This document shows positions 1 to 64,000 of a stretch of DNA of 64,000 nucleotides, in pieces; the stretch's first letter is position 1; each line of letters starts with the position of its first letter. This stretch comes from Sphagnum magellanicum (taxonomy: Eukaryota; Streptophyta; Sphagnopsida; Sphagnales; Sphagnaceae). The stretch spans positions 4,510,041 through 4,574,040 of the forward strand of contig CM038917.1 of NCBI GenBank assembly GCA_021904315.1. The letters run 5' to 3'. The position numbers were made by a program, and so were the translations under genes. The notes under the pieces are model-generated. The model saw nothing but the letters and a program-made list of their open reading frames with translations, had not been told where the DNA came from and ran no database searches.

Positions 1-60
1 GAGTATCCAATGCAATGCATTTTTCTGCTGCAGTTCCAAACGTTTTCTCTTGTGAGTCTC

Positions 61-600
61 TCTCCTGAGAAGCTGCAGAACTTGCTTGAATACACTGTGA
101 GGAAGATCAAACAATGTTAGAGTTGAGGAGGCTGCTTTTGAGTCCGTTGCCCCCATCATGGGAACTTGTAATGTTGATGATACACTAAATTCAGAAGATG
201 CAGTGAACACTATCATGGAGCTGTTCATCAAAGGACATGAGGGGTTTGTGTTGGAAGGTGGCCCTCCACATCTTTTTGTAGGCATCCACAATATTCATGA
301 CTATGTCTATAGAGTTAGACATCAGGTTGGAGCAGCACCTAGGAAACATAATTGGGATGTGCTAAGGTAATGGAGGCAATTGTTCCTGGGACATATTGAC
401 AATCCGTTTGCAGCTGATGAATTGGTTCCCTGTTCTGTACGAGGAGCTTTGAAAACATCCAGAGTTCACATTTGCTATGTGGTGCAGTGAATGAGGTGTT
501 TGAGAGGGAAATTGTAGACTTTGGTGTCGTTGAGATGGGAACATAGTCAGGTCATCCTTGATATGTCAGGGGAAGGTGCAAGAGCTGGCAGTTGAGTGTC
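61..600 (+). pseudogene. Unidentified decayed gene-like sequence in repeat copy 1
   Basis: One frame stays open over 158-370 (70 codons beginning MGTCNVDDTLNSED and ending HNWDVLR). After a TAA the same frame continues without a stop as WRQLFLGHIDNPFAADEL and on to HICYVVQ near 488, then breaks. This run of protein-like frame with scattered stops suggests an old exon. I do not recognise the family. The same sequence lies at 38,744-39,283 with the same stops, so it decayed before the repeat was copied. Confidence 0.35.
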
Positions 601-686
601 TCCTAGACATTTGAGTGTATGATTGGATAGATCGCAGGTGTTTTCAGGTCATATTCAAGAATACTGGAATCCTTCTTAATCTGAAC

Positions 687-863
687 AGAGGAGTGATTTT
701 TCTTGGTGAATTTTCGCACTGTGGCTACGAAGAAAATTTGAGAAATTGGGAAAATTCGTTTCAATAGTGTGAATTTGAGAAAAAAAATGCTCAATAAATG
801 GAAAAAATTGACCAAGTTCACAAACCACAAAATTGGAAAAAAAAGAGAGAAGAAAAAACACTG
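687..863 (+). repeat. Left inverted arm inside the 2.7-kb repeat (copy 1)
   Basis: About 177 bp that is the reverse complement, with mismatches, of 2,399-2,576. The arms share the outer GAGGAGTGATTTTTCTTGG and the inner CACTG/CAGTG next to an A/T run. The matching arm in the other copy is 39,370-39,549. Confidence 0.8.
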
Positions 864-2398
864 ATAATATTTGTATCCGGTATACCAGGTACAAATATTA
901 GCCTTGACCAAACCAGCATCTATACCGGTACCAAGTTACAAAGGCTTTGGGTTTGCTTCTAATCATTAGTAGAAAGTGTGGGTGCAATTCTTTACTCCCC
1001 ATTTATTAGACCAGTGAATTCACCAATTTTTTAACTAATTATTTAAACTAATGAATTCATTCAAAATTTAGCAAAATCACTTGACAAAAAATCTTTTGTT
1101 GTAACTAAAATCACCCTCTAGAGCAGCTCAACAGGTGCTCTGAGAATATTGCAATGGAACAAAATATTTCTCAAAACCAGGATTAGAATTTTAATTTTTT
1201 TTTTTCCCAACCCCATACTAAAACTGACAATGCAAATGATCGGTAACCAACAATAGCTATTAGCAACCTACTTCGATGAAATTTATTGTCTAGGGCCATA
1301 TACCCAGCACCTGTGAACCTGCTCTTAGGCCCACTTTACAATAGGAGTCGAGGACGATGTTCAACTCAAATCATGCATTCCTATGGGTGCAAAAGTTGAA
1401 ATCAGCCTCAAGTGCTAAATTACACTAAGATTGAAGGCCAAAAAAGAAAAAATCTTTTCAATCTGCCCCAAGTTACTAATAACTTATGTTGGCCCCAAGG
1501 CTGAAGAAAAGGATACCATCAAATTTGGAAAGCCAATTTGCAACCCTTGTGGCCAATGTTGTAGCATTTTTAAATAACTTAGGGCCAGACAAAAAGCAAA
1601 AACGCTCAGAGTTGCCCCAAGTTTTCTCAGCCCTAACTCCTAGTGTAAAGCAGGCCTTAGACTAAATCAGGGTCTCTGAGTTCAAATTTAACATTTCTTT
1701 TATGCGTCTTGCAGTGATAATCGGGGGAAAGGCCTCATTCAAGAAGGTGAATGCATTAATGTAGGTGCAGGTTCAGCCTGGTCATTAATTACAGGTTTCC
1801 CCAATTCCTTCACAAACAACAGACTTGGTTGCGGGCACCATAACACAAAGCAAGTTAGAAAACCAAAAGTGAGCAAAAAGTTACTGGCTTTCACTAGGTT
1901 AAGGCCTCAGATCACGGATGGATCCAACATGTTTGCACTTTGCACCAGATGTCAATCGTGCTGGTTGTGGTTCTCGGTGTCAAAACGGTCTTGCAGTAAA
2001 ACATCATTAGGCCCACTTTAGGCGAGGGTCCAGGGTCCAATTTCCTAGGAACCAATTTGGACTCATGTGAGGCAAATTGATTTCTTGAGTTGTAGTGTAC
2101 CTGGGTCCCTAACCTGATTCTTGGTTCTCCAAATCAGGAGCTCTCCTTTTAGCACTGTCTTTTGGTCCCAACCAATTGATTTTCCCTCCAAAACAGGTGG
2201 CATATTAGCCTCAATTTGTCTCTTTTTGGTCTTGGACCCTCGTCTAAAGGCCTTTGGGACCAATTCAAAACTTTCGACCAATAAGATTGCTTGAATTCAT
2301 TGGTTCCTGGACCTTGGACCCTCATCTAAAGTTGCCCTTAGTTTCACAACATGTTTTTCCATATTTTATTTAGGGTGCACGCATATATACCTCTGTAC

Positions 2399-2576
2399 CA
2401 GTGTTTTTTTCCCTTTCCTTTCTTTTCTCAATTTTGTGGTTTGTAAACTTTGTAAACTTTTCCATTTTATGTGCATTTTTTTCTAGAATTCACACTATTA
2501 AAACGAGTTTTCCCAATTTCTTTAAATTTTCTTTGTAGCCACAGTGCATAAATTCACCAAGAAAAATCACTCCTCT
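2399..2576 (-). repeat. Right inverted arm inside the 2.7-kb repeat (copy 1)
   Basis: Reverse-complement partner of 687-863; in the second repeat copy the partner arm is 41,200-41,377. Together the arms enclose about 1.5 kb, which resembles a long-TIR non-autonomous DNA element; no target-site duplication is evident. Confidence 0.8.
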
Positions 2577-2714
2577 CTACAATTTTATTATTATTATTAT
2601 TTTTTCTACTCTGGATTTATTTGCTATGACCTTCCATGTAATTTTTCCTTCTCCCCCCAGGCTGCTCCAATCATAGCCACTGGCTGGGGTGAACCAGCAC
2701 CTACACTGGGACAC

Positions 2715-2809
2715 TCACTTCTTGAGAGAGGGCTCTTAGACGGTGTCTTTGTCGATTTAGAGACCCTGATTTTGTCTAAGATCATCTCCACCCCAAAAAC
2801 TGCAAAAAA
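2715..2809 (+). repeat. 95-bp dispersed segment P1 (pairs with 58,412-58,501)
   Basis: Starts TCACTTCTTGAGAGAGGGCT and ends at an A6 run. The second copy sits directly before NLR copy C and differs mainly by a six-base deletion. Confidence 0.85.
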
Positions 2810-2874
2810 TGATGCCACGTGGCGCCCTGAAAATTTAGATTGCGTTTTGAGTCCTCAGGCCTACCTCCACTAAA
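2810..2874 (+). repeat. 65-bp dispersed segment P2 (pairs with 8,956-9,020)
   Basis: Identical to 8,956-9,020 except for one base. Contains the perfect palindrome GCCACGTGGC (2,814-2,823). It follows P1 directly. Confidence 0.88.
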
Positions 2875-3261
2875 TAGATATGTTAGAATCTCCTCCTTCG
2901 GGCTGCTTATATAGGTTAAAAGTATAAAACTTAGTGCAAATGATATAGGATAAAATGAGGAGCTATTGGAACTTTTGAACTCGGGGAGCATGATGGGAAC
3001 ACAATGAGAACTCCATAGGAACACTTTGGGAACAAAAGATGTCAAACACCCCCACCCCTCCCCAAAAGAAAAAAAACGTAGCTCCCTAGCTGCATTTTGC
3101 CTCACCTCACTGGTTACAAGATTTTTATTTTGTCTACATATGTTTGCCATTTTTGGCCTAGGCTAATGACAAGGACATAAACTATGGGTGTATATTCTCA
3201 TAAAGAACGAAGTACAAGAGATGGCTACAATGCATTTCCAAGGGACATACCTAGGTGGTGT

Positions 3262-3544
3262 TTTTCTTAATGCCAAATTTTTGGAAAAATTCGACCTGAA
3301 AAATGTGATTTTGACCAATACAAAGGATTTTTCATGGGAAAAATGGTGCAAATTCGTCAAATTTCAAAAAGAAAATAATTCAAATTGCCAGATTTCTACA
3401 CTAAGTTCCAGTAGGTAACCAAGAATATAGAAGTACCCTGATTTTTTTCTACTTTCATATCTGGCATGCCACCAGAATTGGCTAAATTAGCTTTTGAATG
3501 GTTGCCACCTTGGCTACATCACAAAATCCTTAAAAAAAACCCTG
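3262..3544 (+). mobile_element. MITE-like element, family M
   Basis: About 280 bp ending AAAAAAAACCCTG. Shared internal blocks with the other members include AGTTCCAGTAGGTA, CTACTTTCATATCT and GGCTACATCACAAAATCC. No coding capacity. Reverse complement of the element at 4,257-4,545. Confidence 0.65.
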
Positions 3545-4256
3545 GCCCTAGGCCTTGGGTGAACCAGCAACACCCACATTGGTACCATGGTAAAGACCCA
3601 AAATTCAGTTGAAATGCTTTAAAATATTAATTACAAAAATCCCATGCTTAGACTAAATCCGGGTCTCTAAGTCCAAAATCTAACCATTTTCAGGCTTAAT
3701 ATGGACATTAAGAGACCTCGTAAAAACCTGAAGGTACTCATGTTTGTGCTAGTTCACCTTGCCACATCGCCTTTGTAGGAGTAAAGATTTTGTGAATCAC
3801 AAACATAGCAAGAAATAATCCAAGTTCATCCCAACAATGATACTGGGATTAGATGCACATTTCATTCATGTAATGGTGATAAAGTCCTTAGCCCCTCTAA
3901 TGATAAATGAGCAAAGTGTTGAATCTATTTGGATGACTTTAGTAAATGTGTGAAGATCTAGACTATCATTATTATCGCATAATGACTACCATGACATGAA
4001 AAGTAAAGGAATCTTAACTATATTTTCATTTTTTCCCCAACTATTTTCCTTAATAATTTAGGACATGTATTTTTATCATAGCACTTGCATTTTGTCTCTC
4101 TTTAGCCACCAAAAAGACTCTGCTATAAATATTTTACATTGTTCATGGATGATGGGTGGTCCCCCTGAACCTAATCCTTCAAATTTTGAAGTGCACCATT
4201 TTGATTTTATTATATAGATTTGCTTTTTCTTTTTCCCTGAAAATTGAGATCCAGCC

Positions 4257-4545
4257 CAGGGTTTTCCCTAAGGATTTTGTGATGTAGCAGAAGTGGCAAT
4301 CCTCCAGAAAATGATTTAGCCAAATTTGGCTAAATTGTAGATATGAAAGTAGAAAAAAACAGAATCTTTCTATATTCTTCGCTACCTACTGGAACTTCTC
4401 ATAAAAATCTGGTAATTTGGAATTCTTTGCTTTGGAATTTAGCAAATTTGGACCCTTTTTTCCATTAAAAATCCTGAAGAAAAACCCTGGTGTGAAATCA
4501 TACTTTTCTGGTCAAGTTTTGACAAAAATTAGCCAATAAAAAAGC
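4257..4545 (-). mobile_element. MITE-like element, family M, inverted
   Basis: Reverse-complement copy of 3,262-3,544. Its core (4,257-4,489) has matching ends, CAGGGTTTTCC and GAAAAACCCTG, like hAT-type terminal inverted repeats. No clear target-site duplication. Confidence 0.65.
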
Positions 4546-5929
4546 ACTGATTTATCCAGCTCACAAGAGTGGGGTTCACATGCAAAAAAGTAAACATGTC
4601 CCCTTGATTTGGACTTTCAACCGTGTATTCTGTCTTGATACAATGAACATGAATGACAGTTGAAAATTAGTATTGATAGGCTAGATCACAATTTTTATTG
4701 GATTTGACCTCTTCCTTGTCCATTTGATCTTCCCTTTCTTAAAGAGGTTCTTGTGTAGAAGTGTCATGTGCAGAACAAAAATACTTTACATTGTGCATGC
4801 TTGGTGCTCCTAAGTTTGATCCCTTAGATTTGTGTGCAGCTTAGCTTTGAGCAGATTTTTCTCTGGAAAATGACAATGCCATAGTTATCAAGAATGAGTT
4901 CTATATGCAAAAAGGATAAATAATCTGCCCCCTTGCATGCGTTTTTGATTGAAGGTACGTGATGGGACTGGGTCCTGGGGACCCAATGGAGACATGGTTC
5001 AGTACTCAGATTGGATTTAGTGATCTGTGTGGGACTGTGCTTCACGCTACCAGTAGTTCATTGTGGCACTTGTGTCTCAACTTTCTCAAACATGTCATGG
5101 AATTTTGATGGTCTCAAATTTAAGTAAAGGTTCCAGGTCATGGAGCCGATAAAATTATTTGACGAGTCTTATATTTATTATCTGTGGCAAGTTGGCAACT
5201 CTGATATCCTAAAACGCCTTTCATGTGACAAGTTGAAAATGAAAATTTGACATTCAATTGGAGGGTTCACTTAATATCTTTAGCCTTTGTTTTCTTCCGC
5301 TTTCACATGTTTTTTGAAAAGTTCAAACTTAGACCCAATTCCTTCTTTAGGCTTATATGGGCAGGTAGTGAGTGCTTCAGTGGGTGTTCTATTCGAGCGG
5401 TCATTAACAACAAGCTTAAGGGGAATGCATGTCTATGTCATGATTGTGCATCTTGTAGGTCATCTACGATAACCATTAAACACAGTACCCTTTTCTATTC
5501 ATCAATTTAGTTATTCAACAACTTGGTGTCAAGTGGTAACATGTATGCATTGTCTCATTGTAGATGGAAAGTGCATGTCCCTCCAACAAGAATCATGGCT
5601 CCATTTTAGGGGCTTTCCATTAGGTTGTTGTGATCATAACATATTGTGTGTAACTGGACCACATGAGTCTAATGGATACTTAATCTCTATTGCCTGGCCA
5701 TCATGAAGATTCCATGTCACAATTGAATCAATGTCACAAAATGTGGGCTGATAGGTTCAAAAGTACATTTGGCTTTTTTAGAATGATGAATGAAAATTAG
5801 TGTTAACAAGACAAATCTCAACATTACATCCCTATCACCCCATGGAATTTTAATTTAATGCCCTTATATTTGGATACATACTTGCATATATTTGTTTGGA
5901 TATTCTCTATGAAAGATGAAAATGACAAC

Positions 5930-8388
5930 AAAAATGAGCTCTGTCAGCCCCTTGGCTCAGAACACAGTGGGGGGGGTGGTTCTCTCTTTTTCTGAAAAAG
6001 AACTGGTGGCTAAGGGTCAGCCATAAAGAACACTCACAGGCAGTTCTCAAGAAAAACAAAGAACTAGTTTTGACTCCAAATTGTGGTTCTCTGGAACAAA
6101 AAATAAAATTCAATTCAAAGAACCTACCCTGAAACATCAGTTCTTTGAGGAAGCCTGGCAGTTCTTTGGCATTTATAAAAAAATTCAAACCAATGTTTAT
6201 ATTCAGTGATGTGTGGTTCCTTCATTTTCCACAGAACTAGTGTTTCCAAGTAATTGACTTTTCAATTTTTTTAAAACCAGGCTAGTTTGGAACTGTTTCT
6301 TTTCATTTGTATAAAACTAGTGGGTTTAGGGGGTTTGGAAATTTCAACTGGTGGTTCTTTAGGCTGGATTTTTGACAGAAACCCAGTCCGTTATATGAAA
6401 TGTTCTCAGAAGTTCTCCAGTAAAGCCCCTGATGTAGATGCAGTCCATTGGTTATTGAAGTTTAAAGGATGGTTCTTTAGACCGGTTTTCTTAGAGAAAC
6501 CCAACCCATTACATGACCCAGTTCTCAAACAAAGCCCAATTCAAGATGGCGGTCGTGTGCAGGTGGTGGCAGCGGAAGTGAAGCACATAAAGGCAACTTG
6601 CAATTGCATGTCTTACCTTGAGCTTGCTGAAAAGAAGAAGAAAGACTAGACAACAAGACACATAGTGCATGAGAGGTGAGAGATGACAAAACACAAAACA
6701 AAAACTTTGAAATTTTCTCACCTTCCTCTAATGCCCTTGCCATGCTTGAATAAAAACTAAAATAAAAGCATAAAGGGAAGCATCACCATAGATGGCACTC
6801 ACTCTTGCCATTCCAAGGTCACATTCAAGAGCAAATCGGAGTACAAATTTGCAACTGCCAGTTGTGCTCTTGAACATTCCATTGTGCTCAAAGCTCAGAC
6901 AAATCTTTAAAAACCCCTAAACCTCCTTCATAAAATAGATGGACAGTCAAATGCTGCACATGTTAGGTTTCATCCAAAGAAGCAGTGCAACAGCTTTCAA
7001 ACTCGTTGCAATTCAGATTTTGTTCAAAGAACCTCGTCTGTTTTCAATGGCAAAACAGAGACAGGCCCAGATCTTTCAAATCTTGAATGATCAGGTCAGA
7101 GCGGGGCCAAGTGAGTATTGGGTTTTCAGGACTCACTGGGTTGGAGCCAGGAGCAGGGGTTTCCCTAAGTGGGCACTGCCAGATATATACCTATTTTATG
7201 CAATTGGGTTTGACCACAACTCAAATACCTGGACAACACTGGTCATTTTACTCTGATATTTTTTTTGAAAGCCCAGTACTGGGTGTTCCTTGATTTTGAA
7301 AATTTCCAAAAACCCAAAACTGAGCATTATAACAAAACCGAAGAATGGCCCAATAGAGGTGCACACCTATATGATGCAGTACATACAAGACATTGCTCCA
7401 ATGGAACCCTATACAGGTAGTGGCAGGCAGCACCTCTTGTAAGCCATGCAGTCTTTTTCTTTTTGAAAATTCATCAAAAGGTCACAAGTTTTTCTGAAAA
7501 CAGAACATTTTGTCGTAATTTCTGCTTTTTTTTAATTTAAAGGGAGAGAAAACTGTTTTCTTAGGGGGGGGGGTGGGGGTTTTGCCACATTTTTGTGTAC
7601 TAATTAGAGTTTTAAGAGTTGCTTGAAATAATGTCACCAGTTCCGTTGAAGGCTGCCTAGTGATGCTCACCACCCTGGCTCGAGGGTAGTCACACATTAT
7701 ACAATTTGTTCATGAAAAACCTATGACTTCATAGTGTGAACATTTCTATTCATTGAATTAGTCATCCAAACAACTTGGCCTACCATGGTACATAGCACAT
7801 ACTGTCTCATCTTTAGTGAAATACATTGAGTTAAGTTTTCATTGCCAGATAGCAAGCTTTATTAGAATGCGTGGAGAAATGAAAAGCTACTTACCAACCA
7901 CATGGGAATGAATCTTCTTTATACCAACTCTTCTCCATTGGGTTGGTTTGAACTTTTTTTTAATTTAAGTTTAGGAATGGGGTCGTCGTTCTAGCCAATT
8001 ATGTTGGGTGTGGTGCCTAGCTTGTCCTAACTGGGCTGGCTGGTGCTGTACCCAACACAATAGACAAATGCATGCAATGGGTGAGGGCTTGGCCATTTGA
8101 CAGTACCGAGCTTCAAAATGAAAACCATCCCTCCCTTAAGGGCCATCTTGTCTTACAAGTTAGATGATATGGGTTGATTATGTTAGATCTTGTACACGAA
8201 AATACTTTTGACCATGTCTTCAAAGTACTACTGTACTCAACATACTGTAACTAGAATTTAACTTTGATAGGTTTATGTGATTAGGCATTAGATTATTGCA
8301 TACCTGGAGTCTGGAGGCTCTTTTGTCTTGACTCTTTGTCTTTCAAAACTGAGTCTCTATTTGATATTGTGCACTAATATGTACCTAC
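5930..8388. other. Gene-poor interval with local degenerate repeats and G-runs
   Basis: Between 5,970 and 6,540 phrases around GGTTCTTTAG and AGAAACCCA recur (6,348 and 6,470 are a roughly 120-bp tandem pair). G-tracts occur at 5,968-5,976 and 7,564-7,579. The open frame at 6,287-6,649 overlaps these repeats and matches nothing I know. No gene called. Confidence 0.45.
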
Positions 8389-8618
8389 CAGTGTTTTTTT
8401 GGTGAACTTTGTAATGTAGCCAAGTAGCCATGTGTACCCATCATGAGTAAGAAGATAATAAAGGATCTTTTTGTATTTTTGGCTACTTAATAGAACCAAA
8501 TATAAGAATCTTATGATCTTTTTCTTTTTGGAATTCTGGCAATTGGGAAACTCCCAAAATCTCTTTTTTTGCATTTTTGCATTTTCTGGTTTTGGATGAG
8601 GGGTGAAAAAAAACACTG
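8389..8618 (-). mobile_element. MITE-like element, related, 230 bp
   Basis: Ends are inverted (CAGTGTTTTTTT and AAAAAAACACTG), and the interior carries the GTAATGTAGCCAAG and GGCTACTT blocks of family M. Confidence 0.55.
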
Positions 8619-8850
8619 TCATTCTAGCCTGACCAGCTTGCACTGATGTCAGAAACATAAAACTTTTGGTGGACTCTTTCCAGTTCAAAATTCAGTGCTC
8701 CTCTGGAATTTTTTAACATCTAAATTATAATAAGAATAAATGCATCATGCTTGCTTGACCCTACTTCATCTTGCCTCTGTCCGGCTTTCTATAAAAAGGA
8801 TTACATTGAGTTTGTTGTCACACAGATCAGGACATAGTATTGTAACAAGG

Positions 8851-8925
8851 GGTGTGTCACACTGTGGCCTTGCCATTTAAGTTGTAAAGTATCTTAAGGC
8901 AAAAGAAGAATTATGGAAACTCAAA
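8851..8925 (+). repeat. 75-bp dispersed repeat (pairs with 44,105-44,180)
   Basis: Shares GTGTCACACTGTGGCCTTGC, TATCTTAAGGCAAAAGAAG and TTATGGAAACTCAAA with 44,105-44,180 in the same orientation. Confidence 0.75.
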
Positions 8926-8955
8926 AAAAAATCTTTACTTTGAAGGTGTTAAAAT

Positions 8956-9020
8956 TGATGCCACGTGGCGCCCTGAAAATTTAGATTGCGTTTTGAGGCC
9001 TCAGGCCTACCTCCACTAAA
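8956..9020 (+). repeat. 65-bp dispersed segment P2, second copy
   Basis: Lies immediately upstream of the copy B duplication; G-box palindrome at 8,960-8,969. It is missing at the equivalent place before copy C. Confidence 0.88.
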
Positions 9021-9237
9021 AAACTGCTTTCTGTTAAAATAGAATAGTTTTTAATGATCACTGTCCCCACCCAAAAACGTCATAAAAGCCTGTTTAAACA
9101 CTCAAAGACCATTTATGTCTATATCTTGACCAGTAATAATCACCCTCCAAATCCATGCTAACTTTTTAACAGGTTAAAATGACCACTGCAAATTGACATA
9201 AATACTGGAGAGGAGCATGAATTACATTACCCCGCTG

Positions 9238-12200
9238 CAAGATTAAGCAATGGGTGATATCAGAGAAAGTGTTAGTGGTGGTGGATGATGTTGGTAAGGT
9301 GAACCTTATATCTTTGCAACTTCTCATTGGAAAGGTTGTCAAGAATGCAATTTCTAAAAGCAAAGTACTTGTGAATTGTCAAAATTGACAAATTCTGCAA
9401 TCAGATGTAAATGAGGATTAAAAAATAGTCATGAAATCTTTGGAGGAAGAGCAAGCAAGGGCACTATTTATGTTCCATGCATTTAGTAATGCAAATCATG
9501 TTCCAACAAAGGATTTCAAAAACATATGTATGAAGATTATAAATGTTTGTGGGGGGCTCCTTTAAGTCTTAAAGTATTGGGTTCTTTTCTCTCCGATATT
9601 AAAAAATTAGAAAATCTAGGAAGGTGCATTGAACAAATTGAAAAGTAAGCAAAGTTTCACTGGGGGGACCATGATAATGAAGAGCTTTGGAGTAAATTGA
9701 AGATTCTTATGAGTACTTGGATAAACAACATCAAAACATGGTTTTGGATATTGGTTTTTTTTGGGTGGTTTGAAATTAAGTACAATTTGTTGAATGTGGA
9801 ATAGAGATTATTTAAACCCAAAGTTTGAATTACAAAATTTACAACATAGGTCTTTAGTCTAGTGGGCAAAAGATGGAATCTTATACATACATGAACAATT
9901 ACAAGACATGGGTTGAAATATTGCAATGGAACTTCCAATTATGAATCGATTTATATGGAAATCAAATAAGTCAAATTTCTTTTTACAAAATGATGAGGTT
10001 GTCACCATACTATTTCAATCCTATAATTATATTTTGATTTCCTATGATTTTTTTAATGTCCAGAACCAAATGTTTTAAATTTGAATCTTGATATATATAT
10101 ATATATATAGTAAAAAATGGCATTAGGATGAAATTTTCTTTTATATTGACAATCCTTTTGTTTTCATTTCATGTGATAGGTGGTGGAGAATTCAAAAGGC
10201 ATGTCATTGAAAAGATGTGTCGATTTGCGTATTTTTTCCCAAATTGGCTAAAAGGGATTTTGCAACCTTAGGTTGGTTGACCTAACAAAAGTTTCACCAA
10301 CTGTAGTGGAAAATTACATCCAAGGGAAATTTTTGAATAATGTTAAATGGTTGTGCTTTTCAAAATGCATGATTCGAAAATTACCAAGTAATTTGTTTTA
10401 TTGTTTACAATTACAAGTACTTGATTTGGAACAATGCCAAAGTTTTTTTTAATACCTTCATCTATTAGCCAATTGAAAGCATTCCAAAAATTTGATATAA
10501 CAAGGTGTGGGGGATTGCAAAAATTTCCAAATCTATTGGCTAATTGAAAGCATTCCAAGAATTTGATTTGAAAAGGTGTCAAAGCTTACAAAATTCGCTT
10601 ACATCTATTACCCAATTGAATGAACTCCAAAACTTTGATTTGTCAAGGTGTTCCAACTTCAAAAAACTAACTTCATCTATTGGCCAATTAAATGCATTCT
10701 AAGAGTTTTAATTGTCATGTTATTCCGAATTGAAAGAAGTACCTTCATCTATTGGCCAATTGAATGCATTCAAAAAACTTGATTTGAAAGGGTGTTCCAA
10801 CTTGAAAGAACTACCTTCGTATATTGACCAATTGAATGCACTCCAAAAGCTTGATTTGAAAGGTTGCTTTGAGTTGAAAAAAATACGTTCATCTATTGGC
10901 CAATTGAATGCACTCAAAAAGCTTGATTTGAAAGGGTGTTCCAACTTGAAAGAATTACCTTCATATATTAACCAATTGAATGCACTCCAAAAGCTTGATT
11001 TGAAAGGTTATTATGAGTTGAAAAAATATTTTCATCTATTAGCCAATTGAATGCACTCAAAAGGCTTGATTTGAAAGGGTGTTCCAACTTGAAAGAACTA
11101 CCTTCATATATTGATCAATTGAATGCACTCCAAAAGTTTGATTTGAAAGGTTATTCTGAGTTGAAAAAAATACCTTCATCTATTGGCCAATTGAATGCAC
11201 TCCAAAAGCTTGATTTGATATGGTGTTGCAACTTGAGAAAACTACCCTCATCTATCGGTCAATTGAATGCACTCTAAGAGGTTGATTTATTAGGGTGTTC
11301 CAATGTGAAATAAATACCTTCATCTATTGACCATATTGAATGCATTTCAATAATTTATTTTGTGTGAGTGCTCCAACTTGAAAGAACTACCTTCATCTAT
11401 TGGCCAATTGAATGCATTTGAAGAACTTGATTTGAAAGGGTGTTCCAACTTGAAAAAATTACCTTCATCTATTAACCAATTGAATGCACTCCAAAAGTTT
11501 TGTTTGGACTACAAGTGTCCCAACTTATATAACTACCTTTATCTATTAGGCATTGAATGTAATCCAAATCTTTATTTATAACACTTCTTTAACTTGGAAA
11601 CATCATGAAAGAAGTACATTCATCTATTGGTTAATTGAATGTTCTCAAAGTGTTTCATTTATCAAAGTGTTCCAACTTGAAATAATTATTTTCCTCTATT
11701 GGCCAATTGAATATAATCCAAAAGCTTCATTTGTCAAAGTGTTCCAATTTGAAAAAACTACTTTCATTGATTGGTCATTGAATGCACTTGAAAATCTTGA
11801 TTTGTGTGAATGCTTCAATTTGTAGGAATTACTTACATGTACATTGACCAATTAAATGCACTACAAAAATCTTAATTGTGGGAATGTACGAACTTGCACG
11901 AATTACTTACGTTTGTTGGCCAATTTAATGCATTCAAGGAATTTAATTTGTTAAGGTGTTTCAATTTGAAAGAATTACCTTCATCTATTGCCAACTAAAT
12001 CACTAGTACAAAACCCCTATTTTTCAACCAACCGACCTTTGGCTTGATGTCATCTTCGACTACGTCTTAATTATAATTTGTTGAATATTTAAAAACATTA
12101 TTCACAATTGCCAAGTAAATTGACTTGCCTACTCTTTTGGTGGACAAATGAAGGAAAATCTCAACTATTTTGGAGCTCATGGAATATTCTTAACACCCAC

Positions 12201-12648
12201 ATGGTCTACAATTGAATTGTAGTTGAAATGTTGACTTGGAAAATTACACACTTTATAATTAAGCCTCTAGGGTGGTGTGTCAACTAAGAAAATCCCATGT
12301 TCAACTATTTTAGTCAATTACGAAACATAGTGATGCATGATAGATCACACATGGATGGATGACATTGAGATTGGGATTAATGTTTGTGTTGCAAGTATTA
12401 TCTCTCAACTACATTTACAAGTTGAAAGGCAAAAAACGAATGTTGGGCACTCTTACATACTATGCCAACACCTCAATTGCAAGTGCTACTTAGTAAACAT
12501 GACAACAACCATTGTGCCATGCTCTATAAACATTGATATGCATGGTTCTTGTTTGAAGAAACGAATATTTATTGAAGTTGTCAAAGCCAATAAAGCCACA
12601 ATGATGAAAATATGTTCCTTCTCTTTGAAAGACCCCAATAGTTAGATT
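9238..12648 (+). pseudogene. NLR pseudogene copy B (5'-truncated NB-ARC-LRR)
   Basis: Paralogue of the HNL gene, collinear from just upstream of Walker B (VLVVVDDVGK near 9,268) through MKSLEEEQARALFMFHAF, a broken GLPL region, the IHE motif, the same phase-0 intron (9,998-10,179) and an LRR array (about 10,430-11,995). Hydrolase domain, P-loop and RNBS-A are absent. Many stops and frameshifts break the NB-ARC and LRR parts, for example TGA and TAA codons near 9,386 and 9,418. LRR units read LKELPSYIDQLNALQKLDLKGC, related to but distinct from those of the minus-strand gene. A 102-codon block at 12,337-12,645 remains open. Non-functional as an NLR. Confidence 0.88.
12337..12645 (+). other. 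102-codon open block downstream of the LRR array, copy B
   Basis: An ATG-to-TAG frame of 102 residues (starts MIDHTWMDDIEIGIN, ends CSFSLKDPNS). It is conserved with a few substitutions in copy C and is present but broken, in inverted orientation, downstream of the HNL gene. Its position directly after the LRRs suggests it was the post-LRR C-terminal region of this NLR family. I recognise no named domain. Whether it is translated on its own is unknown. Confidence 0.5.
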
Positions 12649-12734
12649 TTGAAAACTATCAAATTAATTGATGATTTGTCAAAAACATTCAAATCCTAGG
12701 TTCCATGATAGATGGTGGGCAAAAATGATTCATG

Positions 12735-12935
12735 TAAGTCGTAAAATATTGGGTTTCTTTTTGTGCAATACTAAAAAATTGGAAATTTGAGAAGGTGCAT
12801 TGAGTAAATTGAAAAGTGGGCAAAGTTTCACCAAAGGCCATGATAATTAAAAGCTTTGGAGTAAATTGAAGATTTTTTATGAACATTCATATAAAGAACA
12901 TCAAAACATGTTTTTGGATGTTAAATCAAATTTGA
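12735..12935 (+). pseudogene. Orphan ARC2-like NB-ARC fragment, copy B
   Basis: About 200 bp reads, with breaks, as the segment that follows GLPL in NB-ARC: LKVLGSFLCNTKKLE-like, then GALSKLKSGQSF, a KLWSKLKI part, and NMFLDV. It matches both the NB-ARC of the minus-strand gene and the main NB-ARC remnant at 9,560-9,760, yet lies downstream of the LRR array. It is therefore a second, separate fragment, absent from the equivalent place behind the HNL gene. Confidence 0.7.
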
Positions 12936-14684
12936 AGGAAAATAATCAACCTAAGTTTGTAAGATTTTTTCATTTGTGAAAAAAAAATTGAACTAATTGT
13001 TTAGCTAAATTCCACATTTGAAAAAAAACTAATTCAACTAAAATTTTAAGATTCTGTTTCATTTGAAAAAAGGATGAAAGTATTGATGATAGAATAAATA
13101 TAACTAGTTATGTGAAAACATTCAAGTTATTTGTTCATGTTAATGTTTGGAGGGTTTTTTCCTCATATATATTTATGTTTTTTGATTATGTGTTTTAGTT
13201 TCTTTTCATTGAGTAAGGTTAGGAGTCTAAGGCATAAGAACATATTTTCGAAGGATATTTCATTTTTCTTGGCTGATTAGTTTTTACATCTTGCAAATTG
13301 AGATCTTAATGGCATTAAGGTTTGAAATGATAAAACAGCCTTATTTATTGTGAATAAGTTTAATGAATTTATGTGATGTGTATGTTATTGTATACGCTTG
13401 CAAATCATGTCTTATTTTTCTTCATTAATCATCAAATTGAGAAATGCAATTTGATTTTACAAAAAATGTTTACAATAACTTGTCTTTGCATTATGGAAAG
13501 GTTCACAAATGGGGGTTGATAATCAAACATAGGCAATGAAATAAACATGTGTTATCACCTTGATGACCATGGTTAGATTATAGTTGATGAGTTTAGCTTC
13601 AATGGATGCAAACAAGTTCATGTGTTATTGTGCTCATCATATAATAACTAATGTAACATAACCAATGGGTAACATTATGTATTAGGTAAATATTAACTAG
13701 TGTTTAAAGGGTCAACTAGTGCATGTAATGAATGTCTAGTTGTTGAGCCATGCAAATGACAACATTACTACTAAAAATCCCATTATTCGTGATAGTTAGT
13801 CCCTAAGTTTGGATTATCTAACATAACCAAAAAAAAATTTGGACAACAAAGTTTCATAAATGAAATGTAGTGGACTCTTTCAAATAGATAGTAGTACTTG
13901 AAGCATCAAAAATGCCAAATTATAACAATAATGCAACAAAAATTTCCAAATAAACGTGTGTGCCTAATAGGAAGCTCCAAATTGGAAGAATATTTATGTT
14001 CAAATATCAAAGGATTTTTTTACGTGAAAATTCATGAATAGTAAAATTGAATCTATAAGGTATGAATGGTGTAGGGTAGGTACAAAGTAAAATAAAGTAT
14101 GAAAATACTAGTGAGAACCCCCTTCCCCTCCTTTAAACCGATTCAAAAACAACATGTTAAACACGACTATTCAAAAACTAATTATGGTGGTCTTGCTTAA
14201 TAGCTTTCTTTTTTCAAGTTTGTTTAGAAGGTGTGAATGATGTTTTGTATGAGACACCAATAAATAAATATTGTAAAATGTAAGTTAAGAGCATTTAGTT
14301 GAATCCATGTTATTTTTTAAAAAAAACATTGCACAACTTCTTTGTGTAATGCTTATAAGCAAATGGGTTTAGTTAGTTAAAATGATGCAACAACATTGGA
14401 TTGGCTATTCAAAAATAATGTTTTTACAAATGTGTTTTACAAGTTGATTTTTAAAAAAACCATACACAATGTTGCATTTAAAATATTATGTAAATTTTTA
14501 ATGAATAGTCTCCCATAAATAAATATGTCATCTTCAAATCATTTTAAGTTATTTAAAAAGTCCATTAAACAATAAAATACATTGTTTTAAAAGACCTTAT
14601 GGGCATTTTACCTTTATTAGATTCATTTCAAACTTAGATATATGTTTTGAAAATATATTAAAAACCATTAGTATATAAATGTAT

Positions 14685-16250
14685 CGACTTCAACTTAAAC
14701 ATGTAAAATTAAGCAATGATTACCCATTTCATGGCTCCTTTTAGGATGGACTCCTCTCAACCCACCCTTCATGCCAAACACCCTTGGAATGGTAACAAGT
14801 CAATCCTTGTGCTACTATTTTGGCAAACCCCACCTTTTGCATCAATATATACAAAAGAACTAGGCTCTTTGTAAAAAGAAAATATTTTCAACCTTTAGAT
14901 TGTAATAAGAGGATACAATTAAGTTTTGTGAAAAGAATTGCAACTTTTTTTACTAATGTTTATAGCATAACAAACAACATTGATGACATCAATTATGGGA
15001 CAAGAGATCAAAATAGCTCCACTAAAAGGATGCAATTGGGTAAAGAACTTTGAACTTGAAAAGACAAAAAATAATTTTGTGCATCATTTCTACACTTCAC
15101 ATAGGATTCAAAAACAAAGAACAATCAAAAGAATGACACATTTTGGGATCGAGTTTTTAAACACTATAACAAGTATCAACCTAGCTAGTTTATGTGTAGA
15201 GAGGCTAGCTCAACCATTGGAGATTCCAAGTGGGTCATGATCAAATATGATGTTGCCAAGCTCATGTAAGGAAACTTTGGAGTTGTCCCAAGTGTTATTT
15301 GAATTTGGAACTAACATTGAGAACACTTTGCAAAAAGGTTCTAGAGTTGTACAAGTTGAAACACTCAATGGGTCCAAGCTTTTACCTTCATTCAATTATT
15401 GGTTGATGTTGTGAGATGTCTTTCATTGGGTGGGTTCAAGCATGTTAAAGTATGCCAATTGGAGTCACTTTTTGATTTTTTTTATAAAAATCCATAAAAT
15501 AATTTTAAATATATTAAAATTTTAAATATTATTTACCTCAATGATCAATAAGACCTATTTTTAAAAAATTCATTGCATAATATTGAAAAATCACATAGTT
15601 TTATATGCATTTAAATATATTTTTAAAAATGAAAATACAAGAAAATATATATCTAATTTTTACAAATTAGGGTTACAGTTATATGAAAATAAGACATTAA
15701 TTGAAAATTTTATATTTTGAAGTTGATAGAGGCCTAATCAAAGTTCTATTTTTCAATTTCTTGATGGAATTAGAATGATGAGCATTGCTAGATAGATTTT
15801 GACTAAAGTGGCCACCTTATTTCAAAAAAAAACTCCTAAAATTGTAGCTAATAAAACATAAATGTGAGGACACATATCACTTTTAGGCAAATTGTTTTTA
15901 AAAAAAATAAAATTATAGAGTTTGTGACAAAATATTCCATTTCCAGAAAATTGTGTCACCTCTTGGTGGAATGTCCTTCCCTTTGAAGACCCATGAAAGA
16001 CCTTCTCTTTCTCTGCAGCAACATCCCCAAAAGGCAGCAAGCTCGACATCAGATTAGCACTCCAAAATCGCGCGGAACCACATCTGGTCTCCCAAACTCC
16101 GCAAAACAAAAAACCCCGCGAAGAACAGAAAAAACACTCTCCGTTCCTCACACTCTTCGTCTTCTTCTTTTTCTCTCATCTTTTTCTTTCTGGTTTTTCT
16201 TTTTCTTTTAAAATAATTTTCAAAACAATTTTCAAACTTTGATTTAAATC
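14685..16250. other. AT-rich interval; pyrimidine-rich patch at 15,960-16,210
   Basis: No gene recognised. The patch near 15,960-16,210 has higher GC and long CT-rich runs, resembling a 5' UTR or promoter-proximal stretch, but no credible ORF follows it. Frames at 14,820-15,240 are short and domain-free. Confidence 0.35.
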
Positions 16251-16257
16251 TATATAA

Positions 16258-16612
16258 AATAATAATAATAATAATAGTGAGATCTCAAAGAATCAAGATA
16301 CCTTTGAAGCCTACGTGCTCTTCTTCTGTTTTTTCTTTTTATCTTTTTTTATTAAAAAATATTTTAAAAAGAAATTTAGATTTTGGTAAATTAGATATAT
16401 ATATATATATATATATAGTATCTGAATTTTGAAGTCTATAAGTTATTCCTCTTCTTTCTGTATCTCCTTTTATCTTTTGTTTTTTTTTTTTTTTTTTCCC
16501 CTCAATTTTTTAAAAATGAATCTAGGTTTTTGTAAATCTGTATAATAAAAATAATGGTGTTGATAACCTGCAATTATTAATTAATTAATCATTTCTTTCT
16601 TTCTTTATTTAT
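16258..16612. repeat. Cluster of simple repeats
   Basis: (AAT)n at about 16,259-16,276, (AT)n at about 16,391-16,419, poly-T at about 16,479-16,497, and ATTA/TTTC runs at about 16,575-16,612. A further (AT)n lies at about 10,091-10,110 in the NLR copy B intron. Confidence 0.85.
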
Positions 16613-16769
16613 TTCTGTCAGGTTTGGTGGGAAACATATCCCATCTTAGAACTTGAGGGTGAAAGAAAGAATAATAATTGAGTTATGCTTTTTTTAATTA
16701 ATAAGTAAATGAATTTCTAAATGAATTTTCCCATTCTCAACAAGAATAATTGTACTAAGATATTTAAAA

Positions 16770-17290
16770 AGAAATTTCTAATTTTTGAAAAATAAATGAA
16801 CTGAATGTTTTTATTAAAAAAAAAATTTTAAGGAGAAATCTTTCAATTTAATTTTTAAAGAAGTTTTCCATTCATTAATATTGTGAGAAGAAAATCTAAG
16901 TTTTAAAAGCATTTCTCCATTTTAGAAAGAAATAATTTAGTTGAATTTTAAGGAAGTTTTTTCATTTGGGAAAGTATCATTGATGTGAAATTTTTAGGAT
17001 TTTTTTTTTTAATTTGAGAAAAAATTAATGAGCTGAATTTTGGGTAATTTCTTCTTTTGAGGAAAACTCATTCAATTTAATTTTTAAAGAATTTTTCCAT
17101 ATGAAAAGAAAATCAATTTGAATTTAGTTTTTAAGAGTTTCTACATTTTAGAAAGAAATAATTTAAATGAATTTTAGGGAATTTTTTTCATTAAGGAAAG
17201 TATCATGAATGTGAATTTTCTATTTTAAAAAATTGAGAAAAAAATCATTAAGTTGAAATTATAGGGAAAATTTTCAATTGAAAACATATG
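16770..17290. repeat. Degenerate AT-rich tandem duplication, about 228-bp period
   Basis: TTTTAGAAAGAAATAATTTA recurs near 16,919 and 17,147. The surrounding blocks TCAATTTAATTTTTAAAGAA and GGAAAGTATCAT recur in the same order, with a third partial unit from about 17,228. Confidence 0.6.
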
Positions 17291-18219
17291 CTTGAGGTGC
17301 CTTATAAAGAAATTTCTCATGTGAGAAATTTTTTAAAAAACATTGAGGTGGGTTTTCGAGTAATTTTCATTTGAGATATCATATTTGACTTGAATTCCTA
17401 AGACATAAAAATTAATAATCACCTAAGGTAGTTTCATGTTGTGGTGATGCTAACAATGATTAGAGGCCACCAATCTTGCCATTGGAACCAATCCCTTTTA
17501 ATTTTGTAACTATACACACAAAATTCCATTTGTGTATTATAATTTTATATTTTTTTAAAAATACCAAATGGAATAATGATGAATGGTTTCCTACAAATCC
17601 TTATTTTCCCAATAAAAGTAAAACAAAAAAATCATAAAGATTGGGTTAGGAAGGAAAAATGAATTGAATTTGTTTACGTGCCAGGGTGAACGACCTAGGC
17701 TTACCCTATGCTATCCTATTATTAAATAATGTTTTATATTTGTATTGCCACTATAAAACTATTGGAAAGCTCTCAATGTGTAGGGTGCAACCAATCATTT
17801 TTTTTTCAATTTTGTAATGTAACCACATTGGCAACCATCAATAAAAGGATTTAGCCACATTTGGCTAAGTTTTTTTTTAAAATCTTGCTACTTTTTAGCT
17901 ACCTCTAGGGGCACATAATCTAAATGTAGTGAACAACACCTTGTCCCCTATTTTTTGGTGAATGTTTTGAAAACCAAAAAAAAAACTCATTGAACACCTC
18001 ACAAGTCATTTTTAGATTTCGCACTAGTGCGAAATTTTGCACCAAAAAAATGTTGGGCGCAACTTGTTGGTTTTAGAATGTTGGAGCCAAGGTCCAAAAG
18101 TTATTGAATATGGAGTATTATTTTAGCCACATTTAGCTAAATCCTCTAGTGGATTATTTCGACTTTGGGGGCAACATGAAAATTTGTTTTTAAGAAAACA
18201 TTGAGATGAAACCATGCTT
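17291..18219. other. AT-rich interval without a recognised gene
   Basis: Contains one partial MITE-like match at about 17,797-17,910; otherwise nothing recognised. Confidence 0.4.
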
Positions 18220-18503
18220 TATTTAATAGCAAATTTTCACCAATTTTGAATTGAAAAATATGATTTCGACCTATACAAAACATTTGTTGATGAAAAAAAT
18301 GGCCCTAATTAACCAAATTTTGAGGAGTTTTTTTTCAAAATTACCAAATTTTTATCATAAGTTATAGTAGGTAGCTAAGCATAAGGAAGGATTCTAGTTT
18401 TCTTTAACTTTCAAATCTAATAGGTAGCCAAATTTGGCTAAATTATTTTTTAAATTATTACCACCTTAGTTACATCACAAATTCCATTAAGAAAAAAACC
18501 CTA
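18220..18503 (+). mobile_element. MITE-like element, family M, diverged
   Basis: Same order of blocks as 3,262-3,544 (ATTTCGACCTATACAAAA, TAGTAGGTAGCTAAG, AGCCAAATTTGGCTAAAT, AGTTACATCACAAATTCC), ending GAAAAAAACCCT. A partial inverted copy lies nearby at about 17,797-17,910. Confidence 0.55.
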
Positions 18504-19300
18504 TATGAAGGTGTGATTTCAAAAAAAGTAGGTTGGCAGATATGGGTTGGGGGTTTTTTAATACATAGCCCAAAATTACAATCCCAAAGTAAATTTGCCA
18601 AATCAGAATGGTAATTACTAAATACAACCTTTAAAAATGGGTAGCTTGATGGTGGGGGACTAGGGACAAAGGTTTTTTAGGGTTTTTTTGTTGCAGCTAA
18701 AATCGTAATTGGCCATAGGAAGACTTATAACAAACCAACGGGTGGTTTAATGACCCATTTTTAGGTATTGCATAATCCACCTACTAAAAACATTTGGCAT
18801 TTCAAGGCTTGTAATAGGTATTGCAAAGTTTTTTTTGCGTAACAAATTAAATTACAAGCTTCTATTAGTTGATCAAAATCACTCCCTTTTCTTTTTGAAC
18901 TATCATTGCAAAAAATGATGATGAGGGATGGTTAGTAGTCTCAATGTTGTTGTGTATGTTTGTGCAAGATGGCGAATAGGGAGGCTCACAACAACCTTCC
19001 TAAAAGTAGGTGTGGCGAAGGATTTTAAAGTGAACATATAGTTGTTAATGATCCACCGATTAATGTTTCCCTTAGACCTCACACCATGTTTCTAAACGAC
19101 TAATTGAATAGCCCAATGACACCACGACTAAGGAGGAGGGTCAATCAATCATTATATCTTCTCCCGCAAATGGATTGTTTAACATTGATAAATAGTAGTG
19201 CATTTCGATGACACCATACAACATTTTTAGCACCAATGGTTTCGAAGCGACCTTGGGCAAATGTAGTGAAGCTTTTAAAGGCTCATTTGAAACAGTTTGG
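18504..19300. other. Intergenic; nothing recognised
   Basis: Coding-like phrases with stops appear from about 18,960 onward and may belong to the retroelement relic that follows. Confidence 0.35.
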
Positions 19301-21230
19301 TTTACCCCAAACACTTGATTTAGTATGGTTGATATGAAGGAGAAAATTGTGGTTCGATCTTTGGAGGCTCAAACTTTGGAAGTGAACCTATCTCCTAAAA
19401 CTCTTTAGCCTATAAAAACAAATTACATGCAACTTCCAATTGGATCTGCCCAAAGAACCATTACTTAGAAAGCTATAAAAGCCTATAGAAAACCATAGCT
19501 TGCCACAATTTGGTGAATTTTTTACCATATAAACAAAAAATGGCAATAAGTGCATTCAAAACATTTTCGACAAAATTAATAATATGTAGAATTTGATGTT
19601 CATCTTCCAAAGTTGCTTGCATTACAGATGTTTTACTCCTTACATAAAAGGTAACTATTAAATTGGACAATGATCTTTACTTCTTAATTGGTGTTGGATG
19701 GTCCTTAGTTTTTAGAAGAACATACATGTCTATTAGGTATAAAGTTTTTTATAAAATGAAAGACCCTTTGGTTATGGGCATTGATTAAATGTTGAAACAT
19801 GTGTAGTTTGCCTAGGTCCCATTATGGTATATGTTGATGTTAAAAAACTTTGGACTTGGACATACCAAGTGTGATTGTGTTAGTAAAATGTTAGAGAAGC
19901 CATTACATATGAACATCAAATTGGTTAAATAATGCTCTTATATAACAACTTAGGAATATCCAAACTTGTCATTATTACTTTGTCATGGTATGCACAAAGT
20001 GATATAGTAGTTGAAGTTATAGACACATGAACAAAGGATGATTGATTTCTTCAAGCCCATTCACTTGGCTTGATCTAGGTCATTTGGAGACCTATGATGT
20101 AAAGGGGGGATATTCAAATTGTATACATGGTAGACCTTCCAAGACAATTGATGTCATGGTAGCTGGAAGCTTATGGCCATTAAATGGACTAGTATGGGAC
20201 CTTGCACTTGCTTGTGATGGAGGTTGTAGGTATTGGTTTGGGGCAAAATGGAGTCTCTGATAATTTGCAACATTCCGTACCAATGTCAAGTAATTCAAGT
20301 TGTCAAAGACTACCTAGTACTAATACTAGTGAAAACAAGTGTCCAAACTAATCTTAATGCCCAATTTTTTGCTTATGTAACTTTCAACATACTCCCAAAG
20401 GTTGAATTATATTTCCTTCCAAAAAATGAACTTTGTAAAATTTGGTTTTATCCAACATGATATTTGGAATGAAAGCTATAACCTGATGTTAGAGCCATCA
20501 TTTGTGGATGGCAACAATTGGAGGTTTAATCTGATGGCGAATGGAGGGATTTCTATTGGAAAACCTATTGCTAATGGACATTGTGCAAGCATGGGGACCC
20601 CATAATGTCAAAATAGTCTTGGGGAAAGGGGATGGTTTCTACAATAATAGCAGGAAGATGAATTAACAAAATCCAAGATTCATGCCTTCTTGGATGAAAA
20701 GGCTTTGGAGTTCAAAAGGCTCCAGACACCATTCCATGAGGAACTTTATGAAACCTCAATGAAGAGTTCAGAAATTCCTACATCAACTAGGCCTTTAGAG
20801 AGTTTTATTGGACCTTTGAACCATGTTATTGCGAAACAACAAACACACAACCCCAGAAAATCATCGGGCAATCTCAATGGAAGGTCAATTGGAATTAGCA
20901 ACCAAAAGAGTACATGAGTGTGAATTTTTGGGAGCTCCAATGGAACTAAAACACCTTCTCCCAATGTGAATCGTTCCCCTCTTTTGGAAATTTCATTAGC
21001 AAGGTTGAATGAATCAAAAAGTCTTATTAATGATACACAACAACCGCTACCAAGCCCTAGTCTGAATTCTAATTAGCATCAAAGGTTGTGGAAAGAAGAG
21101 CGTGAACAGGAGCTTAGAATGAAGCAAAAGGAGAAACATAAACAATTGGCTAAACAAGGTTATCCAATGTCTTCACCTAACTCAAAGGGGCTTCAATGAC
21201 TTACTAATAGTCTAGAAACTACTTCCCAAA
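19300..21230 (+). mobile_element. Possible LINE ORF1 / gag-like relic
   Basis: Broken plus-strand frames read, with stops, as a DUF4283-like fold: a VRSLEAQTLEVNL part near 19,350, a GP-FLEE part near 19,700, and VPLWYML then CVSKMLEKPLHMN near 19,820-19,915. A polar, Ser/Pro-rich region follows (20,690-20,917 and on to about 21,200), as is common after the zinc-knuckle region of such proteins. No reverse transcriptase is visible. The identification is weak and rests on the order of motifs. Confidence 0.3.
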
Positions 21231-21239
21231 TTTAATAGC

Positions 21240-23290
21240 TTTGTATCATTTGAAGATTTGACATGATATTTTATTTTGTAGTCTTCCCCCAATTCTAATC
21301 CATGGTGATGGGCTACCCCTAGTTATGTACTTCCCTTCTATAGGGTGCAAGGTCTTTCTCTCCCTATGTGTCTATTTTGTTTCTTTGTGTCTTTTTATAT
21401 TTGTGATATCTTGTATAGCCTATTTAGACTCTCATTTGGTAAGCAAGATTAGTTACCAACTCCAACATAACAATGGGTCACCTTGGCCCCCATCTTTGGC
21501 TCTTTTATCGTGTATCTTTTAGTTAATAAAATTAAGGTGTTTGTGCACTTGTGAATGAGACAACTTATAGTTGTGGAAGGTTTTCATTTTTTGTGGTTTA
21601 ATTTTTGGCTTATTACTACACTCTGCTAAAAGTCTTTTGAAGGTTGGCATTCCTACACAAATTGTGAAATTATTATTGTCTTTCCTTTTTGTTGTCTATC
21701 TTCTATTACACAAATATTGATAATTGGAACATTCTTCATGTTGTGTGTTCATGTCATCTCTTGAAAAAAATTAGGTTGACCACATATAATAAGGGCTATT
21801 GACAATAATTCATTTGCCAAAAATGAAATAATTTTAGTACAGGTGGTAAGAGGTCTTGAAATAATCATGCATTTGTCAGTGTTTTAGTTCCATTAGGTTA
21901 TATACGGTTCAGGAAACTCGTATGCAAGTTGACAAAATTGTGTCTTTTTCAAGGGTCTGGGGCTAGGCATGGATCTGGATACTCTTAATGAAAAAATGAA
22001 TTTTTTGTTGGACATCAATTTAGAGCCTTAGGGGACTTTAATCGTTGATCAATTGTCATGATCAATGATTGGCTAGTGGATGGTGATTGAAATCATCTCA
22101 CTAATGGATGGGTTTTTCTTCTTTTTACTCCTGCCATTGTTATGCCACTGTCCTTGTTGTGTTGGTGTATGACACAAACAAGTAAACCTATGGTTAACGT
22201 GCATGCATGTGCTTGAGGATACATGTTCTTCACCTTCACTTTTAGTTTATCCATTATGGTTACTCTTCCTTTTAAGATTAAAAATGGGGATATGTTGGCC
22301 ACTTGGGTGTAATCAAAAGAATTGGAGGATGGATTTTGAGAGTTACTAGGGTTGTTAACACTAGCCTTTGGGGAATGTGGAATTCCATTGGTTGGTGTTC
22401 TGGATGTGGGGGTATGGGGATCATTTGAGCTTAGAATTGTTATAGTAAATTGCAGTTCTGATTTTCTAGAAGAAGTTTGGGTCACTAAAACATTTGCCAT
22501 ACTTACGGATTGTCCTCTTAGTTGTTAAAAACTTATTATGGGTTTCAGCTCTTGTTTGTTGCTTGATATGTGGCCAAAATGTTGTGATTGAAATTATGTG
22601 ATGTTGTTGATTGGGATGCAATGATTTTTGGGGTATGTGAAATTTGAGTAAGGGCAGAAGGTGTTGCAATATTTGGACTATGAAGATGATATCATTTTCT
22701 TGGTAGTTATGGGTATGTGCTCATGACACATAAGGTGCCCAAATGCATGTGATGCATCAAAAGATTGTCATGCATGAAACATGGTGAACACCATAAGTAT
22801 TGCAAGGAAATCACTAATGTGTGTAATGTTTCATTTATATTTTTTTTCATGTAGTGCAAATTGTTTTATGACTTGGCAACAAGGATCTATCATTACCCTT
22901 GTCTTCATAGCACCATGATTTTATAATCCTATCATCAATTCCATGTGTCTAGTGTTTATTTTAACTTTTATATCCTTGTTTGGTCATTGATTTTCTCATT
23001 TTATAACATCCAAGTGATGGATTTAATCAAACACACAACTAGATGTAACTAACTGATAATATGCAACTTTACATTTATGTGCAAATTTGTTGACACCTCT
23101 TGTGATCCTTTCACAAGTAAATATTCATCCATAACTCTTTCATGTAGCCATTTGAGATACATGATAATTTCCTTTTTTCCAAAAATAGCTTTTAATTCAT
23201 TGAATGCACGCGTACTTAAAATTTTATCTAGGTATGCCAATTTTACTCAAATGGAGTCATTGTTCATATTGTTGTTCTATTGTGGAAGAG
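21240..23290. other. Intergenic with an unassigned minus-strand frame at 22,093-22,500
   Basis: The 135-residue minus frame is Ser/Asn/Pro-rich in its first half, has no domain I know, and may belong to the decayed retroelement. Nothing else recognised. Confidence 0.3.
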
Positions 23291-23293
23291 GTT

Positions 23294-23790
23294 GTGGCTG
23301 ACCTTAAGAAGAAGTTGGCACAAGCTTTCACAAAATTTGAATATTTTTTTAGTTTCTTTCCCCCTTCCTATCATCTATGTTGCCAAAAGAGTCTATGGTT
23401 GAACTAAAGAGAATATGTTGGTTCAAGCTTCCACATATTTTTTGTCTTTTTTTCATCCTCTTTTTGTTTATTGCTACTCTTGCTATCTTTGCTATCAAAG
23501 GGGCTCTAGTCAAGCTAAAGAAGTGGGTTGATGTAAACTTCAATACATTTCAACATTTTTGTTTTCCCTCTTCTTGGCAATTTGTTTGTTGTTGCTCCAT
23601 CTCCATTGCCACAGGTGTTATGGCTAAGTTGATCAGACAATCCCACAAGTTTTGATGTGTTTTCTTTTACTTGGTTTTGTTTTGTTTTGTTTGTCATCCA
23701 TTTGTGGCTACTCCTACCATCTCAAAATGGGTAGGTTGTGAGTGAGCTAAGGAAGTGGGTGATGTTGATGATCAATTTTGATATGTATAT
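23294..23790 (+). repeat. Degenerate tandem repeat, units of about 102-117 bp, five copies
   Basis: Units begin near 23,294, 23,395, 23,506, 23,620 and 23,738. Each opens with a version of ATGGCTGAGCTAAAGAAG, continues with a GTGGGTT/CAAGCTT-like part, and then a T-rich tract. The 92-codon plus frame at 23,377-23,655 lies within it. Confidence 0.5.
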
Positions 23791-24569
23791 ATTTGAATCA
23801 CTTTTAACATAGTTGAAATGCATTTTGAGAGCTGGAATGTGTTCATGTGAGATAGATAATAAAGATATGAGGACTACCAAGTGAACATAATTGAACCTTA
23901 TGTCGTATATAGACAAGGGCAACAAAATATTGTCGATGCACATTTAAAATGTTCAATTCAAGAGGTGAAATCAATTAACCCTTCACATGAGGTATCCACG
24001 AAGTAAAATTGTGGTAGTTTTATGCTTATTTTACTCACAAGATACTCAACAACAAAATCCTTTATTTTGAAGCTTAAATTTCAAACCTTTAATTAAATAG
24101 ATGGATGACACAATTTTCGTCCCCAAAGCATCCACATTCAAATCATGTTGACAAATGGTAAATGATGGAAAGGAAAGGACACACATGATGATTGTTAAAT
24201 TTGGTGCATTACTTTGACCAAATTTAGGAAAAGTTGAAGAGAATTCAGATCTACCTTGGGTGAAACACAAATGCACCAAACATCTTCATTGTGAAGAAAA
24301 ACATAATGACAAAAAATGTAAATAACCTTTCAAAAAAAATCCATGCATTTTTCAATCATTTCTCTTAGTGAAATGTGAAATTTCAAAATATAAATGAGTT
24401 TTTTTCCATTTGGGGTTGATCCCAATTTGATTAGGAAAGATACTTTCCACTTTTGTAAGGTTCCTATAATTTTAAAAAATCTTAAAGTGATGAGTTTGGA
24501 TAGAGTTTTAGATTTAGTTTGTTCTTTTCAAATTTCCCTATTCCAAGTTTCTTGTGTAAAGTAAAGTCC

Positions 24570-24790
24570 TAAGATAGGGGCGTTTTCAAAATAAGGCGTC
24601 TAGGATGAAGCAATAGCCAAGTCGAACCCCACATTTTTGGGAATATCCCCCACCCATGGGCTTTACCTACCATAAAACATGAAGCAAAATTTATCATGAA
24701 CCAAATCTATATAGGTCATGAGGCATAGGAGTGAAGGATATTATGCCTACTTTTAGGTGTAATATCCCTCCCATTTTGGAGGAGGGAAGT
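24570..24790 (-). repeat. Dispersed repeat (inverted match to 42,600-42,840)
   Basis: Reverse complement of 42,600-42,840 with many mismatches; shared marks include CCCATGGG near the middle and GGGAGGGATATTA at one end. Confidence 0.6.
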
Positions 24791-24839
24791 TGATGCAATA
24801 TAAGGTGCCCTCCAAATGCATTAAAATTTTTCTTGAAGT

Positions 24840-25100
24840 ACTCTATGTAAATGTAAATGCCAAGGCTTACAAAACCACCATGGTATATTGGAAAGAGGGT
24901 GGTAAACTCCTCGAGAATGTATATGCAAAAGGGTGACAAACTCATCCTAAATGTAATGCAAAATCTTACAAAACCACCAAAGTATGGAAAGAAGGTGGCA
25001 AAGTCCTCATAATTGTAAATGCCAAGTGGTAAAAAACCACTAAGGTATGAAAAGGTGTGTGAAACTGCCCATCAAATATATAAACGCCAAGAAGTTTTGT
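24840..25100 (+). repeat. Degenerate tandem repeat
   Basis: CTTACAAAACCACC-like phrases recur near 24,865, 24,965 and 25,031, each followed by GTATGGAAAGAAGGTGG-like and TGTAAATGCCAA-like phrases. Confidence 0.55.
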
Positions 25101-26168
25101 GATAGGAAATAGGTTTCATGCATAAGTAGGTAAATAGGAAAATAATAACTATTAGGTAAGTAGATGGTTTATTTATACATATGTAAAGGTTTTTTTACTA
25201 CCTACTTATTAACAACATGCTTGTGGGTTGTTAGTAGGAAGGTAGGGAAAAAAAACAACAATTAAAGTAACCACCATGGTTAGCTAGGGAATTGAAACTC
25301 AACAAAAAAATTATTTCCTGACCACTTATCATTCATGGTGCACTGGTGGGTGTTGGTTCATTGTGGCCGAAAAGGTAAGGAAGCATGAGCAACCATAGAA
25401 GGTGCAAGCTCTTAATCAATCTAGTAGACTAAAATTATTTTGATATAGTGATGCAACAACAATGGCATTCCACATTGCTACTAATAATGCAATCTTCATT
25501 TGGGAAAAAGATGACGATTTGCATTTGTGAAGGATTGATCATCGACGGATTGATATGTTGTCCGACATGAATCGCATCTTGTTTTTTTTTTCTTCATCGA
25601 CTATATTTAACTCCAATGTTGCGAAGAAAAGGATGCAAGCGATAGGCTTATCCATAAGCTTGCCTAAATCTTTTATGTAAAAGGAAAAAATGACTCGAAC
25701 AACCTCTAGAACTTGCCTTTCAAGAATTGTCTCTTCTTTTTCTTGGACCTTTAATAAAGAAAAACCCAAGGTTTGATTTGAGTGTTGGAATTCAGACATG
25801 AAGTATGGAGGAGCAAGCTTTGAGTGTAGTTATAGAGGCCATGAGGAAAGGCCAGTGCATTACAATTTTGAACTTAGAATCCAGGGAGGTCAAAAATAAC
25901 CTTTTCTTCCTATCAGTTTCTTTTTTTTCCTAAAAACTCTAAGGACTGAAGCATGAGGGGAGATGTACATTTCTAGGGCTCATGAGGTTGCTTTTACCTT
26001 TGGTTTCCTTTTCATTGGAGAGGTACCCATTATCCACCCACAATTCTTCATTTATTTCCAGCAAACTCCCATCATTTCCACGTTTTGAGCTTGTAGAATT
26101 AGTTGGGAGCTTGGTTTTTAACAAAATTTATTGAGTAATTATCTAGCTATGGTTTCCTTTAGCTCTAT
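25101..26168. other. Intergenic; short core shared with 47,480
   Basis: No gene seen. 25,335-25,375 shares about 40 bp (TGGTGCACTGGTGGGTG and following) with 47,480-47,520. Confidence 0.4.
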
Positions 26169-26591
26169 TTGGATTATCTAGTGAGGAGTTCCTATGATAA
26201 TATTGACCTAATTATTTGCCTAATTGAAAGACACTTAGGTTTTCACACTAAATGTGTCAAACTTAAGAATAAGTATTTGGAAGCTAGAAACTATGACTCC
26301 CTTGGGTACATTAGCTTAAATAAGATATTCGAAAAAATTGCATGTATGTTCATGAAGCAAAATTATGGGAATGCATTTCAACTAGTCAAAAGGTGTTATG
26401 CCTTGACATGTATTAGGTGGTACAAATTTAATGGAGAAGTATCTAATATTGACACAACCCCAAATTCCTTGAAAGATTCAAATGCAAGTTCGAAGGTGAA
26501 AACACCACAAAAAAAGAGTTGGGGTACGTTCCTAAACTCGCAACATTTCAAAGGTAAGAAGGGCGTGTTGGAGCTCCAAGATGGGGTTTAA
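26169..26591 (+). CDS. Hypothetical 140-residue ORF, probably fortuitous
   Basis: ATG-to-TAA frame with no recognised domain. Its last 40 codons lie in the LTR-like repeat shared with 55.4 kb, which argues that it is a chance or retroelement-derived frame. Confidence 0.15.
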   Translation: MDYLVRSSYDNIDLIICLIERHLGFHTKCVKLKNKYLEARNYDSLGYISLNKIFEKIACMFMKQNYGNAFQLVKRCYALTCIRWYKFNGEVSNIDTTPNSLKDSNASSKVKTPQKKSWGTFLNSQHFKGKKGVLELQDGV

Positions 26592-27460
26592 AACAAGTGA
26601 CAAGCAGGTTAACTATTCACACAAACATACATAAACCAAACAACAAGTTTGTTAGTGCATAGTTGGTGCATGGACAAGTCAGCGCATGCACGGATTCACA
26701 AGACTCACCATGGCCCAAACTTGAGAAAAGCCACCACCTTCTTCATTATAGTATTTTCTATGATTAGCCATAGGGGTTGCATTCAAAAGTCATTTTTCCT
26801 AAGCTCTTGAGTTGAGAGTCCCAATATTCTCGAAATTAGAACTTCTGGCACTTTGGAGGCCCATAATTTATTGTGTAGACCTTTGCTTAATGTGAGGTCT
26901 AATAAAAAGTTATAATTCTCATCAAGAGCTTTCTAACGATATGTGTCACGCCACCCACACGCATGTATTTCAGAGCGATTCCCGACTTTTAGGGGTGGGG
27001 AGTCAAATTGGCACTTTGACTTTTGGCCCTTTTTTTGGCCATAATTTATGTTTTAAGTACTCAAATGGTTCATGCGAACCCATTTTAGACATTTAAGTTT
27101 CAAGAGTTTTCCAATGGTATAAGGAAATTTTTACCCAATGAATTTTGACCCCCTGAAATCACTTTTTGAAAATTCGGGATTCCATAGGGATTCCAACTCC
27201 CAAAATGGACTCCCAAAGTGGGAGTCCACTTGGGAGTGTGTGAATTCATTCCTTCACATTTTCACTCACACTCCCGAGAGTGTAAATGTGACTCATGGGT
27301 TATAATTTCGACCTGCACCTTTCCATGCCTTTGCCTTGGTTGCAAGCCCAATGCTACAGTCGTGACAAATATTGCTACGCATGCGAAAGGGGAAGAAGCA
27401 AATGTGCAAAATCTCATGCTCAATAGGATTTTCACTTGATCACAAGACTTGAAAATTAAT
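26455..27460 (+). mobile_element. LTR-like relic, AT-drifted copy (pairs with 55,380-56,530)
   Basis: Collinear with 55,380-56,530 in the same orientation. Landmarks: GTTGGAGCTCC, AGAGCTTTC, GGGAGTCAAA, CCATTTTAGACATTTA, and the closing ACTCCC-rich part. C to T and G to A changes dominate relative to the GC-rich copy. A 10-bp-arm hairpin lies at 27,206-27,228 (TGGACTCCCA and its complement). Confidence 0.6.
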
Positions 27461-28069
27461 GCCCCTTATGTGGAGAAAAGTTTCACATGTTGTCGGGTTT
27501 TAAAGCTTTGGTAGGAGGTCGTGAATTTAAAAAATGAAGTTGACAAAGAAAAAACAGCTAGGCTGTTTAATGAGCAGTTCATACCCTAGGCCACATCTTT
27601 TTGTGCATTGAGAATGTAGGTGGTCTACAAATGTGAAATACACACATCGAACTTTCGGTGGTTCTTGCAAAATTGGTAAGCATTGATCCTATTTTAATAT
27701 GTCAAAATCTTTTTTATAAAACCTCAAGCATTCCAAAGTTGTTAGGCTAGCATATGCCCCTTTTTGATATCACAACAATATTTTTTGGTTGTTTCATGGG
27801 CTTGTTGATGATGTTTACTAATTTCAATTTCTTTTGAATTGAATATAACAAATGGGGTCATTACATAATGAGCTTAGTTGGGCCTTTTCACTATCCATAG
27901 GTGTTTACAATTTGATCTGAATTGTACTAATTTACAAATGTCATCTAAATGTAAAAATGTTTTAAGACCCTAAACCTTGAAACTTTTTTCAATGCCAAAT
28001 TTCTTTTAATAAGGAGTTGGGTGAAAGGTCACATCCTGATTTGAATAATGTTGTTTTGGAAGCTAAATC
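27461..28069. other. Intergenic; nothing recognised
   Basis: AT-rich DNA between the LTR-like relic and the decayed tail of the HNL gene; no feature seen. Confidence 0.4.
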
Positions 28070-29333
28070 ATTTTTGCCCACCATCTATCATGGAACCTAG
28101 GATTTGAATGTTTTCGACAAATCATCAATCAACTTGATAGTTTTCAAAATCTAAATATTAGGGTCTTTCAAAGAGAAGGAACACATTTTCATCATTATGG
28201 GTTTGTTGGCTTTGACAACCTCAATAAATATTTGTTTATTAAAACTAGAACCATGCATATATACCAATGTTTGTAAAGCATGGCATAATGGTTGTTGTCA
28301 TGCTTATTAAGTAGCACATGCAATTGAGGTGTTGACATAGTATGTAAAAGTGCCCAACATTCATTTTTTGCCTTTCAACTTGTAGGTCATAGTCAAAAGA
28401 TAGTCCTAATGTGCACTTGCAACAAAAACATTAATCCCAATCTCAATGTCATCCATCCATGTGTGATTTATCATCCATCACTATTTTTTGTAATTGACCA
28501 AAATAGTTGAACATAGGACACACCACCCCTAGATGTTCGACTAGAATTCAACTAGAATTCAATTACAATTCCATTGTAGACCATGGGGGTGTTAAGAATA
28601 TTCCATGAACTTCAAAATAGTTGGTTTTCCCCTTCATTTGTCCACCAAAAGAATAGGTGGTTCGATTTACTTAGCAATTGTGAATAAATTTTAAATATTC
28701 AAAAATTACAATTAAATGTAATTGAAGATGATGTCAAGTTGAACGCGGGTTGGTTGAAAAAGAGGGGTTTCTTACTAATGATTCAATTGGCAATAGATGA
28801 AGGTAATTGTTTCAAATTGAAACACTTTAACAAATTAAGTTCCTTGAATGCATTAAATTGGCCTATAAACGTAAGTAATTCCTGCAAGCTTGTATAATTT
28901 AAGCTCACACAACAAAAACTTTTGGAGTGCATTTAATTGGCCAATGTACATGTAAGTAATTTTTGCAAGTTGAAACATTTGCACAAATCAAGATTTTCAA
29001 GTGCACTCGATGACCAATAGATGAAAATGGTTTTTTCAAGCTAAAACACTTTGACAAATGAAGCTTTTGAAATGTATCCAATTGACCAATAGATGAAAAT
29101 ACTTATTTCAAGTTGGAACACCTTGACAAATAAAACACTTTGAATGCATTCAATTCACCCATGCATGAATGTATTTTTTTCACAATGTTTTCAAGTTGGA
29201 GAAGTTTTATAAATAAAACTTTTGGAGTGCATTCAATTCACCAATAGATGAAGGTAGTTCTTTCAAGTTGGCACACCTTGACAAATTAAGTTTTTGGAAT
29301 ACCTCGATTGGCCAATAGATGAAGGTCGTTCTT
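28070..29333 (-). pseudogene. Decayed 3' part of the HNL gene: residual LRRs and broken C-terminal block
   Basis: Downstream of the present stop, LRR-like 72-bp units continue to about 28,790 with many substitutions and indels, so the ancestral coding region was longer. Beyond them, 28,790-28,070 is clearly homologous on the minus strand to 11,975-12,731 (copy B) and the matching part of copy C. That block includes the region that in B and C keeps a 102-codon ORF; here it is interrupted, for example by a TAG soon after the conserved MDDIEIGIN start. Homology to B stops abruptly near 28,070. It is most simply read as the former C-terminus and 3' UTR of the gene. Confidence 0.75.
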
Positions 29334-31472
29334 TCAAGTTGGCCCACCTTGACAAATCAAGTGCTTGGAGTACATTGATTGGCCAATAGATGAAGGTAGT
29401 TCTTTCAACTTGGAACACCATGATATATCAAGCTTTTGGAGTGCATTCAATTGGCCAATAGGTGAAGGTAGTTCTTTCAAGTTGGAACACCCTTTCAAAT
29501 CAAGCTTTTGGAGTGCATTCAATTGGCCAATAGATGAAGGTAGTTCTTTCAACTTGGAACACCATGATAAATCAAGGTTTTGGAGTGCATTCAATTGGCC
29601 AATAGATGAAGGTAGTTCTTTCAACTTGAAACACCATGATAAATCAAGGTTTTGGAGTGCATTCAATTGGCCAATAGATGAAGGTAGTTCTTTCAACTCG
29701 GAACACCCTCTCAAATCAAGGTTTTGGAGTGCATTCAATTGGCCAATAGATGAAGGTAGTTCTTTCAAGTTAAAACATGTTGACAAATCAAGGTTTTGGA
29801 GTGCATTCAATTGGCCAATAGATGAAGGTAGTTCTTTCAACTCGAAACACCTTGACAAATCAAGGTTTTTGAGTGCATTCAATTGGCCAATAGATGAAGG
29901 TAGTTCTTTCAAGTCGGAACATTCTGACAAATGAAGCTTTTGGAGTGCATTCAATTGGCCAATAGATGAAGGTAGTTCTTTCAAGTTGCGATAGTTGAGC
30001 AAATAAAGTTTTTGGAGTGCATTCAATTGGCCAATAGATGAAGGTAGTTCTTTCAATTCGGAACATTCAAACAAATAAAACTTTTGGAGTGCATTCAATT
30101 GGCCAATAGATGAAAATAGTTCTTTCAACTCGGAACACCATGATATACGAAGATTTTGGAGTGCATTCAATTGGCCAATAGATGAAGGTAGTTCTTTCAA
30201 CTTGGAACACCTTGACAAATCAAGGTTTTGGAGTGCATTCAATTGGCCAATAGATGAAGGTAGTTTTTTCAACTCGGAACATTCAAACAAATAAAGCTTT
30301 TGGAGTGCATTCAATTGGCCAATAGATGAAGGTAGTTCTTTCAACTCAGAACACCCTCTCAAATCAAGCTTTTGGAGTGCATTCAATTGGCCAATAGATG
30401 AAGGTAGTTCTTTCAACTTGGAACACCATGATAAATCAAGGTTTTGGAGTGCATTCAATTGGCCAATAGATGAAGGTAGTTCTTTCAACTCGGAACATTC
30501 TGACAAATAAAGCTTTTGGAGTGCATTCAATTGGCCAATAGATGAAGGTAGTTCTTTCAACTTGGAACACCTTTTCAAAACAAGGTTTTGGAGTGCATTC
30601 AATTGGCCAATAGATGAAGGTAGTTCTTTCAACTTGGAACACCCATTGAAATCAAGCTCTTGGAGCGCATTTAATTCGCCAATAAATGAAGGTAGTTCTT
30701 TCAACTCGGAACATTCTAACAAATAAAGCTTTTGGAGTGCCTTCAATTGGCCAATAGATGAAGGTAGTGCTTTCAACTTGGAACACCATGATAAATCAAG
30801 GTTTTGGAGTGCATTCAATTGGCCAATAGATGAAGGTAGTTCTTTCAACTCGGAACACCCTCTCAAATCAAGGTTTTGGAGTGCATTCAATTGGCCAATA
30901 GATGAAGGTAGTTCTTTCAACTCGGAACACCCTCTCAAATCAAGGTTTTGGAGTGCATTCAATTGGCCAATAGATGAAGGTAGTTCTTTCAAGTTAAAAC
31001 ATGTTGACAAATCAAACTTTTGGAGTGCATTCAATTGGCCAATAGATGAAGGTAGTTCTTTCAACTTGAGACACTTTGACAAATCAAGGTTTTGGAGTGC
31101 ATTCAATTGGCCAATAGATGAAGGTAGTTCTTTCAACTTGGAACACCCATTGAAATCAAGCTCTTGGAGCGCATTTAATTCGCCAATAAATGAAGGTATT
31201 TCTTCCAAACTTTGGCATTGTGCTAAATCAAGTACTTGTAATCGTAAACAATAAAACAAATTATCTGGTACTTTTCGAATCATGCATTTTTTGAGGCACA
31301 ACCACTTAACAGTACTCAAATTTCGCCCTTGGATGAAATCTTCCACTATAGTTGGTGAAGCTTCTGTTAAGTCAACCAACCTAAGGTTGGGAAATCCCTT
31401 TGAGCCAATTTGGGACAATGTAGGCAAATTGACGCATTTTTTCAATGAGATGCCTTCTAAATTTTCCACCAC
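29334..31472 (-). repeat. 72-bp tandem array encoding 25 near-identical 24-residue LRRs
   Basis: This exon encodes about 25 full leucine-rich repeats and one partial. Each carries the core LKELPSSIGQLNALQ followed by a short variable strand ending in a Cys, for example LDLSWCSK. At DNA level the unit is 72 bp and mostly identical between neighbours. A distinctive variant (FIGELNALQELDFNGCSK) occurs at repeats 1 and 8, about 504 bp or seven units apart, which shows a block duplication. The array ends near 29,375 where one base is lost compared with the other units, producing a 14-residue out-of-frame tail and a stop. Confidence 0.9.
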
Positions 31473-34400
31473 CTATCACATGAAATGAAAACAAAAAGGA
31501 TTATCAATATTAAAAAAAAATCATCCTAATGCCAATTTTTATTAGAAAAACATTTATTTATAAAATAAAAATTCAAAATTAAAACATTTGGTTTTGGACA
31601 TTAACAAAAATCATAGAAAATCATAATAAAATTATAGGATTGAAATAATATGTGACAACCTCATCCTTTCGTAATAATAAATTTGACTTATTTGATTTCC
31701 ATATAAATCGATTCATAATTGGAAGTTCCATTGCAATACTTTGACCCATGTCTCGTAATTGTTCATGTATGTGCAAGATTCCATCTTCTGCCCATTCGAC
31801 TAAAGATCTATCTTGTAAATTTTGTAATTCAAACTTTGGGTGTTCATAATCTCCACTCCACACTCGACAAATTGTACTTATTTTCAAACCATTAAAAAAA
31901 CAAGCAATATCCAAAAACATGTTTTGAAGTTGCTTATCCAAGTGGTTATAAGAAATCTTTAATACACTCCAAAGCTCTTCATTATCATAGCCCCCTGTCA
32001 AACTTTTCCCACTTTCCAATTTGCTCAATGCACCTTTCCACATTTGTAATTCTTTAGTATTGCACAAAAAAGAACCCAATACTTTAAGACTTAAAGGGAG
32101 CCCCCCACAAGCTATTATAATCTTCGTACATATATCTTTGAAATCCTTTGGTGGATCATGATTTGCATTACCAAATGCATGGAACATAAATAGTTCCTTT
32201 GCTTGCTCTTCCTCCAAAGATTTCATGACCACTTTTCCATCCTCACTTACATGAGATTTTAGAATTTGCCAATTTCGACAATTCACAAGCACTTTGCTTT
32301 TAGAAATTGCATTCTTGGCACCCTTTTCAACGAGAAGTTGCAAGGATGTAAGGTTCTCCACCTTACCAACATCATCCACCACCACTAACACTTTCTTCGA
32401 TATCATACATTCTCTAATTTTGTCAAGGTTTTCATTCACATTTTCATCCTTGCATAACCTTTTGCCACACAAATCATGTAGGAGTTGTTTAATGACATCA
32501 TTGATATCGTCCTTTGATTTCACATCCTCCAAAAAACTAGATTTGTCATATTGGTTGTGGAACAAATGATAAAATTTTTTACACAAAGTGGTTTTTCCAA
32601 TCCCACCCATTCCAACCAAACCAACAATATATTGCTTTTGTAACAAGATGTTTATGTCTCGTGCTTTGTCAATCAACGCCACCTCATGACATGGCAAACG
32701 TGGAAGCAATATATTTTTCTGTCAAAATTCACAAAATATAGGTCATTTATATGTTATCTTTTTTATTTGATAACCAATATATATGACATTGCATATGCAA
32801 AACACATCAAATGTGTTGTGACCAAATGTGTTTCAAATTACATGAACATATATGAAATCAAAAGATTTAAATTTGATGTTTTTACCTTCATACATATTTT
32901 CAAACATTGTAATAATAAAGAATAGCTTGGATGATCCTTGTTTGGTGGCTTGCAAATTGTCAAGTGATTAGCATCCTCTATTCTATATTGGTTGTTGTCT
33001 GACAATTGAATAGCTGAAGCATATGGCACTAAAATTCCCTACATGTGCAAAAAATTAAATTAATGAAACTCATTGACTTGTTTGTTCACTTATGTTTAAA
33101 CTTATAAGCCAAATGGTGGTGGAAACTATAGTTTAATAACTATTGACGTTTGAATAATAATGAATTATTGTGTACAAGTAATTTCCTTCAACCTTTTGGC
33201 AAACAATTTATATAAATACATCACAAAGTTATTGGTTTTTAATCTCATGAATCTTATATATTTTAACAATGTTATGATTTTCCTTACAAATATTTCTAAG
33301 GAATTGATTTGATGAAGGGAAATTTAAACCTATTTCTTGATGGTTGAAATCAATCAAATTTCAGTTCCATTAATAGTAATTCATGAAACAAAGTTCATAA
33401 AACACATGACCCATTCACCACATTAATATATTCAGAAGTATTGAGTACATGATCCCACACGAGTTTTGACAATACAAAAAATGTTCAATTAATGAACCTA
33501 GTTGGATAACTTTTAGTGTGGTGAAATGAAAATCTTACAAAATTTTCGTCAATTGGTAATCCTTCACCAAATGCATAAATGTTGAGGTCTGCATGAATGG
33601 CATTTATAAAATCCTTTGAAAGGTACTCCATTTGTAGGTTGAAAGGTTCTAATTTTTTTGAAAAACCAGGTTGGGTTGCATATTTGTTGAAGGTGTTGAT
33701 TTGTTGACATTGCCAAGTGAAATATTTTGATAAATATTGGGTACCACCAAAATGTGGTACACCATAAAATACTACACCTTTGACATTGTTCAAAAATGTT
33801 TTACAACATTTGTGTACTTCATCATCCAAACCATTTTTTGGCCTTTGATATACACGTTTGTGAGCTTCAACCACCAAGCTTTTGAGTACAAGACCTCCAA
33901 AACTATAAGCAACTAATGCCACTGGTCCGTTCCAAAGGGATTGATAACTACAAAATATTCAACAATGCACAAAAATTCCATTATCAACATTGTATTAGCA
34001 TGTACAAATTTATCCTAATATACTTAGGGGCAATTTTTCAATTCACACATGACTTAAGCCATAAGTTTATAATTGATTTGCTTGTCATATGTTATTTTCA
34101 TTTATTGACTACATTAATCTACCTAAAAAATGTGACAACCATGTTTTGATAAAACAATTATTATGCACAAGTATGTAGGTGTTTACATTCTTGTGTTAAT
34201 GTACAATTCATCTCCTATGTGTTAGCTCAGCAATATAGTTGAAAATTAAAAAAATATAAATTACAAAAAAAAACCTTTTAAATTTTTATTTTTTTTTGCA
34301 ATGAAATGGATGCAAATTTTCAACACATGTATTAATTCAATTCAATTGCATTACCAAAGATAAAGCTTCAAAAAGTGTGAACTAAAAATTGCCATAAAAA

Positions 34401-35187
34401 CCAAACTAGTTGTACCATGAATTTATAATATGAACATAGACTTTGCTATTATCTTAAAGCAATAACATTTGCATTTAAGCCCCATTTTATGTTCTCCTAC
34501 ATGAATTTAACAATTCAAGTAAATTGAAACTTGTTGGTGTGTATCATAATACTAGCACACATGAACCATTAACTCATGCAAAACATTTAAGAAATTCTAA
34601 AGATGTAAACAATTATCTTTAATGCACACAAGGAGAAGTAATTAATGTGTCCATAAATAGAGGAGATTGTCACACCTTGAATTTGTAACCAAACTTTGAA
34701 TGAGGTTTTTGCCAATTTCAGTCACATCATTGTGAACACTTGCCACAATGTTAGAATCATAGGACAATGATAAAATTCGAACATTGTTGTTCAAGTCTTC
34801 GGGTAACCACTTTTCTGGCCAACATATGCATTCTTTTCTATTGTTGGTGGGGTATGTTGTCCATGTTTCCTTCCATTCATCATTTGTGCCAAAAACAATC
34901 CCATGAAAAAAAATGATGGTCAAATTTGGATTATTGGAATTGCAAGTGGGATTTAAATCATGCACTGGATATTTCTGCAAAGAAAATGAAAATGAATCAA
35001 CACAATTCTTCAAATGCCTCTTGGAAATTATTTGACTATACATGAAATAAGAAAAATGCAATATACAAATTATAATAGTTAGATAAAGGCAATAATTAGT
35101 TGAAAAGATTAAGTTTAACAAGATCATAATAATAAATGAATTGGAAAATACCAAATCTATCTTGCATGACCAACAAATGAAGATCAT
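29334..35187 (-). CDS. Alpha/beta-hydrolase-NB-ARC-LRR immune receptor (HNL-type NLR), six-exon model
   Basis: Predicted intracellular immune receptor of the hydrolase-NBS-LRR class. My model joins 35187-35152, 34974-34676, 33947-33539, 33038-32886, 32718-31660 and 31472-29334; every junction is GT-AG and keeps frame, giving about 1364 residues. The hydrolase (about 13-299) shows FFHG (oxyanion region, His36), candidate nucleophile Ser127 in AYSFGG and candidate catalytic His273 in DANHLTICKP, resembling SERAC1-like hydrolases. NB-ARC (about 300-652) has P-loop GMGGIGKTT (335-343), Walker B LVVVDD (to 415), GLPL (505-508), TNL-like FLDIACFF (568-575) and IHE (616-618) in place of MHD. The last exon holds 25 LRRs and then stops after a one-base loss. 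The first exon (12 codons) is the least certain part; an in-frame TGA lies directly before its ATG, which favours that start. It is probably expressed, but it could be a recently truncated allele. Confidence 0.85.
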
Positions 35188-35750
35188 TCACATGTGTCAT
35201 AGACCTCAAAGTGTCAAAACATACTTCAATAAGTAAATGTTGTTACATAGTAGGTGGAACGTATGCCAAACAATAAAGGTTAATGCTAAGAATTGGATTC
35301 TTTCAAGTTTGGGTTGATTTGCTTAGCCATCTAGTTTGGTTCATTTGCATTTCATGACATTTTCCCCAACATTTGGACCTCTAAGGCCTCCAATGGCTAA
35401 GGAATTGGGACACAAACCCAATAAGAATGTCCAAGAGCATTTTAATAATTTGTTTTAGGTTGTTGGATCAAGACTACACATTGAACTTAACTCATAATCT
35501 ATAATGAAAGTTCCAATCCTTACAAGTTCAATATATTCTTAATCAATGCCAAATTTTGACAAATTTCCCTTTCACCAATTCTACTTGTTATAGCAAATGA
35601 GTCGCTAGCCTAATGTAAGAGGCTATAATGATGACTCCATTTCGTATTGTTTTAAACATCATTTCATATTGTTTTTATGTAAACAACCAAACTAGAAAGT
35701 ATGCAAAGTAAAAATGTATGACAAGGAAGCTTGTAAATGATTGAGGACAT
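35188..35750. other. Upstream region of the HNL gene
   Basis: No gene. It should contain the HNL promoter, but I see no motif convincing enough to call. Confidence 0.4.
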
Positions 35751-35752
35751 TC

Positions 35753-35880
35753 AGGTACCCTAGTGGCTCAAGGGTATGGTTGTGAAGCTGCTGGTTGGGA
35801 GTTCAAATCTGAACTAGACATCCTTCTTCTGATGCTTTGTGAGGTCAATAAGCTATCATGGTTGTAAGGGTCAAGGAAAA
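35753..35880 (+). mobile_element. tRNA-derived SINE-like sequence
   Basis: GGTACCCTAGTGGCTCAAGG near the start resembles a Pol III A box, and GGGAGTTCAAATCTGAAC near 35,797-35,815 resembles a B box. Spacing is as in tRNA heads of plant SINEs, followed by an unrelated tail. No tRNA cloverleaf with a credible acceptor stem is seen. Confidence 0.45.
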
Positions 35881-36253
35881 TTGTTAACACACGCGCAAAC
35901 AAAATTTAAAAAAGCAAAAGAAAAATCAAACTTCAACAAATAACTTGGGAAAGCACAAGAAGGTATCCGCACAATCGTAGCAGGTGTCCGCACAACATCT
36001 TTCCATGGGAAAGCCCAAGAAAGAACTGTGCAAAGAAAGCTCATCATAAAATTAAGAAGAAGCGCCACATTGTTGCGCCATCCAGAGCTTGATGGAGCAT
36101 TTTCAGCATGGACCAAAGGTGTCTCAATCACAGCAGGGATCTGCACAAGATCTCTCTTTCTTTTTGGTGACCTTTGTGAAAGATCAACTCCTTTTCCCTT
36201 GAAGCCATATGAATCTCCCATATTTCGCACTACTGAAATTCTTTTTGACACGC

Positions 36254-36667
36254 TACAAATCCTTTGCCATCCCAATAGCATACAAAGGGTATGATGGGTG
36301 TCCCTCACGTCACAAATTCCCACCAAGCTAAGCTGATCTTTCCACTAGATCTCCCCAAAAAACATCAACCCCTTTCCTCTTCACGATCTCCCTGGAATTC
36401 TCACACTCATCTCTTCTTACTCCTTTTCGACTTTTCTCACATAAGAAGAAGCTCTCATAAAACCTGCTAGAAATCCTCTGCCATCCCAATAGCATACACA
36501 GGGTATGATGGGTGTCCGTCACATCACAGATTCCCGCAGGCTAAGCTGATCTTTCCACTAGATCTCTCCACAAAACATCAACCCCTTTCCTCTTCACGAT
36601 CTCCCTGGAATTCCCCCACTCCGTTCTCACTCCTTTTCGACGTTTCTTGCAGATGTTTCTTCTTCGT
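36254..36667. repeat. 214-bp tandem duplication
   Basis: Two adjacent copies. Anchors: CCATCCCAATAGCATACA at 36,267 and 36,481, CTAAGCTGATCTTTCCAC in both, and CTTCACGATCTCCCTGGAAT in both. Higher GC than the surroundings. Minus frames across it are open but unrecognised. Confidence 0.85.
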
Positions 36668-36944
36668 CATTTTCTCCTTGCCAGAAACTTCTAGAAGGGT
36701 TTTGCCGTGACTCTTCAGACTGTAGCATACGCGCTTTACCGATTTCTTGGCTACTGAACAATTCATTACTTTCTTTTGTGGAACACGTGTCTCTATTTTC
36801 TACTCCTAATTGAGGATGGAATCTGCAATGTCACCTTGAGACTTGTCAAACACGCTTTACTTTTTCCCTCTGGCCTCCTCCATTGTCATCATCATGACGT
36901 TTGTTCACATCCACACACTGACCTTTTCTTTTACCAAAAAAATA

Positions 36945-37213
36945 TAGCCAAAAAGCTAAGTCATAAATTTAAAAAAGTGCTAAAATCAAATGCTTTTTGA
37001 GATTCTCAATAGCCAAAAACCAACCAAATTCAAAGAAAAAATGGTCAGATTTCCATACATGGTTTTCAAGTAGGTAGCCAAAAATAAGAGAAATATGTTA
37101 AAATTTTTCTAATGCCATATTTAGCTCATAGCCAAGTCTGACTAAATCTTCCTACTGCTGATAGCCACTTGGGCTATATCTCAAAACTGGGATCATTGAA
37201 GAAAAAAAAAACC
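36945..37213 (+). mobile_element. MITE-like element, family M, most diverged
   Basis: Weaker match in the same order: TTTCAAGTAGGTAGCCA, AGCCAAGTCTGACTAAAT, CACTTGGGCTATATCTC, then an A-run and CCCCC. Confidence 0.45.
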
Positions 37214-37479
37214 CCCAAAACCCATTCAAATGGCCATATTAGGCCCCAAAATTTATAGATTTGGACTTCGGGACCCTGATTTTGTCTTGGGGAATGATAT
37301 TTTTAATATTTAGAATATTTATGAACAATTTAAATGAGCTTTGCGGTTTTTACCATGATCCCATGGGGATCAATTTGCCTTGGTCGGGTGAACCTGGCCT
37401 ACAGTAGAACCACAGTGAAATCCCAAAGTTTTTGGGGGCAGCTTCAAAACATTATGCAACATCCTTAGAGCATCTACAA

Positions 37480-39283
37480 AGACAAAATGGTGTGCGGAAA
37501 AAGCATGTCAACATTTCTTGCATATGTATTGTTCTTGTCAAGCTGAACATCTCCAGATACACCATTCACATGCATAGAACTTCATGAGATCAATGCTGCA
37601 AGATTGATTGATTGATTACGGAGAGATTGATCAATTGCTGAGAGAGATTTTGGCAATGAAAATGGCAAGATGGACATGAACATTGTTTGTGACACAACAG
37701 TGAGCTATGGAGTCAAGCAGCTTCCGACTGCTGCAGGCAGGGTCAGGTTATGATCAGCTTGGAAGCTCAAGGGTTTGCAAAGATGCAAGAATATTCATGA
37801 AGGTAGCAAGTAAGAAATTTCTTTTGTTTGAAATTCAATCCAATCATTTGTGTCTGCTTTGTGCATATTGAGATAATGCAAGTCAAGAGACACTCTCTTA
37901 TGGGGCCTGGCCCAAGTGATTATTAATTGCATACACTACTTTTAAAGGCTCGTCCTAGTAATGGCCAAGCTATCATTCCACCTGCAAAGTTTGTGTGCTG
38001 CATGATAAGTATAAAAAGCATCCTGAAACTTATCTCTACTTCTAAGATGCAGAAACTGGCAGCAGATGTGGTCAATACTGGACAGCAGTGAGAAAGGAGG
38101 TGCTCTTGTTCCTAGTCATCTCCATGACAGATCTGTGGCACAACATTTACTAAATTGTTGCAGTAAACCAATGCCCTCTAGTATTGCTGAAACATGCCTC
38201 ATTTTGATAAACTTGGTGTTCACATGATGTCATATGCAGATGACCCCATTGTGCTGTGGTTGGACTTCACTAAGAAACTATGGTACGCATCATTTCAGAT
38301 TTCTACTGTTTTGAAGTCCAGGTTCAGCGTTGACAATTGATGGGACAGAGTTAATAGTCAGGAGAACTGGAGAATACATGCATGGCATCCAAATCTCAAT
38401 GTTCTAAAAGCCTACTTTGGAAGCATTCTCTATATGCCAAAATGAGGATTTGGCTGATGTTGGAACAACTGTTCCTGTATTTGTTCTTCCTGAGCATCAA
38501 GGAGTCTGGTTGCAGAGCTTTCTTCAATAGCAATGGCTGATCTCTGCTTCTCTTTCTGCTCAAAGCATCCTTAGCTGGTTGAGCCCCTGGATAAGACTGT
38601 GGTACTTAATTGCCATGCAAAGGTAGTAGTACTCTCAATTGCTGTTTCACCAAAGGGAATGGCCTGCCTATGGGAAGGAAAGGGAGTATCCAATGCAATG
38701 CATTTTTCTGCTGCAGTTCCAAACGTTTTCTCTTGTGAGTCTCTCTCCTGAGAAGCTGCAGAACTTGCTTGAATACACTGTGAGGAAGATCAAACAATGT
38801 TAGAGTTGAGGAGGCTGCTTTTGAGTCCGTTGCCCCCATCATGGGAACTTGTAATGTTGATGATACACTAAATTCAGAAGATGCAGTGAACACTATCATG
38901 GAGCTGTTCATCAAAGGACATGAGGGGTTTGTGTTGGAAGGTGGCCCTCCACATCTTTTTGTAGGCATCCACAATATTCATGACTATGTCTATAGAGTTA
39001 GACATCAGGTTGGAGCAGCACCTAGGAAACATAATTGGGATGTGCTAAGGTAATGGAGGCAATTGTTCCTGGGACATATTGACAATCCGTTTGCAGCTGA
39101 TGAATTGGTTCCCTGTTCTGTACGAGGAGCTTTGAAAACATCCAGAGTTCACATTTGCTATGTGGTGCAGTGAATGAGGTGTTTGAGAGGGAAATTGTAG
39201 ACTTTGGTGTCGTTGAGATGGGAACATAGTCAGGTCATCCTTGATATGTCAGGGGAAGGTGCAAGAGCTGGCAGTTGAGTGTC
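37480..39283 (+). pseudogene. Unidentified decayed gene-like sequence upstream of and inside repeat copy 2
   Basis: Higher-GC sequence with several short protein-like frames (for example DDPIVLWLDFTKKLWYASF near 38,240-38,300 and LDKTVVLNCHAKVVVLSIA near 38,590-38,645), broken by stops and frameshifts, running into the 70-codon frame at 38,841-39,053. It could be a gene captured by a mobile element or the remains of a resident gene. I cannot name the family. Confidence 0.35.
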
Positions 39284-41507
39284 TCCTAGACATTTGAGTG
39301 TATGATTGGATAGATCGCAGATGTTTTCAGGTCATATTCAAGAATACTGGAATCCTTCTTAATCTGAACAGAGGAGTGATTTTTCTTGGTGAATTTTCGC
39401 ACTGTGGCTACGAAGAAAATTTGAGAAATTGGGAAAATTCGTTTCAATAGTGTGAATTTGAGAAAAAAAATGCTCAATAAATGGAAAAAATTGACCAAGT
39501 TCACAAACCACAAAATTGAAAAAAAATAAGAGAAAAGAAAAAAACACTGATAATATTTGTATCTGGTATACCAGGTACAAATATTAGCCTTGACCAAACC
39601 AGCATCTATACCGGTACCAAGTTACAAAGGCTTTGGGTTTGCTTCTAATCATTAGTAGAAAGTGTGGGTGCAATTCTTTACTCTTCATTTATTAGACCAG
39701 TGAATTCACCAATTTTTTAACTAATTATTTAAACTAATGAATTCATTCAAAATTTAGCAAAATCACTTGACAAAACATCTTTTGTTGTAACTAAAATCAC
39801 CCTCTAGAGCAGCTCAACAGGTGCTCTGAGTATATTGCAATGGAACAAAATATTTCTCAAAACCAGGATTAGAATTTTTATTTATTTTTTTCCCAACCCC
39901 ATACTAAAACTGACAATGCAAATGATCGGTACCCAACAATAGCTATTAGCAACCTACTTCGACGAACCAGCTGTCTAACAGTCTATTGAACAATCAATAG
40001 CAGGTATTGTCCTTTGCTGAGCCTTTTGCCTACCGTGGTATTCTCAGGGAAACTGTCCAGGCCAAAGCCATTGTGCTGAGCCAAAATTTGTGGTCTAGGG
40101 CCATATACCCAGCACCTGTGAACCTGCTCTTAGGCCCACTTTACAATAGGAGTCGAGGACGATGTTCAACTCAAATCATGCATCCCTGTGGGTGCAAAAG
40201 TTGAAATCAGCGTCAAGTGCTAAATTACACTAAGATTCAAGGCCATAAAAGAAAAAATCTTTTCGATCTGCCCCAAGTTACTAATAACTTATGTTGGCCC
40301 CAAGGCTGAAGAAAAGGATACCATCAAATTTGGGAAGCCAATTTGCAACCCTTGTGGCCAATGTTGTAGCATTTTTAAATAACTTAGGGCCAGACAAAAA
40401 GCAAAAAACGCTCAGAGTTGCCCCAAGTTTTCTCAGCCCTAACTCCTAGTGTAAAGCAGGCCTTAGACTAAATCAGGGTCTCTGAGTTCAAATTTAAGAT
40501 TTCTTTTATGCGTCTTGCAGTGATAATCGGGGAAAGGCCTCATTCAAGAAGGTGAATGCATTAATGTAGGTGCAGGTTCAGCCTGGTCATTAATTACAGG
40601 TTTCCCCAATTCCTTCACAAACAACAGACTTGGTTGCGGGCACCATAACACAAAGCAAGTTAGAAAACCAAAAGTGAGCAAAAAGTTACTGGCTTTCACT
40701 AGGTTAAGGCCTCAGATCACGGATCCAACATGTTTGCACTTTGCACCAGATGTCAATCGTGCTGGTTGTGGTTCTCGGTGTCAAAACGGTCTTGCAGTAA
40801 AACATCATTAGGCCCACTTTAGGCGAGGGTCCAGGGTCCGATTTCCTAGGAACCAATTTGGACTCATGCGAGGCAAATTGATTTCTTGAGTTGTAGTGTA
40901 CCTGGGTCCCTAACCTGATTCTTGGTTCTCCAAATCAGGAGCTCTCCTTTTAGCACTGTCTTTTGGTCCCAACCAATTGATTTTCCCTCCAAAACAGGTG
41001 GCATATTAGCCTGAATTTGTCACTTTTTGGTCTTGGACCCTCGTCTAAAGGCCTTTGGGACCAATTTAAAACTTTCGACCAATAAGATTGCTTGAATTCA
41101 TTGGTTCCTTGACCTTGGACCCTCATCTAAAGTTGCCCTTAGTTTCACAACATGTTTTTCCATATTTTATTTAGGGTGCACACATATATACCTCTGTACC
41201 AGTGTTTTTTTTCCCTTTCCTTCTTTTCTCAATTTTGTGGTTTCTAAACTTTGTCAACTTTTCCATTTTATGTGCATTTTTTTCTAGAATTCACACTGTT
41301 AAAACGAGTTTTCCCAATTTCTTTAAATTTTCTTTGTAGCCACAGTGCATAAAGTCACCAAGAAAAATCACTCCTCTCTACAATTTATTATTTTTTTTTT
41401 TTCCTACTCTGGATTTATTTGCTATGACCTTCCATGTAATTTTTCCTTCTCCCCCCAGGCTGCTCCAATCATAGCCACTGGCTGGGGTGAACCAGCACCT
41501 ACACTGG
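38684..41507. repeat. 2.7-kb repeat, copy 2 (pairs with 1-2,709)
   Basis: Second copy of the unit at the window start, in the same orientation. It carries an extra 118-bp stretch at 39,967-40,084. It is preceded by 37,480-38,683, which may be a further part of the same unit lost beyond the window edge in copy 1, and it ends right against a FAD-monooxygenase-like fragment. Confidence 0.92.
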
Positions 41508-41514
41508 TACGCAT

Positions 41515-41825
41515 CCATTGGAAGATGCCATCGTCCTTGCAAGAAAGCTTGAATAAAACACTCAAGTCAAAAGAAAGTTGAATCTCCAAGGTGCCCAAGT
41601 TAGAACAGATCCAACAAACATTGTTGGACTTCCACCCAGAAAGGCATGGAAGGACATATGCTCTCACACAAAGCTAACATAATAGGAATTTCTGCAAGTG
41701 CTAATACAGCAATCAAATGTTTTATTTACGATTGGATTTTGATTCCCAAGGCTGTTGGCATGGGAAACTATATGGAACCTGCTTTGCTTGATGTCAGAAA
41801 TTTATCCATTGACAAGCCATGATCA
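41515..41825 (+). pseudogene. C-terminal fragment of an FAD-dependent monooxygenase
   Basis: Starting at 41,518 the frame reads LEDAIVLARKLE and then a stop. A second frame from about 41,648 reads ANIIGISASANTAIKCF followed by IYDWILIPKAVGMG and ALLDV, ending near 41,821. The first block matches the conserved LEDAVVLAR motif that follows the FAD-binding GD/GQGG region in plant UbiH-like monooxygenases (MO1-like family). The second matches the usual C-terminal helix with RDxxLIPK. The FAD-binding N-terminus is missing, and the fragment starts within a few bases of the right end of the 2.7-kb repeat. Broken by a frameshift and stops. Confidence 0.55.
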
Positions 41826-44100
41826 CATAACTAGGAAAATGATAAATTTTAGGAATGTGGTAATAATATGTGTTCCAAAAGGAGTCTCAAACTTTGGTCA
41901 CACTATCACCAAGCACGTTCACAAATGTAAATGAAGCTACAAATGTAAAGGTAAGTTCCAAATGTTTTATAATAATATTTATAACGGTAATATATGCCAC
42001 ACTAAAGTTTGTGAAACAAGTGATTTCTCACAAAGAGGTCTATGCACAAGACCAATTATGAAATGGATATGCTGATTAATTTATGCAGCTACTATCAATA
42101 TGGCTTATTCAGAGTATGGTAGCAACATCCACCATGGCCTAGTTATTAATTGAACTCACAACAATCTGCTTGCAAAGCTATCCCCAGTCCCCAAACTATG
42201 ACTTGGTCCACTTGCATTATTGGTTTGATAATTTAAAACTATGGGTGTTATGGGTATCTTAATTTACATATGCAAATATTTAATGTAATTGTGTGTAGTA
42301 AATCAATTTATTATTTTGGCACCAAACATATTGCTAGTTTTGGTAGTTTTTGGGGCAATATTTGAATTCAATTTCCTAACTACTTGAAAAGCCTACCAAA
42401 TTGTAAATCCATTATCTTTTTAGGTATCAATCTAGAGATGGGAGGAGAGTGGTGTGACATAATATATAAATTTCTAAAATTATTCCTGATGTTTTTTTTT
42501 TTCCAAAAAAATGTCCATTTCATTATTGTAAAGCACTAGGAGATAATTCATAGTGTATGCGGAGGGCACCTCATATCCACAAATTTCACTTCTAAAAATT
42601 GGGAGGGATATTATGCTTGCTCCTTAAGGGTGAGAGAAAAATTATGCCCTCCAACTATAAGGAGTTAGCATAAAAACCCAAGCCCATTCACACACCTTGT
42701 GATCAACGTAGGCTTGCTTCATGATAAATTTTGCCTAATGCCTTACCGTGTATAAAGCCCATGGGTGGGCGACATTCTTAAAAGAGGCTAGATTTGACTA
42801 TCACGTCATCCTAGGCCCCCTATTTTGAGAATGCCCCTTAGTACCCCTAGGGCATTAACCTAAGGTTAACAATTGCCTTGTGGTTGGGGTAAGCGTTTTG
42901 TGTCTGGTGGGGGTGGGTGATGCAACCGCATGGACTGCCGTCAAGCACATTCGAGCTCCTAGATTCTACACACCAAGTCAAGTATGCAATGCCAATTCGT
43001 CCTGAATCTAGGGCTTTACACAATTTGGACGAATTATAAACTGGCCTAGTTTATGGGGCCATGGGGAACATTGAGGTCTTTTGTGTGGGTGGGTGGCGTG
43101 GAGTGGGCGACGGGGGTTAAAATATTATTTATTCATTTATTTACAAGTGCATTGCCACCTTTTCATGGAAGAGACGCGGCCCATAAGCTTCATATATCCA
43201 TTTGTTTGTTTTTTTTGTTCATTGTTTTCTCACACTTTTGAACTACAATTAGTGATCACAAAAGGTGAAAAGCCTTATTTTCTTTTATTTTTGCTACTAG
43301 CCACTTTAAGAACCCCAAAATGCATAGTTTAAGGCTCTTTTCTTTTCTTTTCCCACTTTGGGGAAGATGGTTAAGTTGAAGTTAAAATCAGGTTGAGAGT
43401 TGAAGGTGAAGAGTGCAACATCCGTCTCACAATTTCTAAGTAAATTTCAAGATATAATTACATGTTTTGAGTTATGTAGTCCAAGAGCAGACCATAAGAA
43501 GCTTATGGGTTTAAAGAATTTTTTGGGCAGCCCTATAATATTATCCTAGACCCTACGCACTAAACCCTATGTACTTCAATAAATATAGGAGGGGGCAGAG
43601 GGACATCATCCATGTTCACAATAGGTGTCAATATGCTTGCAACAAAATTGATCTATTCCTTATCTCAGAAAATAATTTGCTGACAACATACTTTATGTAG
43701 TCCTTGCATCACAAAAAGACTTTGCTTACATTACACTTGATGTATATCTTATGTCCCAAAACCAACTCTTCAAATTGGAGGGACTTACAAAAGTGGAAGA
43801 AATTTGTTTTTGGGATCTTTAACTTTTGTAAAATCCCTCAAATTTAAAGTGCAATTCTACTAAAGGAAGAGTTTTTAAAACAATGAAAAGTACATTGCTA
43901 TGATATGGGGCTTGAAACTCAAATTATCACCAAACTCAATCATAATATGAGTTTCATCCCTTCTTTTTCTTTTCCTAGGTGCCTTCTTTCCATCTCATGT
44001 GTGTGTGTTATTGCTATAAATGTGTCTATCATTGTTACAAAATCATTTTCAAACATGCATTAAATATTGAGTTTCAACATTTTCTTCCCAAATTCAACAA
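41826..44100. other. Intergenic with dispersed repeat at 42,600-42,840
   Basis: No gene seen. 42,600-42,840 is the inverted partner of 24,570-24,790. A slightly GC-richer stretch at 42,880-43,190 carries short frames without a domain. Confidence 0.4.
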
Positions 44101-44104
44101 GGGA

Positions 44105-44180
44105 TGTGTCACATTGTGGCCTTGCCATTTACATTGAAACAGTATCTTAAGGCAAAAGAAGAATTATGGAAACTCAAATA
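44105..44180 (+). repeat. 75-bp dispersed repeat, second copy
   Basis: Pairs with 8,851-8,925. Confidence 0.75.
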
Positions 44181-44266
44181 TTTCACCATGCCAAAACATA
44201 ATCTTCAAAAAATCCTCTAAAAGAAACCAAAAGTCTTCAAGATATTATAACTCTGATAACTAATCT

Positions 44267-44420
44267 CAAGTTTCAACACAAGCCCAAATATCATCTTTCA
44301 AAAATCCTCATATAAAAATAGACCTATTGCCTAGGGGCCAAAATCACTTAAGCTACTATACTCTATAATGAATCTAAACACAATACCCTTGCGTTAGTAG
44401 GCAAGACCAACAAACTAATA
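44267..44420 (+). repeat. About 155-bp local direct repeat (pairs with 46,271-46,430)
   Basis: Shares TCAAGTTTCAACACAAGCC, AAAAATCCTCATATAAAAAT and GCTACTATACTCTATAATGA with 46,271-46,430. The two copies flank the tandem array at 45.1-46.0 kb. Confidence 0.8.
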
Positions 44421-45109
44421 ACCTTCATAGATAGATGAGATGCCCTCCCAATATAGTAGAAAACTCCTACGAGTACTTTATGCAAGAATATCTGTAACAA
44501 CTAGATGAAGGTTTGATGCCAACTTTTTTTTTTTTAATCAGTAGATTCCTACCAACCTATTATTTAGGTGTCTGACTTTTCATCCCGTGGGAATCAATTT
44601 GCATGTTCAACCCACTGGGATTGTCTTTGAACACTACTATGACAATTTTGTTGGGCTCTTCCCCCACAGGGACAAGGACTATAGCATTGAATACAACTTT
44701 CCGAAGTTTTATCTTATTGGAATCAGTTTCACATTAGGTGAAGTGGTTTCATTGGTGAAAGTGTTTAGACTGTTTAGATTGGAATGGATTGTTTTGGTGT
44801 TCAGAGTGTGGACACAGTAGGCAGATGTACAACATTCTTATCTATTGGCAGGGCCAGCATGTTTGTGATGCCTTGTTTGGTGTTCTACAATGTACGGTGA
44901 TAGGGCAGGATGTCCTTTAGTTGATTTTGGTGGATGGAAGAGAGGTGTTGGGCCAAATTGTATGGAAAATGAGGAATTTTTTTGCCTTGAGTGATGCTGA
45001 CTTTAACCCTTAATGGCATTGTGAATTGAAAGGCTAGCATCAGCCCCAGCCCCATCATGTCGGTCTTCCAGCCAAGAATCATGCAATGCATGACTTTGTC
45101 TGGGGGGAA

Positions 45110-46040
45110 AACAAAAGCCCCACAAGTTGTATTCCCACATGTCCTAAATATCCAAAAGTGGGGACAGACTAAGCCCAGTGTAAATAAGGCTGAGAATCCC
45201 AAAATGAAGGCTGGCCATGGCAAGCGGTGGAAAATCTTGCCAATATTACAAAGACCTGGTAAATTAAGCCTGATGCCATAGGCTTTCCAGGAATAAGGGC
45301 TCAGAATGAAGGCCTGCATGAGGTGGAGCTATTGGGGTAAAACTCGCAGCAAAGAAAACAAAAACACACACATTTTTGCTGACAAGTCCCAAAAGTCTAC
45401 AACTGGGGGATAGCCCATGGGCCCAAGGTAGATATGGGGGTGAGAATCCAAAAGCCTTGAAATAAGGCAGGCAATGAGTGGGGAACTTTTTGCCAACAAG
45501 TCCCAAAAGTCTACATCTGGGGGATAGCCCCATGAGCCCAAGGTACATGTGAGGGTGAGAATCCAAAAGCCTTGAAATTAGGCAGGCAAAGCCAAGGGGA
45601 AATTTTTTTGCCAAGAAGTCCCAAAAGTCTACATGTGAGGGATAGCCCCATGAGCCCAAGGTAGATATGAGGGTGAGAATCCAAAAGCCTTGAAATACGG
45701 CAGGCAAAGACGAGGGGGTAAATCTTGCCAATGTTAGAAAGACCTGGTCAGTAAATCCTGATGCTGTGGGCTTTACAGGAAGAAGGGCCCACATGAGGTG
45801 AAGCAATTCTGGTAAAGTCCTCTGCCAAGCAAACAAAATAGCAGACACGGTTTATTCCAACAAGTCCCAAAAGTCCACAACTGGGGGATAAGCCCAGCCC
45901 AAGCTAGACGAGGGTGCGAATCCAAAAGCCTTGCGAGCAAGGCACTCCAAGACACTGGGGAAAATCGTGCCAGTATTAGAAAGACCTGTCAGTAAAGCCC
46001 CTCAGGTTACAGGGTTTACCAAAATAAGAACCCAACCGAG
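45110..46040 (+). repeat. Higher-order tandem repeat
   Basis: A basic unit of about 114-118 bp (AAGTCCCAAAAGTCTACA to GAATCCAAAAGCCTTG) starts near 45,387, 45,501 and 45,619, then again at 45,865. A second module (TTGCCAATATTACAAAGACC and following) occurs near 45,238, 45,726 and 45,968. The alternation of modules shows nested duplication. Antisense frames are open across it, but only as a repeat effect. Confidence 0.8.
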
Positions 46041-46270
46041 GTTTGGGTAAGCCCACAACGTTGTGTTTTAACTAAATAGTTAGTGTATTCTTATGCAGGG
46101 CTATTAGTCGAGGCCAAAAATAGTGGCAGCCAATTTTAAGAATAGAATTTCATGCAACCAATGAGAAGTTCCATCATGGAGTATAGGAGCCTCCTTTTCT
46201 TCTTTTGGGGGTCGGATGTTTTTCAAGTTGTGTTTGGTGTGGAGAATGGACTATCCCTTGTTCACTTTTC

Positions 46271-46430
46271 TCAAGTTTCAACACAAGCCAAAATATCATC
46301 TTTCAAAAATCCTCATATAAAAATAGACCTATTATTGCCTAGGGGGCCAATTTCTACCAAGCTACTATACTCTATAATGAATCTAAACACAATATCCTTG
46401 CCTTGGTAGGCAAGGCCAATAAAATTTCCT
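46271..46430 (+). repeat. Local direct repeat, second copy
   Basis: Partner of 44,267-44,420, about 2.0 kb apart, in the same orientation. Confidence 0.8.
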
Positions 46431-47355
46431 CACTTTTGCAGATAACATTATTTGAAGTTGAGGTATTGGGTTGGGGGTGAAAGGAGGGCCTATAGGTAAG
46501 CTTACTTTGTGGATTTCCTTAATGACTAATGGTTTCTTCTTCAATATTATCATGTAACAAAAGTGCAAATCATCCCAAAAAAACATTTTACTAAATTTAG
46601 AAATAAATCAAGAAGCAAAGTAAATGTATTTAAAAGGATCCTTTTACATTATCAGGTTTTTATTTTCTAACAAACCAATTATAGAAATATGGCTTCTTAC
46701 CCCCAAAAAATCCTCAAATTTTGGCTAATTTGACGCATTCTTTTTTATGGAAAATCTGATTTCTCAAGTCAACAAAATTTGCAAAACAAATCATTGATAA
46801 TGACTTAATTTACACAAATGTTGAGGAAGTCAATATCTCATTTTTTCGGTATTTGAAGTTTGTTTTGTTTTGGTTGAAATGTGTTTCCAACAGTCTTTAA
46901 TGTACAGAAAAATTCAATATTATTTTTTTTCAGTTTCATTTTCATTGAAAAATTATCCTTTCCTTTTTTTAATGTATTACAATTGCAATGGCCTCTTACC
47001 TTATTTCCCATGGAATAATGGTACAAACCTTTTGTCTTTTGGATTTCGTCATGTAACAAAGGTGGCAATCATAGAAAGCTAAATTTAGGATTAAATTCAA
47101 TATGAAAATAAATATAGAGAAGGATTCTTCCATATTCTTGGGTTTTTACATTTTTACCATAACATTTCTATCATATCATTTCTACCAATTTGCTACTGTT
47201 TTTTAGGAGTGTCACAAATAAAGGTCTTCTTTGGATTTAACAACTGTTTATTTAGTTTTGCGTAGTACCCCATCATTTCTGCTTGGCATCTCATCACCAT
47301 AATCTAGAGTCAAAGGTTAGTTTAGTAAGAGGTCCATAGAACAACTAGTAGTCCG
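46431..47355. other. AT-rich interval; nothing recognised
   Basis: Short frames only; no domain seen. Confidence 0.4.
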
Positions 47356-48090
47356 CTATTGTTTAACCTACCTGTCTATAGGTTAAACCTACTTCTTATT
47401 GAATGGGTTACCAAGATGAGACCAGGTAGTAACTCAGTTGAGGATCATCCACAACTGAGTCATAACGGGCCTCCAGTGGATGGTGCACTGGTGGGTGCTG
47501 GACTACTGTGGCCGGAGTACTCACGCGGGGATTGCATTACTTTATTAAAGACTTCCATTCTGGAGCGGTGTGAAAGCACAACATGACAAGAGAAAAGTCA
47601 GGAAAGCATCCAGCTGCAATAATATTTTCCCTAGTAAAGTTCTGAGCGGGTAGCACGGAAAACTTTAACCCGCGACAATTATGGCACGTGCTATGCACCA
47701 TCCTAGAAGTACCGCTTGGATCCTTTCTCCAACCTTTAATCATGACCACCTTCCAAGTTGTTCATCATTCTGGCATAAAAGCAAGGAATCCAATGGACTA
47801 ATTCTACCTTGGCTCGGATTTGCATCCAAGAGCTTGCTACAAATTTTTATCAAGGTCAGTTCCCTTGTTGGGCTTGCTGCAGAGCTTCTATTGCCGTTAA
47901 TCTCCTCGCTTACATGTATAGGGTTTCACGGCTCAATGCAACAACAAGAGTATTCATCATCCAATTGCCACATGCAATTCATCTCACATATCATCATGTC
48001 TTTTATGTGAAACCTAGTATGTCTCAAACACCAAAACTTAGGTTCCATGTCTATGAAAGCATTAGTAGTGTCATGAATATTTGACCTAGA
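47356..48090 (+). pseudogene. Decayed coding-like sequence, family unknown
   Basis: GC-richer than its flanks, with consecutive but shifting plus frames (47,359-47,586, 47,681-48,010 and 47,809-48,084). The first reads VDGALVGAGLLWPEYSRG; the last has a Cys-containing FPCWACCRASIAV part. I do not recognise the family. The first core is shared with 25,335-25,375. Confidence 0.25.
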
Positions 48091-49261
48091 GTAATGAATG
48101 TATAATGATTCAAATTTGCACAAAGGCTCATCTACTCTTATTTTCTATTAAGGTGGGTTAACTTGGTGCTTTTCTTTATTTCGCAGTGATCACATGCATT
48201 TCATTGGGCTAACAACCAACACAAAAGGACAACAAAAACTATCAAGGTCATTCAAGTGCCACATCTTTTGCAATTTCTCAAAACTTGTAGGTATGTGCTT
48301 CACACATAAACATTTATCATTTTGAACTCAATATGTTTTGCAGCATCAAAATTAAGTGTGTGTTCTTATTCAAAGGTATGAAGGTTGTGATGAATGGAAT
48401 TTGTTTCAAAGCTCAAGTAGTGAGTAATTAAAACACGAACATGATATTCCTAAGTTTCACATGGGGTTATACTAAAGAGTTTAATTTGAACAAAAGTGGG
48501 ACTCACATCATCTAACTATTCCAAGTAGTTTTGCAACAATTAAAAGTCATGAATTTCGCATACATAGAATACTACAATAATAATCTTTGTCAAAGAAAGA
48601 ATTCCATTCAACAAATGGATTAAAACAACAATAATGTTGGATAAGGTTTGTGCATATGCACGTAATTATGCACATGATGGAGTTGTGCACCAATATTTTT
48701 GGCGATGATCAAGTTTGTCATTCAAATCACATTGAAATGAAATATCAACATGAAAACTAACTAGATTAATGTGTGTTTTAAATTATTCAACAATTTGCCT
48801 TTGTAATTTATCATTTACCATTTTATGTTTAGACCAAATCAATTTTATAGACATTAAAATGCTTGATAGGGGAATAGGAAAAGAGATTTTAGTGGTAGCA
48901 CATGATACAAAATTATGATCGATCAATTTTTTTGACAAAAAATCAACAAAACATGACACTTTTTTTTACATATGGATTATTGGTTGCAAATTACTTTTTT
49001 TGGAAATTGTTTTACTAAGTGATTTTTTACAAAATTTAAGAAGGTGTCATTACATTTATGCCTATTCGTTACAATTTTAAGAATTTTTTGAAATAATGTT
49101 GCTAGTTAAATCAAAATTTACCTAAGGATGCTTACCACCCTAATTCAATCAAGAAATTGAAAAAAAACATTGATTAGGATGCACATCATTTACCTACATT
49201 TATTGAATTGAACATTCATGAACTAAATGATGAATTCATTTAAATAACATTCCTAAAAATC
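48091..49261. other. Upstream region of the TPR-kinase; nothing recognised
   Basis: AT-rich. Only the last 40 bp resemble a degenerate TPR unit. Confidence 0.4.
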
Positions 49262-49339
49262 TCAAAAAAGTGTTGAAGGATTATTAATGAGCCTTCGTGG
49301 ATTAGGACAAAATTTATGTTTAATAAACCAAAAGTGCAT

Positions 49340-51140
49340 TGTCTTGTTAAAAGGATGTTGGAAGATTATCAAGGAGTTTTGGAGGACCTTGACAAGGCTG
49401 ATGTTTTTGAACCAAACAATGCATTCACCTTGAAGAGTCGTGGAAATGTCAAACACATGTTTAATGCCTATCAAGGAGCCTTGGAGGACCTTGACAAGGC
49501 TGATGTTCTTCAACCAAACAATGCATTCACCTTGAGGAATCGTGGAAATGTCAAACACATGTTGCATGACTATCAAGGAGCCTTAGAGGACCTTGACAAG
49601 GCTAATGTTCTAGAACCAAACAATGCATCCACCTTTACGAGTCGTGGAGATGTCAAAAGGATGATGAATGAGTATCAAGGAGCCTTGGAGGACCTTAACA
49701 AGGCTGATGTTCTTGAACCAAACAATGCATCCACCTTGAGAAATCGTGGAAGAATCAAATACATGTTGGATGACTATCAAGGAGCCTTGGAGGACCTTGA
49801 CAAGGTTAATGTTCTTAAACCGAACAATGCATCCACCTTGGGGAGTCGTGGATATGTCAAAAAGATGCTGAAAGAGTACCAAGGAGCTTTAGAGGACGTT
49901 GACAAGGCTAATGTTCTTGAACCAAACAATGCATTCACCTTGAGGACTCGTGGAAGAATCAAATACATGTTGGATGACTATCAAGGAGCCTTGGAGGACC
50001 TTGACACAGCTGATGTTTTTCAACCAAACAATGCATTCACCTTGAGGAATCGTGGAAATGTCAAACACATGTTGCATGACTATCAAGGAGCCTTGGAGGA
50101 CCTTGACACGACTGATGTTCTTGAACCAAACAATGCATTCACCTTGAGGAGACGTGGAGATGCCAAAAGGATGTTGGATGACTATCAAGGAGCCTTGGAG
50201 GACCTTGACACGGCTGATGTTCTTGAACCAAACAATGCATTCACCTTGAGGACTTGTGGAGATGTCAAAAGGATGTTGGATGACTATCAAGGAGCTTTGG
50301 AGGACCTTGACACGGCTGATGTTCTTCAACCAAACAATGCATTCATCTTGAAGACTCGTGGAAGAATCAAATACATTTTGGATGACTATCAAGGAGCCTT
50401 GGAGGACCTTGACACGACTAATGTTCTTGAACCAAACAATGCATTCACCTTGAGGACTTGTGGAAGAATCAAATACATTTTGGATGACTATCAAAGAGCC
50501 TTGGAGGACCTTGACACGACTGATGTTCTTGAACCAAACAATGCATTCACCTTGAGGACTCGTGGAGATGTTAAAAGGATGTTGAAAGAGTATCAAGCAC
50601 CTTGGAGGACCTTGACAGAGCTGATGTTATTGAACCAAACAATGCATCCACCTTGAGGACTCATGGAATAATCAAATACATGTTGGATGACTATCAAAGA
50701 GCCTTGGAGGACCTTGACAAGGCTGATGTTATTGAACTAAACAATGCATCCACCTTGACAAGTCATGAAAATGCTAAATACATGTTGGATGACTATCAAG
50801 GAGCCTTGGAGGACCTTGACAAGGCTGATGTTCTTCAACCAAACAATGCATTCACCTTGAGGATTCGTGGATATGTCAAATACATGTAGCATGACTATCA
50901 AGGAACCTTGGAGGACCTTGACAAGGTTAATGTTCTTGAACCAAACAATGCATTCACCTTGGCGAATTGTGGAAATGTCAAATACATGCAGCATGACTAT
51001 CAAGGAGCCTTGGAGGACCTTGACAAGGCTGATGTTCTTGAACCAAATAATGCATTCACTTTGACGAGTCGTGGACTTGTCAAATACATGCAGCATGATT
51101 ATCAAGGAACCTTGGAGACCATAGATAAAATTCATCATCT
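49340..51140 (+). repeat. 102-bp tandem array encoding about 18 TPR units
   Basis: Near-identical 102-bp units. Conserved positions cover YQGALEDLDKAD and PNNAFTL, while the helix starting KRML/KHML/KYML and the residues after PNNAFTL vary. The last unit (LETIDKIHHLQPNDH) is divergent and leads into the kinase linker. Antisense frames over the array are open only because of the repeat. Confidence 0.88.
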
Positions 51141-53071
51141 TCAACCAAATGATCATTTGATATTGGAAATTCTAAAAACGTTGAAATGGATGTTAAATGA
51201 ATACCGACCCACAATAGAATTGTTGCCATTCAATTCAAGTATTCAATCTTTTACACACAATGAATTGAATTTTGGAACAAGTTTGGGGGAAGGAGCCTTT
51301 GGTATGGTGTATCAAAGTTGTTTGAAAGGCACCAAGATTGCGATTAAAGTTTTAAAATGGAGTGGTTCCTTTAATGAAGGTGCAAAAAAATCTTTCATAT
51401 TTGAAATGCGCACTTTGGGATCTATTCGACATACCAATTTGGTTCGTCTTTTGGGTTATTGTATTGAAGGCTCAAAACATATGTTGGTATATGAATACGT
51501 TTCAAATTCATCTCTTGAAAAATGGTTCAATAAGGACAACCTTTTGGATTGGGAACGACGAATGTGCATCATTATAAGGGTTGCTCAAGGATTAGCACAC
51601 TTGCATAAATGTAATCCGACCATTATCCATCTTGACATCAAACCACAAAGTATCTTTTTGGATCAAGATTACATCCCAAAATTGGCTGATTTTGGGTTGG
51701 CAAAAAATTTTAATGGCAAGGATGAAGATGTGGTATGTGCCCCACCATTCTTTTTTTTATTGGTTATGTGCATGCACACTATATCTTAGTGTGATTATGG
51801 ACCTTGCAAATTTGAACATTCTTTTTGGGCACAACTTGCTAATTTCATAGTTACATTATTATAGGTCATGGAACAAATATGATAAACATTCACAATCTAA
51901 AATGAATATTTGAAAAACACTTAATTTAATAATTCATGAAATTACATTTAATATTACAAAATTTCTTTTTATGTGTGCATGAGTAATGACACAAGGCTTG
52001 GAACTTTTGTGATTGAAAAAAATTCAAAAATAAATTATGGGTTCCTATTGGTATTATATGGGGTCTTGGGTGTGAGTTTTATGAACTTCAACATGTACAT
52101 TCAATGCATGTGACACCTATTGAAATTATTGATTTGTTTGGAAAATTCAAATTCAGGTGGAGTTAACTTTTTCTACACCAGGAACAGTCGGATATATGGC
52201 ACCGGAAATTCTTGAAAAAAAGCAAGCATCAACAAAAAGTGATGTGTATAGCTTTGGAGTCTTGTTGATAAAACTTGTGAATGGATCACCATTCATTTTA
52301 GATGGAAATGAAGTTTACATTCATAAATTTATCCAATGGGCACAAGAGGTTCATATGAAAAAAATTGGATTTCAACAAATTTTCAATGTTGTAATCGATA
52401 ATTCAATCATTGGGTTTGATTACAATGAAGCCAAATCACTTTTGCAAATTTCCCTTCAATGCATCCAAGTAATTTTTCTTCCAAATCTTTTATGTGTGTC
52501 ATTTAATTTGTTGTGAAGCAAATTTGAAAAGCCCAAATCATGGATTTGATGTAGTACTTGAGACAATTTGAAATAAATTAAACTAGATTGTCCACTGAAT
52601 GTAAAACTTCCTAAGAGGGTTTACGCATGAAAATGGTACATTCAATTTCACTTGGAATTCTTTTAGACCATTTGCATGATTGATATGTATAGTTGAAAGG
52701 AATATATTATTTTCAAAGTCAATAAAATTATGTTGTTGAATAAAGATATAAGTTGGTTTCAACATTCTTTTTTGAAGGATATATGTTCAAATTGTGTCGT
52801 TGCAAATTGAAACATAAACATGTAGTTCCATTTATTCGAGCATTTTTCCATGGTTTGATTATAATGTATAACTATTACATAATAAACATCTAACTTTTAT
52901 GACATTTGTTTCTTATAGAAAGATCCAAATCAAAGACCAGGAATCCAAGAAGTTCTGCAACGTTTTGAAGGATTGAACAAAAAGAAAGGCATGCAAAATA
53001 TTCCCACATCAATTCAAGTACATTTCAACATATTATTGAAAAGATTTGTCCCCACTTTCAAATGGATGTGA
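50986..53071 (+). CDS. Open C-terminal part: two TPR units plus non-RD Ser/Thr kinase (403 aa)
   Basis: From the first in-frame ATG after the internal stop, exons 50,986-51,732, 52,157-52,468 and 52,919-53,071 read through to TGA. Kinase landmarks, numbered from this Met: glycine loop GEGAFG (101-106), Lys121, Glu140, HLD (215-217, Leu where RD kinases have Arg), Ser222 at the usual Mg-binding Asn position (DIKPQS), DFG at 235-237, APE at 264-266, and the subdomain XI Arg in NQRP at 359. The domain is of the plant receptor-like/Pelle type. The catalytic Lys and both Asp residues are kept, so activity is possible; the Asn to Ser change may reduce it. Translation from this Met is a hypothesis. 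Confidence 0.6.
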
Positions 53072-55375
53072 TTTGTATATTTATTATATGATTACACTCA
53101 ACATGTATACTTAATGTAACATTTGTCTATATCATTTGTTTATCCTTTTTGTAAATGTGGAAAGGTGTTCCATTAGGTCCATAGATTCAAAGTTTCACAA
53201 TTATTCATAATATGTTGTCATACAACCTGGCAACTTGTGTGTTTTGTATAGATGAAAAATTAAATGTTTATTAAATGAAAAAAAACATTTTTATAATCAT
53301 TTGTATAATCTAGGTGTATGTAAATGTACATATTAATTGGAATCCTTTCAAAAGTTGACCTTTATTAATCTTTCAAAAATTGGCCTTGGTTATGAAAATT
53401 AGCTCTTGTTTAATAATTTGTTACACTTCTTATTTGACACATAAATATGTACTAGTAGAGCACTATAGGAGCATTGAACCTTTTCTCCAAATGGCTTTGG
53501 GCATATGGTCATGTTTAAATTTTCTAGTTCAATATTTCAATTAATTGTTGGACATAACACAACTAATGTTGAAATGATGCCCATTATTTGAAAAAGATAT
53601 TTTCATCAAGTTAACATCCATCATTGTGGGATACTAAATGTTTTTTAGGAATTTCCGGACACCCATTACAATATTAATGGAAAATTTTGTGTTCATAAAT
53701 TTGGATATACCTTAGATATGGGTTTATAAAATGATGATATACTTGAAAACGAAATAATACATTTTTGCATATAATTGCATGTAAATTATAAACCTTCTAA
53801 TTACAGTAGTATATGATGGGTTATTGCCCCTTTTGTTTCCTATTGACAAAATTGTAATGATTCATTATAACTTGATTGTGAACTTCAAATTATGACCTCC
53901 ATTAGGATAATATAAATTAATATGGTTCCATAAAACTTGAACATTCTAACTAGATGTTTGGCCTATGTTTGGCTTATAGATGTTGAACCTTTAAATACCT
54001 AATAAGCCAAAACTAATTTCAAGAAATGTATTTTTGCGGAATATAATTTGATTTTAAATACTTAAAAGGCGTGTGGTCCCAAAGGGTTCCATGATTGGAT
54101 GCAACTAGTGTTGTTTTACGTATCTAATTTTCATTTAAACTAAAAACATATTCTAATCAAATTTAACGTTTCCATGACAATATTGTTTTAATAATTGGAA
54201 TTGCATCATTTTATTTATCCTTAGATTATTAGATACTTAAGTACGCAATATTTGCAAAAATATTGACAAACCAACTTTACATATAATTGAGATTTTATTA
54301 GTTTAAGATTTATCTTTTTTCAATGTCAATTATGTCTCAAAAACAAACAAAAAACAAAAAATAATTTTTTAAAATCATGGTCTTTAGGTTTAACAATCAA
54401 TTGTGATTGCATTATCAAATCATTTTCATTTGATGATCACAAGAATGTGACACTTATCTGCAACATGTGTAAAGTTCAAAACCCTCAATTACCATTGCAT
54501 ATTTTTGGCATACTTTAATTTATTGACAAGCTCACCATTCCATGAGAATATGGCACTATATTATAATATACCATATACTATCATGATACCCCTTTCTTGT
54601 GGTTTCATTTCACCCTTCCCGAATGAAGCTATCATACATTTTCTTCCAGTTTGATTCAAGTCTTCACCAACAAGGCTCTAGTCCTCCAAGAAAAGGGATT
54701 TGTAACTTTTTAATGGGTACACACTGACTTTAATGTGTTATTAGCACAATGCAAAACAATGCATAGTTGCTTGGGGTGTTGTGCACCATTGTTACCCTAT
54801 GTGCTATAATAAACCTTGGGATTAATCCTTTAAACCTTAAAATCCACATTTTTATCAACTTTGTGGCATGTATTGCTTCATTCAAGGTTCACATGAACAC
54901 CCATCATTAGCTTTTGCTTCTAATCAATCTTTGGAGGGGATAACCATTCAAACATCTTAATGTGTGCAACCTCCATTCTAAACCTCAGGTGTTATGGTTC
55001 TTCATGTGTTCATATTATAGGCTTAGTTCCTCCAATCGCTTGGACACCTAGAAACAAGAGAGTATTGATAGTGTTCATGTGTACTACACATAATTAATCT
55101 TGTCAAAGATCCACAATGACATTTTGATCTATAAAAAATGCATGTATTGCCATGCATACAATCTCATATGAATGACATGCAATCCTTAATGCAATGTGAC
55201 CATTTAAAAAAAACACATTCAAGAATAGAAACAAGGGAACAACATCAAAACCAAGGGAAGTAGGTTGTGGGTACCTTGATATTGTAAACTAATGGCAAGA
55301 AGGTATCTAGCTGCATTACTCCTTCAAGGAAATTACACAATGCATGGCCCAATTTTTCAAATGGTAGTTTCACCT
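53072..55375. other. AT-rich intergenic interval; nothing recognised
   Basis: No open frame of note and no repeat that I could match within the window. Confidence 0.45.
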
Positions 55376-55379
55376 ACCA

Positions 55380-56720
55380 CCCCAAACCTGACGCACTCCC
55401 AACTCCTTAAAAGGTTCAAATGTGAACCCAAGTAGAAAGCAACGGATAAGGAGGAGTCGGAGCACGCTCCCTAGCTCACGACCCTTTGAGGGGTAGAGGG
55501 GCAGGTTGGAGCTCCGGGATGGGACTAGGAAGAGTGGACAAGTTTGACTCATTCACACGGACCCTCCATTAACCACTCCAAGTGGTTAGTCCAAAGTTGG
55601 AGCACCTTTGGTGCTAGGAAGAGCCACGGCCCGGACCTTGGGGAAACCATCACCTTCCCCTTTAGAACTCATCATGGAACCTTTTTGGTGTTGGGACAAG
55701 CCACGGGTGAACTCGGACTCACTTTGAACACACACACACTCCGAGCTCGGGAGTAAGCCACCACCTCACTCCCTTGGTGGGGAAGCCAACATCTTCCCCC
55801 CCTTGGGGAAGCCAACCAATTCCCCCCTTATAGTATACTCTGTGACTCTCCACGGAGCCCACATCCAAATGGCTATTTTTCCCGGGACTCCCGTGCGGGA
55901 GTCTCGGAATCGCGCCAAATGGGACTCTCAGGACTTTGAAGCCCCATAACTTTGCGAGAAGATCTCTGATCGCGATGCAATCTGAAGCAAAGTTGTAGCT
56001 CTCGTCGAGAGCTTTCCAACGCCGTGTTGCACTCCCGAATCGGACATCGGGAAGAGGTCGATTCTTGACTTTTAGTGGTCGGGAGTCAAACTGGCAGTTC
56101 GACTCCCGGCCCTTCTTTTGACCATAACTTGTGTTACAAATGTCTGAATGAGCAATGCGAGCCCATTTTAGACATTTACGCTTCAAGAGCTTTCCATTGA
56201 TATAAAGAACATCACAATCCATTGAGGTTTGACCCCTGCAATCGCTCTCTGAAGTTTTGGGAATCCACCGAGACTCCATCTCCCCAAGTGGGAGTTGCCT
56301 TGGAGTGTGAGTGTTCACTCCCTCACACTCCCTAGCACTTTTTTGCACTCCCGAGCACTTTTTTGCACTCCCGGGAGTATGTGATGTGACTCCCGGGCTT
56401 CCTCTTGGTTTAACTCTCGGGCTTCCACTTGCCTTAGCTCCTGGGCTTCCTTTTGGCTTAACTCCCGGGCTTCCCTTTGGCCTGCACCCTTGCAATTCCC
56501 TTTGCCATGGTTGTGAGCGCAAGCTAGGGTTGCGACACTCTCCCCCACTAGAAGAAGAGGTCAATGTCCTCATTGACACTTAGAGTTTTTCTCTCTCACG
56601 GTTGCACTCCCGGGAGCATGCGATGTGACTCCCGGGTCTACTATTAGGCCCGCACCTTGTAACCCCCCCCTTGCCTTGGTCGCAAGCCAAGGCTAGGGTT
56701 GCGACAAAACCTCCCTCCTG
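55380..56720 (+). mobile_element. GC-rich LTR-like element (solo-LTR candidate)
   Basis: A compositional island, clearly GC-richer than its flanks, homologous to the AT-drifted copy at 26,455-27,460. Phrases such as GAGAGCTTTCCAACG and the terminal GTTGCGACACTCTCCCCCAC are typical of plant Ty3-gypsy LTR ends. The end module is duplicated (56,366-56,530 and 56,604-56,715). No gag-pol sequence flanks it. The long minus frame at 55,719-56,579 is a by-product. Confidence 0.5.
56389..56484 (+). repeat. 24-bp minisatellite, four units
   Basis: Units ACTCCCGGGCTTCC plus ten more bases start at 56,389, 56,413, 56,437 and 56,461, inside the LTR-like island. The 26-kb copy lacks the expansion. Confidence 0.8.
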
Positions 56721-56724
56721 AGTC

Positions 56725-58411
56725 CAGTTCAAAAATTCTTATGCCCAATCACATGAAAAGAAAGTTTTTTTGTGGGTAGCTCATAAAAGAATAAGAGGTT
56801 CATTACAATAGACCAATAAAAGATCTTGCACACAAACAAAATTGGAAGAAAATATTTAGTTGAGACAAAGGAAACAAAACTGAAGTTCAATATTTCCCAC
56901 CAATGTTTAGAATGTCATATCATCAACTATCCTCATAATCAACTATTGAGCCTTAAGTAACTACTAAGATTGAAATATCAAAAGCTAATCATCAGTGTAA
57001 ATATATTATTCTCCTTCCCATAATAGAATGAAGCCTCCAACCCATAATCGATACAAGAAATCCCATTCCCTATTCAAACACATAACATTTGCTATCAATA
57101 GACCTCAATTTCCAATACCAAATGCCAACTATTTTTACTTAACATTATGGTGCATTTCCATATAAAATTGAAGGGAAACCTCCGCAAAAACACTTTTAAG
57201 GTAATTATTGTTTCTTCCATCAAAAGTAAACCAAACACAACAAGCATGTGGTCAGAATCTTGTGAGTGTCGTTCACCAAGTATCAAACCACTACCTTCAT
57301 CACAAATGGTAGCAACTAGGTGCAATTCTTCCTCATTCACTACATGAGCTCCCAATAATGGATGCGTGTACAATAATCTGCATAAAATTTTAGACAAATA
57401 ATTATTAAAAAATATATGTCCTGAGTTTCTGGAAGCAAGCATTTCACTCAATCATGATGTTGGCTAGGACTCAAGGGACATTATGGTCCACTTTCCATCT
57501 AGTTCAACAAACATATTTCTGACTTGAAATTTTCACCAACTTGATTCCAATGCAAAAATTGCACACAAATAGTTTAGTTGTAGCCATAGAAATGATAAAT
57601 ACATGTATCATGAACCTTAACTAAAAAGTTGGACTATTGAGAATATATATATTTTTTCACCTTTACTTTAAAATGGGGAACTCCCAAGATGGCCATCTTT
57701 AACAGTCAAATAAGGAATAAAGAGACAAACTTGGACATACCCCACATTTCGATCATATATTGCATATGCCTTGAGGATGTTATAGAGAGAACGTTGCCCA
57801 TGCACATGTTTTTTGTTGGAAAAAAACATGTGATGGAAATGTCAATGAAATATCCCTGATTATATTTAGTTTTGCAACAAAAATTTCATATAACACTAGT
57901 TGCTGTAAGACAAATCGGTTTGATGAACATCATGTTGAATTCTAAGTGCAAACCCCCTTGCTTTTCTTTGATCCCTTGACCCTTCTTACAACATTAAAAA
58001 AATTTGATGCACTCAAAATCTAACTTATATCTCTTGTCCTTGCATGTAAACATAACTTGCACAAACATTGCAATTTCTATGTTAGAACTAGTATATTTTC
58101 CCAGTAATGAAAAAAGTAAAAAAAAACAAGTACCTCATACACTCCTTGATTCATGAGCAGTAAATTTCAGCTACTTGAGACAAGTTGCCACACTAGGCTT
58201 TGTAGACAATCAGGGATGCCCTTGTGCACACAATGTATTACAACCTATGGCTTTCTACGCACCTAGTGTTTCCAATTTCTACCCCCAACTCCAATCATTT
58301 TTCCCCATTTTCGCAATCCATAGTCCTTTCTGTCAAGACCTTAGAGCTATGAGAGACTATAAAAAAAATTTCCAAAAACATTTTGAAATGTTATGTTAAT
58401 TCAAGAAAAAT
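56725..58411. other. Intergenic; minus frame at 57,095-57,451 unassigned
   Basis: The 118-residue minus frame has no domain that I recognise and could be an exon relic. Nothing else seen. Confidence 0.3.
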
Positions 58412-58501
58412 TCACTTCTTGAGAGAGGGCTTTTAGATCTTTGTCGATTTAGAGACCCTGATTTTGTCTAAGATCATCTCCACCCCAAAAACTGCAAAAA
58501 A
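58412..58501 (+). repeat. Dispersed segment P1, second copy
   Basis: Abuts the start of the copy C duplication through a shared A6 run. Confidence 0.85.
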
Positions 58502-58713
58502 CTACTTTCTGTTAAAATAAAATAGTTTTTAATGATCACTATCCCCGCCCAAAAAGTCATAAAAGCCTGTTTAAACACTCAAAGACCATTTATGTCTATA
58601 TCTTGACCAATAATAATCACTGTCCAAATCCATGCTAACTTTTTAACGGGTTAAAATGACCACTGCAAATCGACATAAATACTGGAGAAGAACATGAATT
58701 ACATTACCCCGCT

Positions 58714-61700
58714 GCAAGATTAAGCAATGGGTGATATTAAAGAAAGTGTTAGTGGTGGTGGATGATGTTGGTAAGGTGAACCTTATATCTTTGCAACTTC
58801 TCATTGGAAAGGTTGTCAAGAATGCAATTTCTAAAAGCAAAGTACTTATGAATAGTCAAAATTGACAAATTCTACAATCGAATGTAAACGAGGATTAAAA
58901 AATAGTCATGAAATCTTTGGAGGAAGAGCAAGCGAGGGCACTATTTATGTTCCATGCATTCAGTAATGCAAATCATGTTCCAACAAAGGATTTCAAAAAT
59001 ATATGTATGAAGATTATAAATGTTTGTGGGGGGCTCCTTTTAGGTCTTAAAGTATTGGGTTCTTTTCTCTCTGATACTAAAAAATTGGAAAATCTAGGAA
59101 GGTGCATTAAACAAATTGAAAAGTAAACAAAGTTTCACTGGGGGCCATGATAATGAAGAGCTTTGGAGTAAATTGAAGATTCTTATGAGTACTTGGATAA
59201 ACAACATCAAAACATGGTTTTGGATATTGTTTTTTTTTGGGTGGTTTGAAATTAAGTACAATTTGTTGAATGTGGAACGGAGATTATTTAAACCCAAAGT
59301 TTGAATTACAAAATTTACAACATAGATCTTTAGTCTAATGGGCAAAAGATGGAATCTTATACATACATGAACAATTACAAGACATGGGTTGAAATATTGC
59401 AATGGAAGTTCCAATTATGAATCGATTTATATGGAAATCAAATAAGTCAAATTTCTTTTTACAAAATGATGAGGTTGTCACCATACTATTTCAATCCTAT
59501 AATTATATTTTGATTTCTTATGATTTTTTTAATGTCTAAAATCAAATGTTTTAACTTTGAATCTTGATTTATAAATATATATATTTTTAGTAAAAAATGG
59601 CATTAGGATGAAATTTTCTTTTATATTGATAATCCTTTTGTTTTCATTTCATGTGATAGGTGGTGGAGAATTCAAAAGGCATGTCATTGAAAAGATGTGT
59701 CGATTTGCCTATTTTTTCCCAAATTAGCTAAAAGGGATTTTGCAACCTTAGGTTGGTTGACCTAACAAAAGTTTCACCAACTGTAATGGAAAATTACATC
59801 CAAGGGAAATTTTTGAATAATGTTAAATGGTTGTGCTTCTCAAAATGCATGATTCAAAAATTGCCAAGTAATTTGTTTTATTGTTTATAATTACAAGTAC
59901 TTGATTTGGAACAATGCCAAAGTTTTTTTTAAATACCTTCATCTATTAGCCAATTGAAAGCATTCCAAAAATTTGATTTAACAAGGTGTGGGGGATTGCA
60001 AAAATTTCTAAATCTATTGGCCAATTGAAAGCATTCCAAGAATTCGATTTGAAAAGGTGTCAAAGCTTACAAAATTCGCTTACATCTATTACCCAATTGA
60101 ATGTACTCCAAAACTTTGATTTGTCAAGGTGTTCTAACTTGAAAACACTACCTTCATCTATTGGCCAATTAAATGCATTCTGAGAGTTCTAATAGTCATG
60201 TTGTTCCAAGTTGAAAAAAGTACCTTCATCTATTGGCCAATTGAATGCACTCAAAAAACTTGATTTGAAAGGGTGTTCGAATTTGAAAGAACTACCTTCG
60301 TATATTAACCAATTCAATGCACTCCAAAAGCTTGATTTGAAAGGTTGTTCCGAGTTGAAAAAAATACCTTCATCTATTGGCCAATTGAATGCACTCAAAA
60401 AGCTTGATTTGAAAGGGTGTTCCAATTTGAAAGAACTACCTTCATATATTGACCAATTGAATGCACTCCAAAAGCTTGATTTGAAAAGTTGTTCTGAGTT
60501 GAAAAAAATACCTTCATCTATTTGCCAATTGAATGCACTCCAAAAGTTTGATTTGATATCGTGTTGCAACTTGAGAAAACTACCCTCATCTATCGGTCAA
60601 TTGAATGCACTCTAAGAGGTTGATTTATTAGGGTGTTCTAATGTGAAAGAAATACCTTCATCTATTGACCATATTGAATGCATTTCGACAATTTATTTTG
60701 TGTGAGTGGTCCAACTTGAAAGAACTACCTTCATCTATTAGCCAATTAAATGCATTTGAAGAACTTGATTTGAAAGGGTGTTCCAACTTGAAAAAATTAC
60801 CTTCATCTATTAACCAATTGAATGCACTCCAAAAGTTTTGTTTGGACTACAAGTGTCCCAACTTATATAACTACCTTCATCTATTAAGCAATTAAATGTA
60901 ATCCAAATCTTTATTTATAAAACTTCTTTAACTTGGAAACATCATGAAAGAAGTACATTCATCTATTGGTTAATTGAATGCTCTCAAAGTGTTTCATTTA
61001 TCAAAGTGTTCCAACTTGAGATAATTATTTTCTTCTATTGGCCAATTGAATATAATCCAAAAGCTTCATTTGTCAAAGTGTTCCAATTTGAAAAAACTAC
61101 TTTCATTGATTGGTCATTGAATGCACTTGAAAATCTTGATTTGTGTGAATGCTTCAATTTGTAGGAATTATTTACATGTACATTGGCCAATTAAATGCAC
61201 TACAAAAATCTTAATTGTGGGAATGTACAAACTTGCACGAATTACTTACGATTGTTGGCCAATTTAATGCATTCAAGGAATTTAATTTGTTAAGGTGTTT
61301 CAATTTGAAAGAATTACCTTCATCTATTGCCAACTAAATCGCTAGTACAAAACCCCTATTTTTCAACCAACCGACCTTTGGCTTGATGTCATCTTCGACT
61401 ATGTCTTAATTATAATTTGTTGAATATTTAAAAACATTATTCACAATTGCCAAGTAAATTGACTTGCCTACTCTTTTGGTGGACAAATAAAGGAAAATCC
61501 CAACTATTTTGGAGCTCATGGAATATTCTTAACACCCACATGGTCTACAATTGAATTCTAGTTAAAATGTTGACTTGGAAAATTACACACTTTATAATCA
61601 AGCCTCTAGGGTGGTGTGTCAACTAAGAAAATCCCATATTCAACTATTTTGGTCAATTACAAAACATAGTGATGCATGATAGATCACACATGGATGGATG

Positions 61701-61984
61701 ACCTTGAGATTGGGATTAATGTTTGTGTTGCAAGTATTGTCTCACAACTACATTTACAAGTTGAAAGGCAAAAAACGAATGTTGGGCACTCTTACATACT
61801 ATGTCAACACCTCAATTGTAAGTGCTACTTAGTAAACATGATAACAACCATTGTGCCATGCTCTATAAACATTGGTATGGATGGTTCTTGTTTGAAGAAA
61901 CAAATATTTATTGAAGTTGTCAAAGCCAATAAAGCCACAATGATGAAAATATGTTCCTTCTCTTTGAAAGACCCCAATAGTTAG
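58714..61984 (+). pseudogene. NLR pseudogene copy C (5'-truncated NB-ARC-LRR)
   Basis: Near-identical duplicate of copy B, with the same truncation just before Walker B, the same intron (59,474-59,659), the same degenerate LRR array (about 59,925-61,335) and an open 102-codon block at 61,676-61,984. Stops and frameshifts are mostly shared with B, so most decay preceded the duplication; a few are private. Short open LRR pieces (60,211-60,615 and 60,665-60,895) are remnants, not genes. It lacks the hydrolase and P-loop regions. Confidence 0.87.
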
Positions 61985-62073
61985 ATTTTGAAAACTATCA
62001 AATTAATTGATGATTTGTCAAAAACATTCAAATCCTAGGTTCCATGATAGATGGTGGGCAAAAATGATTCTTG

Positions 62074-62275
62074 TAAGTCGTAAAATATTGGGGTTTTTTT
62101 TTTGCAATACTAAAAAATTGGAAATTTGAGAAGGTGCATTGAGTAAATTGAAAAGTGGGCAAAGTTTCACCAAGGGCCATGATAATTAAAAGCTTTGGAG
62201 TAAATTGAAGATTTTTTATGAACATTCATATGAAGAACATCAAAACATGTTTTTGGATGTTAAATCAAATTTGAA
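62074..62275 (+). pseudogene. Orphan ARC2-like NB-ARC fragment, copy C
   Basis: Counterpart of the copy B fragment, at the same distance downstream of the LRR remnant and with the same breaks, so it was present before the B/C duplication. Confidence 0.68.
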
Positions 62276-64000
62276 GGAAAATAATTAACGTAAGTTTGTA
62301 AGATTTTTTCATTTGTGAAAAAAAATTTGAACTAATTGTTTAGCTAAATTCCACATTTGAAAAAAAAACTAATTCAACTAAAATTTTAAGATTTTGTTTC
62401 ATTTGAAAAAAGGATGAAAGTATTGATGATAGAATAAATATAACTAGTTATGTGAAAACATTCATGTTATTTGTTCATGTTAATGTTTGGAGGGTTTTTT
62501 CCTCATATATATTTATGTTTTTTGATTATGTGTTTTAGTTTCTTTTCATTGAGTAAGGTTAGGAGTCTAAGGCATAAAAACATATTTTCAAAGGATATTT
62601 CATTTTTCTTGGCTTATTAGTTTTTACATCTTGCAAATTGACATCTTAATGGCATTAATGTTTGAAATGATAAAACAGCCTTATTTATTGTGAACAAGTT
62701 TAATGAATTTATGTGATGTGTAGGCTATTGTATACGCTTGCAAATCATGTCTTATTTTTCTTCATTAATCATCAAATTGAGAAATGCAATTTGATTTTAC
62801 AAAAAATGTTTACATTAACTTGTCTTTGCATTATGGAAAGGTTCACAAATGGGGGTTGATAATCAAACATAGGCAATGAAATAAACATGTGTTATCACCT
62901 TGATGACCATGGTTAGATTATAGTTGATGAGTTTAGCTTGAATGGATGCAAACAAGTTCATGTGTTATTGTGCTCATCATATAATAACTAATGTAACATA
63001 ACCAATGGGTAACATTATGTATTAGGTAAATATTAACTAGTGTTTAAAGGGTCAACTAGTGCATGTAATGAATGTCTAGTTGTTGTTGAGCCATGCAAAT
63101 GAAAACATTACTACTAAAAATCCCATTACTCGTCATAGTTAGTCCCTAAGTTTGGATTATCTAACATAACCAAAAAAAAATTTAATGGACTCTTTCAAAT
63201 AGATAGTAGTACTTGAAGCATAAAAAATGCCAAATTATAACAATAATGTAACAAAAATTTCCAAATAAACATGTGTGCCTAATAGGAAGCTCCAAATTGG
63301 AAGAATATTTATGTTCAAATATCAAAGGATTTTCTTACGTGAAAATTCATGAATAGTAAAATTGAATCTATAATGTATGAATGGTGTAGGGTAGGTACAA
63401 AGTAAAATAAAGTATGAAAATACTAGTGAGAACCCCCTTCCCCTCCTTTAAACCAATTCAAAAATAACATGTTAAACACGACTATTCAAAAACTAATCAT
63501 GGTGGTCTTGCTTAATAGTTTTTTTTTTTTCAAGTTTGTTTAGAAGGTGTGAATGATGTTTTGTATGAGACACCAATAAATAAATATTGTAAAATGTAAG
63601 TTAAGAGCATTTAGTTGAATCCATGTTTTTTTTAAAAAAAAACATTGCACAACTTCTTTGTGTAATGCTGATAAGCAAATGAGTTTAGTTAGTTAAAATG
63701 ATGCAACAACATTGGATTGGCTATTCAAAAATAATGTTTTTACAAATGTGTTTTACAAGTTGATTTTTTAAAAAACCATACACGATGTTGCATTTAAAAT
63801 ATTATGTAAATTTTTAATGAATAGTCTCCTATAAACAAATATGCCATCTTCAAATCATTTTAAGTTATTTAAAAAGTCCATTAAACAATAAAATACATTG
63901 TTTTAAAAGACCTTATGGGCATTTTACCTTTATTAGATTCATTTCAAACTTAGATATATGTTTTGAAAATATATTAAAAACCATTAGTATATAAATGTAT

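Follow-up and report, generated by a model that had tools for sequence, protein, structure and literature searches.

Gene Architecture and Exon Model

On the minus strand of the 64-kb window, by which we mean the whole stretch of Sphagnum DNA analyzed, lies a gene (34974-29334) whose sequence predicts a SERAC1/DUF676-like α/β-hydrolase followed by a TNL-like NB-ARC and 25 LRRs (Table 1). A preceding sequence-only reading had proposed six exons with GT-AG sites throughout, joined in frame to a protein of 1364 aa. The join holds and the order of E2 to E6 is identical in all 20 paralogues read, but the proposed exon 1 was rejected as probably wrong, its frame being stopped in 18 of them. These close paralogues (L016-L035) are ranks 2-21 of the best 150 copies by E2 similarity, which inflates the identities between them. 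The extrapolated AG/GT sites are all canonical in 13 of the 20, with frameshifts or altered sites in the remaining seven. In the gene model, three introns are phase 0 (in the hydrolase, before the NBS and after the NBS) and one is phase 2. Exon continuity in all 20 paralogues supports a single predicted gene for hydrolase, NB-ARC and LRR, as in an HNL or Hyd-NLR.

Table 1. Features of the hydrolase-NB-ARC-LRR gene, in window coordinates.
Feature	Position	Strand	Evidence
E0, probable true first coding exon, starts MGDSYGFKGKGVDLSQRSPKRKRD	36069..36221	-	ATG and open frame kept in 23/23 copies
Exon 1 of the sequence-only reading (MIFICWSCKIDL), probably non-coding	35152..35187	-	in-frame stop in 18/20 paralogues
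E2: hydrolase, oxyanion HG and WP..W region	34676..34974	-	gene model, paralogue exon order
E3: hydrolase, nucleophile AYSFGG and FGEG	33539..33947	-	gene model, paralogue exon order, genome matches
Ser127 codon, predicted nucleophile	33902..33904	-	invariant in A1 and A2; kept in copies
Glu240 codon, predicted catalytic acid	33563..33565	-	sole acidic domain residue invariant in A1 and A2
E4: hydrolase end, DANHLTICKP	32886..33038	-	gene model, paralogue exon order
His273 codon, predicted catalytic histidine	32964..32966	-	invariant in A1 and A2; kept in copies
E5: NB-ARC and winged helix, TNL-like, P-loop GMGGIGKTTL	31660..32718	-	Pfam; Roq1 best solved match
E6: 25 complete 24-aa LRR units, 72-bp tandem repeat, end after one-base slip	29334..31472	-	repeat and frame reading
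Remainder of LRR repeat array, out of frame	28919..29333	-	repeat and frame reading

Apart from the window copy, only its two neighbours in the cluster (L018 and L020) keep the frame of the rejected exon 1 open. A better start is E0, the probable true first coding exon, which offers an ATG, an open frame and a phase-0 GT common to all 20 close paralogues; its donor is uncertain, the phase-0 GT at 36068 being kept in 18 of the 20. Across 23 copies the E0 frame contains no stop in 1173 codons. E0 gave 130 matches genome-wide, and for 121 a hydrolase exon follows downstream; some of the 130 are a second, partial match within one copy, and 105 of the 150 hydrolase copies listed are served. The pN/pS of 1.15 among the 23 copies counts against E0 as a coding exon, and a Pfam scan of E0 gave no match. 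E0 contains a basic PKRKR stretch, which we take to resemble a nuclear signal.

The Hydrolase and Its Predicted Catalytic Residues

In the N-terminal 798 aa, Pfam detected DUF676, a serine-esterase family, with 22.3 bits (cut-off 20.3), and a PADLOC hydrolase model matched the window hydrolase with 1.9e-7; together with the bacterial homologues, these matches point to an N-terminal α/β-hydrolase of the kind found in HNLs. Both residues named by the sequence-only reading for its SERAC1-like hydrolase, Ser127 in AYSFGG and His273, are present in the joined model. A phmmer search of the hydrolase against the PDB returned nothing convincing (best E 0.24), an NCBIfam scan had no match and viral contigs scanned with the window hydrolase alone contained no relative. 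A profile match to a solved structure covers the N-terminal half only, including the serine without Glu or His, which counts against the reading favoured below.

Two alignments were used for the comparison with bacterial or viral-contig homologues: A1 with six sequences (of 10 plasmid matches seven were fetched, and the partial L007 was left out) and A2 with 11 of 12 loci (L045, a poor match, was left out). Ser127, Glu240 and His273 are invariant in both alignments, which are not wholly independent since L003 (A1) is closely related to L039 (A2). Each of the 11 intact close copies likewise has all three residues, and among 17 divergent copies (L048-L064, hand-picked from the genome match list) the serine is found in 17/17, the glutamate in 17/17 and the histidine in 16/16 readable cases. 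In broken copies, residue states were read by position, so that frameshifts and insertions are scored as losses. The alignments contain a conserved candidate for nucleophile, acid and histidine alike; Glu240 is most likely the catalytic acid, and the three are probably the residues doing the chemistry. The alanine at the first Gly of GxSxG had been singled out before. The motif is as described, but the alanine is ordinary: nine of the divergent copies have AYS and eight GYS, with Ser in all, and (G/A)XSXG is a canonical lipase motif (PMC11889585). We therefore rejected it as the mark of a dead enzyme.

NB-ARC and LRR Array

The same Pfam scan identified NB-ARC (2e-34), a Roq1-type winged helix (5e-11) and LRRs. 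Compared with solved structures, the NB-ARC exon matched the TNL Roq1 best (6e-39) and the CNL Sr35 with 5.6e-17, which agrees with the earlier TNL-like assignment as judged by match E-values. The likeness to Roq1 covers NB-ARC and winged helix, whereas Roq1 carries an N-terminal TIR in place of the hydrolase.

Counting in frame gave 25 complete 24-residue LRR units, the number reported before. The stop at 29334 comes after a one-base slip inside a unit and the 72-bp array continues out of frame to 28919, so that "near-complete" was a fair description. The LRR frames stop at many different points among the copies read, and a shorter array may therefore be tolerated. Three clustered copies with an exon protein identity of 93-100% have 23, 27 and 45 LNALQ motifs, counted in the open LRR frame only. 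The C-terminus of L032 had no Pfam match.

Copy Number and Selection

Each of two hydrolase exons has at least 150 scored matches in the 439-Mb genome, and on these matches the hydrolase-NB-ARC-LRR family is one of more than a hundred copies. The earlier statement that the class is rare does not apply to this genome, and a review calls the hydrolase domain abundant in Marchantia, Sphagnum and Ceratodon (PMC10952240). Stop counts in the match tables of these two exons and E0 were made by eye. For the hydrolase, dN/dS was 0.47 when 11 intact close copies were compared and 0.29 for 15 divergent copies; between the window copy and its two nearest copies it is 0.84 and 0.81, with few changes. The EDS1_EP family had no match in the genome, but control genomes gave none either, so that the negative carries no weight.

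Known Relatives

The closest described relatives are the Marchantia polymorpha HNL (Xue et al., 2012; PMC3352924) and Hyd-NLRs (Chia et al., 2024; PMC11218826), which share the N-terminal α/β-hydrolase, the TNL-near NB-ARC and the C-terminal LRR. For HNL, three conserved phase-0 introns are described, one within the hydrolase and one on either side of the NBS (PMC3352924); the phase-0 introns of the moss gene lie at such places and may correspond to them. Compared with these descriptions, the moss gene differs in an extra phase-2 hydrolase intron, a 5' exon set off by its own intron and a very homogeneous array of 24-residue LRRs.

Candidate anti-phage proteins of bacteria (PADLOC DUF626_VIII, PD-Lambda-4_A and LmuA) also resemble the moss protein in their DUF676-like N-terminus, whose homologous hydrolase has 20-27% identity and the same Ser, Glu and His. 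All six bacterial relatives scanned match PADLOC defence models, the defence role being the putative one of the model names. Several are large multidomain proteins; one is annotated with NB-ARC and WD40 repeats and one has a weak STAND/NACHT match. They are very divergent, and the six scanned with Pfam have no LRR array of the moss kind. Fungal sesB-like NLRs also carry a lipase-like α/β-hydrolase ahead of a NOD domain, and sesB-like hydrolases have been linked to bryophyte HNL and human SERAC1; as described, the fungal proteins differ by NACHT or NB-ARC with WD40, ANK or TPR repeats (PMC4986451).

Interpretation and Alternatives

We consider it likely that the gene is a Sphagnum-type HNL immune receptor acting, as we infer, through a hydrolase activated by clustering. 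This assumption is based on the exon architecture kept in the paralogues, the Pfam domains, the conservation of Ser/Glu/His in moss copies and bacterial homologues, the hydrolase dN/dS of 0.47 and 0.29, the PADLOC matches of the bacterial relatives and the finding that two Marchantia HNL hydrolase domains cause HR-like death and ion leakage in N. benthamiana (PMC11218826). The LRR array, with its variable repeat number and exposed positions, would sense a molecule that is either pathogen-derived or guarded, the NB-ARC would swap ADP for ATP and then oligomerise, and clustering would turn on the hydrolase as a Ser-Glu-His esterase or lipase, for which a lipid ester is a first guess as substrate. 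Its product or membrane damage would then lead to defence or cell death.

Several observations count against this reading, namely the frameshifted LRR end of the window copy, its hydrolase dN/dS of 0.84 and 0.81, the introns, which are nearly as similar as the exons among close copies, and the broken hydrolase in 10 of 20 close copies. It is possible, if rather doubtful, that the family is active but the window copy is decaying into a pseudogene, made non-functional by its frameshifted LRR end. The one-base slip with the out-of-frame remnants, the homology to other copies that extends to 28066, the broken paralogues and a dN/dS close to neutral in comparison with the two nearest copies would fit such decay; hydrolase, NB-ARC, 25 LRR units, P-loop and splice sites are all intact, however, and the variable frame ends suggest that a shorter array may be tolerated. 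Plant lipase-like immune regulators are able to signal without hydrolysis, and the hydrolase could likewise be a pseudo-enzyme that binds lipids or partners in an EDS1-type manner and scaffolds signalling on receptor clustering. This option is kept open for HNLs by a review (PMC10952240), and A1 and A2 show no acid after strand β7, where we would expect it; we regard it as unlikely, since all three residues predicted to be catalytic persist in copies of only about 50% identity and in the bacterial homologues. That the sequence-only reading merged a hydrolase gene with a neighbouring NB-ARC-LRR gene is hardly credible and was rejected, because E4 adjoins E5 across a short phase-0 intron (167 bp) in the window and likewise in 20/20 paralogues; in Marchantia, the N-terminal and LRR parts of HNL were linked to the NBS by RACE (PMC3352924).

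Going beyond the HNL assignment, it is conceivable, but so far a speculative picture, that Sphagnum HNLs are a large enzyme-executing receptor family, in which a conserved 5' exon, with a PKRKR stretch similar to a nuclear signal, precedes a Ser-Glu-His hydrolase that shares homology with candidate anti-phage effectors and is steered by an LRR that is a coding 72-bp minisatellite growing and shrinking between close neighbours.

The biochemistry of hydrolase-NLRs has been named as unknown by a recent review (PMC10952240). As the three probable chemistry residues are kept, the enzyme idea is easy to test: the Ser-Glu-His set conserved across the copies examined shows precisely which residues to mutate, and any construct designed from this gene model has to take account of the corrected start. 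The locus belongs to a large family of hydrolase-fronted immune receptors in peat moss; receptors of this kind are already known, and the new evidence is the conservation of Ser127, Glu240 and His273 across the aligned copies. Its hydrolase is homologous to bacterial defence hydrolases, which suggests that the chemistry is shared.

The family in the Sphagnum genome

Exons E2 to E4 (hydrolase), E5 (NB-ARC) and E6 (LRR) of the gene are listed in the table, and the model length of 1364 residues in the sequence-only reading is reproduced when its 36-base exon 1 is included; residue numbers refer to this model. Pfam identified the NB-ARC, a Roq1-type winged helix and LRRs in the gene, together with a match to the serine-esterase family DUF676 barely over the cut-off.

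Coordinates of the gene and of other features in the window
Feature	Position	Strand	Remarks
E0 (upstream ATG exon)	36221-36069	minus	donor site position uncertain
E2	34974-34676	minus	joins in frame, GT-AG borders
E3	33947-33539	minus	joins in frame, GT-AG borders
E4	33038-32886	minus	joins in frame, GT-AG borders
E5	32718-31660	minus	joins in frame, GT-AG borders
E6	31472-29334	minus	joins in frame, GT-AG borders
LRR array	28919-31208		72-bp tandem repeat
NB-ARC-LRR remnant	9018-14684	plus	frameshifts, stops
NB-ARC-LRR remnant	58496-64000	plus	frameshifts, stops
TPR gene	49316-51789	plus	homogeneous 102-bp (34-aa) tandem repeat
Near-identical repeats	1-2709 and 38684-41507		98-99% over ~2.7 kb, two pieces

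A search of the genome (438,994,042 bases, 31 contigs) revealed at least 150 matches each for E2 (best 150 of 323 candidates) and E3 (best 150 of 331), and no internal stop was seen by eye in 131 and 118 of the 150 matches listed, respectively. In 20 close paralogues, ranks 2-21 of the listed E2 matches, E2 to E6 are present in identical order throughout, all extrapolated splice sites are canonical in 13 and the hydrolase is intact in 10. Two of them are neighbours on the same contig, at ~39 kb (L020, exon protein identity 93-100%) and ~89 kb (L018, 95-98%). Because of both exon searches and the 20 copies read, the HNL class has to be called common here and not rare as initially noted, which passages of a review had already stated for Sphagnum (PMC10952240). 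According to passages of a 2025 moss review, canonical NLR genes, with angiosperm ones named, are absent from mosses (PMC11850516), which contrasts with the number of HNL hydrolase-exon matches in this genome.

Predicted catalytic residues

One alignment of the hydrolase comprised three paralogues and six homologues from bacteria, a second one eleven homologues from bacteria or viral contigs. In neither do Ser127, Glu240 or His273 vary, and Glu240 is the sole acidic residue invariant across both. All three are kept in the 11 intact close copies (window copy included), while in the 10 broken ones Ser is in place in 7, Glu in 8 and His in 10, the losses being mostly frameshifts or shifted reading; in the broken copy L022 Asn replaces Ser. 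The residues are also present in 17 divergent copies that were selected by hand and whose E3 identity falls to ~47% (Ser 17/17, Glu 17/17, His 16/16 where E4 was reached), in which the nucleophile motif reads AYS in 9 and GYS in 8. The catalytic acid is expected at the place after strand β7. As this place is non-acidic in 20 of 21 close copies (L031 has an Asp nearby), the acid is probably Glu240, which, judged from the sequence, probably lies after β6. The profile of the second alignment matched solved structures of esterases and lipases over its N-terminal half only, with BlEst2 as best match (7.5e-9).

Among the 11 intact close copies the hydrolase has a dN/dS of 0.47, dN being the smaller value in 54 of 55 pairs; the NB-ARC has 0.51. 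For 15 divergent copies (two of the 17 with stops were left out) the hydrolase value is 0.29, below 1 in 105/105 pairs at a median dS of 0.97. Comparison of the window copy with its two nearest copies gave 0.84 and 0.81, based on few changes. In ten close copies, introns (~88-92%) are almost as similar as exons (90-96%), as after recent duplication.

Start of the coding region

The exon 1 originally proposed is probably wrong: in 18 of the 20 paralogues its reading frame is interrupted by a stop. Scanning the paralogues for ATG exons ending at a right-phase GT revealed one, E0, that is kept in all 20 close copies and starts at 36221; the protein would then begin MGDSYGFKGKGVDLSQRSPKRKRD and continue. 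Its frame has no stop in 1173 codons from 23 copies, including L048 and L049 of a more distant clade, and E0 was not found in the stretches retrieved around L050, L051 and L052. Genome-wide, E0 has 130 matches, of which 125 show no internal stop when counted by eye; 121 of the 130 are located 0.5-2.4 kb upstream of a same-strand hydrolase exon, compared with a mean of 0.1 expected under random placement; these serve 105 of the 150 hydrolase copies listed. It counts against E0 that whole-block duplication by itself would hold it close to the gene, and its pN/pS of 1.15 gives no sign of purifying selection.

LRR array and neighbouring features

The open LRR frame contains 25 complete units of 24 residues, with a pN/pS between units of 1.34 and variation peaking at positions 13, 15, 17, 18, 20 and 21. 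It terminates past a one-base slip, and the array goes on out of frame. The open LRR frames of the 20 close paralogues contain between 0 and 45 LNALQ motifs (cluster neighbours 27 and 45), and that of the window copy has 23. In L032 an open frame of ~590 residues follows the LRRs (L032:1145-2914, minus strand), for which no family was matched in Pfam; an integrated domain or a fused neighbour is possible.

The two NB-ARC-LRR remnants are 93-95% identical to each other and ~82% to the gene, and neither has a hydrolase match. In addition to the LRR array, the TPR gene is a second coding tandem array in the window, and after its repeat comes a frame that matches TPR and protein kinase. The near-identical repeats are probably a recent mobile element.

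Relatives and possible mechanism

The homologous hydrolase is also located at the N-terminus of bacterial proteins, several of them large. PADLOC assigned DUF626_VIII to all six bacterial relatives analyzed, LmuA to three and PD-Lambda-4_A to one, and the gene's own hydrolase matched DUF626_VIII at 1.9e-7. A Gloeothece protein likewise combines the homologous hydrolase with an NB-ARC annotation, together with WD40 repeats, and passages of an earlier paper note fungal sesB-like NLRs as a third parallel (PMC4986451).

Sequence, architecture, conservation of the residues and constraint on the family are observations, and the simplest reading of the gene is an NLR with a Ser-Glu-His hydrolase as output. 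In such a receptor the NB-ARC would switch and oligomerise, the output would be the enzyme activity of the hydrolase, and a role in immunity may be assumed. Passages of a recent study describe HR-like responses in N. benthamiana induced by two Marchantia hydrolase domains, and the catalytic mutants described in them concern TIR and kinase domains, not hydrolases (PMC11218826). The literature covered consisted of openly licensed papers, so the triad may already have been described elsewhere. The gene belongs to a kind of receptor already known; the useful gains here are its corrected start and its predicted catalytic residues.
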